DNA of 64,000 nt from Diadema setosum (lineage: Eukaryota > Echinodermata > Echinoidea > Diadematoida > Diadematidae), in NCBI RefSeq assembly GCF_964275005.1, contig NC_092688.1:24739440-24803439 (forward strand), read 5' to 3'. This document shows, piece by piece, positions 1 to 64,000 of the stretch. Each line of letters opens with the position of its first letter. Positions within the stretch are counted from its first letter, which is position 1. A model generated the notes under the pieces. It ran no database searches and had not been told where the DNA came from. It saw only the letters and a list, made by a program, of their open reading frames with translations. The position numbers and the translations under genes are program-made.

Positions 1-241
1 AAAGCAAAACATAACGCTAACAGTTCAATAATGATCTACCAGCCAGTTGCAATGAAATGTGGAAAACAATACCAGCTGTTACCGCTGGTACCGTTGATAC
101 TTACAGTGCAATAGATGCATAGGACATGGTAAAATAAAGAAAAAATATGAATACATGTGAATCCTCAGAATGAAGCTAGAACGTTGCTTCCTTCTGCATA
201 AGCAAAATGTAGGTCAGGCCTTCAGGCGTCTAGTTTTCGTG

Positions 242-1055
242 TCATATGCGTGGGTCGATATACGTGTACTCTGGGCAAGAGTGCGGTTCTTGGTGGGTCT
301 CGGACTGGTCTGGAGTAATTTTACCAGCATTTGCTCCGAGAATGAGATAGCCATGTTCATCTTCCTCCAGCTTTTCGCTCGGTTTGCCCGAGTAGATAGA
401 TGTAGTCGAAGAGTACAATCAATCGTTCAGGCTCTTCGGAAGAGGGGTAAGCTTTTCATTTTTACTGGCATGCCTGTATTCATGCCATGGCTGCGGTCCT
501 TGTATTTTCTCTGATTGGTCTGGAGTAATCTCTTTGGCAATTGCTTCGAGTACGAGGCAACCTTGTTCATCCATTTTTTTCGCTTGATTTGCCTGAGTAG
601 ATAGCTGTAGAATATAGTGGATCGTTCGTTCGCATTGTTAAATTGACACGTTTTTCATTTCTGGCATTATGCTTGTAATCGGGACGTGAACATGGTACCT
701 GTAGGATTTTAGATTGGTAGGGAGAGATTTCACCGGTATTGGCTTCGAGAACAAGGTAACCATCTTCATCTACCTCAGGCTTTTCCCTTGATTTGGCTAA
801 GTAGATGGCTGTAGAATATAATGTATCAGCCGTGATCACTTCATTTCCTTTGGTATATTTGTACTCAACTGGTGTCTTCCATCGTGACTGTTCTTGAATT
901 GTCTCGGATCGGCGGTTTGGAGCAATTTGACAGGAATTTTCTGAGGGAAAGAGATTTTCATCCACCTCGGATTTCTCTCTCGATTGGCTTGGGTAGACGG
1001 ATGCAGAACCAAGACTGTCTCTCTTGCTGTTCATTTTGTCGGCATGATTTTGGTT
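242..1055 (-). CDS. Receptor A, terminal exon: tandem tyrosine modules of the cytoplasmic tail
   Basis: The acceptor CAG lies at 1056-1058 and the natural stop TGA at 242-244 (protein end EYTYIDPRI). The exon encodes four diverged repeats of about 65 residues. Each has an LYSTAIY-type motif, a GYLVLE or GYLILG motif (YxxL) and a DYK/EYR/EYT tyrosine; the first repeat is degenerate, with ENLFPSE in place of the GYLVL site. A 1-base expansion of the T run near 573-580, compared with copy B, shifts frame after SGKSSEK. A TGA is met soon after in the original frame near 431-439. If real, this copy keeps only the first GYLVL site. A sequencing error in the T run is possible. Confidence 0.7.
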
Positions 1056-2222
1056 CTGTGAAGATACATACAACACGCAAGATAATGTGGACAAGTTGAT
1101 GCAGCTATAACATGATCACTCGATTTACCTGGCCATCTCTCTAGAGACTCGTGAAAACTACATTAGGAATACTTAATCTGCTTTGTGTGTTTTGTCAACA
1201 ATGACACCAATATCCAGAATTTATGGAGAAGTTACATTTGATGATGACTTCTAGAACTACACAATTGACACCATCAGGATCGTTAATGTGATGATACAAA
1301 TGATGCAAAGGTCTGAATGTGTCAGTTCTAATTCGTGTATGAGCTATGGGATGCTTAGTGGATGCTTTTTTTTTTCATTGCTTGCCAATGACGAAAAACA
1401 TGGAATCAATACCTCCGGCCGTGTATCAAGTAACTACTAAGCGCACGGTAAATTTACTGGATACATGATTTGCTAGGTAATAGGCAATTCTTACTGGGTG
1501 CGAGAACGTATGAATATAGCGAAATTTTGCAGTGAGATGATGCTCCTGCTTCACAGAGATGCTCTTCTCAGATTGGGAATAACATGTCAATGCGCTAAGT
1601 TTCGTTGCACTTAGCAGTTTCAGAAGAAGCAATTTTTCGTTTATTTTTCATAGTGTTTTTATAATAGTAGTAAAACATTTATTTCGCACAACCTCCTTTC
1701 CGTTTCAAAATGTAATGTTCCCAAATATTAGTAGTGAATCTATTTTTTTAGTGTTCATTATACTTTTTTAGAAGTCCTTGTAAACATTCGAAATAGTTTT
1801 CAAATTTTATCACTGATATATTTCTAACGCGTTCCCCAATTCCATGGTATGAGTGACAAGGGATAAATAATTGTCATTATCATTGTTATTGTTGTTGCCA
1901 TTGCTACAAGTCTGCGATAACGTGTTAACAGCATAAGTATAATTTCGAGGCAACCTTTGGTTAGGAAAAAAAAAACCCAAACAAAAACAAAGCAGAGCTC
2001 TCGACCAAAGAGTTCCGAGGATTTTCGCTACCCGTTCTACAATCATCGTATAATAAAGATGAATCGATTATCAATGGAAACGTAGTCACTGTAGAATAGC
2101 ATGCTTAAAGAAATCTGTATGAGAATGCCCTTTTGAGTATTTTCTCTGATATTTACTAAAATGCATTATGCATATCAATATTCCACAAAATCCATATATG
2201 CATATGCACACTTTCATTTCCG

Positions 2223-2259
<37 letters not shown>

Positions 2260-2908
2260 CATATGGGATACTTACTGAGCAAGTGACGTTGCTCTGTAAC
2301 GAAGATGCACAAAGGAAGACTTGTTCCAAGTTTGGTGCCTGCGAAGTTCCCATGTCTACCTCCGCAGCGTCCTGGTAGATGTGATACGGATCCTCTTCAT
2401 GAGCAGTGACTTCTCTGCAAATGTTGTAATAGTGGCTCGGGAAAGGGTGACCCTCTGCTCCAGCGTCAGTACATATTGTACTAGTTTTGTTCAATACAAC
2501 ATGATCCGTCGAGCTCAAATTTGGGTTTGAATTATCTACAGGATGCACCTGCAGTTGTCTGTTGTTTGGCTGATTTGAAGTGTGTGATGCTCTACGTCTG
2601 TAAAGGCAATTATGAGAGACATACACATTCTTGAAAGAAAAAAAAAACAGAACATAAATAACCAATATCACATTTCCAAGATGCGTGGGAAACATTACTT
2701 TCCAATATCAAAATCAAATATTTATGGTACATTATAAGAAAAGACATAACAATCACGTCATCTAGTAAAATATTGTGCTTGAATATCAAAATCCATTCAT
2801 ACCCTTTGAAATATGAAAACTGTGTTTTCGACGGCTACATACTCATATATTTTCTGTTGTTCCTTAAAGTTTCAAGCATTAATTGCATGACACACGCACA
2901 CACTCACA

Positions 2909-2946
<38 letters not shown>

Positions 2947-5900
2947 CGCACATACACGTGCACACGACATTAGGTTACGCAAACACTCACCTTTTCTTGT
3001 GATGCCTGCACACTACCATGACGAGAATGGCAACAAGTATTGGAACAACACACATAAGAACTGCCATTGCAAAGATGTAAACATCTCTCTGAGGAACTTT
3101 AGAAGCTGAAATGGAATTCAGTACAAAAAATCCTTGTCATCCCCCGTAAAAAAAAGTACATTAACGTATCATCAAGACAATAATCCTGAAATGATTGTCC
3201 ACAAATTAAACGTAATAAAAACACTTACTTGATATCTTAAGTCAGTATAATGTGTGTGTGTGTGTGTAAACGTGAGAGAGAGAGAGAGAGAGAGTAAAGA
3301 TAAATCTACTGGCAACATTGAACATGAGTTAATATCGCAAGCAGCAAAAGACGGCTGCAATAACCATTCGGTAAACAAGGTGAAATTGAAAATCTGAGAA
3401 AAAAAATACACGGTATCAGTGAAATAGTTTCTGCTTCAGTATTGAATATCTCATAAAATGAAATATGTGTATAGTTAGATGATATCTAAAGATAATGGTA
3501 TGCAACTCACTTGTAGTCGTTTCCATTGTGTCTGATATGATTACATTTTCAGTGGGTTTGCCATCTCCTATTTATGAAAAGAGCAAAAGAAGCAAGATGA
3601 TTAGTACAGACAGCCGCAATGATGACATCATTGTATTTATAGACCTACAATGACCTCGTCACCTAACATTTCATTTAAATTCATTTCATTTTCACATAAA
3701 AAAAATATTCCAAAGTAACATTGACGATTTGTAGAAGATTTGTTCCAGAAGCTTAAGTGTTATGAATCACATACAATTACAAACAATAGTATAATAACAA
3801 AATACATACACACCGATGGAGTAAATAACAAATTTTTATACCTAGTGGTGTCACATTTGTGGGCATGCTGATCAAGAGGAGATTAGAAACAGGATACCAT
3901 GTCCATGGAAAAGACTTTCACCAGTTATTCTGTGAAAAAGTTTATATTTCCACAACATGGTCGAACTATCTTCAATAGCCGTAACACTTTACATCTTTAT
4001 GAATATTTCAAATTTGAATTGACATTATGATTTCACTTTTACTGTTCATGTTGGACTTTATAACTGCTATAACATAATGTATCTGTCAAATTTAGAAAGC
4101 CCATCTGTGCCCTTGTGTACAGCTGATACAATTTGACTTTGAACATAATTTTAGAATTTCAAACACACCGATGGACAGAAAAAAAAGTGATTACAGCAAT
4201 TGTAAACTTAACAATGTGAGGGGTACAAAGGAATGGTACACAACTGTAAAGTGGCTAAAGTCATCTTACTTATAAACGACGTGGCGGTGACCTCGGGCAA
4301 TGATGTTGTTAATTCATAAGTAAGCAGTCCCTCGCCTGTTTCATTGGAGGAAATCAGGGGCATTTTGGGTAATTAATAATAGTTGTTAATGACCGAGGTC
4401 CATAGAATTAAACTTTGCGCAATCTTATTCGTGGGCATAAAATGCTGTAATAGTTTACTGAAAGACAAATTTAGAGAAAACAATCTGTCATCAGTAGTTT
4501 TCACAGCTGTTGGATTCAAGTTTCTAATGGTGCTGATGTGATTTGCGAAATCGGTAGGGTAGTGGTAGGGTTAACAGCAAATTTAAGTCAGATAGAAACA
4601 TAACAACAAACAAACATGACAACGAATCGCAACTGATACCGAAACACACATCACAAAACAACTACAGTAAATCTAACAGCACCTAGCTGGTAAATACTTT
4701 GAATGCTACTGACTGGAGAAGTAGTCTGTATTCTGTGTAGGCGTTGTGTTGATGGTTCCACCTACGCATTAACATAAACGTATAAGACTTGATTCAGCTT
4801 CAGTGTAGCGCGATAAATCCTCTGGCACAATTTGGAGATGTGAAACACTTTCACGGGTATTGCAAGATTCGGTAAGCCTTTTAAAACTGTCGATAGCGTA
4901 TGTAGTACAAAATTCTTCCCGAACTGATTGACATTTAGATAGCGGTAAGCTAAACACTTCCCTCCCCATCGGTGCATTTTGACTTTAATAGGAGAAAAAC
5001 GTGAACACTGTTTTCTTATTTGAAATGACAACAAATGTGAACACATTAAAAAAAACAAACAAACCTGTACTGTATCGTTTTTACACTTTTGATTTTCAGC
5101 TAAACAGCGACAGTGGTCGGAATTTTCATTTATGGTTTCGGCTGCTTTCACTGTTATTTTTTCCTTTTTCTAAGGAACATAGTCTAATGTAATGAACATA
5201 TTATATACAATGATTCATCCTCAAGTTTTTTCTCATCCACTCCGTCCATTGTAGCCAAAGAAAACTTTGACCTTTCACATGATACAATCTGTATATCAAC
5301 TACGAACCTTTTGTTACATCTTCGAATTTCCAGCAGAATGGGATTGGCACGTTCCAGATCGGAAAGTAAGTCGACCGTCCGGGTAGTCCCACACACTGCA
5401 GTGTCGCACTGCCATTGATGCTGTAGCCTTCATCACATATGAGAGTTATCTTAGACCCAAAGCTTGTCACATTAGAGTCCCAATGACCATTTGGCACATG
5501 ACCGGGGTAAACACAAAACCCCAAAGGAACTGTCAAAAAAGAAAATCAATAATGGAGTTTGTATTATTATATATATACACTCAGCAAAAAAAGAAAGTAA
5601 ACACTTTTTCAAGTTTAGATTTCTCATAAAATATTTGGCTGAAAGCTAATGTGTTATATACCATATTGAAGGTAATTTAATTGGCTATCAACCTGGTAGG
5701 TCGACAAAAAGGGAAACTTTACGCATGAGTGAACACCATTGTTTTTCTCTTCCAGAGCACAAAAGTAAATATTACAAAACTGAACAAGTTGTCATTAATG
5801 CGTATGTGCTCTTCCATAGAACAATAAGAACAAACAACAAATTTCACACACACACACACACAAAACATAAATTAAGTTGCAAAAATAAACCTTTGATCTC

Positions 5901-8900
5901 TATGATAACTTTAAAGCCCAAAAGATCAATGAAGGCTAAAAATAATGGAGGAAAATAAAGCATCACATGTCAAATCTAAATTCAAATGAAATAAAAGAAG
6001 AAGTAATAATTAACAAAAATGGTAGAAATTTGAGCTTTTTTTTCAAATCAGGAAATTGTAAATAATGTTTGATGTTTATTCATAATGATGAACACTCTTT
6101 TACATCATGTATTATGGAGGAGAGGAAAAACATTGCGTCAACTCATCAACTTTTCACACATATCCTCAGTGACACCAAACAGATCACCACCATACCAGAC
6201 TTTCTTGGAGTATAACAACATCCGACGAGTGTCGAAACTTCCTCTACCCCACTTTGGCTGACCACGTTACACCAATTTACACAAATACATATACATAACA
6301 ATATGCTCAAGTCTATAAATTATTTTTTGTAAGATCGCAACTGCTGATATGTAATTAACAAACATGTGGGAGAAAAGGAACATGGTACTTGAACCTGTCA
6401 TCTGCTGCTTTCCGGGCAGTAACACTACCACCAGCCTATCCCTGGTTGCCGACAAAATACCCAAGCTCCTGAAAGCAGTAGATGACAGGTTCGAGTCCCG
6501 TGGTTCCTTGTTCCGACATATTTGTTAATTACAGATTAGCAGTTGCGAACTTACAAAAGTATTATCATTTGTAGAGGGAGACAAATTGAAGAAAATTGAT
6601 ATTCTCTTGCTTTCATTAATGCCTTGTCCGCTTTGGACTACTTTAACAGAATGTCGGAATTTAGGAGCAGTAGATGACAGGTTCGAGTTCCGTGGTTGCT
6701 ATTGTCCGACATGTTTGTTGAGTACAGATCAGTAGTTGCGATCTTACAAAATTTCATTTGTAGAGGGAGACACAATTTAAAAAATTCACACCTCGACCTT
6801 CACCCCTCTGATTAATATACTCATGATTCCGATATGCTCAACTCTTTCTGCATTGGTTATGATATACATGTACATTTAAGCATAATTCAGATAATTTGTG
6901 TATACATGTCCTGAATTTCACCTATTATTATTCTGTTTGTTGCAAAACATACAGCCGCGACCAAGGCCAAGAAGACCCAAAGCTTGGCGAATGAAATACA
7001 GAAAAACAACGTCCTTGACAGTACCGCCCCTACTTTCATTCACGTCAAACTATTCACATGAATGCACATGCATATAGAACGATTTGGTTATCCTTAACTG
7101 ATTTTTCCTTGCGCCTACATCAGTGCACCACAGTGACACTGACTGTAAGGTGTAAACAACATTCACAAAACTCCTAATTTCTGTCGACCTTTGTTATGCT
7201 TTTGCTTGTTTGTCTGGTTTTCTCAAATTAATAGTTATCTATTCATTATAAAACTGATATTTATGGTCTATGGGCTATTTATACTCACTGTTGAATGAAT
7301 AATCAACCAGTTGACCAGATTTGTGCTCTGTACGTCTGGGACATATCCATTTTTGAGAATTCCTTCCTTCAGACTCAGTCTCGCCATACGGTTCTGATTG
7401 AAAGCATAATGTGTACAATGTAACGTATCATTTAACGTATCAGATTCCTGGGTTTGCCTTCATAGGTAAAACGAGCAATTTTAGTTAGAATAAACGTCAA
7501 ATTAAAACAAAGAAGACAAAGCTAAAGAAATGTCCGTTCACTATTAGCATCCCAGAAGTCCAGGTTTCCCATAAATGCAAAACGATGGTCGCCTGGGAAA
7601 GCTGCATGTACCGAATACATTGGTCAAAAGTTATCAGGCCAAGCCTAGTTACAGAAAAAATACCAACAGCAAATAAACAACCAAACAAACATGTTCCGTG
7701 CAATGTGGACACATTTCTGCCCTTAAATGCGTGATAAAATGGTAGTTCTACATAATGACACAACAAACATCAGCGTGTTACTGCATCATTGGGCTCACCT
7801 CGGCATTTGAGTTGAACAGCCTCATTCGAAGAACAGTCAGGGGCTGTCAACTGTAGACAATCCTCGAAACGTTGATACTTGCCAATAACTGTGCATTAGT
7901 GTTATAGAACTCAGTTACAAACCTTCAAAGACATTGATTAACTCATAAAAAGGGTAGTAAAAAATCATGTAAGTACTGTTTGGAAAGTAAATATATATTC
8001 TTATTTTAATCTGTAAATTTCTAACGGTGTGTTTCCTGATAAGATGAAACTGGCTAAAGTAAGTTTATTCCATTATTTAAGAAGGGTGAGAAATTTGAAG
8101 TCAGTCTATCGTCCAATTACATTATTACAAACCTTCAAAGACATTGATTAACTCATAAAAAGCGTAGTAAAAAATCATGTAAGTAATGTTGGAAAGTAAA
8201 TATATATTCTTTTTTAACCTGTCAATTTCTAACGGTGTGTTTCCTGATAAGATGAAACTGGCTAAAGTAATTCCATTATTTAAGAAGGGTGACAAATTTG
8301 AAGTCAGTATATCGTCCAATTACATTATTATCATCGTTGTCCAAAGTTTTAGAGAAACTTATTTATAAGAGAATTATTAAGTTCTTGAAGTTGCACATTT
8401 TTTTTTATTACTAATTCTCAATTTGGTTTTCGAGAGAAACTTCCCCAAGGCCTTCGACACAATTGATCACGATATTATACTCCACAAGTTATCACATTAC
8501 GGAATACGTGGAAAGGCCTTGGAGTGGTTCAAGAGTTAATTAGGAAATAGAAAACAATTTGTTACGATCAAAGACAATTACTCAGTAATAAGAGAAGTAA
8601 AGTGTAGCGTTCCACAGGTAAGTTTATTCGAGCCACTATTATCTATTGTTTATATTGATGATTATTGTCAGGCATCTGAAGTACTTTCCTTTATCCACTT
8701 TGCTGACGATACCAATGCATTTTTTGCCCACAATGTTGTTAATTTTCTTGTTCAAAAAAATCAATTTTGAATTATAGAAAGTGAATCATTGGGTAAGAGC
8801 CAATAAATTATCGTTGAATGCCCCAAAAACGAAATATATGATTTTTAGTAATACTGCTGACACTTTGAGTACAGCTATAGTTTTGGATGATTTTCATTTA

Positions 8901-11900
8901 GAAAGAGTTTCACATTTTAAATTCCTTGGGGGAAAGTTTATTCGTAAATCGACATGAATATTCGTGATAGCCATTCACTCACAAAATTTGAAATTCACTT
9001 GAAAATCTGTCTGAAAGTCTGAAATAGCATAACCTTATTTGTTTCTGAAATGTACGTAACTTCAGAAGAATTTATCTTTTGATTATGTTTTGGTTTACTA
9101 TTACTATGCAATACTGTAGTCACCATTACGACATGATAACCGTCTAATCCTGTTCCTTCTTGGTGTGCTTTGCAATATTTGAGGCGAATACCCCTCAGCC
9201 GCTGGGAAGCCGAGCTCTACGCATGCCAGTTCGGCAGCTTCGTCGTTAAATCCATCATAGCAAACATATTTGTCTGTTTCGAAGACGACCAAGCCTTCAA
9301 GGGGAGAGGGTCCGTCAACCAGCATCACTTTGGGTGTTTCTTTAGAGCGAATGGTAAAAATATGAACATTATGGGGTGCCACAAGGCTCGATACTGGGGC
9401 CGGTATTATTTTTACTTTTTATAATCGATATTACTCACACGGTCAAACATTGTGATTTATCTCTTTATGCAGATGATACATGTATGTATTTTTCCTCCAA
9501 TAATCCTGTTGAAATGACAAGATGTATAAATCAAGATTTGAAAGAGATTTCTACGTGGTTGACGGCGAATAACCTGGTTTTGAATGCTGATAAATCAGAA
9601 TACATGATTTTGGGTTCCAGGAAGAAGTTGAAGTATTCTCATGATTTTGGTATTATTCTTCAAATAAATGGTATAAGATTGAAAGAAGTATATAAATGTA
9701 AAATTTTAGGAGTTATATTTGATCCAAACCTTACATGGAAACTTCACGTGGATTATATAAGAGAGAAAATTTTGAGAAATTTATTCCTACTGAGGAAAAT
9801 CCGGTTTTGTGTGAATTTCAAAGTTGCAAAAATGTTGTATTTTTCTATCATTCAATCTCATCTGGATTATTGCTCACCAGTATGGAGTAATGCCGCAAAG
9901 TACACTTTGAATAGGCTCTTTGTTTTACAGAAAAGGGCTTTACGTATAAGTGTTTTAAAGGTAGATAATTTAGAAAGAACCTCAATACTGTTTAGTAAAT
10001 CAGGTATATATTCAATATATGTTCGTTGGAAAAGAGTAAATGTGATTTTGTTGCATAAATGTTTGTACGGCTTTGCTCCACAACATCTTTCGTCAAGAAT
10101 ACATTTAAAAGAACACAGTTATAAACTCCGTAATTCTCAGGTTCAAATTTGGTTACCCAAACCTAAAACAAATCTTATGAAAAGAAGTTTTTTTCTATGC
10201 AAGTTCAGGTTTATTCAATTCATTGTCATTGGTCACCCGAAACACAAAAGATATACATTGTTTTTGTAAGAAGATGAAAAATGAGATCCAGGCTTCTTAA
10301 GTTGTAATTTGATATACAATGTATTTGTATTCATATTTTTAATATCTTTTTTTTATATAAAGTATTGTTTTATTTATTATTTGGTCACCGGTTCCAAGTT
10401 TCCGGTTTGAGATATCCCCTTCTTCATAATATATATACACACACACACACTCAAATACGTTTTTGTTGTCGTTGATTAGTATTTTGATTAGGTATTTAGT
10501 TGTGTTAAGTTAAGTTCTCTGAGCGTATTTCTATCGTTTTTTCCGGCTATTTCTATTACTGCCATTATTTCAATATATGATATTAACATGTCGACTGTGA
10601 GTCATTGTGTGTATATCTTTTCTACTTGCCACTGAAATAATTTTGATGAATTTATCAATCAGTTGACTGTAAGTCACATTTTAAATTTTTTTACAATGAT
10701 TTCATACCCACGTTGTACAAGTTAAAATGTGTATTTATCGCTGTTGTTTTTTATATGAATTTTATATGTACATGTATGTCACGTGGACTCCTTTGAAAAT
10801 CAGCTGTGCTGAAAGTTCTATCCACCCTATTGCTGGAAATGAATCAATAAATAAATAAATTTTTGAAATCTGATAATAAAACTCTGGATTCATTTCTAGA
10901 TCTACGCGGATGAATAAAATTAAAGCACGATTATGACTGAGTAAGGCTTTAGAAGGGTGGCCGTTTTGAAATAGGAACGTTTACCGGCAGTATTTTTGTT
11001 TTCTGCCCCAAGTATGTACTCCTTCTACATCAATTGTTAAAGGCACTTGTCTTCACGTTTGTGATTTTATTTGTTGAAATGTTAAAGGCAGGAAATGAAG
11101 GCTACAATAACAAGTTAAATGAGTATTTAATGACAGTGTTTAAGTTTGTAAGAAGCGCACTATAATGATTTGGCAGTAATATATTTCCACCTTGTTTTCT
11201 TTTTCTTTTCTTGTGTTACTTTTGCTTAAGAATTTTGGATTGGAAGGCAAAGTCCATGTTTGAAACGTGTTTGAGAAGAAAGAACTCACGACCAAAGATT
11301 AGTTAGAAAGAAAATTACAGTCGAGGATAAGCCATGAATTCCTTTTGACGCATTGTTCGGCTGCTGGGTGTACTTATCTTATCTTCTTCTCTCTTTTTTT
11401 TGGATTACTGAATCCTCCCCGTCACATTAACTCTACTATTACAATAACGCTGCTATTACAATCTATTGAGATGAACAGATTTAAGTAGTGTATGCCGAAT
11501 TTGGTAAAAACGTGATAAAGACATTATAATTTCCATTGTACGCTCACTAACTCCCTCCAAAGTTCACATCTTAACAGCTTAGGTGGATCATGTGAAATAA
11601 CTTTATAATGATAGTGGAGACATATTTTGACTTTATAAGGGGGAACTATGGCTGAAAGAGAGAGAGAGAGAGAAAAAAAAAAACAAAACAAGTGTCATTC
11701 CCCTTCCGCTTGTTTGTTATTGGATTACAATCGTTGTGTTTTCGGCAAAGCAAATCATGACACTGGTTTTCCTCTAGTGAACACACTATGCATTTACTTC
11801 ACGTGATAAAAAACACACACATTGAACAACGTGAAATACAAATAGGCCTATGTCGGTATCAAACACTTGTAATCATAATCATACGGATATATACTTGCCC

Positions 11901-12939
11901 TCGTTACACTTCCCGCTGATCTGAAATTCCACTGGGTAGGTATATATATATAATTGCAGGAACTGTAAAGTGAGCTTCGTCTGATGAGCAAGTGATAACA
12001 TGGGAGGAGACGGAGGAAAGCGCAGAATCGTGGTGTTAAATGACTTGTCAGCTATCTCATCCTGCACATTAAATTTCAGGTAATTGACTGACTTCACTTC
12101 AAATGAAATTCTCGACCCGCAAGGTGCTTGTAGAATCCAGCTGTCCCCATTGCTGGCGCAAAGTCTGTCGCACCGCACCTTATGGGGCTCTGCTGGGTTC
12201 CCCGAACAATTTAGAGGTAAATCTGCAATGGATAAAGAGGGGGAAATAAAGTTCATCGTTATTCAGTGACAAATCATGAATTGAAGAAGAGCAAAATGAA
12301 ACCCCAAAAAACAAAACAAAACAAAACAACCAAACAATTCAGTATTTAACGCTTAACTTTTTTTCTTTGCCAAAAATCTTCAGATATCATTTCATCTATT
12401 TTTCTTTGAATTGAAATAATTGCTCTGCAGAAAAAGATGTCACTTGGGTTCTCAAGGTCCATTTGAAAGTAAAAGCTTTTCAAAACAAAGAAAAAAATCT
12501 TATCATGTCAGGCAATTTAGTGGCACATCACGATAGTCAAAGTGGAAATGGCTTTTAAACTCACGTAACAAATAGTTTGAGTGCATAGTAATCTATTGAA
12601 AGCAGTATTCAAGTTTGGAGCGCTTTTGGCAAATAAACACGACAGCACAATACAAATAAGCTAGGAAAATCAAATCGCTAAATAACCAATACACGACAAA
12701 AGAGAACAGCATAAAATTGAACTTTTAAGAAGTTCCAGTCCCAGGGTTAGGGCGAGAAGTGTTTGTGTTCACTAATTCCCTCCTTTCAATTACAGTGCAA
12801 CCTGACTAACAATAAAGAAAACAACGATATTCGTACATGTTTCTCCTGACAAACCGACTGACGGATAACAGCACAGGAAAACGACAGTAAACCATGCTAG
12901 GTCGGCCATTCTCCTGTCTTTTGCGACATTCAAAGTCAT
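242..12939 (-). CDS. SRCR/CUB/CCP transmembrane receptor gene, copy A (12 exons)
   Basis: Hand-built model with exons 12837-12939, 11899-12222, 9115-9339, 7799-7888, 7289-7393, 5308-5529, 4714-4761, 4270-4335, 3511-3567, 2991-3105, 2276-2597 and 242-1055. It predicts about 829 residues: signal peptide (about 1-33), CUB-like (35-142), group A SRCR (143-247), linker, CCP/Sushi (282-356), stalk (356-413), transmembrane helix (about 422-446) and cytoplasmic tail (447-829). Every junction keeps phase, and all extracellular exons after the first are phase 1-1. The summed length is one base over a multiple of three because of one frameshift in the last exon, which is followed by an in-frame TGA, so the tail is shortened or the assembly has an error. 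SRCR and CCP domains typically bind ligands or microbes. The tyrosine-rich tail suggests signalling through SH2 proteins, which is inference. I do not recognise a named orthologue. Confidence 0.75.
2224..2256. repeat. (CA)n microsatellite
   Basis: An uninterrupted CA run sits just downstream of the cytoplasmic exon donor of receptor A. Copy B has a (GA)n run at the same intron position (32632-32651). Confidence 0.9.
2276..2597 (-). CDS. Receptor A, first cytoplasmic exon
   Basis: The 322-bp exon has its acceptor CAG at 2598-2600 and a strong donor GTAAGT at 2270-2275. It begins with basic residues (RRRASHTSN) that extend the stop-transfer sequence of the previous exon. It carries tyrosine motifs HYYNIC and DPYHIYQD within an acidic stretch. 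Copy B differs at only a few residues, for example AEGH versus AEGQ. The exon starts in phase 2 and ends in phase 0, joining NVTCS to NQNHADKM of the terminal exon. Confidence 0.8.
2891..2955. repeat. (CA)n microsatellite
   Basis: This imperfect CA tract lies next to the donor of the transmembrane exon. A shorter CA tract is at the same place in copy B (33291-33360). Confidence 0.9.
2991..3105 (-). CDS. Receptor A, transmembrane exon
   Basis: The 115-bp exon runs from acceptor CAG (3106-3108) to donor GTGAGT (2985-2990). It encodes a hydrophobic helix of about 23 residues that starts VYIFAMAV and ends in a basic stop-transfer CRHHKKR. This places the N-terminal domains outside the cell and the tyrosine-rich part inside. 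The encoded protein is unchanged in copy B by eye. Confidence 0.85.
3252..3295. repeat. (GT)n(GA)n microsatellite
   Basis: Compound GT then GA run in an intron of receptor A. In copy B the same spot has expanded into about 90 bp of (TA)n plus GT and GA runs (33712-33892). Confidence 0.9.
3511..3567 (-). CDS. Receptor A, juxtamembrane stalk exon
   Basis: The 57-bp phase 1-1 exon has acceptor TAG (3568-3570) and donor GTGAGTTG. It encodes [18 protein letters not shown], a hydrophilic Thr-rich stalk just outside the membrane with no cysteine. Copy B has the same exon at 34109-34165 with one residue change (DAMETTT). Confidence 0.75.
4270..4335 (-). CDS. Receptor A, stalk exon 2
   Basis: The 66-bp phase 1-1 exon has acceptor CAG (4336-4338) and donor GTAAGATG. 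It encodes [20 protein letters not shown], rich in Ser and Thr and probably O-glycosylated stalk. In copy B (35208-35270) it is one codon shorter. Confidence 0.65.
4714..4761 (-). CDS. Receptor A, stalk exon 3
   Basis: The 48-bp phase 1-1 exon encodes [15 protein letters not shown]. The acceptor is TAG at 4762-4764 and the donor is GTCAGT, weaker than GTGAGT in copy B (35648-35701). Its small size makes it the least certain coding exon, but phase and conservation in the other copy support it. Confidence 0.6.
5308..5529 (-). CDS. Receptor A, CCP/Sushi domain exon
   Basis: The 222-bp phase 1-1 exon is a complete Sushi (complement control protein) module. It has four cysteines in order (GFCVYPG, LICDEGY, LQCVG, PFCW), the GY after Cys2 and a Pro before Cys4. 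The acceptor TTTTTTGACAG is strong. The predicted donor is the unusual GTTCGT; copy B has GTTTGC at the same point, and the phase fits the next exon. CCP modules mediate protein binding in complement regulators and adhesion receptors. Confidence 0.85.
5530..7288. other. Intron of receptor A with repeats
   Basis: This 1.76-kb intron separates the CCP exon from the linker exon. It holds CACTCAGCAAAAAAAG at 5577, which resembles a DNA-transposon end although I found no matching right end, and tRNA-derived SINE pieces at 6262-6780. The equivalent intron of copy B is 18 kb because of large insertions. I see no exon in it. Confidence 0.6.
6262..6780. mobile_element. tRNA-derived SINE fragments (three pieces, both orientations)
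   Basis: A minus-strand piece (about 6262-6455) has a tRNA-like head with A-box-like GGTGGTAGTGTT and B-box-like GGTTCAAGTACC. Two plus-strand pieces (about 6472-6560 and 6663-6775) each carry B box GGTTCGAGTCC or GGTTCGAGTTCC followed by the shared body CCGACATGTTTGTT, GTTGCGATCTTACA and TTTGTAGAGGGAGACA. The same family appears in copy B at 45040-45215 and 45345-45430. Inverted neighbouring copies give the locus some fold-back potential. Confidence 0.6.
7289..7393 (-). CDS. Receptor A, linker exon between SRCR and CCP
   Basis: The 105-bp phase 1-1 exon has acceptor CAG at 7394-7396 and donor GTGAGTAT. It encodes a polar segment ([29 protein letters not shown]) with one cysteine. It belongs to no domain family I recognise. 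The copy in B (54777-54881) keeps the E..GRNS/ERNS, K-W and CPR positions, so it is under constraint. Confidence 0.7.
7799..7888 (-). CDS. Receptor A, second SRCR exon
   Basis: The 90-bp phase 1-1 exon has acceptor CAG (7889-7891) and donor GTGAGCC. It encodes the C-terminal half of an SRCR domain, with cysteines in FEDCLQ, PDCSS and the closing LKCRG. Together with the exon at 9115-9339 it gives six cysteines, the group A pattern. Copy B has the equivalent at 55526-55612 (MDCQ, GDCLL, LKCQG). Confidence 0.75.
7918..8330. repeat. Two-unit tandem duplication of about 210 bp
   Basis: The motif AACCTTCAAAGACATTGATT recurs at 7919 and 8129, followed each time by the same intron sequence and the same LINE start (GGTGTGTTTCCTGATAAG). 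The unit includes host intron plus LINE, so it arose after the LINE inserted. Confidence 0.8.
7965..8950 (+). mobile_element. Decayed CR1/Jockey-type LINE reverse transcriptase fragment
   Basis: Plus-strand reading frames give [19 protein letters not shown] and FKKGDKFE, then [22 protein letters not shown] and FADDTNAFF. These are the fingers, palm and YADD-like regions of non-LTR reverse transcriptases of the CR1/Jockey group. It is broken by several stops and frameshifts. It sits in the intron between the two SRCR exons of copy A and is absent from copy B, so it inserted after the duplication or was lost from B. A 210-bp tandem duplication (7918-8127 and 8128-8330) spans its left edge. Confidence 0.75.
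9115..9339 (-). CDS. Receptor A, first SRCR exon
   Basis: The 225-bp phase 1-1 exon begins at acceptor AAG (9340-9342). It encodes the SRCR N-terminal half: [44 protein letters not shown] and RLSCRNGDY. The hallmark motifs VxLVDG, EG, VCxDGF, A..AC.ELGF and LSC are all present. The donor GTATTG at 9109-9114 is weak, but it alone keeps phase with the next SRCR exon before a TAG. Confidence 0.8.
9373..10861 (+). mobile_element. 5'-truncated CR1/Crack-type LINE with AATAAATA tail
   Basis: The copy starts abruptly inside the palm motif [11 protein letters not shown] and runs as one open frame (9376-10269, 297 codons) through [57 protein letters not shown] and LQKRALRIS. This is the C-terminal half of a CR1/Jockey-superfamily reverse transcriptase. 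A 590-bp 3' region ends in AATCAATAAATAAATAAAT. It lies in the intron upstream of the first SRCR exon, opposite in strand, and begins only about 33 bp from that exon. Copy B lacks it. Confidence 0.8.
10862..11898. other. Intron of receptor A without recognised features
   Basis: Intron sequence between the LINE tail and the CUB-like exon. It aligns loosely with 57915-59640 of copy B. It contains a short (GA)n run at 11658-11675. I see no coding exon. Confidence 0.6.
11899..12222 (-). CDS. Receptor A, CUB-like domain exon
   Basis: The 324-bp phase 1-1 exon has acceptor GCAG (12223-12226). It encodes about 108 residues. [16 protein letters not shown] matches the CUB core pattern (W.L.AP.G.RI.F.V) and it ends [14 protein letters not shown] like a closing CUB strand. 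Cysteines lie at [17 protein letters not shown] and GKCNE. It is degenerate, lacking the usual D-x-V-x-I-x-D string, so CUB is a moderate call. The donor that keeps phase is GAGG then GCAAGT, a GC-AG intron. Copy B lacks this exon. Confidence 0.65.
12223..12836. other. First intron of receptor A
   Basis: Sequence between the signal and CUB-like exons. It includes a short (AAAAC)n run at 12305-12332. Its right half aligns with 59670-60170 in copy B. No exon is seen. Confidence 0.6.
12837..12939 (-). CDS. Receptor A, first coding exon with signal peptide
   Basis: The exon encodes a hydrophobic leader ([20 protein letters not shown]) followed by a polar cleavage region (GET). I chose the Met at 12937-12939 ([11 protein letters not shown]) because copy B has a matching Met in frame (MALSIATDRRM). 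A second Met (MADLAW, 12907-12909) is also conserved and would give a shorter signal peptide. The open frame continues up to 13137, but that extension is interrupted by a TAA in copy B, so it is probably 5' UTR. The donor GTACGA leaves phase 1, which fits the CUB exon. Confidence 0.7.
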
Positions 12940-13372
12940 TATTTTGTCAAAGCAGCAACTGCGAACTTCCCGTCTAATCTGACGATTGGCCCCGTCTCTG
13001 TGCCGGTTATCCCTGCCTGTGACTCTTCCGTAATACCTATTTTCAATATTAAAGAATTTCGCCCTGGCCTGCGAGGGGTGCGGAGTGATCGGATGTAATT
13101 CTATAACAAGAAACAGTAACCACATTACAATCGACACAACGGGTCAAAGTGCGCGTGTTAATACTGCGCAGGACTGGTACCGTCGTTTGTGTGTCGAAGT
13201 ACAGTTTAATAAAGCAATTAGCATTCCGATATCCAGGCAGAAGAGGAAGGTACAGAGGCCGCTTTTAATGAATGTTATGCATTCGTTCAATATTTATAGA
13301 AGAAAAGGCTTATAGAATTCCCCCTCTCTCATTCCCTCTTTCAAACATTTATCCTTACTTTCATATCCGTGT
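12940..13372 (-). promoter_or_regulatory. Conserved 5' flank / 5' UTR of receptor A
   Basis: This stretch aligns with 60283-60640 upstream of copy B at clearly higher identity than the nearby introns. Shared blocks include CGCCCTGGCCTGCGA, TGTAATTCTATAACAAGAAA and AGTGCGCGTGTTAA. Conservation and position suggest 5' UTR and proximal promoter. I see no TATA box at a conserved place. This is inference. Confidence 0.4.
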
Positions 13373-13380
13373 TTGGATAC

Positions 13381-15215
13381 CAACGGCGTAGCCAGGATTT
13401 CATTTTTTTTTTTTTTTTTTGGGGGGGGGGGTTAGTCTGCGAGGGAGCGAAGCGACCGAGCCCGAGTGAGCGGAGCGAGCGAGGGGGGGGGGGGGAGGGT
13501 GTGGGAGGTGGGACGGTAAGAACTTTTTGCATTTTGATGTTGTAAATGGTGCAATTTGATGCATGTTTTTGCGCGTTTTATCGACAGTCCCACTTGTTTT
13601 TAGGTAGCAGTATATTTTGATGTAGATTATTATTGAACAATTTGCCTATAAAATTGTATAATTTAAATATACTTCTTGTATCAATTCTTTTCACTGAATA
13701 TCATGAACGCGACTGAACCCGAGCGAGCGGAGCGAGCGAGGGGGGAGGGGGGTGTCCCCCTCCCACGGTGAGAACTTTTTGCTTTTTGATGTTGAAAAAT
13801 GGTGCAATTTCATGCATGTTTTTGCGCGTTTTATCAACGTGAAACAGTCCCACTTTTTTAAGGTAGCAGTACTTGTATATTTTGATGTAGATTATTATTG
13901 AACAATTTGCCTATAAAATGGTATAGTTTAAATACACTTCTTGTATTAATTCTTTTCACTGAATATCATGAACGCCACTGAACCCGAGCGAGCGGAGTGA
14001 GCGAGGGGAGGGGAGGGTGTGGGAGGGGGGTGTCCCCCCTCCCACGGTGAGAACTTTTTGCATTTTGATGTTGCAAATGGTGCAATTTTATGCATGTTTT
14101 TGCGTGTTTTAACGAGTTGAAACAGTCCCACTTGTTTAAGGTTGCAGTATATTTTGATGTAGATTATCATTGAACAATTTGCCTACAATATCATGGTATA
14201 AATTAAATACACTTCTTGTATTAATTCTTTTTACTAAATATCATGAACGAGACTGAACTCGAGCGAGCGGAGCGAGCGGGGGGGGGGGGGAGGGGAGGGT
14301 GTGGGAGGGGGGTGTCCCCCCTCCCACGGTAAGAACTTTTTGCATTTTGATGTTGAAAATGGTGCAGTTTGATGCATGGTTTTGCGCGTTTTATCGACGT
14401 GAAACAGTCCCACTTGTTTAAGGTAGCAGTATATTTTGATGTAGATTATTATTGAACAATTTGCCATAAAATGGTATAACTTAAATACACCTCTTGTATT
14501 GATTCTTTTCACTGAATATCATGAACGAGACTGAAACCGAGCGAGCGGAGCGAGCGAGGGGGAGGGGAGGGTGTGGGAGGGGGGCGTCCCCCTCCCACGG
14601 TAAGACCTTTTTGTATTTTGATGTTGTAACTGGTGCAATTTCATGCATGTTTTTGCGCGTTTTATCGACGTGAAACAGTTGCACTTGTTTAAGGTAGCAG
14701 TATATTTTGATGTAGATTATTATTGAACAATTTGTCTATAAAACGGTATCATTTAAATAATCTTCTTGTATTAATTTTTACACTGAATATCATGAACGCT
14801 GTCTGTTCAGCAATCAAACAGAAAAAGCATGCACACGAGGGTGTAGATAGGGGCATATCCCCTCCCACACGAAAGTGATTTTTGCGTTTTCAGACCTGAA
14901 ATTCAGCGATCTGGTGCAAATTTTTGGTGCAATACTTTTTCATCGAAGTGTTAAAATCACGGAATTTAGCTCTTATTCCGAATGTGCATCATCTGTGTGT
15001 ATGTACAAAGTCTAGTGAGGTAGAGCTTGGGGGAAGGGGGATTCCCCCTCCCGCTCGCGAAGCTTTTGCGTTTTTAGAATTGAAATAAAGCGATCTGGGG
15101 CACACTTTTTGTGGAAAATTCGGAAATTGTCATTCCCAAAAATGTACCAAGTCTATAGTGGGTAACAAGCAATGAATGGGTGGCAAGATACCACTCCCAT
15201 ATTCAAGGGAGCCTC

Positions 15216-15246
<31 letters not shown>

Positions 15247-16065
15247 AGCTTTTAGAACTGAAATTCAACAATCTGGCACACACTTTTGTTGGAATATCTG
15301 GAAATTTGTCAATCAGAAGAGAAGTGTCTGTGGAAGGAGATTCTGTATAATTTAAACGTTTTGGTGCGCACTTTTTGTGTCATATTTGGAAAACTGTTTA
15401 TGTTCAAAGTGTAGCCACAGTCTACTTCTATGCATGGCGGGGGGGGGGGGGGGGAGGGGCGGGCGAGCAGGGAGAAGGCGAGGGCGAGTGTTATCTCCAT
15501 CTTTCCCTTACTATGGAGCTTTTGCCTTTTTAAGGTTGAAATTGAGATATCTCGTATACGCATATTTGATAGAATATTTAGGAAATCACCAAAAAGAAAA
15601 AAAAAACTGATTGGGGGTGGGGGGAAGACTGAGGGAGGAAAGGGTCTATTAAAAGGTGAAATTCCCCTTGTACATGAGGGAACTTTGAGTTTTCGGAATA
15701 TAAGTGATAAGTCTTGTGCACTCAGAATTAATCATTTTTTTTTGTTGTAAATCTAAAAAGTGTACTAAGCTAGGGAAAGAGGCACAGAGGGGGAGGGTTT
15801 GGGAGGGGAATACCCCCTCCTAAGCACGAGAGATTTTGCATATTTTGAATTGAAATTCAACAATCTGGTGCACACTTTGAGTGAAAGTTTCAAAAAAACA
15901 AATATGATCTTATTTGATGAAAGGTTGCAAAGGAGACCCGCTTCATGTGCATGCATACAGTACACACGCATTTTTTTTCCGCCTCCCAAATCCCCGGTCC
16001 AAATCTTAGGGGGGGGGGGGGGGGGGGCGACCGCCCCCATCGCCCCCCCCCTGGCTACGCCAGTG
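13381..16065. mobile_element. Non-autonomous hAT-like transposon with 8-bp target duplication
   Basis: The 2685-bp element starts CAACGGCGTAGCCAGG and ends in the inverse of CACTGGCGTAGCCAGG, imperfect 16-bp terminal inverted repeats of the CAGTGGCGTAGCC type common in hAT elements. It is flanked by the direct repeat TTGGATAC (13373-13380 and 16066-16073). Copy B keeps the unoccupied site near 60645 (GTTTGGATACGCC), so insertion followed the duplication. The inside is a minisatellite plus G-rich tracts, with no transposase frame. Confidence 0.85.
13440..14790. repeat. Minisatellite of about 260-280 bp inside the hAT-like element
   Basis: About five tandem units, each starting with GAGCGAGCGGAGCGAGCGAG followed by a G-rich stretch, then CCCTCCCACGGTGAGAAC, GATGCATGTTTTTGCGCG and TATATTTTGATGTAGATT. 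Starts lie near 13460, 13716, 13981, 14259 and 14535. More degenerate units (G-rich block, TTTTGCGTTTT, GATCTGG) continue to about 16000. Confidence 0.85.
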
Positions 16066-16847
16066 TTGGATACTCCCTTAGAAAAAGTACTTTCTGGCAG
16101 AACATGGATAAACAAAGAATTTCATTGTGTGTGTGCGTGATGTATGAGTAAGCTCATTATCCTCTTTCATAACTTTCAGTTTTGATTTATTGAGAATCAA
16201 GCCACATCATTCCACTGCATGGCAGGATTTGTGTGATGTACTGATGTTTTAATTTATTTCCTCTTTCAAAGAATGTGCAAAAGACAGTGCAATAAATGTG
16301 TTCAGGGTTAGATACAGCTGCCGCTACTGAATGATAAGACAGTTTTAATTTCTTAATTGCAACAACGCGCATCAATGCGCTTTCCAAGTGACGTAATCAG
16401 CAGAGCTATTACAATTATGTTAAGCATGAATTGGGAAGACGTTAATGCAGAAACATGCATACACTCTATTCAGCATATCCCTTTGAGGTTGCACAAAAAA
16501 AAAAAAATCTGTTATTTGTATCTCAGCTACATATGACACACAAAGATTACTATGCTCATATTGGTGTCGTCTGAAGGATATAGTTATAATGCTTTCTTGT
16601 ATTGTTTATACGGAATATCAGCAGCATTTTCCGTGATATGGGAAAGCCTCTGTTATGTTAAGATGAGAGAATTGATATTCCGTTTGGAGGTATTTCATAC
16701 ACTGTGCAAGTGCTTAAAAATCCAATTTTGAAGACGTTTAACATATCATTTTGATATAACTTGACACATTCAGTGAATGATAGTCATGTGATGTGACTCC
16801 GCATCACACACACACACACACACACACACAAACAAACCCAGAGATAG
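16066..16847. other. Flank shared with copy B, no gene seen
   Basis: This stretch aligns with 60650-61690. It has a (CA)n run at 16805-16830 and scattered poly-A. Short frames here are not conserved as protein in copy B. Confidence 0.55.
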
Positions 16848-18180
16848 ATTTTAGGTAAGGCAGAATCTGAAGGAGCAGACGCTAAGCTTTAAAATGATGT
16901 ATAACTCAATTCAATAGATTCTCCTAACCTTGGACAAAACGCACACGCTCTGGAAAAGTGTGAACTGAGAAAAGAGGCTCTGAAATACATGGTCTATTCA
17001 AGCGCTTACAGTAAAGAAAGGTAATTTTCTGCGCTTCTGAACCGGCCAAAATACGATGGAGAAGATTTAAAGCGATCAAGCCACGATACGCCGCGCTTTG
17101 TCGATTTTTGATGATCGTAGCGGAATCGCCGTCTGGTGAGATGGGGGTATTACCAAACGGTGCTAGCTGTGTGAAGAACGGGATAAAAACAGGATGTGAA
17201 CCATCGGAGCAACAACAATAGGGACTTTTCGATTTGCACGTTGAGCCAGGCGTCATCCTGTTATGACGTAGTTTTTACGCACTGCGCATGCGCGAGTGTC
17301 GACCCTTGATACGTCACAGCAGCAGCGCTGACATACAAACTACAGCGTCTGGTACCTACTTTATTTGCCCGTTTTCAATGTTTCGCACTATGCAACTGCC
17401 TACCGTAGTCCCACACATCCATTTACACATAATGCTGTACGAAACAGATCTTTGTGCCCTTTGGCCTAGCTAGTGCAGTAGTGCATTTGCCTAGTAGTCT
17501 TGCCATGCATCATGTTTTAAAATCCACATAATTCCTCCCAGGATACGCATCTAGTCAAAGACAAAATAAATATTACAAGTACAGAAACAAGTCACAAATT
17601 CCGAATATATGCACGCAAGGCACAGGTTGCCTCCTGCACACGCCACGAGACGTGACGCCGGCGCCCGAAATCGAAATGTGTTTTAGCAGCGGGTCAACGT
17701 GCAGACGTGACGCCTTGACGTACGGTTGCGCTCGGCGGCACGTCCTTCTCGTTCACCCAATCGAAAACTCCCTAATGAAGAGCTTATCAGACTATTAGAA
17801 AACAAGCTAAGATTGAGCATGCTCTATTAACAAATTTTGTCCATGATTGATACAACTTTGAAAGCAAGAGTATTATCATTTCAAAATTTATTGGAGTTAA
17901 AAAGGAAGAGTTTGCAAAGGATTTCCAAGAAATGAAAAGGCGCCAATAAGACATGCCTGATCACACTGCTCTTCAGAAAGGATTGTAGAAAAAAAAACTG
18001 AAAACACACTTTCCAGTTAATTTTATGATCCCAAACTAAAAAAAATAATGTAAAAGAAAAATAGCTCTTTTAGAAAATATGAAAACCACAAGATTGACTT
18101 GGTCCACCCGTTTCACCTTTTTTGAGTCCTCATGTAAGATCAAGGGGTGCGACATTTTGTTAGATTTGTGATGCACACAC
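16848..18180. mobile_element. Old diverged copy of the TGTGACC MITE family, split by a later MITE
   Basis: The internal sequence of the family is recognisable: AGAATCTGAAGGAGCAGACG, GTGTGAACTGAGAAAAGAGG, TATTCAAGCGCTTA, then after the interruption CACACTTTCCAGTTAATTTT and GAGTCCTCATGTAAGATCAA. The same diverged copy sits in unit B at 61690-62345, so it predates the duplication. Its ends have merged into CA runs. Confidence 0.65.
17221..17772. mobile_element. 552-bp MITE with TA target duplication
   Basis: The left end GGGACTTTTCGATT and the right end AATCGAAAACTCCC are imperfect inverted repeats, flanked by TA on both sides. Copy B lacks the element at the matching point (about 61930: CAACATTGAAGAG). 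The inside is CpG-rich (TGCGCATGCGCGAG, GACGTGACGCC). TA duplication suggests a Tc1/mariner-type source. No transposase frame is present. Confidence 0.75.
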
Positions 18181-18262
18181 ACACACACACACACATACAC
18201 ACACACACACACACACCCACACACACACATTCACACACACACACACACACATACACATACGT
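18172..18262. repeat. (CA)n microsatellite
   Basis: CA tract at the right edge of the duplicated unit. Unit B ends in a similar CA tract (62349-62384), so the duplication breakpoints may lie in these tracts. Confidence 0.85.
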
Positions 18263-18400
18263 GAATCGCATTGCAGACCCAGCTGAGGCACGCGGCTGGT
18301 TGTTATTCATAACTCTCTGCCCCAAAAAGGAACATACGCATAAAGACTTGAAAGGTTGGTCCGTCGGGTATTCGAGCTTGGGTCTGCCTGAATCGCTATG

Positions 18401-18475
18401 ACTCTCCGTGGCCGAGCGGTTAAGGCGTTGGCGTTCCATGCCAAAGTCCCGGGTTTGGTTCCTGGCGGAGACCAA
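18401..18475 (+). tRNA. tRNA-like sequence (pseudogene or SINE head)
   Basis: The stretch reads as a tRNA cloverleaf. The A-box region is GTGGCCGAGCGGTTAAGG, as in Leu/Ser tRNAs. The anticodon stem is TTGGC/GCCAA around the loop GTTCCAT (apparent anticodon TCC), the T arm is CCGGG-TTTGGTT-CCTGG, and the acceptor stem is nearly paired (CTCCG with CGGAG). The D arm and the anticodon do not belong to one normal tRNA type, and the T loop departs from TTCGA. A (TA)n tail follows. A SINE or pseudogene is more likely than a working tRNA. Confidence 0.45.
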
Positions 18476-18500
18476 TTTTTTCAACTTTTGCGCTTTTGCG

Positions 18501-18502
<2 letters not shown>

Positions 18503-18550
<48 letters not shown>
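18503..18550. repeat. (TA)n microsatellite
   Basis: Uninterrupted TA run directly after the tRNA-like sequence and a GCGCTTTTGCGC motif. Confidence 0.9.
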
Positions 18551-18554
<4 letters not shown>

Positions 18555-19190
18555 CATAATTATTGTAACGAAATTCGGTGGAACCGATTCGATCTAACCG
18601 TTTCGATTATAATTTGTTATGATCGATTGTGCCTATAACATAGAAAGGGGCACAATATCGAAACGTTGGACAAACGTTTCAAGGTGGTAGAGCATCATTA
18701 TACGTTTAAACATTTATTATCTAATATGCGGTTACTTGTTTGTCATGGGCAAGTTTGGATTATTTCAATACCAACTCCGGTTTAGACCGATGATACATGC
18801 CGAATTATAGTAACAATGTACAAGAGATACTGCTGAAATGTATAATCGTTGTACGAATTTAATAACCACGCCAACAGTGTAAATAATTTGAACGACTACT
18901 GCGGATATTTTCCACAAGGTTCTTGGCCATGCGGAATTGCCTCCTTTATCCGCGATAGGAGGGGAGGCATATAAATTGGCCGTTGTGTGACATAGTCCGC
19001 AACAAGTAGCCCGTGTATGCTGCTTTTCCAATATGTTGTTAACGTATATTTCTATATGTAAATAAACTGTACATGTGTTCCTGAATTGCAGTCTTCACTG
19101 TGTCTTCTTGAGAATTCTACCACAATACAACAGCGTGGAGAGTGGTGGTACATGTTCCTGAGTTGGAGCGCGCGCCGTTCTTGAGAAGAC
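18551..19190. other. Spacer without recognised genes
   Basis: Mixed sequence holding a short inverted motif around GAAACGTTGGACAAACGTTTC (18659-18681) and AATAAACTG near 19070. I see no exon supported by splice sites or homology. Confidence 0.5.
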
Positions 19191-19204
19191 CAACTAGCAA
19201 GTCA

Positions 19205-19345
19205 TTAGATTTCGGGTATACTGGTAATGTGACTTGTCGCATAGTCCGTGCCCAAGTTCTAGTCGTCGCCGTTGGATTTCGGGTATAATGGTAATGTGAC
19301 TTGTCGCATAGTCCGTGCCCAATCCAAGTTCCAGTCGTCGCCTGA
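19205..19345. repeat. Two-unit tandem repeat of about 66 bp
   Basis: GATTTCGGGTATACTGGTAA and its copy GATTTCGGGTATAATGGTAA each lead into TGTGACTTGTCGCATAGTCC. The units start at 19207 and 19273. Confidence 0.85.
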
Positions 19346-19442
19346 GGAAATTGGTAACGGTGCGATACTGCACTTTACTCCGTGCCAACGATACCTGTGC
19401 CACCATATGATTGTGAAAGGTGTTCCACGTTAGCGTGATTGA

Positions 19443-19560
19443 GTTGGTAACAAAACTTGGTAGCAGAACTTGGTAGCAACAGTTGGTAGCAACAGTTGGT
19501 AACAAAACTTGGTAGCAGAACTTGGTAACAAGAGTTGGTAGTAAATGTTGGTAACAAAAA
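19443..19560. repeat. 13-bp minisatellite
   Basis: About nine units of TTGGTAGCAACAG and close variants (TTGGTAACAAAAC, TTGGTAGCAGAAC). Minus-strand frames here read as repetitive LLPTFVTN-like peptide and are not genes. Confidence 0.9.
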
Positions 19561-19910
19561 TAGTGGACCAATCTAACATCCGCTACAAATGACGCTTGGG
19601 AGTGACATACTTTAAGTGATGTTGAACTTGGTATGTGTGCCGCTTGTGTTGGTGAGCTGCTTCTGACACAACATAATACATGGTAGCCTACAGACTAGTA
19701 GTTTTAATAATTTAAAGGGATCGTTGTAAACTGCAACAAAACGAACCCCGCCTACTCGGCCATCCTGACACGGCTCGCGGAGCCATTTGTACAGACAGTC
19801 AAATACACTCTCTTGATTCACGACGAGAAGGCGAGTTCGTCACAATATAATTATATAGTGTGAGAGATAGTTCCCTGGGTCCCGAACGTGCGCGGTGCCT
19901 CATTGTTGGT
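19561..19910. other. Spacer without recognised features
   Basis: No exon, terminal repeat or satellite was recognised here. Confidence 0.5.
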
Positions 19911-19985
19911 TGCATATATATTGAAAGAAATTGGACTTAGGCGGGACGTTGCTCTCGATCTTAGTCTCCCTTTTCTTTGTCAAGC

Positions 19986-20013
19986 TTTCGGCCCGTCATT
20001 AGGCCTTCGTCAG
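19986..20013 (-). ncRNA. Hammerhead-ribozyme-like motif, left end
   Basis: On the minus strand CTGACGA is followed by AGGCC, the loop TAATGAC, GGGCC and then GAAA. This matches the conserved hammerhead core CUGANGA - stem II - GAAA, with a paired stem II. It lies on the same strand as the endonuclease and at its 3' side. Stems I and III could not be defined with confidence. Confidence 0.55.
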
Positions 20014-20402
20014 GACCTACCAACAGAATAATTATTATATGAATAACATGATGTGTCATATAATATATAATGCAATTTCATATACCAATCTTCTAAATCA
20101 TTCCCTTTATATACACAAATCAATCATTCAATTCAATACAAATATCCAATCTAACCTCAAATCATCATCAGAATAACATCATATGTCCAAAAATATATAT
20201 ATAAATAAATTCTTATATCATAATGCTGCATATAATAATCATATTGTCTTATGATTCTTACCATAATGATCACAAACAGAATCATATGCATATATATCAT
20301 ATTCATATGTCTATTCGCATTGCGTATATGTATACATCCACATACACACACACACCCACACATATACGCACATTATATACATATTCACATACACACACAC
20401 AC

Positions 20403-20435
<33 letters not shown>

Positions 20436-21480
20436 ACTCCGGTTGATATAATGCTATCTTAATCAACATATCATCCTATATCTTTCTTATATTACCGAAA
20501 TAAAATAACCGTAACCCTGCCAAAATTATATCAACTCTTAGATCAGTTTCTATAATTTACCTGCGTGGGACTCGTATCCTTATCGTGCATCCTAGCACCG
20601 TGTGCTCATCTTCTGTTCAAAAAATACAGAAGTAACATTCGATCATTCATAATACCTCTTATTTTGCATATATAATCAAACATAATCATATTAAAACATC
20701 ACAAGATCATATATTCACAAATCCATCATACACTATTTTCCATATCATTCATATCCAAACAGATCAACTCGTGACGCTCAACAGCAATCATGAATCGTGT
20801 GATCATACAGTAAATATCAACAAAATTTCACAATAATAATATTCAATCATAATATCTATCATATTACATATAAATATACAGTCAGAAATAATCATATCAG
20901 AAATCGCAAATTCATACATTTTCCCAAATTCATCATTGTACACCATTATACATTTCATTCATATCAAATCACATAAACTTATTACACTCAACTTTATTCC
21001 TACATCTTGTAATCATACAATATATCAGTACATGCAAATGAAATCTCAATAATCACGATATATCTAACCTGAAATTTATTAGGGTGTTTTACCTGTATGT
21101 TGGGCTATATTTAGTCCTGTCTGGTCATGGCCGAGTTTTCTGCTACGGGTGTTTTACTGTGAGTCTGAAGTTAGAGTGAGGGGGTTCGGGATAAGAGCTA
21201 CAAAATGTATGTGGGGTTCATTGGTCAACGTTAATGCCATCGGGGGTCAGTGCTTTCAATTTCTTTATCCAGAAGGATTCTCTATGGAGGATTACTTGGC
21301 GGGATTTTGTTCTGATTGTTTCGATGCCTGTGATCTTTACATTGTCAATTGAGTGGTCGGGCTGGTTAAAGTGTGTTGTGTAGGGGAGGGTTTTCGCTTG
21401 TTGGGTGTATTGTAGTTAAGTATTTCCGATTTAGTGTTGCTGAATCTGGTGTACAAGGATGTTTCTGTCTTTCCCACGTA

Positions 21481-21509
21481 TTGACGAAGGCCTAATGACG
21501 GGCCGAAAG
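21481..21509 (+). ncRNA. Hammerhead-ribozyme-like motif, right end (degenerate)
   Basis: This is the inverted partner of the left motif, on the plus strand. Stem II and GAAA are kept but the core reads TTGACGA rather than CTGACGA, so it is probably inactive. Confidence 0.45.
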
Positions 21510-21570
21510 CTTGACAAATAAAAGGGAGACTAAGATCGAGAGCAACGTCCCGCCTCAGTCCAATTTCTTT

Positions 21571-21571
<1 letters not shown>

Positions 21572-21630
<59 letters not shown>
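21572..21630. repeat. (TA)n microsatellite
   Basis: TA run joined to the right end of the Penelope-like fragment. Confidence 0.9.
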
Positions 21631-21632
<2 letters not shown>

Positions 21633-21753
21633 TGTTGAGTATCAACACTTGAGAAAGGGCGGCGAGACGCTCGAAGATTTGTGTGCTGAAATAAACCGTT
21701 GGTGAATACTGTATGAACTTTGTTCAATTGTTGTTTCTTATCTTATTATACAG

Positions 21754-21954
21754 TATAATATTATAGATGATGACTGGCGGGGAAGGGAACATACCGAATG
21801 TTCCACCCGAAGGGTTTGAAATGCTATTGAGGGAGGTTATAAGTCCCGAGACGAAGTCGAGGGACTTATAGCCTCCCGAAATAGCATTTCAAACCCTGAG
21901 GGTCGAACGTTTGGTATGTTCCCGACAACAAAAGTCATCATCTGTTATATTATA
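21754..21954. repeat. 200-bp near-perfect palindrome (hairpin MITE)
   Basis: Left-arm pieces GATGATGACT, GGGAACATACC, AGGGTTTGAAATGCTATT and TATAAGTCCC recur inverted on the right as GGGACTTATA, AATAGCATTTCAAACCCT, GGTATGTTCCC and AGTCATCATC. The centre is near GACGAAGTC at 21855-21863. The ends merge into AT-rich TATAATATTATA and TTATATTATA. It has no coding capacity and is probably a foldback-type MITE. Confidence 0.8.
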
Positions 21955-22121
21955 TGGGTTAGTCAGATACCATCATTATCAATTGATTTCACGCTCTGAA
22001 AGTGGCGCATCAAACCGTACCTTACCTTATTGATATCATGGTACGCTTAACGTAAAGGTCTAGCAGGCGCACAACGCACTCGATCGTATGGCAAGCCTTT
22101 TTTACATTTAAAGTTAATTTG

Positions 22122-22690
22122 TGATATCACAAATTCCATTTTGTGATATCAAAAAATCAATTTTTGATATCAAGAATTCAATTTTTGATATCAAGAATTC
22201 AGTTTGTGATATCAAGAATAAAATTTGTGATATCATATATTCCCGTAAGTGTAGCACATGAACTTAATTTGTGATATCAAGAAATCGAATTTGTGATATC
22301 AAGAAATCGAATTTGTGATATCACAGAATCCATTTTTGATATCACAAATTCAATTTGTGATATCAGACATTCGAATTTGTGATATCAAAAATTCAATTTG
22401 TGATATCACTTAATGAATTTGCGATATCAGAAATTCGAATTCTTGATATCAAAAATAGGTTTCACGTGAAAAAACCAATGGTAATTCGTGATATCACAAA
22501 ATGAATTTTTGATATCACAAATTCGAATTTGTGATATCATGAAATAAATTTGTGATATCACTAATTTGAATTTGTGATATCAAGAATTCTTATTTGTGAT
22601 ATCAAAAATGCGAATTTCTGATATCACAAATTCCATTTTGTGATATCAACAATTGAATTATTGATATTACAAATTCGAATATGTGATATC
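22122..22690. repeat. GATATC short tandem repeat, left block
   Basis: About 27 loosely spaced units of 19-21 bp with core TTTGTGATATCAxxAATTC. Each unit is itself close to a palindrome. Confidence 0.9.
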
Positions 22691-22693
22691 AGT

Positions 22694-23275
22694 AATTCAC
22701 AGGAATTCGAGCGTTAGTTTTGCGCTGAAATTCAACTGTGAATTCGAGCGTTAGTTGAGCGCAGAAATACACAGGGATTTCGAGCGTTAGTTCAGTGCAG
22801 TAAATCCCTGTGAATTCGAGCGTTAGTTGAGAGCAGAAATACACAGGGATTTCGAGCGTTAGTTCAGATGCAGAAAATCGCTGTGAATTCGAGCATTAAT
22901 TTAGCGCAGAAATACAAAGTGAATTCGAGCGTTAGTTTTGCGCTGAAAATCAACTATGAATTCGAGCGTTAATTAAGCGCTAAAATTCACATGGAGTTCG
23001 AGTGTCAGTTCAGTGCAGAAAATCGTTGTGAATTCGAGCGTTAGTTTTGCGCTGAAATTCATCTGTGAATTCGAGCGTTACTTGAGCGCTGAAATACACA
23101 GGGAGTTCGAGCGTCAGTTCAGTGCAGAAAATCGCTGTGAATTCGAGCATCAGTTTAGCGCAGAAATACAAAGGGAATTCGAGCGTTAGTTTTGCGCTGG
23201 AATTCAACTGTGAATTCGAGCGCTTTTCTTCTCTTTTTTTCAGCGCAGAAATACACAGGGAATTGGAACATTAGT
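22694..23275. repeat. 37-bp tandem array, left arm
   Basis: About 15 units of GAATTCGAGCGTTAGTTTTG plus CGCTGAAATTCAACTGT, with variants such as GAGCGCAGAAATACACAGGG. Minus-strand frames across it read as a repetitive peptide and are not genes. Confidence 0.9.
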
Positions 23276-24467
23276 TTTGAGCTTATATTATGGAATGTAT
23301 ACTACTGCTAGCTTTTTTAGAATAATGTTCAAAATACAAATACATTGTAACTATATATGAGAGATTTTACACATCCATCATTCCCTAAATGATCATCAAG
23401 GTATATTCGATGAATTATTGATACAAATCATTTGTTTTGCAACATAATCATGAATTCAGTAATACTATAATTATGTTCACTTAGGGCCTACATTTAATTC
23501 ATCGTTTTGGTCCTCAAATTGTCATCTATTGCTACGTTATTGTTAATTATGATACATTTCTCATGTGATAATCCACCATACAGTAAGACTCTTCCACCAA
23601 ATCGATGATAATTGTGTGGTTGTATGTGCATGTGTGTTATAAAAGCATACCACGTGTTTGTATTGCGGAGGACCGACCGATGGCAATCACCCCTTTGGTC
23701 TGTGTATGTCAGCAGCGGAGAATAAGATAGGGAGACTTGACTCATGCAGGGTGCGGAGAGGGAGTCGTAAAGCTGCCAAATGTCCACCACTGGTGTCGGA
23801 TGGTGGTCACATACAGCAAAGTGTTTCTCCTAAAGACATTTTCTCACTCCTCAAAAATCACTCCTCCAGAACAAAGGGGTGTATCCATTAAGACCAATAG
23901 TGTTGGGTGTACAGTTTGCCTGCCCCAATATGTTTATGATTTTGCAAAATAATTTAAAGTGTAATCTATTATAGGCAAGTTTATTCAAGAACCAAAACCG
24001 GAGAGAACAAAACTGGAATGCACAAGCCCAAAAGTCTTCAGACCAGAGCAAGAAGAGTGAAGATATCCAGATCTTCCGAGGAGTTTATGCAGCAGTATGC
24101 ATGGCAAACAAACAGTTAGAATTTGTAGTAAGAAAAAAGCAGTGGTACGAAGGACTTCAATTTTGTTAATCTGCGCAAAGAGAAACGCAAACAAAAGTTG
24201 TAAGTCAACCAGTCTCTGCCAAATCAGTGGCGAGAAATGGAGAAAAATAAAAATATAATAATATGTTACTTTCAAGTAATTGACAACATATCAATAATGG
24301 CATTTTAGATATGTTGCTAAACGATTTATTTTCATCGATTCCTTTAAAACCAATTCCTAATCACTTTAAATGAAGACGAGTTGCTAAAACTCTTCATTTA
24401 GGTGTTTTTTTTTTTTTGGTAACTATCGTTTATACTATGTAAATATAACACCTGGAATGTCATAGCA
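23276..24467. other. Unique centre of the inverted satellite structure
   Basis: About 1.2 kb of non-repetitive sequence between the inverted 37-bp arrays. A plus frame at 23658-23891 encodes MYCGGPTDG, KCPPLVSDGG and SVSPKDIFSLL with several cysteines. I do not recognise it, and no splice context decides whether it is coding. Confidence 0.4.
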
Positions 24468-24925
24468 ATTTCTGCGCTAAACTAATGCTCGAATTCACAG
24501 TGTATTTCTGCGCTCAACTAACGCTGGAATTCACAGTTAAATTTCAGCGCCAAACTACTGCTCGAATTCCCTGTGTATTTCTGCGCTCAACTAACGCTCG
24601 AATTCACAGTTAAATTTCAGGGCAAAACTAATGCTCGAATTCTCTGTGTATTTCTGCGCTCAACTAACGCTGGAATTCACAGTTAAATTTCAGCGCCAAA
24701 CTAATGCGTATTTTTGCGCCCAATTAACGCTCGAATTCACAGCTGAATTTCAGCGCAAAACTAATGCTCGAATTCCGTGTGTATTTCTGCGCTCAACTAA
24801 CGCTCAAATTCCCGTTGGTTTTCTGCACTTAACTAAAGCTCGAATTCCCTGTGTATTTCTGCGCTCAACTAACGCTAGAATTTACTGTTGAATTTCAGCG
24901 CAAAACTAATGCTCGAAATCAAATG
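24468..24925. repeat. 37-bp tandem array, right arm (inverted)
   Basis: About 12 units of the reverse complement of the left array, for example AACTAACGCTCGAATTCACA and TTTCTGCGCTC. Confidence 0.9.
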
Positions 24926-24967
24926 ATTTATTTGCGAAAGATGTGCTGAAATTCCATGTAAATTAAT

Positions 24968-25235
24968 GATATCGCGATGGAATTAGTGATATCACAAAAT
25001 GTATTTCTTGATATCAAGAATGTGAATTCGTGATATCTCGAATTGAATTTGTGACATCACGAATTGAATTTGTGATATCACGAATTTAATTTGTGATATC
25101 ACTAATTCGATTTCGTGATATCAAAAATTGGTTTTACGTGATAAAGCAATGGGTATTTGTGATATCAAAAATTGAATTTGTGATATCAGAAATTCGAATT
25201 TTTGATATCACGAAATGGAATTCGTGATATCAGAA
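24968..25235. repeat. GATATC short tandem repeat, right block
   Basis: About 13 units of the same GATATC-bearing family as at 22122-22690, shorter and more diverged. Confidence 0.85.
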
Positions 25236-25440
25236 AATCTTTTTAAAAAGTAAAGTATGATCGCGCTAGCTAGCTCGCGCAGAGCCAAATTCACTGTGCG
25301 CGCGGGTATTTGTTACGTGAAAATGTTTTCCCATGGGAGAACATAACAAGAATGTTCGCCCATGGGCGAACATAACGAGTGTACCTCCATCGCGTGACTG
25401 TGTTTACCCAATCACTAACCGGTATTTGACTAACCCATTT

Positions 25441-26337
25441 AATATTATATTATGTTACCCTCCGCATTATTTGTGCATGTGTAAGCTATGACAACACTGC
25501 TGTCACACACATATTTTTGAAAGTAATTTTTCGTACATTATTCATTGCTCTCTTTCCCCCTATTTTTCTACAAACTTTCTTTACCTTCTTCCTTTCTCTC
25601 TCTCTCTCTCTCTCCACACTTATCTTTCCTTTACTATGTTTTTCAGCTTCAAGTCCCATTTATATAGGTGCTAATTCTTTATGTGATTTTCAACGTGCTT
25701 TGATGGAATTCTTAATTGTACGTATTTTGTTTTACAGTGTATGATATATTATGCTTTACAATTCTGCCATGCTGTTAGGAATTTCACTTTTTATTTCATT
25801 TCTATGTCAATTCATATGTAGGCTCACAACGTAGTCTTCGGACTCTTTAATGAGTACAAATAAAAGCCAAATTGAATGAATGAATGAATTGTCATATCGG
25901 TTTTGACAAGTGATGAGCGAAAGTGATATACAATATTTGCCTACAGATATTCACCTCGCTCATTGTGCGGTGTTGTACGATGGCTATCTCGTGAGCCATG
26001 AGGGCGGATAAGATATTTGTTTGATTCAGTAATAACTACTAAGCTGTTCCAGCTTGCGATAGATTATTTCTCTGAACTTGAATTTCAATTTGAATAACAT
26101 CAATACCAGCTAATGAGCATTCGAATCGGGTGGTTGATAAAGGTATGATAAAGGTATGATATCGTGGCACAAAAGCTTTCGCGTAAAGTTATGAAACCCA
26201 AGTTACACAAAGGAGCAGAAATGCCTTTGAAAGATAAATTTTCTCACACTTATATCAAAGATAAAATCTACTGGACCATAATCTGGATTTTCTCAGTTAC
26301 GTGTACTAGCGTTTGACGTGATGGATCATGTATTTAA
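25441..26337. other. Spacer with a probable LINE 3' end
   Basis: Contains a (TC)n run at 25594-25613 and, near 25850-25892, ATAAAAGCC followed by GAATGAATGAATGAATTG. A short tandem tail of this kind is typical of CR1/L2-type LINE 3' ends. No reverse transcriptase remains. Confidence 0.45.
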
Positions 26338-26867
26338 AGGAAACCAAAACCAAAATATAAGTGAGGATTGAGTGAAATGAGCAATATTAGTAGAACACAT
26401 GGATGAGAGTTTGAGGAAATTGGATAATTGATTCAAAAGATGAAGATGTCGGTGCAGGCATAGCTGGATAAGAAGGCTTCTAGAGTTTATGACGTCATTA
26501 TGGACAAAACAATTACACAGACAATGAATAAAAAGGGGCATTCCATTACTCACGAAAAGTACACATTTCATCGACTTGGTCCTTAATTATGGTCAGGAAA
26601 ATATATTATTTTCACCCTGCGTTGGAGACTTGGGTCAAGTGCTCTTTTATTATACTATAAAATCAAAAGTGTGTTGATTTTTCTTTACGTCTTCTTTGTT
26701 GTCGATAATGAATACATGGACTGTAGTAATGGTCTACACCCAGCGACGACGACACTGAAACTTTTACGAATTCACAACTTTTCAAACGATTGTACCATCT
26801 CCCTCAAACTTTCTTTGATGTGTTCTGCTATCACTCAGTCCACATTGTACTTGGCTTTCGGTTTCCT
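26338..26867. mobile_element. 530-bp MITE with TTAA target duplication
   Basis: The element starts AGGAAACC and ends GGTTTCCT, with TTAA on both sides (26334-26337 and 26868-26871). Inverted similarity extends inward over about 100 bp (AGAACACAT and GTTTGAGG in both arms). TTAA suggests a piggyBac or Kolobok source. The short frames on each strand are mirror images of one another and are not genes. Confidence 0.75.
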
Positions 26868-27324
26868 TTAAGGATAAGGTTAGTATTTCAGTGTTGAAGT
26901 TTATCGTATCAAAAACAATAACAACAACAACAACAACGCTGATAATACTGTTTTCAGTGGCGACAATGATTTGTCTTTAATGATCCTTCCTCCAAGTTTA
27001 CTTGTTGATGACATGTGCAAACGTAATAATGTTTATATTCCTAAATAACTGTCAATGGGATGAAAGAGTTCGTACGGTAATTATGTGTTTAATACACACC
27101 ATTTTACCCTCTCAATTTTCATATCTTGAGCCGAGTGAGAACACTCAAATGTGATAAATTGCATATCAATGGGGAAGTGCTTGAACTGTAGGATTTTATT
27201 GCCATACTAGCGCCCTCTCGAGAAATAAATGACATCTACTCAAGTTTGTGTTTGGTTTTCTGAAATATAAGCAGTGAACTTCACATGAATGTTCATAACA
27301 GTAATTCAGTTATACAACACAATT

Positions 27325-27958
27325 TGTGACCCTGCACCTCAAAACAAACAAAAAGTCGCCAGACATGAATTTCTAGTTAATACCATATTCTGAAAGAGCA
27401 GACTTTAAGCTTTAAAATGACGTATAACACAAACTCAGGAAAAGTGTGAACTGAGAAAAGAGACTCTGAAGTACAGTGTCTATTCAAGCGCTTAATCTTT
27501 ACCAAACCGTGCTGGCTGTGCGATGAATGGGACAAAAAACAGGAAGTAAACCACCAGAGTGACAACAATGAAGGGATTATCAGATTAAACTGAAATTAAG
27601 CATGCCTCATTAACACATTCTATTCATAATTAATGCCAACTTTCAAAGCAGTAGCACTATCCTTTCAAAAGGTATTAGAGGTGAAAGTGAAGAGTGTGGA
27701 CAAAGTTTTTCAGAAATGAAAAAGGGATTCTAAAGACACACCTAATCACACTATTCTACCAAAAATGTTCGAGATAAACTGCTAAAAAGACACACTTTCC
27801 TGCCCGTGTTATGATACCAAATTTTAGCATAATGTAAAAGAAGACCCGCTCTTTCAGAAAATATGAAAAAGTCAAGTTTGGCTAGGTTGACCCATTTGCA
27901 GTCCTCACGCAAAATCAGTGTGTGCGACTTTATGTTTGTTTTGAGGTGCACGGTCACA
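27325..27958. mobile_element. TGTGACC MITE, copy 2
   Basis: Inverted termini TGTGACCCTGCACCTCAAAA and TGTGACCGTGCACCTCAAAA, with the family interior (AGAGCAGACTTTAAGC, ATTCAAGCGCTTAATC, CACACTTTCCTGCC). The flanks are TT rather than TA. The 60-residue frames found in each copy (CFLSHSSHSQHG) are the same non-coding interior. Confidence 0.8.
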
Positions 27959-30399
27959 TTTAATACGCAAGTAAGTTGTTGTGTTCATGTTTTTCATCTA
28001 TTTCATCATAGTTAATCAGGTATCATGTTTTTACAACGTGCTGCTTAACGTGCTTTTCACCCTATGTGATCACTCACTAAATCACTCATTTAGTTAAGCT
28101 TGAAGCCACTTTCATAGTTGAATTAATACACTACATAACATGTCTGTAAACCGATTTTCTCTTTTGTTAATAAACAGGACACAAATTGATTACTTTAAAG
28201 CGAATATTCATACAACAATCAGGCATTGTATATAGAACAAAGAAACAAAATGAGGGAAAACCAAACATGGGATGGAAGGGAGAGGTATAGAGTAGAAGAC
28301 AGTAATACATGCTTGAAGTCACTACAAATGGGATGCTAATCCGGACAAACATTTAACATTAAAAAAAATCCAATATACTCTAATCTAGTCTATTAAGTAG
28401 GAACAAAGTAATATCTTTGATCAAATAATCATGATTTTAATCATATTTTTTTCCGTTTCATGAGTTACAATAAAAAAATAATAATCTTTTTTATTAAAGC
28501 TAATGCAGCATAATACTGTTGCTGTTTGAACCTAGCAAATATCTGCCAAATTTAACATGCCATAACAATAACAAAAAAGCAGCAATTGAATCAGAAATCA
28601 GAATTTAATCAGAATTGAATCAGAAAGTGGAGAGATTTGAAAAAGTAAATTGAATCATAGAGGTAAAGGGAAACTCATGTAGTAGGAGCGACATGATATT
28701 TCAAGCATTTAGTATTCATGATGATAAGATCAATAGCATCATGACATATTCAACGAAACACCGTCCATATTATAAAATATTTTACCAAGTAATAAGTTCT
28801 ATGCAAATTTACAAGAAATGTACAGTGACTGCTTTCGGTGTTGTGTGTAGTGCAATGTATCTGCAAAGATACTGACCTGGTGCGTTTCATCTCATTAATT
28901 GTTAATTAGTCTGGTTACAATGTCAGCATCCACGTACTTATCATGACCTTGTTTAATAGTAGAATCATACAGTAGCTATATAGTGCGAGGCATTTGCATG
29001 CACAAACATGAATGAATAGATTCCATAGTCTAGAGTTAAAGATAAAACATCAGTCACTGAGAGCAACTGTCCCTTGATAGATTATTGACTTTTCCTATGC
29101 GAGATCACGAACTGTACACATAATGCTTTGTAGAAAAAAAAAAGTCCACATTTTCTTTTAACGATATAAGTTCCAAATGAGGAGAATTTTATATCTTTTT
29201 CATTACATACTAGAATTCAATTAGTCAGCAGTTATGAAGTAAGAAGACAACCTATGGCTGTTCACAAAATTACACAATGTGAAATGATTGTTGTATCTAC
29301 AAATAAAAATCAATGTTGTAAAAAAAGGAAGACACTATCGAGCAATTCACAGCTCATTCATTAGTGTTCATTAACTCTTTTTATGATTTGTTCCATAATC
29401 CTCTCGTATAACCATTCTCGGTTGATTTGATAGTGTGACCGATAGCAGAGTTTCATGTAAACATGTAGAGCTTACAATTCTATGTGAGTTTCACCAATTG
29501 AAACGAAACGTCCTTTGTGACGTTAGTTGATTTGCTGAGCTACAAACTGAGAGGGAATCCTAGTGTGAAGGTAGCACGACAGCGTCACTGGAAAGGTATC
29601 TTTTTTATTTTTTTTTTCCAGTCGGAAATCACGAATGTGAAGGAAATTCAAATCGGAAAGAAACATTTCTTTTTTTATGGTTCTTACTGTTTTTGTCCTG
29701 CCAGTATGTTCTTGCCCGTGTATCCACTTTGCACAGGGAATTTAACATTATTTTGGAAATGATTCCTACTGAGGCAAAAGGTTTTTGTTTTTAATCATTT
29801 TGATTCATCCCTGAAATTACCACGCTTGATTCCTATCAGATTAATGTGGTTTTGATATCTAAAGTGATTTCTCATGGCATGGAAGGTACATTTACCACCC
29901 ACTTATCATTCTATTGTTTACTGTATTCCAATTCTAATTCCAATTTCAATCTATTTTTTCCACATTTCTCAATGAAAATACATCAAACATAACAAAGCAA
30001 AATGATACATGATATCCAGCTAGGATGCACAATAGACTATTGCAAACATAATAGAACATGATGGTCAATCTATGAAAGTTGAATCTAAGTATAAACGCTG
30101 ACGATGGAACCTACTGAAAAGCAAGTTTGTTAAGCGTAATTCCCAGTATTAAAACAGAGTGTAAAGATCAAAATAAGGAGCACTAATACAACATAGGACG
30201 AGAGTACAGAAAAAACAACAACTGTGGAATACAGCCAATTCTTTTCAAATAAAAGTAGGAAAACGAATAAACCATTATTATTATTATTATTATCGTTATT
30301 ATTATTATTAGTAGTAGTAGTATCAGTTGTTATCATCGCAATGTTAACAGTGAAGTTTTATAGTTTAAATTTAACAATTAGAAAACTATACAGTTCGTA
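27959..30399. other. Spacer between duplication units
   Basis: AT-rich sequence without a supported exon or transposon end. A (TTA)n/(TAG)n microsatellite lies at 30273-30330, just before unit B. Confidence 0.5.
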
Positions 30400-30634
30400 T
30401 ACAAAACATAACGTTAACAGTTCAATAATGATCTACCAGCCAGTTGCAATGAAATGTGGAAAACAATACCAGCTGTTACCGCTGTTACCGTTGATACTTA
30501 CAGTGCAATAGATGCATAGGACATGGTAAAATAAAGAAAAAGTGAATACATGTGAATCCTCAGAGAAGCTAGAACGTTGCTTCCTTATACATAAGCAAAA
30601 TGTAGGTCAGGCCTTCAGGCGTCTAGTTTTCGTG

Positions 30635-31441
30635 TCATATGCGTGGGTCGATATACGTGTACTCTGGACAAGAGTGCGGTTCTTGGTGGGTATCGGACTG
30701 GTCTGGAGTAATTTTACCAGCATTTGCTCCGAGAATGAGATAGCCATGTTCATCTTCCTACAGCTTTTCGCTCGGTTTGCCCGAGTAGATAGATGTAGAG
30801 TACACTTGATCGTTCAGGCTCGTCGGAAAAGGGATAAGCTTTTCACTTTTACTGGCATGCCTGTATTCATGGCTTGGCTGCGGTCCTTGTATTTTCTCTG
30901 ATTGGTCTGGAGTAATCTCTTTGGCAATTGCTTCGAGTACGAGGTAACCTTGTTCATCCATTTTTTCGCTTGATTTGCCTGAGTAGATAGCTGTAGAATA
31001 TAATGGATCGTTCGGTCTCATTGTTAAATTGACACGTTTTTCATTTCTGGCATTATGCTTGTAATCGGGACGTGAACATGGTACCTGTAGGGTTTTAGAT
31101 TGGTAGGGAGAGATTTCACCGGTATTTGCTTCGAGAACAAGGTAACCATCTTCATCTACCTCAGGCTTATCCCTTGATTTGGCTGAGTAGATGGCTGTAG
31201 AATACAGTGGATCAGCCGTGATCACTTCATTTCTTTTGGTATATTTATACTCAACTGGTGTCTTCCATCGTGACTGTTCTTGAATTGTCTCGGATAGGCG
31301 GTTTGGAGCAATTTGACTGGAATTTTCTGAGAGAAAGAGATTTTCATCCACCTCGGATTTCTCTCTCGGTTGGCTTGGGTAGACGGGTGCAGAACCAGGA
31401 CTGTCTCTCTTGCTGTTCATTTTCTCGGCATGATTTTGGTT
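30635..31441 (-). CDS. Receptor B, terminal exon: tandem tyrosine modules
   Basis: The acceptor CAG lies at 31442-31444. The frame is open through three GYLVL-type modules ([22 protein letters not shown]) and QVYSTSIY, then meets TAG at 30758-30760 where copy A has GAG. The natural end would be the TGA at 30635-30637. The protein therefore loses only the last GYLIL and YTYI sites. Copy B does not share the frameshift of copy A, so the two tails were damaged independently. Confidence 0.75.
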
Positions 31442-31731
31442 CTGTGAAGATACATACAACACGCAAGATAATGTGGACAAGTTGATGCAGCTATAACATG
31501 ATCACTCGATTTACCTGGCCATCTCTCTAGAGACTCGTGAAAACTACATTAGGAACACTTAATCTGCTTTTTGTGTTTTGTCAACAATGACACTAATATC
31601 CAGATTTTATGGAGAAGTTACATTTGATAATGACTTCTAGAACTACACAATTGACACCATCAGGATCGTTAATGTAATGATTAATGATGCAAAGGTCAAT
31701 TCGTGTATGAGCTATGGGATGCTTAGTGGAT

Positions 31732-31771
<40 letters not shown>

Positions 31772-32619
31772 GCTTGCCAGTGACGAAAAACATGGAATCA
31801 ATACCTCCGGCCGTGTATCAAGTAACTACTAAGCGCACGGTAAATTTACTGGATACATGATTTGCTAGGTAATAGGCTATTCTTACTGGGTGCGAGAACT
31901 TATAAATATAGCGAAATTTTGCAGTGAGATGATGCTCCTGCTTCACAGAGATGCTCTTCTCAGATTGAGAATAACATGTCAATGCGCTAAGTTTCGTTGC
32001 ACTTAGCAGTTTCAGAAGAAGCAATTTTTCGTTTATTTTTCATAGTGTTTTTATAATAGTAGTAAAACATCTATTTCGCACAACCTCCTTTCCGTTTCAA
32101 AATGTAATGTACCCAAATATTAGTAGTGAATCTATTTTTTTTAGTTTTCATTATACTTTTTAGATGTCCTTGTAAACATTCGAAATAACTTTCAAATTTT
32201 ATCACTGATATATTTCTAACGCGTTCCCCAATTCCATGGTATGAGTGACAAGGGATAAATAATTGTCATTATCATTGTTATTGTTATTGCCATTGCTACA
32301 AGTCCGCGATAACGTATTAACAGTATAGGTATAATCCCGAGGCAACCTTTGGCCAGGAAAAAACAAACAAACAAACGAAAACAAAGCAGAGCTCTCGACC
32401 AAAGAGTTCCCAGGATTTTCACTACCCGTTCTACAATGATCGTATAATGAAGATGAATGGAAACGTAGTCACTGTAGAATAGCATGCTTAAGAAATCTGT
32501 ATGAGAATGCCCTTTTGAGTATTTTCTCTGATATTTACTAAAATGCATTATGCATATCAATATTCCACAAAATCCACATAATGCATAATATATGCACACT
32601 TTCATTTCCGCACGTACAA

Positions 32620-32651
<32 letters not shown>

Positions 32652-33708
32652 TAAACATATGTGATACTTACTGAGCAAGTGACGTTGCTCTGTAACGAAG
32701 ATGCACAAAGGGAGACTTGTTTCAAGTTTGATGCCTGCGAAGTTCCCATGTCTACCTCCGCAGCGTCCTGGTAGATGTGATACGGATCCTCTTCATGAGC
32801 AGTGACTTCTCTGCAAATGTTGTAATAGTGGCTCGGGAAAGGTTGACCCTCTGCTCCAGCGTCAGTACATATTGTACTAGTTTTGTTCAATACAACATGA
32901 TCCGTCGAGCTCAAATTTGGGTTTGAATTATCTACAGGATGCACCTGCAGTTGTCTGTTGTTTGGCTGATTTGAAGTGTGTGATGCTCTACGTCTGTAAA
33001 GGCAATCATGAGAGACATACACATTCTTGAAAGAAAAAAAAAAACCAAACATAAATAACCAATATCACATTTCCAAGATGGGTTGGAAACATTACTTTCC
33101 AATATCAAAATCAAATATTTTCGGTACATATAAGAAAAGATATAACAATCACGTCATCTAGTAAAATATTGTGCTTGAATATCAAAATCCATTCATACCC
33201 TTTGAAATATGAAAACTGTGTTTTCGACGGCTACGTACTCATACATTTTCTGTTGTTCCTTAAAGTTTCAAGCATTAATTGCATGACACACGCACACACT
33301 CACATACCCATACACACACACAAACACACACACACACAAACACGCACACACACGTGCACACGACATTAGGTTACGCAAACACTCACCTTTTCTTGTGATG
33401 CCTGCACAATACCATGACGAGAATGGCAACAAGTATTGGAACAACACACATAAGAACTGCCATTGCAAAGATGTAAACATCTCTCTGAGGAACTTTAGAA
33501 GCTGAAATGGAATTCAGTACAAGAAATCTTTGTCATCCCCTGTAAATAAAAGTACATCAATTGGATTCGAAAAAAAAAAAGAAATATTTCTTTGTGCTTG
33601 ATATATCCCGTAATGGGTACACTTTAACGTATCATCAAGAGAGTAATCCTGAAATGATTGCCCACAAATGAAACGTAATAAAAACACTTACTTGATATTT
33701 TAAGTTAG

Positions 33709-33804
<96 letters not shown>

Positions 33805-33858
33805 CATATATATTGTTTCTGATGTATTGAGTGTGTGAGAGTATGTGTGTGTGTAAAC

Positions 33859-33893
<35 letters not shown>

Positions 33894-36800
33894 AAGATAA
33901 ATCTCCTGGCAACAATGAACATGAGTTAATATCGCAAGCAGTAAAACACGGCTGCAATAACCATTCGGTAAACAAGGTGAAATTGAAAATCTGAGAAAAA
34001 AAAATACACGGTATCAGTGAAATAGTTTCTGCTTCAGTATTGAATATCTCATAAAATGAAATATGTGTATAGTTAGATGATATCTAAAGATAAGGGTATG
34101 CAACTCACTTGTAGTCGTTTCCATTGCGTCTGATATGATTACATTTTCAGTTGGTTTGTCATCTCCTATTAATGAAAAGAGCAGAAGAAGGAAGATGATT
34201 AATAGAAGACAGCAGTTTTGCTGCAATGATGACATCATGGCATTTAGACTAACAATGACCTCGTCACCGAACATTCCATTTTATTTCATTTTTACATCCC
34301 AAATAATACAAAATTATTGCAAAGTAACAATGACTATTAGAACAAGATTTTTTTTTCTAGAAACTTAAATATCATGAATCACATAAAAATACAAACAGTA
34401 GTATAATAATTATATACACACCGATGGAGTAAATAACAAATTTTCATACCTAGTGGTGTCACATTTGTGAGCATGCTGATCAAAAGAAGATTAGGAACAG
34501 GATGCCATGTTCATGGAAAAGACTTTCACCAGTCATTGTATGAAAGAGTTCATATTTTCACATTACAGTCAAACTGTATGCAATAGCCGGAAACACTTAC
34601 ATTTCTATGAATATTTCAAATTGAAAATGACATTATGATTTTGTTTTTACTGTTCATTTAGGACTTTATAATTGCTACAAAAATGTATCTGTCAAGTCCA
34701 GAAGGCCCATCTTGTCTACAGTTGCTACAATACAAATGCCAAAATGGCAAAAGCAAAGAAGAAAGGAAGTCGCGTTGGTCGTTCATTGAATGACAGTGCG
34801 ATATGCTTCTTTTAGTTACCAAGCTATCAGCATGACTAACAGTGTACGTTACAATAATTTCATCAACAAAAGAAAAGAAATGCTAAGTTTGTAAGCTTTT
34901 TGTTTCCTGTTTTCCTTCTATTCTTCCTTCCTTCCATCAGCATGACTTACAATGTACGTTACAATAATTTCATCAACAAAAGAAAGGAAATGGTAAGTTT
35001 GAAAGCTTTTTGTTCCTTGGTTTTTTTTTACCAATTCTTTGAACAGTGAATAAAGACGGAGCCTCAAGCCGTTAGTAACAAAAAAAAACTATAAAAAAAA
35101 CTAAAACAGAAATAAAAGTAAAACAAAATAAACAAAAAGTGATTACAATGAGAGAGGAAAAAAAAAGAAAGGTACACAACTGTAAAGTGGCTAACAAGCC
35201 ATCTTACCTATAAACGACATGGCTGTGATCTCGGGCAACGTCGTTAATTCATAAGTAAGCAGTCCCTCGCCTGTTTCATTGAAAGAAATCAGGGGCATTG
35301 TGAGTAATGGATAATATTTATTTGACCGAGGTCCACAGAATCAGACTTCGCTTAAACATATTCGTAACATAAAAATGGTTCAAAGCTTACTGGAAAAAAA
35401 ATAAAGATAAAGATTCCACCATCAGTAGTTTTTGGACAGCTGTTGGATTCAATATCTCATGGAGCTGAGGTGATTTGCTAAATCAGTAGGGTAGCGGTGG
35501 GGTTGACGACAAATCTACGTCAGATTAAAATAGAAAAAAAAAATAAAAAGGCATCGAATGCCAACAGGCGGTGCCAAGACACGCATCAAGAAACATTACA
35601 GTTACTCTAACAGTACCTAGCTTGTAGATATTTTAGATGCTACTCACTTGAAATGTAGTCTGCATTCTGTGTTATAGGTGTTGGTGTGATAGTTGTTCCA
35701 CCTGCGCATTAAACATAGACGTGCAAGACTTGATTCAGTTTCAAAGTAGTTCGGTATAAATTCCCCGACACTCTTGGACAATATGAAACTCTGTCACGAT
35801 CATTTGAAGAATCGGTAGGGCTTTCAAAATTATCCATAGCGCATGTATCATAGAAATCTCACAATTAAAAGGACGTTAAATACATTGTACCAGCCCGTGT
35901 TGGTATATCTTTGCTTAATATCGGGAAAAATGTTTTTTTTTTTTTTTGCTATTATATCGATTGACAGAATAATGAATAGACCAAGATTGTGTTTCTTTCT
36001 CGTATATCGACTTTTTGACTTTAAGCAAAACTGAGACATTTGCCAGAATTCAATTTTATTTATACTTATTTCATCCAATTTTTGTTCGTTTTATCGGTTC
36101 CCCCAGTAATAGTATTGTCTAAAAAATCTGCATTTCATAGTTCTCCTAATCTGATTTATCACGGGACCTGTGGCTCTAGAAGCTTGTTTTTACGCAGGTC
36201 CTATCATATTTTTGGCATTATCACCTTAGTTTCACTAGCATGTATACCAAGACAAGCTTTTGTGCATTCCGGTGAAATTTTATCTAATGACTGTTCTTTA
36301 TAATTTTGGTAATTATACTTTATTGTGCTCTATGTGAGAAAAACAAATCTAAATGAAATGAAAATGAAATGAAATCTTCAGTCACGATAACGGCTGATTT
36401 CCCGGAAATTTGAAGAAACCCCATAAATTTCCAGCTTTATGTCCAATTGAATGTACGAGCTATCATCCTCAGTTCCTTCTCTTCTTCCTATGCTCAGTGT
36501 TATACTGTCCAGTGTTATATTCAGTGTAGCCAATTGAATGTTTTAATTTTGACAAATACTGGTGTGTATCAATGGCAAACCTTCTGTTATAGTTTCGGAT
36601 TTCCAGCAGAAAGGGATTGACATGTTCCAGGTAGGAAAGTAAGTCGACCGTCCAGGTTGCCATACACACTGCAGTGTCGCACTGCCACTGATGCTGTAGC
36701 CTTCATCACAGGCGAGAGTTATCTTGGATCCAAAGTATGTCATATCAGAGTCCCAATGACCATTTTCCACATGACCGGGGTGAACACAAAACCCGACGGA

Positions 36801-39800
36801 AACTGTCAATTTAAGAAATGAAATGATGCAGTACCATCTGTCCATCACGATACTCACAAATGGTGCACGCCCTGATTGTACGTGAGAACTCGAATTGGGT
36901 GAAATGGGTCAACCAAAACAAACACGAGTTTATCACATTTTTATCATTCGAAAGGTTGGGGTCATAAAACAGATGGAAAATTGTGTTTTTAGCATTTTCC
37001 TAGAACACTCGGCGTGGAATAGTGTGATAAGGTATATCTTTATAGAGGCCCCTTTCAACTTCTTCAAAGCTCTTTACGCAGTCCTCACTTTTAACTCTAA
37101 TAACTGTTCGAAGAGGACACTGTTTGTTCGGAATTTGGTACTAGAATTGGACAGAGTGTGTTGAGCATTCAAAAAGAGCATTCTTTCAGTGCAACCTGAT
37201 AATCATTTCATTAGTGTTGCTATTCATTTTTTCATTGCGTCCTGTCTTTTTCCCACCCAATGCAGAGAGCAAGGATTGCTTAAGATTAAGCGCTTTGACA
37301 GGCAATTAACCTTTGAGCTTCTTTTCTGAGTACACACTTTTCCAAAATGTGTACTTTCTCTCGTTTATTTAGAGCGTAGGCTTCGGTTCTGCTTGGTGAC
37401 TGTTCAGCGAGTTTTTTAGCCAATTTTGGTCGGACACCGACAGGTGACCGACTGATGACCGACCAGGCACAACTGTTTTTGTTTTTTTGTTTTGTTTTGT
37501 TTTTTTGTTTTGTTTTTTTTTTTTTTTGCATCGGTTTTAACGCGGAACTAAAACTTCACCGGCGACTGACCAGTCTTCACTCGCTGCCCAAAATACTCTT
37601 GGTGTCCTAGCGGCGACTACCCAGACACCGACCTAATCACGTGAGTGCCGTCGAACGATTTAGAGAACAAAAATAATACAGATAAAAATTACAAAAGCAC
37701 AGAAGAAAACCAAGGGACTAGATGAAGAAGAGGAAAAAGGGGGAATCCAAGATGGCGCTGTGCGGTTAGGACGTGCCTGAGTGATACGGAGTCATTAGGA
37801 GGAAATAAAATTGCAGCTCATTTCGCCTATTACAGTTTGAAAAGTCAAAATGACATCGAGAAAAAGGATCTTAGACCAAGGAGTCGTTACAATCTCCCAT
37901 TATTTCAAGGAAAAGGAGGATTCTGACCCTAAGATGGATTTTAACGACGCTACTACGGAGACGGCTACGCAAGAACACAGTGACAGTGATAATGCACACG
38001 GCTTAACTGACTCTGCAGTGCACACGGTAGTGAAACCACTTCACCGAGATATGGAGGGAACCAGCCCGGGCGCGTCGGCGGAATCACCTCCACGCTCCTC
38101 GCTTGAGAAAAAACGACGAGTAGACGGGGAGAAGTCAACCACAGATGAACTACTCGCGGCCCTTATCCACAAGATAGACGAAATGAACTCCAATCTCACA
38201 TCCAGGTTGGACACAGCTCTTGGTAAGATTGAAACAAATGAGAAAGAAATCAGTAACTTGAAAGAGGAGCAAGAGTCATGCCGTTTTGATATCAAGCAGT
38301 TACAGGACCAAGTAAACAAGCAAGAAAAGGAGAATATGAAATTGAGAGAGCGTCTTGTTGACCTCAATGCGAGAGAGATGAGGAATACGGCTGTGTTTTA
38401 CGGGTTTCCTGAAGGTGCTGAAAACGCTGGGAAGTGTGAGCAATTGATCAAAGAATTTGCCAAGTCAAATATGCAAATGGAAGGTGAAGTGAGCATTGAA
38501 AGAGCTCATCGCACAGGCCGCATCAGGCCAAAACCCGGCCCTCCTCGCCCAGTTGTGGTAGCTTTCAGTAGATACACAACCAGACAAACAGTGATCAGCA
38601 GTGCCCGCAGATATTTGAAGGAGAGGCCTTTTCAGCACAACGGAAAGGATTACCAGATATTTGTCGATGAGATGCTGCCGGTAGAAGTGCGAGAAAGCAG
38701 GAGGAAATTGCTGCCACTGAAACGAAAGCTGAAAGAGGAGGACCCAAAGCGAAAGGTGTACTTCAGATATCCGGGGCGATTGTTTTACAGGGAGACTGAG
38801 AGCGGAAAAGAAGTGGAGTACAAGCAGCACACCACAAGATAGAATGGATATTGGCAGTTTGCTTTTGCACAGTAGACAATGGTGTAACAAAATACGACAT
38901 ACTTTGAAAAACTCTTGACACGACTGCCATAGCTCAGCAGTCAGCACCCTGTCATGCCAGCAGTATATTAACAGTTGATATCTCCGAAGACAAGATACAC
39001 TATTCATGTGATTAAATGGTAGGGAAAATCATTTGTTTTTGCCAACCTGAGGAAAAAATAACTGTGAAGATGCCCAGGGCACTTGGATTCCTTGTGATCA
39101 TGTTTTACTCGATTTCATGCAAATTGTATGTGTGTTTTTTTCATTGCCAATGTTTTGTTGTCTGTTTTGTCTTGATCATGGTGGGTCATAAGAATTTACA
39201 AGGTTACGTACTTGTGAAATATGTATATGGATCTGAAGTTAATGACCCATAATGTTAATGGGCTAGGGGACTTTAAAGCCAGAAAAAAATACTTTTGTTT
39301 TTTATCCAAATTAAAAAAGGATATCATTTTATTACAGGAAACCCATTCGACTGATAAGGATGAAAGTTTATGTAAGAACCAATTAAGAGCCGATATTGTA
39401 TTCAGTCATGGAACCTCCTCTAGTATGGGAGTGTGTATCATATTTCGGAAAACCCCACATATAAAATTGACAAAGACAGTGAAAGATTCTAAAGGGAGAT
39501 TTTTCCTGGTTGAAATGGAAGTATATGGAAAAAAATTCTGATATGTAATGTATATGTGACAGTGCACCTCAAAACGAACATAAAGTCGCACACACTGATT
39601 TTGCGTGATGACTGAAAATAAGTGAAATGGGTCAACCTAGCCGAACTTGACTTTTTCATACTTTCTGAAAGAGCGGGTCTTCTTTTACATTATACTAAAA
39701 TTTGGTATCATAAAACAGGCAGGAAAGTGTGTTTTTTAGCAGTTTATCTCGAACATTTTTGGTAGAATAGTGTGATTAAGTGTGTCTTTAGAATCCCTTT

Positions 39801-42800
39801 TTCATTTCTGAAAAACCTTGTCCACACTCTTCACTTTCAACTCTAATAACTTTTGAAAAGATAGTGCTACTTCTTTGAAAGTTAGCATTAATTATGGACA
39901 GAATGTGTTAATGAGGCATGCTTAATTTCACTTTAATCTGATAATCCCTTCATTGTTGTTACTCTGGTGGTTTACTTCCTGTTTTTTGTCCCATTCATCG
40001 CACAGCCAGCACGGTTTGGTAAAGATTAAGCGCTTGAATAGACACTGTACTTCAGAGCCTCTTTTCTCAGTTCACACTTTTCCCGAGTGTGTGCTTTCTT
40101 TCCAATATTTAAATAGGTTAAGAGAGTCCATTTGATTTGAGTTATACATCATTTTAAAGCTTAAAGTCTGCTCTTTCAGAATATGGTCTTAACTAAAAAT
40201 TCATGTCTGGCGACTTTTTGTTTGTTTTGAGGTGCAGGGTCACATATGCACCAAATAATGAAAAAAGACCACATGCATTTTTTTTTAAAGCTGTAGATTT
40301 GACTATACAAGAATATTATGATGCTGAACAGACAATATTAATAGGGGGAGATTTTAATTTTATTCAAAATTTGGCATTGGACCGAGAGGGCGGTAATATG
40401 AAGTCCACTTGGAAGCACTCTTGTGAAATAATAGAAAATATTAAAAACGTTTATCATGTAATAGATATCTGGAGAGACAAGAACCCGTTATTAAGACGAT
40501 TTACTTGGAGACGCTCCAATCCTTGTGTTCAGTCAAGACTGGATTTCTGGTTAATCCATGAGTCTGTACAAAATATGGTGACAGACTGTGATATGGTCCC
40601 CTGTGTTTTGTCAGATCATGATTCTGTGAATTTACATCTGAGAATTAAAGAGTACCCTGTGGGCCCACCTTACTGGAAGTTTAATAACAGTTTACTTAAT
40701 GATGTTGAGTATGTTGAAAATTTAAAGGGACATTATGAGATGTGGGTAAATAAATGGGGAGATAAAAATGATGAAGGAAAATTATGGGATTGGCTAAAAT
40801 TCAAAATACGAGAATTTACAATCACATTTTCTAAAAGGAAGAAAAATATAAAAGAAATTAGAAGAAAAGAATTAGAACAAGAATTGAAAATAATAAATGA
40901 CATGGACCCGACAGAAATTAATAAGCAAAAATGGGAAAAGAAAGAGAAAATTGAACAGGAACTTAACTGCATGTACAATTATTTAGCAGAGGGGGCCATA
41001 TTACGTTCAAGATGTACCTGATACGAGAAAGGAGAGAAGAGTACAAAATATTTTTTATCATTGGAAAAGACACAAGCACAGAGTACAAACATAGATGTAT
41101 TAGATACAGGTGAGGAACTTATTGAACATCCCCATCATATACGAAATTTTGTGATGAAATCTTTTGGTAAACAGTTTGAAAACAGGGATACAGTGTCTGA
41201 CAAAGTGAGTTATGATGATATAAAAAATTCCTGCTTAAAACACCTCACGGAAGATGAAAAGGCCTCTTGTGAAGGCCTGATAACACATGAAGAGGCAAGG
41301 GAAGTCCTCCTTGGGATGTCAAAAAATAAAACACCTGGTAATGATGGCTTATCGGTGGAATTTTATGAGACATTTTGGCCTTTGATTTCTAAAGAACTAA
41401 TAGGATCATTTAATCATGCTTTTGAAAAAGGAAGTATGTCCGTGTCACAGAGGCAAGGAATAATTAAATTGATTCCTAAATGCAATAAAGATAAGAGCTT
41501 ATTGGGTAATTGGCGACCAATCACTTTAATAAATGTGGATGCAGAGATACTTTCTAAATGTCTAGCGAAAGGTATGTCCAAAATCATTGGTAAAAATCCT
41601 CAGCAAACAGCATCTATTAAAGGCAGATATATAGGTGAAGGTATAGGACTGATTTCAGATTTAATGTTTTATGCAGATGCCAACAATGTATCTGGAATTG
41701 TGTTAGCATTAGATCTTACCAAAGCATTTGATTCACTCAGTCATAGGTATTTACTACAGTGTTTAGAATGTCTTAATTTTGGTCCGTCAATGATACAATG
41801 GGTGAGAACATTGCATGCAGGTATAAATAGTTGTGTATTGATAAATGGCTTTACCACTGGTTATTTCGAAATTGGAAAGGGTGTTCGCCAAGGCAACCCC
41901 CATTGCCCCCCCCCCTTTTATTCATATTAGGGCTCGAGATATATTTAATGAGATTGTTAAATAATCCAAATATCATTGGAATGGAGATTCTCGGAAAACA
42001 GATTAAATATACAGCTTACGCTGATGATATAACATGTTTTTGTAAGGATACAGAATCATTATCAGTATTATTAGAAAACTTTCAAGAATTATCTGATATA
42101 TCAGGCCTTTGCCTCAACCGAAGCAAATCAGAAGGAATGTGGATAGGAAATGATAGACTATCGAAAGAAAAGCCACAGATGATAAAGTGGTCAGACAATG
42201 GTCTTAGAATTCTTGGAATCTGGTTTTCATGTGACAAAAAAGAAGCAATCCGAAGAAACTTTGATGATCGATTGGGTGAGATTAAGAGAACATTTTCTAT
42301 TTGGAAAAATCGTAATTTAACGTTAATTGGTAAAATTCAAATTTTGAAAACATTTATTATGTCTAAGATAATTTATCTGATGTCAAACATTGAAATTCCT
42401 CAAGATTTTGTGAAAGAAGTAGAGAAGTTAAAGTTTTCCTTTTTATGGAATGGCCCACATAAGATTTCAAGGTCAACTATGTATGCACAATATGCTGAGG
42501 GTGGTCTCAGATTCCCCAATTTACAATGTATGATTGATACGCAGTTAATTAAGTGGGTTAAAAGATATTATGGAAATCGCAACCATCAATGGGTGCTATT
42601 GGGAGATTATTTCTTAAAAAGGTTTGGTGGAATTCTAGTGTTCCAAAGTAATTATTCCCTTCATACTATTGATAAGAGGGGTATCCCTCCATTTTATGAG
42701 AATATTCTACGAATATGGTTAAAGACAAACATACATGGTGATTTTATTGGTGATGAAAATAGCCAAGCAGGCATCCTACACCAACCAGTATGGAATAACC

Positions 42801-44600
42801 AGAATATTTTGATTGATAAGCACTCAATATTCTGCAGGCCGTTTTTTTGAAGCAGGTTTATGTTATATATATCAAATATTTAGTATTGATGGACGGCTCA
42901 TTGATTTTGAATTTTGGTTAAGGAAAGGAGTGCCAAGCAAATATAATATAATGTATATGGCAATTGTATACTCTGTTCAAAAATATTCGAAATGTTCCTT
43001 CAATACACTCCTATTGGAGATGTTTTGGAAAGAAGAAGTGGCTCAAAAACAAAAGGATCTTATTATCTCACAGTTACAAGATGTGAAATCAAAACCAATA
43101 TATGAGGAATTTTTAAAAGAGATTAAATCAAGACCTGTTTGCGAAACAGTTTTCGCTGGCAAGTATGGAATTCAACCAGAAGATTGGACACAAATATATA
43201 TGTTGCCATTTACATGTACAATTGAAGTAAAATTGAGAGAATTTAAGTTCAAGTTGTCGCATAATATACTTTACACAAATGAAAGATTGTTTAAGATGAA
43301 AGTATCAGAATCAGAGTTGTGTACGTTTTGTAAGTCATGTGCTGAGACCCCTGTACATTTGTTTTTTGATTGTAAAGCTGCCAAAGAATTACTTCAAAAA
43401 TTTGTGGACGAAATTGGTACGATCTTTCATGTCAAATTAGAGGATTGTACAAGAATTAGAGTAATGTTTGGATTCATCAAAGACTGGAAAGGGCCCCACA
43501 GGAATTTATTGAATCATTTAATATTGTTATACAAAAGGTACATATATACTCAGAGATGCAAAGATACAGGTGTGAAATTTCATGGATTGGCAGCATTTAT
43601 TGTTAATATCCGATATATAGAATCCAACATTGCAAAACGAACAAATTAAATTTTCATTATAAGAAATGGTCCCCTGTAGAACATAAATTATTTCATAGGT
43701 CATTGTAGAAGAACATACAGTCGACTCTCGTTATAAAGAATATCCATATGGCAGAACCCCGACGTGATGGGGTAGTTTTTTTGGGGTCCCAGGGTTTGAA
43801 AATTTTCCTATTCAGAGGTATTTGCGCCCTGGATATGGCAAGGTTTCAAAAGTGACAAGATCACGGTAGTTTTGCTGGGCCCAAGGAGTTTATTGTAACG
43901 AGAGCTGACTGTATCTTTAGGATATTGTTCAATTGTTGAAGAGTTTGATACCCATCTTTTATTGTTGTTGTTGTTGTTAATTTGTTAAACAAAACTTGAT
44001 TTGTAATATGATTTTGTATGTTACGTTGTATAATTAAGAGGAAATAAATAAATTTGTAAAAGAAAAAAAAGAAGAAGAGGAAAAAATCACAATCTGAAAG
44101 AGGCAGGGGGAGGGAAAGAGGCAAGATACCCTACCAAGTGCTTAGCAGCTTCTATATAGCATTCTCAGCAGGTACATACCCAACGCAGCTGAGGACTAGC
44201 AATGCTGGAGACATGGAAGACAGGGACAACCACTGTAGGACGAACGGATTTAAAGCTAGAAATTCGGGTCATTATGTACCCGACGGGAAATCGACGGAGC
44301 ATTGCTCGGGCATCACTGGGATGTTACAGCCTGCTCGACATATCTAATAACTGATAGGCAGTGCCAAAATTTCAGTGACGACAGAGCAGACTACAAATCG
44401 GTTGGTCGCCGCTCTGAGTTGTGACCATAGCCTTGCACTACAAAAGTCCAATTTGTATCAAGTAATACATCATTCCAAAGCTGAGAGTCTGCTCTTTTAG
44501 AATCTGCACTTAGGACCAAAAATCCATGCCTGGCGACTTTTTGCTGGTTTTGTGGTGCAGGGTCACACACACACACACACTTACACACACACCATATATA

Positions 44601-44676
<76 letters not shown>

Positions 44677-47600
44677 CTACAACGTCTGCTAACCAGCCCT
44701 CTTTTTGCGTCACGACTATAGATAATTATACATTTGTGTGTACGCATGCGTTTGAGTGGATGGTGTGTATGTTATGTGTTTCCACATCCTTTTATTTTTA
44801 CTCGTAGCTTGCACGTCGTCTGTAAAGGGGAACGAACAGTCTCTTTTTCTAGAGCACAACTTTGTGTGCATACCCTTGCAGACCAATAAATGCCTAACTA
44901 CTCATTCGTTATGTTTGTAAGCATCATGACTACATTTAATAATGATTCAAACTAAAAATGTTCTTTGTATGTGTTCGCATTCTCATATACTACTTTGATT
45001 TTGAAAGAAATATATTATTCCCGACGGATGACGGTTCAGTAGCGACATTCTTCACTTTGTCTTCCTCTACAAATCAAATTTGTTAAGATCGCAACAGCTG
45101 ATCTGTAAATTAACAAACATGTCGGAAAAGGGAACCAGTGGGACACGATCGTGTCAGCTAAACCGTGCAGCGACACTACCACCAGGCTGTCCTTGGTTGC
45201 CGGCAGTGACACGATGAACATGGATCAAATTTTAATTCCCAAGCTCCGAAATTCCGACATTGTCATGTTAAGTAGTCCAAAGCGGAAAAGATATATTAAA
45301 TGAAAGAAAATATAATTTAATGGGGCGAATTTTTCTTTTTTTTTAAAGATCGCAACCGCTGAATTAATAAAATTAGATTAATGGAAATTAACAAACATGT
45401 CGAAAAAAAAAAAGGGAACCAGTGGGACTCGAATCTATTTTCATTTTGTTTGCTGCAAAACACATCCATCCGCGACCAAATCCAAGCAGGCCAAAAGCTT
45501 GGCAAATAAAGTGCGGAGAAGATACGTCACCCAATAAGTAACCGTATTTTTATTCATTGACTTTCATGCCCATGCATATCTCGAAACAATGCAGAACGAT
45601 TTACGTTTATCCAACCGATTCATCCCTGCGCCTATACTACTGCGGATCCACACTGACCGTGGCTGTAAAGTTTCAACAACATTCACAGAAACATTTAGCA
45701 ACCTAACGTTTGTAAAATGAATCCTGCACTGTCCCTTTGTCATGCAATGTTTTACACAATAATTCCTGACACTTACTCAGTATTTGAACCATTGAAGCAA
45801 AGAAAAGAGAAAGTATATCGTATTTCTTTCGACTTTGGCAAGGGAGAAACTGTATTCCTGTATATTCTTAAGGCAATGAAGAAACTTACTTTGTTAACAA
45901 TTAATATTAACGTATATATGTGACCGTGCACCTCAAAAACAACATAAAGTCGCACACACTGATTTTGCGTGAGGACTGAAAATAAGTGAAATGGGTCAAC
46001 CTAGCCGAACTTGACTTTTTCACATTTTCTGAAAGAGCGGGTCTTCTTTTACATTATGCTAAAATTTGGTATCATGAAACGGGCAGGAAAGTGTGTTTTT
46101 TTTAGCAGTTTATCTTGAACATTTTTGGTAGAATAGTGTGATTAGGTGTGTCTTTAGAATCCCTTTTTCATTTCTGAAAAACCTTGTCCACACTCTTCAC
46201 TTTCAACTCTAATAACTTTTGAAAGGATAGTGCTACTGCTCTGAAAGTTGGCATTAACTATGGACAGGAATGTGTTAATGAGGCATGCTTAATTTCAGTT
46301 TTATCTGATTATCCCTTCATTGTTGTTTCTCTGGTGGTTAACTTCCTGTTTTTTGTCCCATTCATCGCACAGCCAGTGTCATGCACCAACAGAACACCCG
46401 TCAGCACCGACATAACATCTGTCATACACCGACAAAACATTCTTGGATTAGCACCGAATGACTGCAACTGTTCACGCCATGTTTGCCAACTCCCACTCTC
46501 ATGTCCCGAATGGACACTTTTATTCTACCCCACCCTGGTTTCACCAAGGCACATCACGGTTCTCCGTCACACCTCCCCCCAACAAGAGGAAAGTTATGAA
46601 TGTAACTTTTCGACTATAAACACCTTCGTTGTAAGGCTTACTTCACTGTTCTTGCTTACTATTCAGCTTACATGATTACAAACTCAAAAAGTTTTGTGTT
46701 GTTTTCTTACAACCTCACCTGGCATACTACATTGTACACTTATAATGACTGATTTTGAGCCTTATCAGAATCAGTTCACTCCGGCATCATATTGTCCACC
46801 TTTAGAACAATATATGAAAACTTGACAAGCCCCCTACAAAACATGTAAATACACAAATCAACAGTCTACAGTAATACACATGTGAAACTGTTTTCAACGG
46901 GTGCACATACGAGTGCACATAATCTGGAAAAATTACACCAGATGTAATCAATCATTTCTCCAGTAGTATCAATATTTTGACTGAGACTGTGCTTTCTGGT
47001 AGTCTCGACTGTAATTATATCTTCACATATTTGACTGATAAACTTACATAACTTCACGCATGAATAGTATTTTGTTTTTGGTAACACATACACTTCATCT
47101 TTAAATGTGAAAACCAAAAATACACTTTCTTCACGAAATTGTTCCGACTGTTGCAAAGATACATGTATGTCTGTTTCTCCAACACAAACTTTCATTGGAG
47201 TTTCACTGAATGTGATAACAGCACGCATTTCTTGATTATAACAACATCGTATTTAAACACTATGACACACGTGTACATCTACTCAATGTACTTGCTCATA
47301 AATTTTATACTTATGTCAACTCTGCGTCATAATATAACCAAAACAACAAAAATTTAACCACCGGACATTTCTTTTTGTCCCTTCACACATATTATGTACT
47401 GTCACGCGATAAGATTTTGTAATATATGTGCAAACTCTGGAAAATATCGAGATCATACCGACACACATAGTGACTCTGTCGCTCTGTAACGAAATACATA
47501 TTATACAGGTTATTAATTTACAAAAGTGACATTATAACATCTAGGCTTCTTTATGCCTCACTGTCACTCAACACTTTTTCATTTATACAAAACAACACAA

Positions 47601-50600
47601 ATTCTTTTGTTTTAACACAGATCGGTTGACATAAAACTCAAAATTTGATCAACAGTTTTCCTGTGACTGGCCGGTTGTGTTTTGCTATACTGTTTTTGCC
47701 TTTGCTAGCATCAACTCTGAAACGTATCGGTACACATAACACTATGAATCCTTTGACTCTTTGGGGTACATTAAATGACATCAAAATAGAAGTGTGCAAC
47801 TGAAGCACAACTTTCACTGTAATCTTACACACCACAAATGTTGTATCCTGGCGCTTCCTGTAATGTTGGGTTTTCAAAATATCATACAATGCTTGGCGAG
47901 TAACACATCAAAAAATTTTTCAAGCGATGTCTCCTTATAAAGACAGAATATCGATGTGTGTACTAGTACTTTCTCATACTTCCTAGCATCACTCACATAT
48001 ACATGTACTGTTTTCGCTTAAAACAAATATGATTAACACAAATACAATTTCTTCCTTCACAGATCCTTGGGAAAGGAAGAAAACTGAACGAAAATACATA
48101 AACACATGTATACTTTGTTATATACAAAAAAAAATCAACATCAGTTTCTTGTCTGTTTTGAGTCTTGTTTGAAACGTTCAGCTTGATTTAGGTTTCACTG
48201 TAGATTTGAGATAATTATCGTTCGGCAACATTATCAGCGCGCGCACAGTTTCAAACTCGCGACAAAGCGTCTGCTAATTTGTTGTCCTTTCCTGCTATGT
48301 GCACAATTCTCAGTGGATACGGTTGGAGAATCAAACTCCAACGGAAGAGACGCTGATTCTTGTGCTTGAAGCGTTCTAAGAATGTCAATGGGTTATGGTC
48401 AGTGTATACCACGATGTCTCTTCCACCGTCCAAATACGCTTCGAAATGTTGCACGGCTAGAACGACACTGAGGCATTCCTTCTCCACAGTTGAATACTTT
48501 TGCTGATGGCGATTCAGTTTTTTGGAGAAGAAACACACTGGTTTGCTGTGTCCGTTGTCGTCATCCTGAAGTAGCACGGCTCCTACTCCTCGGTCACTAG
48601 CATCCGTAGCTAGCTGGAAGCTCCTCTCGAAGTTTGGTGCGATGAGCACGGGATCGTTGATGAGGACGGCCTTCAGCTTCTGCAACGCATCCTGGCAGCT
48701 CGCCGACCACTGGAACGTTGTACCCCTTTTCAGCAGGTCCGTCAAGGGCAACACCAGGTGACTGAAGTTGGGGACGAATCTCCGGTAGAATCCGCACATT
48801 CCCAAAAAGCGCTGAAGCTCCCGTTTCGATGACGGCACTGGGAAGTCCACGATGGCTCGGACCTTAGCATCTCGTGGTGCGACGCTACCTCGGCCTACCT
48901 TGTGACCTAGGTAAGTCACACAAGCTTTCCCGAACTCGCATTTGGCCAGATTCACCACGAGTCCTGCATGTGACAACCTCTGGAACAGCTCTCGAAGATG
49001 AGCAACATGCTCCTCCCACGTATTGCTGAAAACCAACACATCGTCTATATAGACAACACAGTTATCATGACCAGCAATAACTCGATTCATCATCCGTTGA
49101 AAAGTTGCGGGGGAATTTTTCATCCCGAAGGACATGACACGACACTGGTACAACCCGGAGGGCGTGACAAACGCCGAGATCTCTCTTGCATCTTTGTCTA
49201 ATGGCACCTGCCAATATCCTTTCATCAAATCCAATTTGCTGACATACTCAGCACTTCCTACCCGATCAATACATTCCTCAATCAAAGGAAGCGGAAACGA
49301 ATCAGTCTTGGTTATGGTATTGACCTTCCTGTAATCGATACAAAACCTGGACGTTCCGTCTGCCTTTGGGACTAGCACTACTGGGGAACTCCAGTTTGAG
49401 TTACTAGGCTCTATGATTCCATTTGCAAGCATGAAATCTACCTCCCTATCCACCTGTTCTCTCTTAGCAGGATGAATCCGATATGGATGCTGCTTAATGG
49501 GTGCATTTTCACCAACATCTACTGTATGAGCAGTGTCTTTTGCACAGCCCAATTTATCACTGCAAACCTCCGGAAATTCCTGGAAGATGTCGACAACATC
49601 TTGCCTCTCCGAATCAGACAAATGATTGAGCAGTAACTCTGGATTTTCTAGTGCCTTTGAGTTCTCTACTCGCGGAATCATTCCCGACTTGAAACTCACA
49701 CTCTGAGAATCTGGAGCATCAGATTCAAACTCTTCTGCACTTTTCTCAGCACTGTGTAGGACACTCTCACTCACAACTGCACCTACATCTTCTACACGTT
49801 CATGGTATTTCTTCAACATATTCACGTGACAAACTCTCTTGGTTTTTCTACGATCAGGCATGCTCACCACATAAGTCTCCTTCCCAAGCTTCCTCTCTAC
49901 TACATAGGGACCACTGAATTTAGCCTTCAATGCATCTCCTGGCAATGGAAGTAGAACCAAGACTTTGTCTCCAACCTCAAACACACGACTCTTTGCCTTT
50001 CGGTCAAAGATTTCCTTCATTGTCTGTTGCGAAGACTTCAAGTGTTCTCTCGCCACTTCATTCGCTCTCACAAGACGCTCTCTGAACATGGAAATGTAGT
50101 CTAAGGCATTGGAATCCTTGTCTTCCTCATCAGACAACAGCTGCTCTTTCACAACTTTCAGGGGCCCTCTTGGCTCATGCCCAAACACCAACTCAAAGGG
50201 GGAGAATCCAGGGGATTCATTAGGCATTTCACGAGCAGCGAAGAGAAGAAAAGGGATCCCTTTATCCCAGTCCCTGGGATTATCCTGACAGTAGACCTTC
50301 AACATCGCCTTTAGCGTCTGATAGTACCTTTCTAAGGCCCCCTGTGATTGCGGGTGATATGCAGACGACTTGATCTGTTGAATACCAAGCTGGTACATCA
50401 ACTCCTGAAAGACACGAGACATGAAATTGCTACCTTGATCCGACTGTATTTCTTTTGGTAGCCCATACCTAGTAAAGAAAGTCAACAAGGCATCCAGAAC
50501 TGACTTAGCAGTTATGCTCCTCAACGGAAATGCTTCTGCGTATCTCGTGGAAACATCCATCACAGTCAATAAATACTGACATCCTGACTTGGACTTCGGC

Positions 50601-53600
50601 AATGGACCAACGCAATCTACCATCACACGGCTAAATGGCTCCTCAAAAGCCGGAATAGGAATCAACGGCGCAGGTCTAATGGCATGTTGTGGTTTTCCTA
50701 CCACTTGACATTTATGACACGTTCGACAAAATTCAGACACATCCTTTCTCATCTTGGGCCAGAAGAAATGAGTTCTGATTCTACACAAAGTCTTCTTGAC
50801 ACCCATGTGTCCGGCCATTGGAATTTCATGTGCAAGACGTAGAATTTCCTTTCGATACGGCGGAGGAACAACTATCTGGTCGACAACCGTCCAGTCCTCA
50901 TCTGCGGGACGATCTGGAGGACGCCATTTCCTCATCAAAACACCAGACTTTACATAGAAACATTCTGGCACTCCATTCGCCTCATCTACAGTCAATGCAC
51001 CCTCTCTCAACTTCAACAATTCCTCATCTTCCATCTGTGCTTTGATTAAAGCTGGCTGACAGAACACACCTTCCTCCCAACTTTGTTCTCTTTCACCTTC
51101 ACTAGTCACCTTTCCAAAGAATGTGTCACCAAGAGAAATTTTACTTTCAGACTCCTTTCTCTCACGCTCTGCTTCACTTGCTCGAAACCTTGTGATAGCA
51201 CATGTTGGAAATACTTCTGGAAATTCATCGACAAGTTTTTCGCTTTCTTGCTCGTACACTGGGACTTCGGAAACAACCGGAAGGACACTCACTCGACCTC
51301 CTGCAAGGTCATTACCAAGCAAAAAGGAAACTCCATCCATAGGGAGAAATGGAACAATTCCCACAATCACTTCCCCTGAAATCAGTCCACTATCCAAATT
51401 CACTTGGAATAGAGGGACCGCCTGAGTTCCTCCATTGACATCATGTATCAGTACTTTTCTACCCGTGTTACATTCTATGGGCATACTCTTCACATCTCCT
51501 ACCATGAGGGACTGTGTAGCTCCAGTATCACGAAGTATGACAACCGGTACTCTAACTTCAGCAATGGTAACTATACCCTTGGAAATGAAGTCCTTGTACT
51601 TTTCATCCACACCACTCGAACACTTATCTTTCATTTTTGAGACACTGCTTTTCACAACATTTGGATGACGCTGTTCATCACTTACACTTGACTTAACAAA
51701 ACCATTGGTGGCTGCTTGGTACTGTTTCTCTTTTGTTTCAGTATCTGAACTGTTCTGTGTACGTGTGTCTGCATGGACTAAACCATGTGTTGCTCTTTGC
51801 TTTTGTTTTTCTTTTGCTTCATTTTGTTCACGCAATCGCCTACACTCAGACTTAATGTGACCTGTTTTCCCACAGAAAAAGCATCTCACTTCTTTGTATT
51901 GAGGCCGTGGCGATTTTGGTCGCTCTTTCTGTGATTCAGTCTTTACTTTATCCCTGCGTTCACTATGACTACTGTGCCACTTTTGAGTGTCAGGATTTCT
52001 CGACTGATCAAACTTCCTCTTTCCCTCAGGACTCTTTGTTTTCACTTTATGTGTCAACTCATACTGGTCAGCGGTGACTGCTGCACTCTTTACATCATGT
52101 ACTCTTCGATCTTCCAAATATGTTCTCAAATCTGGAGGTGTCGATTTCTTGAACTCCTCCATCAACACTATCTCTCTCAAATTTTCATAAGTGAGATCTA
52201 CTTTCATTGATCGAACCCATCGATCAAACATAATTTCTTTTTCTCTCTGAAACTCTACGTAGGTCTGTCTCGAACCTCTCCTATATCCTCGAAACTTTTG
52301 CCTGTAGGCTTCTGGGACTAACTGATAGGCAAGAAGGACTGCTTCCTTAACTGTGTCATAGTTATTTGCCTCCTCATCCGAGAGAGCAGACACTACTGAA
52401 TGTGCCTTGCCTGTGAGCTTTTGTTGTACTATCATAGACCAATATTTCTTCTCCCACTCCAAATTCCTGGCTATTCTCTCAAAGGAGAAAAAGAAAGAGT
52501 CTACATCCTCTTCATCAAAGCGGGGGACTGTGTTTGCCATTTTTGCAATATCGGGCGTCTTTGGTCTCGACATAGTAACATTAGGCCTATCCCCTGGGAC
52601 GCTACTGGCCTTGGCCTGGGTCAACTCAATTTGACGTTGCATTAACTCTTGTTCAAGCCTCAGATTTTCTGCCTTCATTTTTTCTTTTTCTAACTCCAAT
52701 CTAGCCAATTGTAGTTGTGTGGAATCTACCCTCATCTCACTAGGTCTAGTAATACATGTAGTAGTAGTACTTGGAGCAGTTTTTCTACCAGCACTCTCAA
52801 TCTCATCTGTACTCTCACTCTGGTCTGTGTGTTCATTTTCTACACCACCCAGTTCAAGCTTCTTCACCAGAACTGCACAGATTTCTTTCTTACGACTACA
52901 CTCTCTGATATCAGCATCTACATGAGTTGCAACCTCAATTAATTGGGCTTTCACTAACCCTCTCAATCTATCAAGAGTGACGTCTTTCACAAACTCTGCA
53001 GCATCGAACTTGGCTGCCATGATTTATTCACATCTAGCTTTCCGACTAGATTTCAAGACTACGTCGCTAACGCAACTTCCTACAGTACACTCCACGGCGT
53101 ACCGAACTACGAGAATAGTCTAAACAATTCAGACCTGACAAACACTCGTATATCTCGAGGCCAATTTCCTCGTAAAGCCACATCTAACGATGCTAATCCA
53201 AATAACCAGAAAGTGACACACTAATCTGATAGAATGACATAACGGAAACGATAATACGTACCCTTCCTTTCCAGCAATCAATACTGCAACCCTGGTATTC
53301 AGCTAGCGAGAAGACCAGTACAAGTGCGCAAAACATACTCATCGCATCGCTTCGCGAATCGCACTTCCATTCACAACCACTGCTAACGCAGCCCCATTAC
53401 ACATACCGTGCAATGTCACGCAGTATACAATACCGCTACGAACAGTACGAACGACACTGTTACGTTCGCTACTCTGTGTACACATCTCACATGAGTGCGA
53501 ACACTACACATACCTCCAACGGGCATCAATCATTACAACGATGTACCAAACACCGAAATACTACCAAAAGACGGCCTGTTTGTATGTTCATTTCCCGGAC

Positions 53601-56600
53601 ATGTTCCCCACATGTCATGCACCAACAGAACACCCGTCAGCACCGACATAACATCTGTCATACACCGACAAAACATTCTTGGATTAGCACCGAATGACTG
53701 CAACTGTTCACGCCATGTTTGCCAACTCCCACTCTCATGTCCCGAATGGACACTTTTATTCTACCCCACCCTGGTTTCACCAAGGCACATCACGGTTCTC
53801 CGTCACAGCCAGCACGGTTTGGTAAAGATTAAGCGCTTGAATAGACACTGTATTTCAGAGCCTCTTTTCTCAGTTCACACTTTTCCTGAGTTTGTGCTTT
53901 CTTTCCAATATTTAGATAGGTTAGGAGAGTCCATTTGATTTGAGTTATACATCATTTTAACGCTTAAAGGTAGGGTATACCTTTTACAGACCTCCCAAAA
54001 TGCAGCAAAACATTAAATATGAACCTCAGGGGACTTGTTTAGGCCACTGCTTAGAAATTTGGAAGTCAACAGTTATCTACAATTTGAATAATGCGCAAAA
54101 CTCAACTATTCAGTAGTTCTGTGTGTCAGCCACACTTAAGCCTTTTTGTTGCAGTCTTCTGTATTTTTTTATCTATAAACACAAATCTCAAAGTATAAGA
54201 GCTGATGTAATAACATATAGAGTGTGTGGCAAGAATGTATATAGAAACGTTTGTAAGTTTTGATGAACTTTATTCACAAAATATACATGATGGACACACA
54301 TGCAGTGCATGGGTATGCAAAGGTAGCCTAGTAATGTACTGGAATTTACGGTGAGCCCCGAAAAGAATTCAATTCAAATTCTAACGGTCAATAAAAATGT
54401 ACTAAATGTTACCTTCCACTTTCAATACTTTATGGGAGTTTCTAAAATGATACTCTCTTCAACATACCACTGTGTTTATACAACTCTTCATTTAAGGCAT
54501 GCAAATGGGATTCCCTACCTTTAAAGTCTGCTCTTTCAGAATATGGTCTTAACTAAAAAGTCATGTCTGGCGACTCTTGTTTGTTTCGAGGTGCAGGGTC
54601 TATGTATGGCACCAACAATAATAATGTGTTTGTATCTTCATGAGCACTGATATAATGCAGAAACCGATAAAATCAAATTAAATTAAATCAAACTTTTGTT
54701 ATGCTCTTTTAATTGTCAAATTTGTCATCTATTTACTATTGAATGCTTACAATTCACACTTGCCTTTCATACTCACTGTTGTATGACTCATGGATCAGTT
54801 GGTCAGATTCCTGGTCTACCTGTCTGGGACATGTCCATTTTTTAGAGTTCCTTTCTTCAGGCTCTATCTTGCCAAACGGTTCTGATTGAAAACAGTTTGT
54901 ATGAAACTATTACATACAACAGCAGCGCCATATTCCCGGGTGTGCCTCTACAGACGAACATACAGTTTTGTTAAAATAAACGTCAGATCCGAAGAAAGAC
55001 ATAGTCTTAGATGTCTGTTTATCGTCTTACTAGCATCCATGAAATCCAGGTTTTTCATAGGTGTGAAACAAAATGACGGTCACCTGGAAAAGCTATATCC
55101 AATATACTCTCTTCAAAAATTATCAGCCAATCCTTGTTACGTAATTGTTACAAACCTAATTCTGATAAGACTACCGATCACATTTTGTCTGTGCACTTAC
55201 ACTGCCAATAACTTTAGTAGTGCAAAATACAAGTTAATATGATTTTGTTCTTTTATACTTTACTTTACTCATTCCTTATTTACGAATGATAAGGACGTGA
55301 CAGCAAACACCCTTTATCAATAATGTATCCAAGGTATTCTATTGATAAGTATATTGCCGCAAAAGCGTATAGTTGCATGTAGGTAAAACCATGCCATTTA
55401 AAACAGAATGTTTGTGCAAAATGAGAACACTTCCTGCTCTTGACTCCGTAAAACAATGTTATTTGATCATTATGACAAATAAAACATCAACACAAATTTA
55501 TTTGTAATTGTATCAGTAGGCTCACCTTGACATTTGAGTCTAACAGCAACATTCAATAAACAGTCACCGGGTGTCAGTTGACAATCCATCAAACGTTGAT
55601 ACGTGCCACTAGCTATGCATTGATGTAATGGAACACAGTTACAAAACTTCAAAAACATTAACGCACTAATTCAAAGCAAAAGTAGAAAAAATTTGAATGC
55701 AATGTCTTGAAAGCTAATAGAATAGACATTGAACGTTGAAGGCTGAGGTTGAAGTAAAAAAAAATTCGCCAAATTCTGTACTTTGCTTAAAATTCACTTA
55801 CCGTCTGACAGTCTGAAAAAGCGTTGCCTAGTTTTCGAAATCTACAAGATTTTAGAATACTTCATATATCGTTTAATTTCTTTTTACATATACGCAATAC
55901 TGCAGTCACCATGAAGACATGACAGTAATGATAATAATGACAATAATTTATTGTTTTATAGATTACTATTCAAAACAATAAAATTTAAAATAACAATTCA
56001 GCAGCTCGAAGGCTCATCCGTTTGATTTATCTTACATCACAGACCCAGCACAGACCTCATAGAATTCGGAATAAATGTACGTTTGCAGTGCATATATTTA
56101 TGTAAGATAATAAAATACGTCACAAATTATAATATAATGCACAACAAACTTAAGTTTCAATAATGGAATAGGTAGATAATGCAAAACAGGAAATGAGATT
56201 TATGAGATGATACAAGGCAATGAAGAATAACGGGCATGACAGTTGAAAGTAAAGGAAGGTGGATAGGTCGAAAGCACAAAAACATGGAAATGGGCAGGAA
56301 CAGGTAATCAGCACAATTATGTCCATATACAAAACAAAAAAAAAAACCAAAACATTAAAACCCGTTCCTTCCGCAATTCTCTGAGTGCCTTTAATGCCCC
56401 CAAACGAGATTCTTTTCGCCCGTCGACAGAGAGGCACACAGGTTGCTAATCCAGCTGTGTGAAGGCAGTCAAGCGGTTCATTGTGTCCCCCTTTCCACAG
56501 TCAACTACATGTGCCCGGGAACAATGGAAATATCGATCGGGTGCGAGGTATGAATAGAGCGTGCGCTGATGAGCTCTCAGAATCGTTTGTTCTACACAAA

Positions 56601-59600
56601 ACCAGGTACCTGAATGAGGTGACTGGGGTCAGCGAACCCGCATTTCTAACTGATCTCAACCTTGATCATTATGTACATGTTCGTACGAGTTTACAGCAGA
56701 ACAAGCAAAACAACTAAATCAGGAAAAGGTACATAATACTTTTTTTAAACAGCAGGAGAACAAATCCTGATAGAATAAGCTCTGATCTTTTTATCAAACC
56801 CACTTTTCTCAGCATTTTAACATGAAAGAAACATGAATTTAGGCCACTGAAGCAGGCACCCTTGTCTTCATTTTGGGAACCTGGTAAACCAGGTTCGTGT
56901 ATATCAGTTGCTCCTACGGGAACCTGGTAAGGAACGGGTTAAAAAAAAAGATAAGAGCGGCAGATAACTTCAAGTAGAACAAGAAAGTAGAAGAGCGGCA
57001 TTGTTAACATGAATTGCGGGATAAAAAATGACGACTGATGGTAGAATTATACAAAATTCAAATTTAAAAACAGCCAGAAAAAAAGAAATAAGGGAATGAG
57101 AAAACCATATGAACAACAAGGAAATAAAAAAAAAAAAGATATGTAAGATTTTCACATAAAGAATATCATTATCCGCTGAGACATGGGGAATAAATATTAA
57201 CTTTCCAAAATTAAGGGTCAAGTAACCCAGGGGACCAGCTGCGCTAACCTTGGTCTCTTCTAAGATATATTTGCCATCTCTCTGTACAGTTCTCAATTCT
57301 TTTAAAATTGTTTTACCATCTACAATGTATATACCTATTTCACTTCACATTGCGTTTTATCATTTTCTGCAAAATTTCTTCTTCTTTTTTTTTTTTTTTT
57401 TTTGCTTTTCCCCTCTAAAAAATCTCTGCAATAATTCTATTTTCAGCTTACGTGGATTTCCACAAGATAGCCGTCCAGTTCTGCGCCGCGATACTGTTCG
57501 TGGCAATGCTTCAGGCGAATGACTCCCAGACGCGCCTGGGAAACCGATCTCTCCGCAGACCAGTTTGGCAGCTTCGGCGTTAAATCCTTCAGAGCAAACA
57601 TATGTGTCTGGTTCGAAGACGACCAATCCTTCAAGGGGGGAGGGTCCGTCAACCAGTGTCACATTGGGTGTTTCTATAGACCGCATGATAACGATATGAA
57701 CACTTTTATAATTTTCAAGTTTAAGTTCAAGTTGATTTATTCCATTTCCAACAAACAAATAATCAGAAATACCATGAAACACACGTGCATTGTATACACA
57801 GATGTCAGGAAATACCACAACGCAAAGAACAAAATAACATTGCAAAAAAGATACAGGTAAATTATCAACAGAGATACAAATAACTGTTACGTCACTGTGG
57901 TAAAGGCAGAAACAAAATTTTGATAATGAAACTCTGACATCTAGACTGATGAATTAAATTGAAAACCGAGTAAGACTTCGGAAAGGTCGCAGTTTCCAAA
58001 TAACAAGGTTTACCGTTAGGAGCGTTTTATTTTCAACCCCACGTATGTACTCCTTCTACATGAAATAAAGGTAAAATACTTCGCAATTTTACTTCTTAAA
58101 ACCTTAATGACAGGCAATGAAGACTGCAATAACATGTTACAGTGTAGTGGATAATATGTGACCCTGCATCTCAAAACAAACAAAACGTCGCCAGACATGA
58201 ATTTTTAGTTAAGACCATATTCTGAAAGAGCAGACTTTAAGCTTTAAAATGATGTATAACTCAAATCAAATGGACTCCCCTAACCTATCTAAATATTGGA
58301 AAGAAAGCACAAACTCAGGAAAAGTGTGAACTGAGAAAAGAGGCTTTGAAGTACAGTGTCTATTCAAGCGCTTAATCTTTACCAAACCGTGCTGGCTGTG
58401 CGATGAATGGGACAAAAAACAGGAAGTAAACCACCAGAGTAACAACAATGAAGGGATTATCAGATTAAACTGAAATTAAGCATGCCTCATTAACACATTC
58501 TGTCCATAATTAATGCCAACCTTCAAAGCAGTAGCACTATCCTTTCAAAAGTTATCAGAGTTGAAAGTGAAGAGTGTGGACAAGGTTTTTCAGAAATGAA
58601 AAAGGGATTCTAAAGACACACCTAACCACACTATTCTACCAAAAATGTTCGAGATAAACTGTTAAGAAAAACCATACTTTCCTGCCCGTTTTATGATACC
58701 AAATTTTAGCGTAATGTAAAAGAAGACCGGCTCTTTCAGAAAATATGAAAAAGTCAAGTTCGGCTAGGTTGACCCATTTCACTTATTTTCAGTCCTCACG
58801 CAAAATCAGTGTGTGCGACTTTACGTTCGTTTTGAGGTGCACGGTCACATATGCTCGTGTTTGACATTATTATACGGCATACACAATACTGCACTTTCAT
58901 TCTGTATTGCTTTCTCTCCATAATTTCGTAATGGAAGGCATTTTCTAATTCTTGAATTTTGTTCGAGAGAGAGAGAAAGCAAAAATAAAGAACGCAGTAC
59001 CAGTAACTCATTAGAGAGAAAAGTTGTAGTTCGTCACAACCCGTGACCTCTTTTTGACCTATTCGGTTGCTGAGTGTAAGAGTACTGATTTCGAGGGAAA
59101 TCATTAAAACCTCACGGTAACAAGTTATTGCAATCTACTGGTCTATGGATATAGCAGAATAAAGTAGTCTGCTATTTATTTGGTACAGACGTACACTATA
59201 CCTGGTAAAAAAAACCATAAAATGTTATTTTAGCTAAATAAAACTGTGCGTTTTACTTTTACTTTGCAACCGATGTGTACATGCTGCCTTATCTCTGGTA
59301 TAGCTTTAACTAAAACAGCTGATTATTATTATGTGATTACCTTCTTAAAATGTAATGTAACATGGTATGCTTTTCATGAGAATTAGATTTATTTTCAGGT
59401 CTAAAGCCAATTCATCGTACGCTCACTCCCTCTTTCCACGAGGGTCCAAATCTTATTTGAATAGGTGGACGATATGTGAGAAAACATTCTATATATTTGT
59501 AGAGGTATGTTTTGACACAAGATGGACAATGGTCGGAAAAAAAAAGAATCATTCCACTTTACCCTGTACGTTATTTGATTGCAATCACTTCGTTGAGTTT

Positions 59601-60282
59601 TCTGTTTTTTTTTAAACCAGAGCATGCCACTCGTTTTCCTCTAGTGATGCTTAATTATACATGTTTATCAATAAATCTTCAGATATCTCATCAATATTTC
59701 TTCTTTTTGAAACTGTGATGTCTGCAGGGTCAGCTGGGTTTTAAGGCATCATATGAGGGTAAAGGCTTTTCCACCTGAAAATATAAAAAAAATCATTGTG
59801 TTGCACGAGAGCCAATAAATGAGTGAGAAATGGCAATAGTCATAGTGCATGGAAATCGGTTTTAAACATCCGTACTAGATTATTAAAGTGCATAATGAAT
59901 CTATCGATACCTGTATTAAAGTTTTGAGCCTTTGACAAATATTATACACAACAAAACAACACGAAGCGTAACAAAAAAAAAAAAAACAAGCTGGAAAAAT
60001 CAAACAATACACAAAAAGAGAAAACAAGAAAGAACAATATGAAATATGACTTTCCGAATGTTCCATTTCCAGGGACTGGGCGAAAAAGTCTTTGCACTCC
60101 CAAATCCCTTCCCCTCCATTACAAATGTCACGCTGCCCCGACACACAATACTTATCATATTATACTATATACGTACATAAATCTCTTGACAAAGTGAATG
60201 ACGGATAACAGCACAAGAAAACTACACAAATCCATGCTATTAAGTAGGCCATCCTTCTGTCTGTTGCGATACTCAAAGCCAT
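30635..60282 (-). CDS. SRCR/CCP transmembrane receptor gene, copy B (CUB exon missing)
   Basis: Exons recognised are 60177-60282, 57452-57673, 55526-55612, 54777-54881, 36581-36802, 35648-35701, 35208-35270, 34109-34165, 33387-33501, 32672-32993 and 30635-31441. Architecture is as in copy A but without the CUB-like exon. The 11 kb between signal exon and CCP neighbours hold insertions instead. Joining the signal exon (phase 1, ending T) directly to the SRCR exon (starting AA) makes TAA, so the 5' part is probably inactive unless another exon or donor is used. A TAG also ends the tail before its last module. The transmembrane and cytoplasmic part is almost identical to copy A. It may be a pseudogene, a partner used by another promoter, or a misassembled allele. 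Confidence 0.65.
31733..31767. repeat. Poly-T run in receptor B intron
   Basis: About 35 T. Copy A has about 10 T at the same place (1366-1375). Confidence 0.9.
32672..32993 (-). CDS. Receptor B, first cytoplasmic exon
   Basis: The 322-bp exon has acceptor CAG (32994-32996) and donor GTAAGT. It carries HYYNICRE and DPYHIYQD tyrosine sites as in copy A, with only a few substitutions (TSQASNLKQV versus [10 protein letters not shown]). Confidence 0.8.
33387..33501 (-). CDS. Receptor B, transmembrane exon
   Basis: The 115-bp exon encodes a helix starting VYIFAMAV and ending CRHHKKR. Acceptor and donor are identical in position to copy A. The only difference near the end is CACAATACC versus CACACTACC on the plus strand. 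Confidence 0.85.
33712..33892. repeat. Expanded (TA)n(GT)n(GA)n microsatellite
   Basis: About 90 bp of TA, then GT and GA runs. The orthologous spot in copy A is only a 44-bp GT/GA run. Confidence 0.9.
34109..34165 (-). CDS. Receptor B, juxtamembrane stalk exon
   Basis: The 57-bp phase 1-1 exon encodes [18 protein letters not shown]. The acceptor follows ATTAATAG and the donor is GTGAGTTG. Confidence 0.7.
35208..35270 (-). CDS. Receptor B, stalk exon 2
   Basis: The 63-bp phase 1-1 exon encodes [19 protein letters not shown], one codon shorter than in copy A. Acceptor CAG, donor GTAAGATG. Confidence 0.65.
35648..35701 (-). CDS. Receptor B, stalk exon 3
   Basis: The 54-bp phase 1-1 exon encodes GTTITPTPITQNADYIS. 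It is two codons longer than in copy A and has a better donor (GTGAGT). Confidence 0.6.
36036..36392 (+). mobile_element. Probable LINE 3' end with (AAATG)n tail
   Basis: About 350 bp found only in copy B, ending AAATGAAATGAAAATGAAAT. A 3' UTR-like fragment with a short tandem tail is typical of CR1-like or RTE-like LINEs. No coding part is left, so the family is uncertain. Confidence 0.4.
36581..36802 (-). CDS. Receptor B, CCP/Sushi domain exon
   Basis: The 222-bp phase 1-1 exon has four cysteines (GFCVHPG, LACDEGY, LQCVW, PFCW). About a quarter of residues differ from copy A (ENGHWDSDMTYFG versus [13 protein letters not shown]), in contrast to the nearly identical cytoplasmic exons. The predicted donor is GTTTGC, non-consensus after GT as in copy A. 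Confidence 0.8.
36885..37400. mobile_element. Old diverged copy of the TGTGACC MITE family
   Basis: Family blocks are visible: GTGAAATGGGTCAACC, GGAATAGTGTGATAAGG, AGCTCTTTACGCAGTCCTCA, TTAAGATTAAGCGCTTTGAC and CTTTTCTGAGTACACACTTT. Both termini are lost. Confidence 0.6.
37850..38842 (+). CDS. LINE ORF1 (L1-type RNA-binding protein)
   Basis: Intact 330-residue frame. Residues about 105-175 form a coiled coil (LHKIDEMN-like heptads, ETNEKEISNLKEEQES, QVNKQEKENMKLRERL). Residues about 180-265 fit the RRM of L1 ORF1 (NTAVFYGFPEG, IERAHRTGRI, RPVVVAFSRYTTRQTVI), followed by a basic C-terminal domain (RRKLLPLKRKLKEEDPKRK). Such proteins trimerise and coat LINE RNA. The N-terminal 100 residues are low-complexity. 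Confidence 0.8.
   Translation: MTSRKRILDQGVVTISHYFKEKEDSDPKMDFNDATTETATQEHSDSDNAHGLTDSAVHTVVKPLHRDMEGTSPGASAESPPRSSLEKKRRVDGEKSTTDELLAALIHKIDEMNSNLTSRLDTALGKIETNEKEISNLKEEQESCRFDIKQLQDQVNKQEKENMKLRERLVDLNAREMRNTAVFYGFPEGAENAGKCEQLIKEFAKSNMQMEGEVSIERAHRTGRIRPKPGPPRPVVVAFSRYTTRQTVISSARRYLKERPFQHNGKDYQIFVDEMLPVEVRESRRKLLPLKRKLKEEDPKRKVYFRYPGRLFYRETESGKEVEYKQHTTR
39221..41021 (+). pseudogene. LINE ORF2, endonuclease part, split by a MITE
   Basis: The first piece (to 39541) has THNVNGLGDF and LLQETHSTD; the second (from 40247) has YAPNNEKRP, IGGDFNFIQN, SRLDFWLIHE and LSDHDSV. Together these are the catalytic motifs of an APE-type endonuclease. The MITE inserted inside the codons for NVYAPN. The frame ends at a TGA after RSRCT, where related elements read on into the linker before the reverse transcriptase. 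Confidence 0.8.
39555..40244. mobile_element. TGTGACC MITE, copy inserted in LINE endonuclease
   Basis: The 690-bp element runs from TGTGACAGTGCACCTCAAAA to the inverse of TGTGACCCTGCACCTCAAAA, with TA at 39553-39554 and 40245-40246. Removing it restores an uninterrupted GTA TAT GCA (VYA) in the LINE, which proves the boundaries and the 2-bp duplication. TA duplication and about 31-bp inverted termini fit a Tc1/mariner-type MITE. Confidence 0.9.
41022..43649 (+). pseudogene. LINE ORF2, reverse transcriptase and C-terminal part
   Basis: Three frames in series. 41061-41930 holds MSKNKTPGNDGLSVEFYE, LGNWRPITLINVDAEILSK, LALDLTKAFDSLSH and GKGVRQGNP. 41900-42850 holds KYTAYADDITCFC, LCLNRSKSEGMWIG and LRILGIWFS. 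42850-43649 holds the zinc knuckle-like CTFCKSCAETPVHLFFDC. The motif set matches the L1/Tx1 clade. Frame changes lie in homopolymer C and T runs, so sequencing error is possible for both. Confidence 0.8.
43718..43911. mobile_element. 194-bp pogo-like MITE
   Basis: Inverted termini CAGTCGACTCTCGTTATAA and CAGTCAGCTCTCGTTACAA flanked by TA (43716-43717, 43912-43913). Start CAGT and the TA target are typical of Tc1/mariner-pogo MITEs. It lies in the LINE 3' UTR. Confidence 0.8.
44076..45039. other. Copy B intron segment with partial MITE end and microsatellite
   Basis: 44470-44573 resembles the right end of the TGTGACC MITE (GTCTGCTCTTTTAGAATCTG, GGCGACTTTTTGCTGGTTTT, GGTGCAGGGTCACAC). It runs into (CA)n and (TA)n at 44567-44676. 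The rest (44100-44460; 44700-45039) is unrecognised. Confidence 0.5.
45040..45430 (-). mobile_element. tRNA-derived SINE copies
   Basis: On the minus strand the first piece (45040-45215) has a tRNA-like head with GCCTGGTGGTAGTGTCGCTG, then TGTCCCACTGGTTCCC and the shared body CCGACATGTTTGTTAATT and GCGATCTTAACAAA. A second partial piece lies at 45345-45430. It matches the family at 6262-6780 in copy A, so at least one copy predates the duplication. Confidence 0.55.
46377..46571 (-). repeat. 3' LTR (195 bp)
   Basis: On the coding strand it begins TGTGACGGAGAACC and ends GGTGCATGACA. Identical by eye to the other LTR. The nearby AATAAAAGT-type signal within it may serve polyadenylation. Confidence 0.9.
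48251..53020 (-). CDS. Gag-pol polyprotein of the Gmr1-type element
   Basis: A 1589-residue frame. Gag occupies about 1-400 with a zinc knuckle CFFCGKTGHIKSEC near 377-391. The protease core is RDTGATQS near 493. The integrase has an H2C2 zinc site (HEIPMAGHMG to CHKC, about 733-773) and a catalytic core (VMVDCVG near 797, SDQGSNF near 860, GALERYY near 893). The reverse transcriptase follows from about 1180 (FCIDYRKVN, VSKLDLMKGYWQVPL, YIDDVLVFS near 1323), then RNase H (ATDASDRGVGAVL near 1473, YTDHNPLTF). Standard Ty3/gypsy elements place integrase last. The protein is self-mobilising machinery, not a host function. Confidence 0.9.
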   Translation of the reverse strand: MAAKFDAAEFVKDVTLDRLRGLVKAQLIEVATHVDADIRECSRKKEICAVLVKKLELGGVENEHTDQSESTDEIESAGRKTAPSTTTTCITRPSEMRVDSTQLQLARLELEKEKMKAENLRLEQELMQRQIELTQAKASSVPGDRPNVTMSRPKTPDIAKMANTVPRFDEEDVDSFFFSFERIARNLEWEKKYWSMIVQQKLTGKAHSVVSALSDEEANNYDTVKEAVLLAYQLVPEAYRQKFRGYRRGSRQTYVEFQREKEIMFDRWVRSMKVDLTYENLREIVLMEEFKKSTPPDLRTYLEDRRVHDVKSAAVTADQYELTHKVKTKSPEGKRKFDQSRNPDTQKWHSSHSERRDKVKTESQKERPKSPRPQYKEVRCFFCGKTGHIKSECRRLREQNEAKEKQKQRATHGLVHADTRTQNSSDTETKEKQYQAATNGFVKSSVSDEQRHPNVVKSSVSKMKDKCSSGVDEKYKDFISKGIVTIAEVRVPVVILRDTGATQSLMVGDVKSMPIECNTGRKVLIHDVNGGTQAVPLFQVNLDSGLISGEVIVGIVPFLPMDGVSFLLGNDLAGGRVSVLPVVSEVPVYEQESEKLVDEFPEVFPTCAITRFRASEAERERKESESKISLGDTFFGKVTSEGEREQSWEEGVFCQPALIKAQMEDEELLKLREGALTVDEANGVPECFYVKSGVLMRKWRPPDRPADEDWTVVDQIVVPPPYRKEILRLAHEIPMAGHMGVKKTLCRIRTHFFWPKMRKDVSEFCRTCHKCQVVGKPQHAIRPAPLIPIPAFEEPFSRVMVDCVGPLPKSKSGCQYLLTVMDVSTRYAEAFPLRSITAKSVLDALLTFFTRYGLPKEIQSDQGSNFMSRVFQELMYQLGIQQIKSSAYHPQSQGALERYYQTLKAMLKVYCQDNPRDWDKGIPFLLFAAREMPNESPGFSPFELVFGHEPRGPLKVVKEQLLSDEEDKDSNALDYISMFRERLVRANEVAREHLKSSQQTMKEIFDRKAKSRVFEVGDKVLVLLPLPGDALKAKFSGPYVVERKLGKETYVVSMPDRRKTKRVCHVNMLKKYHERVEDVGAVVSESVLHSAEKSAEEFESDAPDSQSVSFKSGMIPRVENSKALENPELLLNHLSDSERQDVVDIFQEFPEVCSDKLGCAKDTAHTVDVGENAPIKQHPYRIHPAKREQVDREVDFMLANGIIEPSNSNWSSPVVLVPKADGTSRFCIDYRKVNTITKTDSFPLPLIEECIDRVGSAEYVSKLDLMKGYWQVPLDKDAREISAFVTPSGLYQCRVMSFGMKNSPATFQRMMNRVIAGHDNCVVYIDDVLVFSNTWEEHVAHLRELFQRLSHAGLVVNLAKCEFGKACVTYLGHKVGRGSVAPRDAKVRAIVDFPVPSSKRELQRFLGMCGFYRRFVPNFSHLVLPLTDLLKRGTTFQWSASCQDALQKLKAVLINDPVLIAPNFERSFQLATDASDRGVGAVLLQDDDNGHSKPVCFFSKKLNRHQQKYSTVEKECLSVVLAVQHFEAYLDGGRDIVVYTDHNPLTFLERFKHKNQRLFRWSLILQPYPLRIVHIAGKDNKLADALSRV
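53613..53807 (-). repeat. 5' LTR (195 bp)
   Basis: Upstream LTR in the coding orientation of the element. The primer-binding region directly after it reads TGTGGGGAACATGTCCGGG; I could not assign the tRNA. A leader of about 590 bp separates it from the gag start. Confidence 0.85.
53967..54520. mobile_element. 554-bp MITE with TTAA target duplication
   Basis: Termini AGGTAGGGTATACC and the inverse of AGGTAGGGAATCCC, flanked by TTAA (53963-53966 and 54521-54524). It interrupts the TGTGACC MITE between AAGCTTAA and AGTCTGCTC, which other copies show uninterrupted. The ends resemble piggyBac- or Kolobok-derived MITEs. No frame of note. Confidence 0.85.
54777..54881 (-). CDS. Receptor B, linker exon between SRCR and CCP
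   Basis: The 105-bp phase 1-1 exon encodes PFGKIEPEERNSKKW, TCPRQVDQES and QLIHESYN. Acceptor and donor are placed as in copy A (7289-7393). The distance to its CCP exon is 18 kb because of the insertions. Confidence 0.7.
55526..55612 (-). CDS. Receptor B, second SRCR exon
   Basis: The 87-bp phase 1-1 exon has cysteines in LMDCQL, GDCLL and LKCQG. The acceptor is TAG after CAATGCA and the donor is GTGAGCC. Confidence 0.75.
55925..57451. other. 1.5-kb insertion beside the SRCR exon of copy B
   Basis: In copy A the SRCR exon continues from RLSC into RNGDY and its donor. In copy B the matching distal piece (GGTGACTGCAGTATTG on the minus strand near 55898-55913) is separated from RLSC by 1.5 kb. 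The insert includes a MITE-like unit at 56359-56940. The rest is AT-rich and unrecognised. Confidence 0.55.
56359..56940. mobile_element. Probable MITE with 12-bp inverted termini
   Basis: Starts AACCCGTTCCTT and ends AAGGAACGGGTT. TTAA-like bases sit at both edges but overlap the termini, so the target duplication is unclear. The inside also has GGGAACCTGGTAA twice near the right end. Confidence 0.5.
57452..57673 (-). CDS. Receptor B, first SRCR exon
   Basis: The 222-bp phase 1-1 exon encodes [44 protein letters not shown] and TGRLSCGNP. The acceptor is TAG (57674-57676) and a new, strong donor GTAAGC follows LSCGNP, one codon earlier than in copy A. With the next exon it keeps six SRCR cysteines. 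Confidence 0.8.
57705..57870 (-). mobile_element. LINE 3' end fragment
   Basis: On the minus strand the sequence ends GGAATAAATCAACTTGAACT followed by TAAACTTGAA, a short tandem tail typical of CR1-like LINEs. It is present only in copy B and has no coding remainder. Confidence 0.4.
58157..58849. mobile_element. TGTGACC MITE, full copy in receptor B intron
   Basis: 693 bp from TGTGACCCTGCATCTCAAAA to the inverse of TGTGACCGTGCACCTCAAAA, with TA at both flanks (58155-58156, 58850-58851). Opposite orientation to the copy at 39555. High similarity to the other full copies suggests recent spread. Confidence 0.85.
58850..60176. other. First intron of receptor B, CUB exon absent
   Basis: Aligns with 11160-11777 and 12370-12836 of copy A. 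At 59640-59680 the sequence jumps from CGTTTTCCTCTAGTGA to ATCTTCAGATATCTCA, skipping about 590 bp of copy A that include the CUB-like exon. I found no replacement exon. Confidence 0.65.
60177..60282 (-). CDS. Receptor B, first coding exon with signal peptide
   Basis: Starts MALSIATDRRM and continues [21 protein letters not shown], a clear hydrophobic leader, then RDL. The donor GTACGT is better than in copy A and leaves phase 1. Upstream the frame meets a TAA, which fixes the start below it and supports the same start in copy A. Confidence 0.7.
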
Positions 60283-60640
60283 TGTTTTGTCAAAGTAAGA
60301 ACGGCAAGCTTCCCGTCGAATCTGATGATTGTTCCCGTCTCTGTTATCCCTGCTCGTGACACTTCCGTATAATACTTTTTTTTTCAGTATTACAGAATTA
60401 CGCCCTGGCCTGCGACGAGTGCGGAGTGATCAGATGTAATTCTATAACAAGAAACAATAACCACATTATAATCGATACAAAGGGCCGAAGTGCGCGTGTT
60501 AAAACTGCGCAGGTAACGTCGTTTGTGTGTCAAAGTATAGTTTAACAAAATAATTTGCATTCCCCCAAAGAATTCCCCCTCTCTCATTCTCTCTTTTAAA
60601 CAGAAGGACGACTCATTTGTCTTTACTTTCATATCCTTGT
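60283..60640 (-). promoter_or_regulatory. Conserved 5' flank / 5' UTR of receptor B
   Basis: Counterpart of 12940-13372, sharing CGCCCTGGCCTGCGA, TGTAATTCTATAACAAGAAA and AGTGCGCGTGTTAA. The unoccupied hAT target GTTTGGATACGCC lies at its upstream edge. Confidence 0.4.
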
Positions 60641-61689
60641 TTGGATACGCCTTTAGAAAAAGTACTTTCAGACCGAACATGAATAAGCAGAGAATTTCAT
60701 TGTGTATGTGATGGATAGTAAGCTCATTATCCTCTTCCATAACTTTCAGTTTTGATGCATTGAGAATCAAGCCACATCAATTCACTGCATGGCAGGATTT
60801 GTGGGATGTCCTGATGTTCTAATTTATTTCTTATTTCAAAGAATGTGCAAAAGACAGTACAATCGCAGATATATACATGTAATGGACGAGAAGAAACAAT
60901 AAACACCACCTCCACAATCAAGTGACAATACGAGATTTGATGCTACCAAATTCAAAAGCAGTATGTAATCCTACTGAATATGAAAATACATTAAAAGCAT
61001 ACTATTTCATATTGACATTTAGATCTTTTATTGATGGTTGATAGTATGTATGGTACTATCATACGTATGCTTGGGGTTCTCGTTCATTTTTTTTCAGTCG
61101 CATTCTTAATAATGTCATCTAGATTTCATGAATGTTGCTTTTCACACATAAATGTGAATCTGGTAATAAATGTGTTTAGGAGGAGATAAAGCTGCCGCTA
61201 CTGATGAAAATGACATGACAGCTTGCATTTCACAATTGCATCAACGCGCATCAATGTGCTTTCCAAGTATCGTAGTCAACTAAACATCACAATTATGTTA
61301 ATCATGAATTGGGCAGACATTAAACAAAGAAACTTGCATATACTGTATGCAGCATATCCCTTTGAGGTTGCACCAAAAAAAAAAAAAAAATCCTTTATTG
61401 TATTTCAGCTTCATATGACACACAAAGATTACTATGCTCATATTGGTGTGGTCTGAAGGATATAGTGATAATGCTTGTAGTATTGTATTGTTTAGACGGA
61501 ATATCAGCAGAAAATTCTGTTATCTGGGAAATCCTCTCTTTGGATTAGAGAATTTATATTCCATTATTTCATACCCAGTGCAAGTGCTTAAAAGTGCAAT
61601 TTTGAAGAGTTTAAAAATTATCATTTTGATATTATTTGACAATTCAGTGAATGATACTTATGTGACGTGAGTGACTCCGCATTGAAAAA
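60641..61689. other. Flank shared with copy A, no gene seen
   Basis: Aligns with 16074-16800 at moderate identity, with an extra segment near 60870-61190. No conserved frame is present. Confidence 0.5.
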
Positions 61690-62345
61690 AAAAAGACATG
61701 AATTTTTAGGTAAGGGCAGAATCTGAACGAGCAGAAGCTGAAGTTAAAATGATGTATAACTTAATTCGATACACTCTCCTAACCTATCCATATACTGGAC
61801 AGAACGCACACCCTCTGGAAAAGAGGCTCTGAAGAACACGGTCTATTCAAGCGTTCAATCTTTACCAAACCATGCTAGCTGTGAGAAGAACGGGATAAAA
61901 ACAGGATGTAAACCACCGGAGCAACAACATTGAAGAGATTATCAGATTATTAGAAAATAAGCTAAAATTGGGCATGCTCTATTAACACATTCTGTCTATG
62001 ATTGATACCAGCTTTCAAAGCAAGAATATTATCATTTCAAAAGTTATTGGGGTTGAAAATGAAGAGTTTGAAAAAGGATTTCCAAGAAATGAAAAGGCGC
62101 CACTAAAACATGCCTGATCACACTACTCTACAAAAAAAAAAAAAAAAAAAAAAGATTGAAGAAATATGCTGAAAACACATTTTCCAATTGATTTTATGAT
62201 CCCAAACTAAAAGAAAAAAATGTGTAAAAGACAAATATAAAGAAATATAAAAGGAAATATGAAAACCACAAAGTTGACTTTGTTGACCGTGTCACCTTTT
62301 TTTTTTTTGAGTCCTCATGTAAGATCAAGGGGTGTTTGTTATATT
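61690..62345. mobile_element. Old diverged TGTGACC MITE, counterpart of 16848-18180
   Basis: Same internal blocks and the same decayed ends as in unit A, but without the 552-bp TA MITE. It shows the family was active before the duplication. Confidence 0.65.
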
Positions 62346-62384
62346 TGTGACACACACACACACACATACACCCACACACACACA

Positions 62385-62570
62385 CGAAGGTTCGTTACTC
62401 CGAAGGTTCGTTTTTTTCCGAAGCTTCATTTATCCGAAACACACAATTCCCTGTTCCTAGAGGTTCGTTGATCCAAAAATGAAATTCGGAATAACGAACC
62501 TTCGAATAAAGAACCTTCGGACTAAAGAGCCTTCAGAATAACGAACTTTTGCAATAACGAAATGTAACCC
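62385..62570. repeat. Inverted array of CGAAGGTTCGTT repeats
   Basis: The left half has CGAAGGTTCGTTACTC and CGAAGGTTCGTTTTT. The right half has the inverse AACGAACCTTCGAATAA, AAGAACCTTCGGACT and GCCTTCAGAATAACGAAC. The block can fold on itself. CA runs flank it (62349-62384; 62580-62606). Confidence 0.75.
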
Positions 62571-62876
62571 CCTCCCCACATACACACACACACACACACA
62601 CACCCGAACAGATACCACATTCCTTCCTGATGAAATGACTTCCCAATGTTGATAAATAAGACATAATGGACCGTATGCAGAAAAGCAGCATCCGCCCGCA
62701 CGCAAACACCACTCCGAATTATTCATAAACAAATCCGCCAAACAAACTCATCAAAGTCAAAGCTGCTGGTAAACTCAGTATCAACGTTTATGCCATCAAC
62801 AGCTTACTAGGTATCCCTACCCACGCGCAGCTAAAAAAACACATACGCAAAAAGCTGAAATAACACATTCTTCCAT

Positions 62877-62918
<42 letters not shown>

Positions 62919-63075
62919 AACGGACACTGAATTATCATGTGCACGCGCACATACACACTTCCTTGAAACCTCACCATGACTTTTTACATGGCATGTTTGC
63001 ATGGATGTAGCCATGTTAGTTATGTGTTAGTATTTCAATGACTATGTCCAGAACGATATTACCCAGCAAAATGTG
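62571..63075. other. Spacer with CA microsatellites
   Basis: Contains CA runs at 62580-62606 and 62877-62914. No exon recognised. Confidence 0.6.
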
Positions 63076-63084
63076 CTTCGAGGG

Positions 63085-63168
63085 CGGGCGACAATCCGTG
63101 CCGCCAGCCCTCGTCACGGATTGTCGCCAGACGACAATCCGTGACGGGGGCGACAATCCGTGACGGGG
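63085..63168. repeat. CGACAATCCGTGACGGGG direct and inverted repeats
   Basis: GGCGACAATCCGTG, then inverse GTCACGGATTGTCGCC, then two direct copies of CGACAATCCGTGACGGGGG. They can form a strong stem. Confidence 0.75.
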
Positions 63169-64000
63169 GGGGTTACGCCATTTCCTGACCCACTTTATCT
63201 GACACACTCTTTCTGACACACTTTTTTTGCCATTCACTTTGTACACGGGGCAGTTTTCATGAGACGGCGTCTGTTATTGGCTACTGTGCTAATGAATATT
63301 CAAGACTATGGTATGGCTTGTCGAACGTCGCGCTCAAGGCCGGCCAATAAGAGGCGGCCAGGAGCTGGCGAGCCGGAGGCGCGCGGCAATTTCTAACCTC
63401 ATCCACGTGTAGGCCTTGCTACTACGTGGGCTTCCAGTACCTTTTTTTTTTTCAGCTGCTTAACCCATCCACGTACGGGCTTCTGTGTACTAGTAATCTT
63501 CGTGCCTGCCTAGTAAGTCGGCAGTGAACTTGGGCGCGATCTTCCCTACGGCGCGATCTACACGCGAAGGGTATTCATGCTCCCAACCCCTCCCCCCCCC
63601 CCCCAGATAGCTCTGGAACATTCCATTCAATGACGGGGGTTTTATTTTGCAATGTTATCAAATAACTCTCATGTAAGCAAATTCTTGCCATAGCTAATCT
63701 ATTTTAGAATAAAATCGTAATCCATCTATGATTAGATAACCTAATTCAAATTGGCAGAGACATAGAAAAATATTTGTTTTACAATCGTGATACGTTCATT
63801 CCAACTACTCATCTGTGCTGAAATCCGCATGTCTGCTCCACACATGTTATCGCTATCGCTCAAACTTCGATCGCGGTGCCGGTGGCTTGTGTGTGTTTAC
63901 AACATGTGTGCATATGGAGGAAGCATGGGGCTGAAAAAACAGTACCACGTGGTGAGGTAAAAAACAAATCGGACGTAAGAAGTCGTACATTCGAGAGCTA
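63169..64000. other. GC-richer right edge, no gene assigned
   Basis: Includes GGCCGGCCAATAAGAGGCGG (an inverted CCAAT-like context) near 63340 and a C run at 63590-63604. It could be the promoter side of a neighbouring gene outside the window, but nothing shows a transcript. Confidence 0.3.

Follow-up and report, generated by a model that had tools for sequence, protein, structure and literature searches.

Two tandem receptor genes of the sea urchin Diadema setosum share a near-identical signalling half joined to diverged ectodomains

A tandem array of receptor genes

The window, a stretch of 64,000 nucleotides from Diadema setosum (NC_092688.1, positions 24,739,440 to 24,803,439), contains two collinear receptor genes, copy A (1-18208) and copy B (30398-62385), which lie in tandem on the same strand about 30 kb apart. 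Both are part of an array of tandemly repeated type I receptor genes, present in about 20 copies in this genome, whose architecture comprises a signal peptide, a CUB-like domain, an SRCR domain, a CCP domain, a stalk, a transmembrane (TM) segment and a tyrosine-rich tail (Table 1). We compared A and B with further paralogs from the same genome (P1-P4, P7 and the far copy Q), using trees that included A and B plus four or five paralogs and alignments anchored on A.

Table 1. Features of copies A and B, with positions in the window
Feature	Position	Strand	Remarks
A, putatively converted tract, part in window	1..3585	-	3' flank, both tail exons, TM, juxtamembrane exon, introns; continues to ~-3378
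A tail2, last coding exon	567..1055	-	frame stops after repeat 2
A tail1	2276..2597	-	splice sites and phase; 103/107 residues as in B
A TM	2991..3105	-	36/37 residues as in B
A stalk2	3511..3567	-	last exon within tract
A stalk1	4270..4335	-	first exon beyond tract
A CCP (Sushi)	5308..5529	-	PF00084 31.1 bits, cut-off 20.7; 55/73 residues as in B
A linker	7289..7393	-	phase 1 at each end; open in A and B
A SRCR exon 2	7799..7888	-	
A SRCR exon 1	9124..9339	-	
A CUB-like	11899..12222	-	GC donor site; missing from B
A exon 1	12837..12909	-	start, signal-peptide-like stretch
B, matching tract	27175..34183	-	right end from divergence split
B tail2	30758..31441	-	three repeats, then nonsense codon relative to A
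B tail1	32672..32993	-	
B TM	33387..33501	-	
B stalk2	34109..34165	-	
B stalk1	35208..35270	-	
B CCP	36581..36802	-	PF00084 28.6 bits
B linker	54777..54881	-	
B SRCR exon 2	55526..55612	-	
B SRCR exon 1	57452..57673	-	PF00530 18.0 bits with exon 2 joined; cut-off 26.1
B exon 1	60177..60252	-	direct joining to SRCR exon 1 gives a stop codon

The Sushi assignment is based on a Pfam match that passes the curated cut-off, and the joined SRCR exons of A cover positions 2-99 of the 100 positions of PF00530 with a score (24.6 bits) slightly below that cut-off (26.1). The CUB-like exon, named by eye, has no match in Pfam; it yielded a single, weak match in the PDB (E 0.27) and a single-sequence fold model of low confidence (pLDDT 40.7) that provided nothing usable. 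Using tblastn, it was detected in six of seven copies, including A and, in partial form, P3; unlike its neighbouring copies, B lacks it.

In A and B, the tyrosine-repeat tail is truncated at different repeats. The frame of copy A ends early because an adenine homopolymer differs in length by one base from that of copy B, and this difference could reflect an error in sequencing. A GYL[VI]L motif recurs, in several copies and with changes, in the six tails examined (P1 was left out), mostly preceded by acidic residues. In hemITAMs, acidic residues and a glycine precede the YxxL sequence. By its tyrosine motifs, the tail would be expected to signal; hemITAM receptors carry one YxxL motif in their tail (PMC9287148).

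A near-identical tract with two sharp ends

The earlier note had claimed that A and B are nearly identical, introns included, from the first base of the window to about 3600, and this likeness is borne out by our alignments: A 1-3585 and B 30398-34183 differ at 130 of 3547 aligned bases (3.7%), with 27/982 differences in coding sequence, 82/2009 (4.1%) in introns and 21/556 in the sequence 3' of A's stop. At A 3586 (interval 3543-3607), divergence rises from 3.7% to about 20%, with introns and silent sites included. A step model with three parameters (log-likelihood -1273.6) describes this profile far better than a smooth gradient with two (-1308.1), a free sigmoid fit gives a scale of about 12 bases, and the split was matched in none of 200 permutations. 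Thus, a smooth gradient is ruled out by the model fit, as is uniform identity along the gene, the outcome that the note had set against its own reading, by the step itself. Within the near-identical block, differences are distributed unevenly when scored in windows of 100 columns (p < 0.001), but not in windows of 200 columns (p = 0.20).

Beyond the step, identity falls as sharply as proposed, with 240/1201 intron differences (20.0%) in A 3586-5600 and 493/1682 (29.3%) in A 5601-12836; like all comparisons outside the tract, these values cover only the alignable part, which amounts to 74% and 29% of the two segments, compared with 99% before the step. The CCP exon differs at 18/73 residues (25%) and the SRCR exons at 24/71 (34%) and 11/28 (39%), in agreement with the predicted difference of at least a quarter. 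Exon identity is 50-75% in the ectodomain (90% in stalk1, with 20 residues) and 92-96% in the tail, dS is 0.266 in the ectodomain and 0.034 inside the tract, and conserved residues (M and W omitted) are encoded by identical codons in 140/164 (85.4%) and 288/294 (98.0%) of cases, respectively. Upstream of the start codon, divergence is intermediate (234/1747; 13.4%).

While the right-hand end was thus placed correctly, the tract does not start at base 1 of the window. It runs on to the left for about 3.4 kb and ends near -3378 (-3396 to -3325) within collinear sequence; its left end in B follows from the change point together with the alignment, which pairs A 24736042 with B 24766595. The tract is therefore two-ended and about 7 kb long, with a divergence of 227/5902 (3.8%), compared with 188/1633 (11.5%) in the left and 856/3576 (23.9%) in the right flank, all of them collinear. 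Its B version contains an insert of about 0.63 kb (27325-27962) that is lacking from A, and the inserts of A and B inside the tract differ.

Three parts of the tract place A and B as sisters (support 100/100), whereas their grouping is rejected in 3586-5600 (AU p 3.7e-6) and 5601-12836 (AU p 1.65e-50); upstream of the start codon, it is not rejected (p 0.135). For the quartet A, B, P3 and P2, sites in the tract favour A with B at 143:7:6, whereas those in 5601-12836 favour A with P3 and B with P2 at 7:73:11. The ectodomains fall into two lineages, {A,P1,P3,P7} and {B,P2,P4}, with one quartet of six (P7,P2) not favouring the expected split in 5601-12836 (8:14:16). The A-B pair groups with P7/P3 in 1-2000 and with P2/P4 in 2001-3585, indicating that the tract itself carries older mosaicism. 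In a 500-base bin left of the tract, P3 lies close to A (5.5%) and not to B (12%); on this basis A would be the recipient, yet within the tract the trees contradict one another.

The pair P2-P4 is a second case of the same mosaic in this genome. Its divergence is 1-2% across most of 346-5346, apart from two short islands (34% and 14%), and reaches 7% on the left side and 10-35% past the right end, and its grouping is rejected in 5601-12836 (p 3.6e-5). P3-P7 shows a weaker mosaic that probably reflects a similar replacement. Non-coding divergence is lower in the 3' part than in the ectodomain part in all 21 pairs, which share copies. As a control, chosen post hoc, we used Q, which had been taken for the long-range homogenisation test and proved closely related to P7 over the length of the gene. 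P7-Q, a pair without visible transfer, diverges by 1.8 to 3.9% across the four parts compared, with its 5' part about twice as diverged as its 3' part (the SRCR part is not comparable). Divergence in this pair also fluctuates from place to place (p 5.7e-6; 1.0 to 6.0% in single windows of 400 bases), showing that rates vary to some degree within the gene.

Origin of the shared tract

The A-B event is a two-ended replacement. Its two sharp ends, the homogenised introns and silent sites and the conflicting trees strongly support the earlier proposal that the cytoplasmic half underwent recent gene conversion. Considering the explanation as a whole, the signalling halves of A and B are very probably alike because of recombinational replacement, most simply interlocus gene conversion. 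The ectodomain split into {A,P1,P3,P7} and {B,P2,P4} would have come first, and a segment of about 7 kb, reaching from the 3' flank through the tail and TM to the juxtamembrane exon, would later have been copied non-reciprocally between A and B. This length is long for a single conversion event, and the A-B data fit a double crossover and conversion equally.

Tandem copies on the same strand, about 30 kb apart, are also the right substrate for unequal crossing over, which could generate a hybrid gene whose 3' half is common by duplication and would naturally leave a long shared tract. However, a single crossover predicts identity leftward through the entire intergenic unit, whereas the tract ends at -3378 and is followed by collinear sequence with 11.5% divergence. 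Two crossovers would be needed, so that the left end largely refutes this scenario, which we consider improbable. Sea urchin heterozygosity is of a size similar to the divergence within the tract (about 3.8%), as would be expected if an allele of B's 3' half had been misjoined to A's ectodomain during assembly. Such an artefact is nevertheless very improbable, given that the sole N gap in 260 kb (24850434-24852933) lies away from the tract, that P2-P4 has the same pattern and that A and B carry different inserts within the tract.

The repeated tyrosine motifs of the tails could be constrained, and one might accordingly envisage that no transfer occurred, with purifying selection conserving the signalling half and positive selection diverging the ectodomain. 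This idea is barely credible, since introns (82/2009) and silent sites (dS 0.034) are about as alike as exons, which refutes it, and since trees conflict between tract and ectodomain. Moreover, pooled pN/pS over the copies is 1.16 in TM plus tail1 (dN>dS in 14/21 pairs), as opposed to 0.73 in the SRCR, linker and CCP exons taken together (0/21 pairs). For the CCP exon alone, pN/pS is 0.71 (2/21 pairs) and for the SRCR exons 0.80 (4/15 pairs, among them A-B with 0.239 vs 0.218); the A-B ectodomain dN/dS is 0.73 (0.49-1.09). Based on these tests, all of them pairwise comparisons, positive selection is unsupported for the ectodomain taken as a whole, and so is the notion of diversifying ectodomains in that sense; selection may act on a few ectodomain sites. 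GC-biased conversion was also considered and rejected: GC3 is not elevated in the converted half (0.40 and 0.39 vs 0.45).

With gene conversion as the preferred explanation, the 3' half most likely stays convertible because homology there is long and uninterrupted (99% can be aligned between A and B), and the ectodomain half, fragmented by insertions and indels (29% can be aligned in A 5601-12836), would escape conversion and drift apart. The outcome is receptors with a common signalling half and distinct recognition halves. A selected benefit of the shared half is possible.

Relation to other receptor systems

The closest precedents for A and B are TLR1/TLR6 and the clustered protocadherins of fugu. 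Mammalian TLR1 and TLR6 are likewise tandem receptor paralogs in which the membrane-proximal ectodomain, the TM segment and most of the signalling domain are homogenised with sharp ends, while the N-terminal recognition part is kept distinct; their converted fragments measure 893-1033 bp and have nearly the same boundaries in nine species (PMC2077338). A and B share with this type of conversion the homogenised introns and silent sites, the two ends in collinear homology and a sister relationship inside the tract that is not found in the ectodomain, but they differ in being known from one genome, in a tract that spans about 7 kb and takes in introns and the 3' flank, in their unrelated domains and in boundaries that vary between pairs. 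The fugu protocadherins also form a tandem array in which the 3' parts of neighbours are homogenised and the 5' ectodomain parts diverged, with a discrete boundary (PMC1852091). Their 3' parts are, however, more than 99% identical within subclusters, with raised GC3, whereas homogenisation in the array studied here is pairwise, with about 1-5% divergence and without a rise in GC3.

The likeness to paired immune receptors suggested earlier does not hold, since such receptors have similar ectodomains and dissimilar tails. Siglec-11 and Siglec-16 also underwent partial conversion between receptor paralogs, but with reverse polarity: the ligand-binding exon is homogenised, keeping ectodomains alike, and signalling is opposed (PMC5701461). 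The sea urchin SRCR superfamily resembles the present array in its large tandem families, its Sushi and CUB partner domains and exon loss via a stop codon (PMC10855680), and the phrase "gene conversion" is absent from the main text of that paper. Among the matches listed in a literature search of titles and abstract beginnings, with preprints and most subscription papers outside its scope, none described echinoderm SRCR/CCP receptors with such a mosaic.

We consider it conceivable, albeit doubtful, that the array operates on a mix-and-match principle, in which recurrent conversion reassorts the 3' signalling and 5' recognition halves of the roughly 20 genes, with right-hand ends located in the interval from the last stalk exon to the CCP exon, and in which stop codons and frameshifts set the number of tyrosine repeats per tail, such that ligand class and signal strength would be paired in changing combinations.

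Our findings add an invertebrate array of the SRCR/CCP type to the cases in which signalling halves are homogenised by conversion while recognition halves drift. In such arrays, tail similarity is a poor guide to gene age, and ectodomain divergence need not imply positive selection. The roughly 20 copies in this single genome form a natural experiment for asking if such homogenisation is favoured by selection or is a side effect of where homology survives.

Boundaries and origin of the homogenised tract

The tandem receptor-gene copies A and B could be chained as 19 collinear blocks within the window. Their divergence amounts to 3.7% over the first 3585 bases of A (3547 aligned bases) and to 20.5% of the aligned bases overall beyond this point, with a change point at A 3586 (2-log-likelihood interval 3543–3607), in agreement with the sharp fall in identity past about 3600 reported in an earlier note; uniform identity was not seen. 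A step model was better than a gradient by 34 log units, with a fitted transition scale of about 12 bases. As the earlier note had also stated, the near-identity before the step includes the introns (4.1% divergent versus 2.7% for exons); after it, introns differ by 20–29%. The change point adjoins the acceptor of the stalk2 exon, just on its outer side, so that the converted part covers stalk2, TM, tail1 and tail2. Near-identity also extends 3.4 kb to the left of the window (negative positions), up to a change point at −3378 (−3396 to −3325) that was reached in 0 of 500 permutations and beyond which divergence is 11.5%, with collinearity kept. The tract is 6964 bases long in A; of its 5902 bases aligned to B, 227 differ.

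The genome (912,680,840 bases, 102 contigs; window at C4:24739440-24803439) yielded 40 scored matches to the tail1 region among 42 candidates, 20 of them with 77–100% identity at C4 23.47–24.87 Mb (19 of the 20 on the minus strand). A second, remoter set (68–72% identity; one 62-base match, 82%) lies on contig C16 at 20.29–21.05 Mb. The genome also contains the bindin family of sperm proteins (best E 2.9e-54), matched in 0 of 14 control genomes, which marks it as that of an echinoderm, probably a sea urchin. The 260 kb examined, i.e. the window and 200 kb of neighbouring sequence, hold seven tandem copies (P1, P2, P3, P4, A, B, P7) and the tail of P8. Gene-length comparison covered these seven and Q, located 1 Mb from P7, and thus eight of the 20 places, with P8 represented by its tail only and the other 11 left out.

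Sites were counted for six outgroup pairs drawn from {P1,P3,P7} and {P2,P4}. In the tract, those joining A with B numbered 56–147, versus 3–11 and 1–11. At 3586–5600, all six pairs placed A with {P1,P3,P7} and B with {P2,P4} (37–64 versus 16–26 and 7–10), as did five of the six at A 5601–12836 (e.g. 7:73:11), the sixth (P7,P2) giving 8:14:16; upstream of the ATG, counts were few and mixed in direction. Maximum-likelihood trees, based on A-anchored alignments of A, B and four more copies (five more from position 2001 onward), recovered A and B as sisters with support 100/100 in each of the three tract parts. AU tests rejected this group at 3586–5600 (p 3.7e-6) and 5601–12836 (p 1.65e-50) and did not reject it upstream of the ATG (p 0.135); A+B was set beforehand by the finding, the other tested groups being chosen after the first comparisons had been seen.

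Together, the two tract ends, the homogenised introns and the sister relationship of A and B in the tract, rejected in the ectodomain parts, support the recent conversion of the cytoplasmic half previously proposed, and on these alignments the homogenisation is a DNA-level event. A single unequal crossover is contradicted by the end of near-identity at −3378, where collinear sequence continues. Constraint does not account for the likeness of TM+tail1 (2276–3105 and paralogs), where pooled pN/pS is 1.16, with dN>dS in 14 of 21 pairs. This excess is the opposite of what conserved signalling would lead one to expect.

Partial homogenisation in other copies

Judged from sequence comparison, partial homogenisation is not peculiar to A and B. 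P2 and P4 differ by 1–2% over most of A coordinates 346–5346 (two short islands, 34% and 14%), by 7% on the left and by 10–35% beyond. They are sisters in their low-divergence part; at 5601–12836, P4 groups with B, and the tests reject P2+P4 (p 3.6e-5). P3 and P7, whose divergence reaches its minimum of 4.9% at 2357–4068, appear as a weaker case of the same mosaic. The right-hand ends lie at 3586 for A-B, next to the outer border of the stalk2 exon, at 4068 for P3-P7 and at 5346 for P2-P4, in the CCP exon. All 21 of the 21 pairs have less non-coding divergence in the 3' half than in the ectodomain half; they are not independent tests because pairs share copies. P7 and Q, between which no such transfer was seen, differ unevenly along the gene (1.8, 2.0, 3.4 and 3.9% from 3' to 5'; p 5.7e-6; SRCR part of this pair not comparable), indicating a mild, roughly twofold gradient, compared with about sixfold for A-B.

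Gene models, mobile elements and selection

Splice sites and phases predict copy A to be a consistent type I receptor, with exon 1 followed by CUB-like, SRCR (two exons), linker, CCP, stalk1, stalk2, TM, tail1 and tail2 exons, phase 1 at all junctions as far as the TM exon, a GC donor in the CUB-like exon and 692 residues without internal stop. Sushi (CCP) scores above the Pfam cut-off; for the two SRCR exons taken together, the scores are 24.6 bits (A) and 18.0 bits (B), the cut-off being 26.1. The CUB-like exon, located by tblastn in six of seven copies including A, is absent from B, whose exon 1, spliced directly onto SRCR exon 1, runs into a stop; B may not be an intact gene. P4 carries a stop within exon 1 and P1 one within SRCR exon 1. 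Near the 3' end of the CUB-like exon (11899–12222), P1, P2, P4, P7 and Q give a two-piece match, apparently in different frames, and A, the query, a single frame.

Features of the window
Feature	Position	Strand	Remarks
Copy A	1-18208	minus	collinear with B
Copy B	30398-62385	minus	collinear with A
Reverse transcriptase remnant in A	9358-10269	plus	adjoins SRCR exon 1 (9124-9339, minus)
Tandem array in A	13513-14798		282-base unit, 4.7 copies; immediately upstream of exon 1
tRNA gene	18402-18473		Rfam 43.8 bits
Two short-unit repeat arrays	22116-23222, 24467-25238		opposite orientation, ~1.2 kb gap
~0.7 kb mobile element copies	27325-27962, 39551-40247, 45916-46376 with 53804-53969, 58152-58852		~93-98% alike
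LINE-like element in B intron	37841-43649	plus	first frame 333 aa; reverse transcriptase region across several frames
LTR retroelement in B intron	46377-53807		ends two 195-base copies, identical to each other
Long frame of LTR retroelement	48251-53023	minus	Pfam: integrase, then reverse transcriptase and RNase H

The LTR retroelement, nested within one ~0.7 kb element copy, has an integrase-first order, as in Gmr1-type Ty3/gypsy elements of deuterostomes; its identical ends point to a very recent insertion. The LINE-like element contains another ~0.7 kb copy. One such element at about −2284, inside the tract, is present in A and not in B, and that at 27325 in B and not in A, so both probably inserted after the conversion.

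For A-B, dN/dS is 0.73 in the ectodomain (bootstrap 0.49–1.09) and 0.79 in the signalling half (0.35–3.07). The earlier idea of diversifying ectodomains finds no backing in pairwise comparison of the paralogs, with a pooled pN/pS of 0.73 and dN>dS in 0 of 21 pairs for SRCR+linker+CCP. Taken singly, SRCR gives 0.80 (4 of 15 pairs, including A-B) and CCP 0.71 (2 of 21); the CUB-like exon gives 0.64 (0 of 15) and tail2 0.65 (1 of 15). The ectodomain values give no clear sign that this half has been driven apart.

In hemITAMs, the YxxL motif is preceded by acidic residues and a G. Tail2, the last exon, contains tandem repeats of about 66–68 residues, in which YSTxIY and GYLVL elements recur; among six tails (P1 left out), a pattern search counted one motif in A, two each in B, P4 and P7 and three each in P2 and P3, with one motif of P3 reading YLVP and one of P7 having H for Y. 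In copy A, a single-base length difference in an adenine run cuts the tail short; in copy B, the tail ends at a codon that is nonsense relative to A. The motif resembles, in sequence alone, the single YxxL of the hemITAM, as defined in PMC9287148.

Lost homology and relation to known systems

Gene conversion requires long matching DNA stretches. The share of A alignable to B is 99% in the 3' half and 29% at A 5601–12836, whose B counterpart holds several kilobases of mobile elements. The 3' half, still copyable, would be copied again, and the ectodomain half, no longer copyable, would drift apart; we infer that lost homology allowed the ectodomain to escape conversion. Among the published systems compared, the nearest is TLR1/TLR6 (PMC2077338), followed by the fugu protocadherins (PMC1852091), a likeness that places the A-B mosaic within a known phenomenon. 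The parallel drawn earlier with paired immune receptors fails, since these (Siglec-11/Siglec-16; PMC5701461) show the reverse pattern, a mirror image of the A-B mosaic. As far as the literature searched shows, the animal group and the receptor type are new for this phenomenon. Given the defects in B, P4 and P1, conversion in this array may arise from tandem homology as a by-product, and not as a means of maintaining function.
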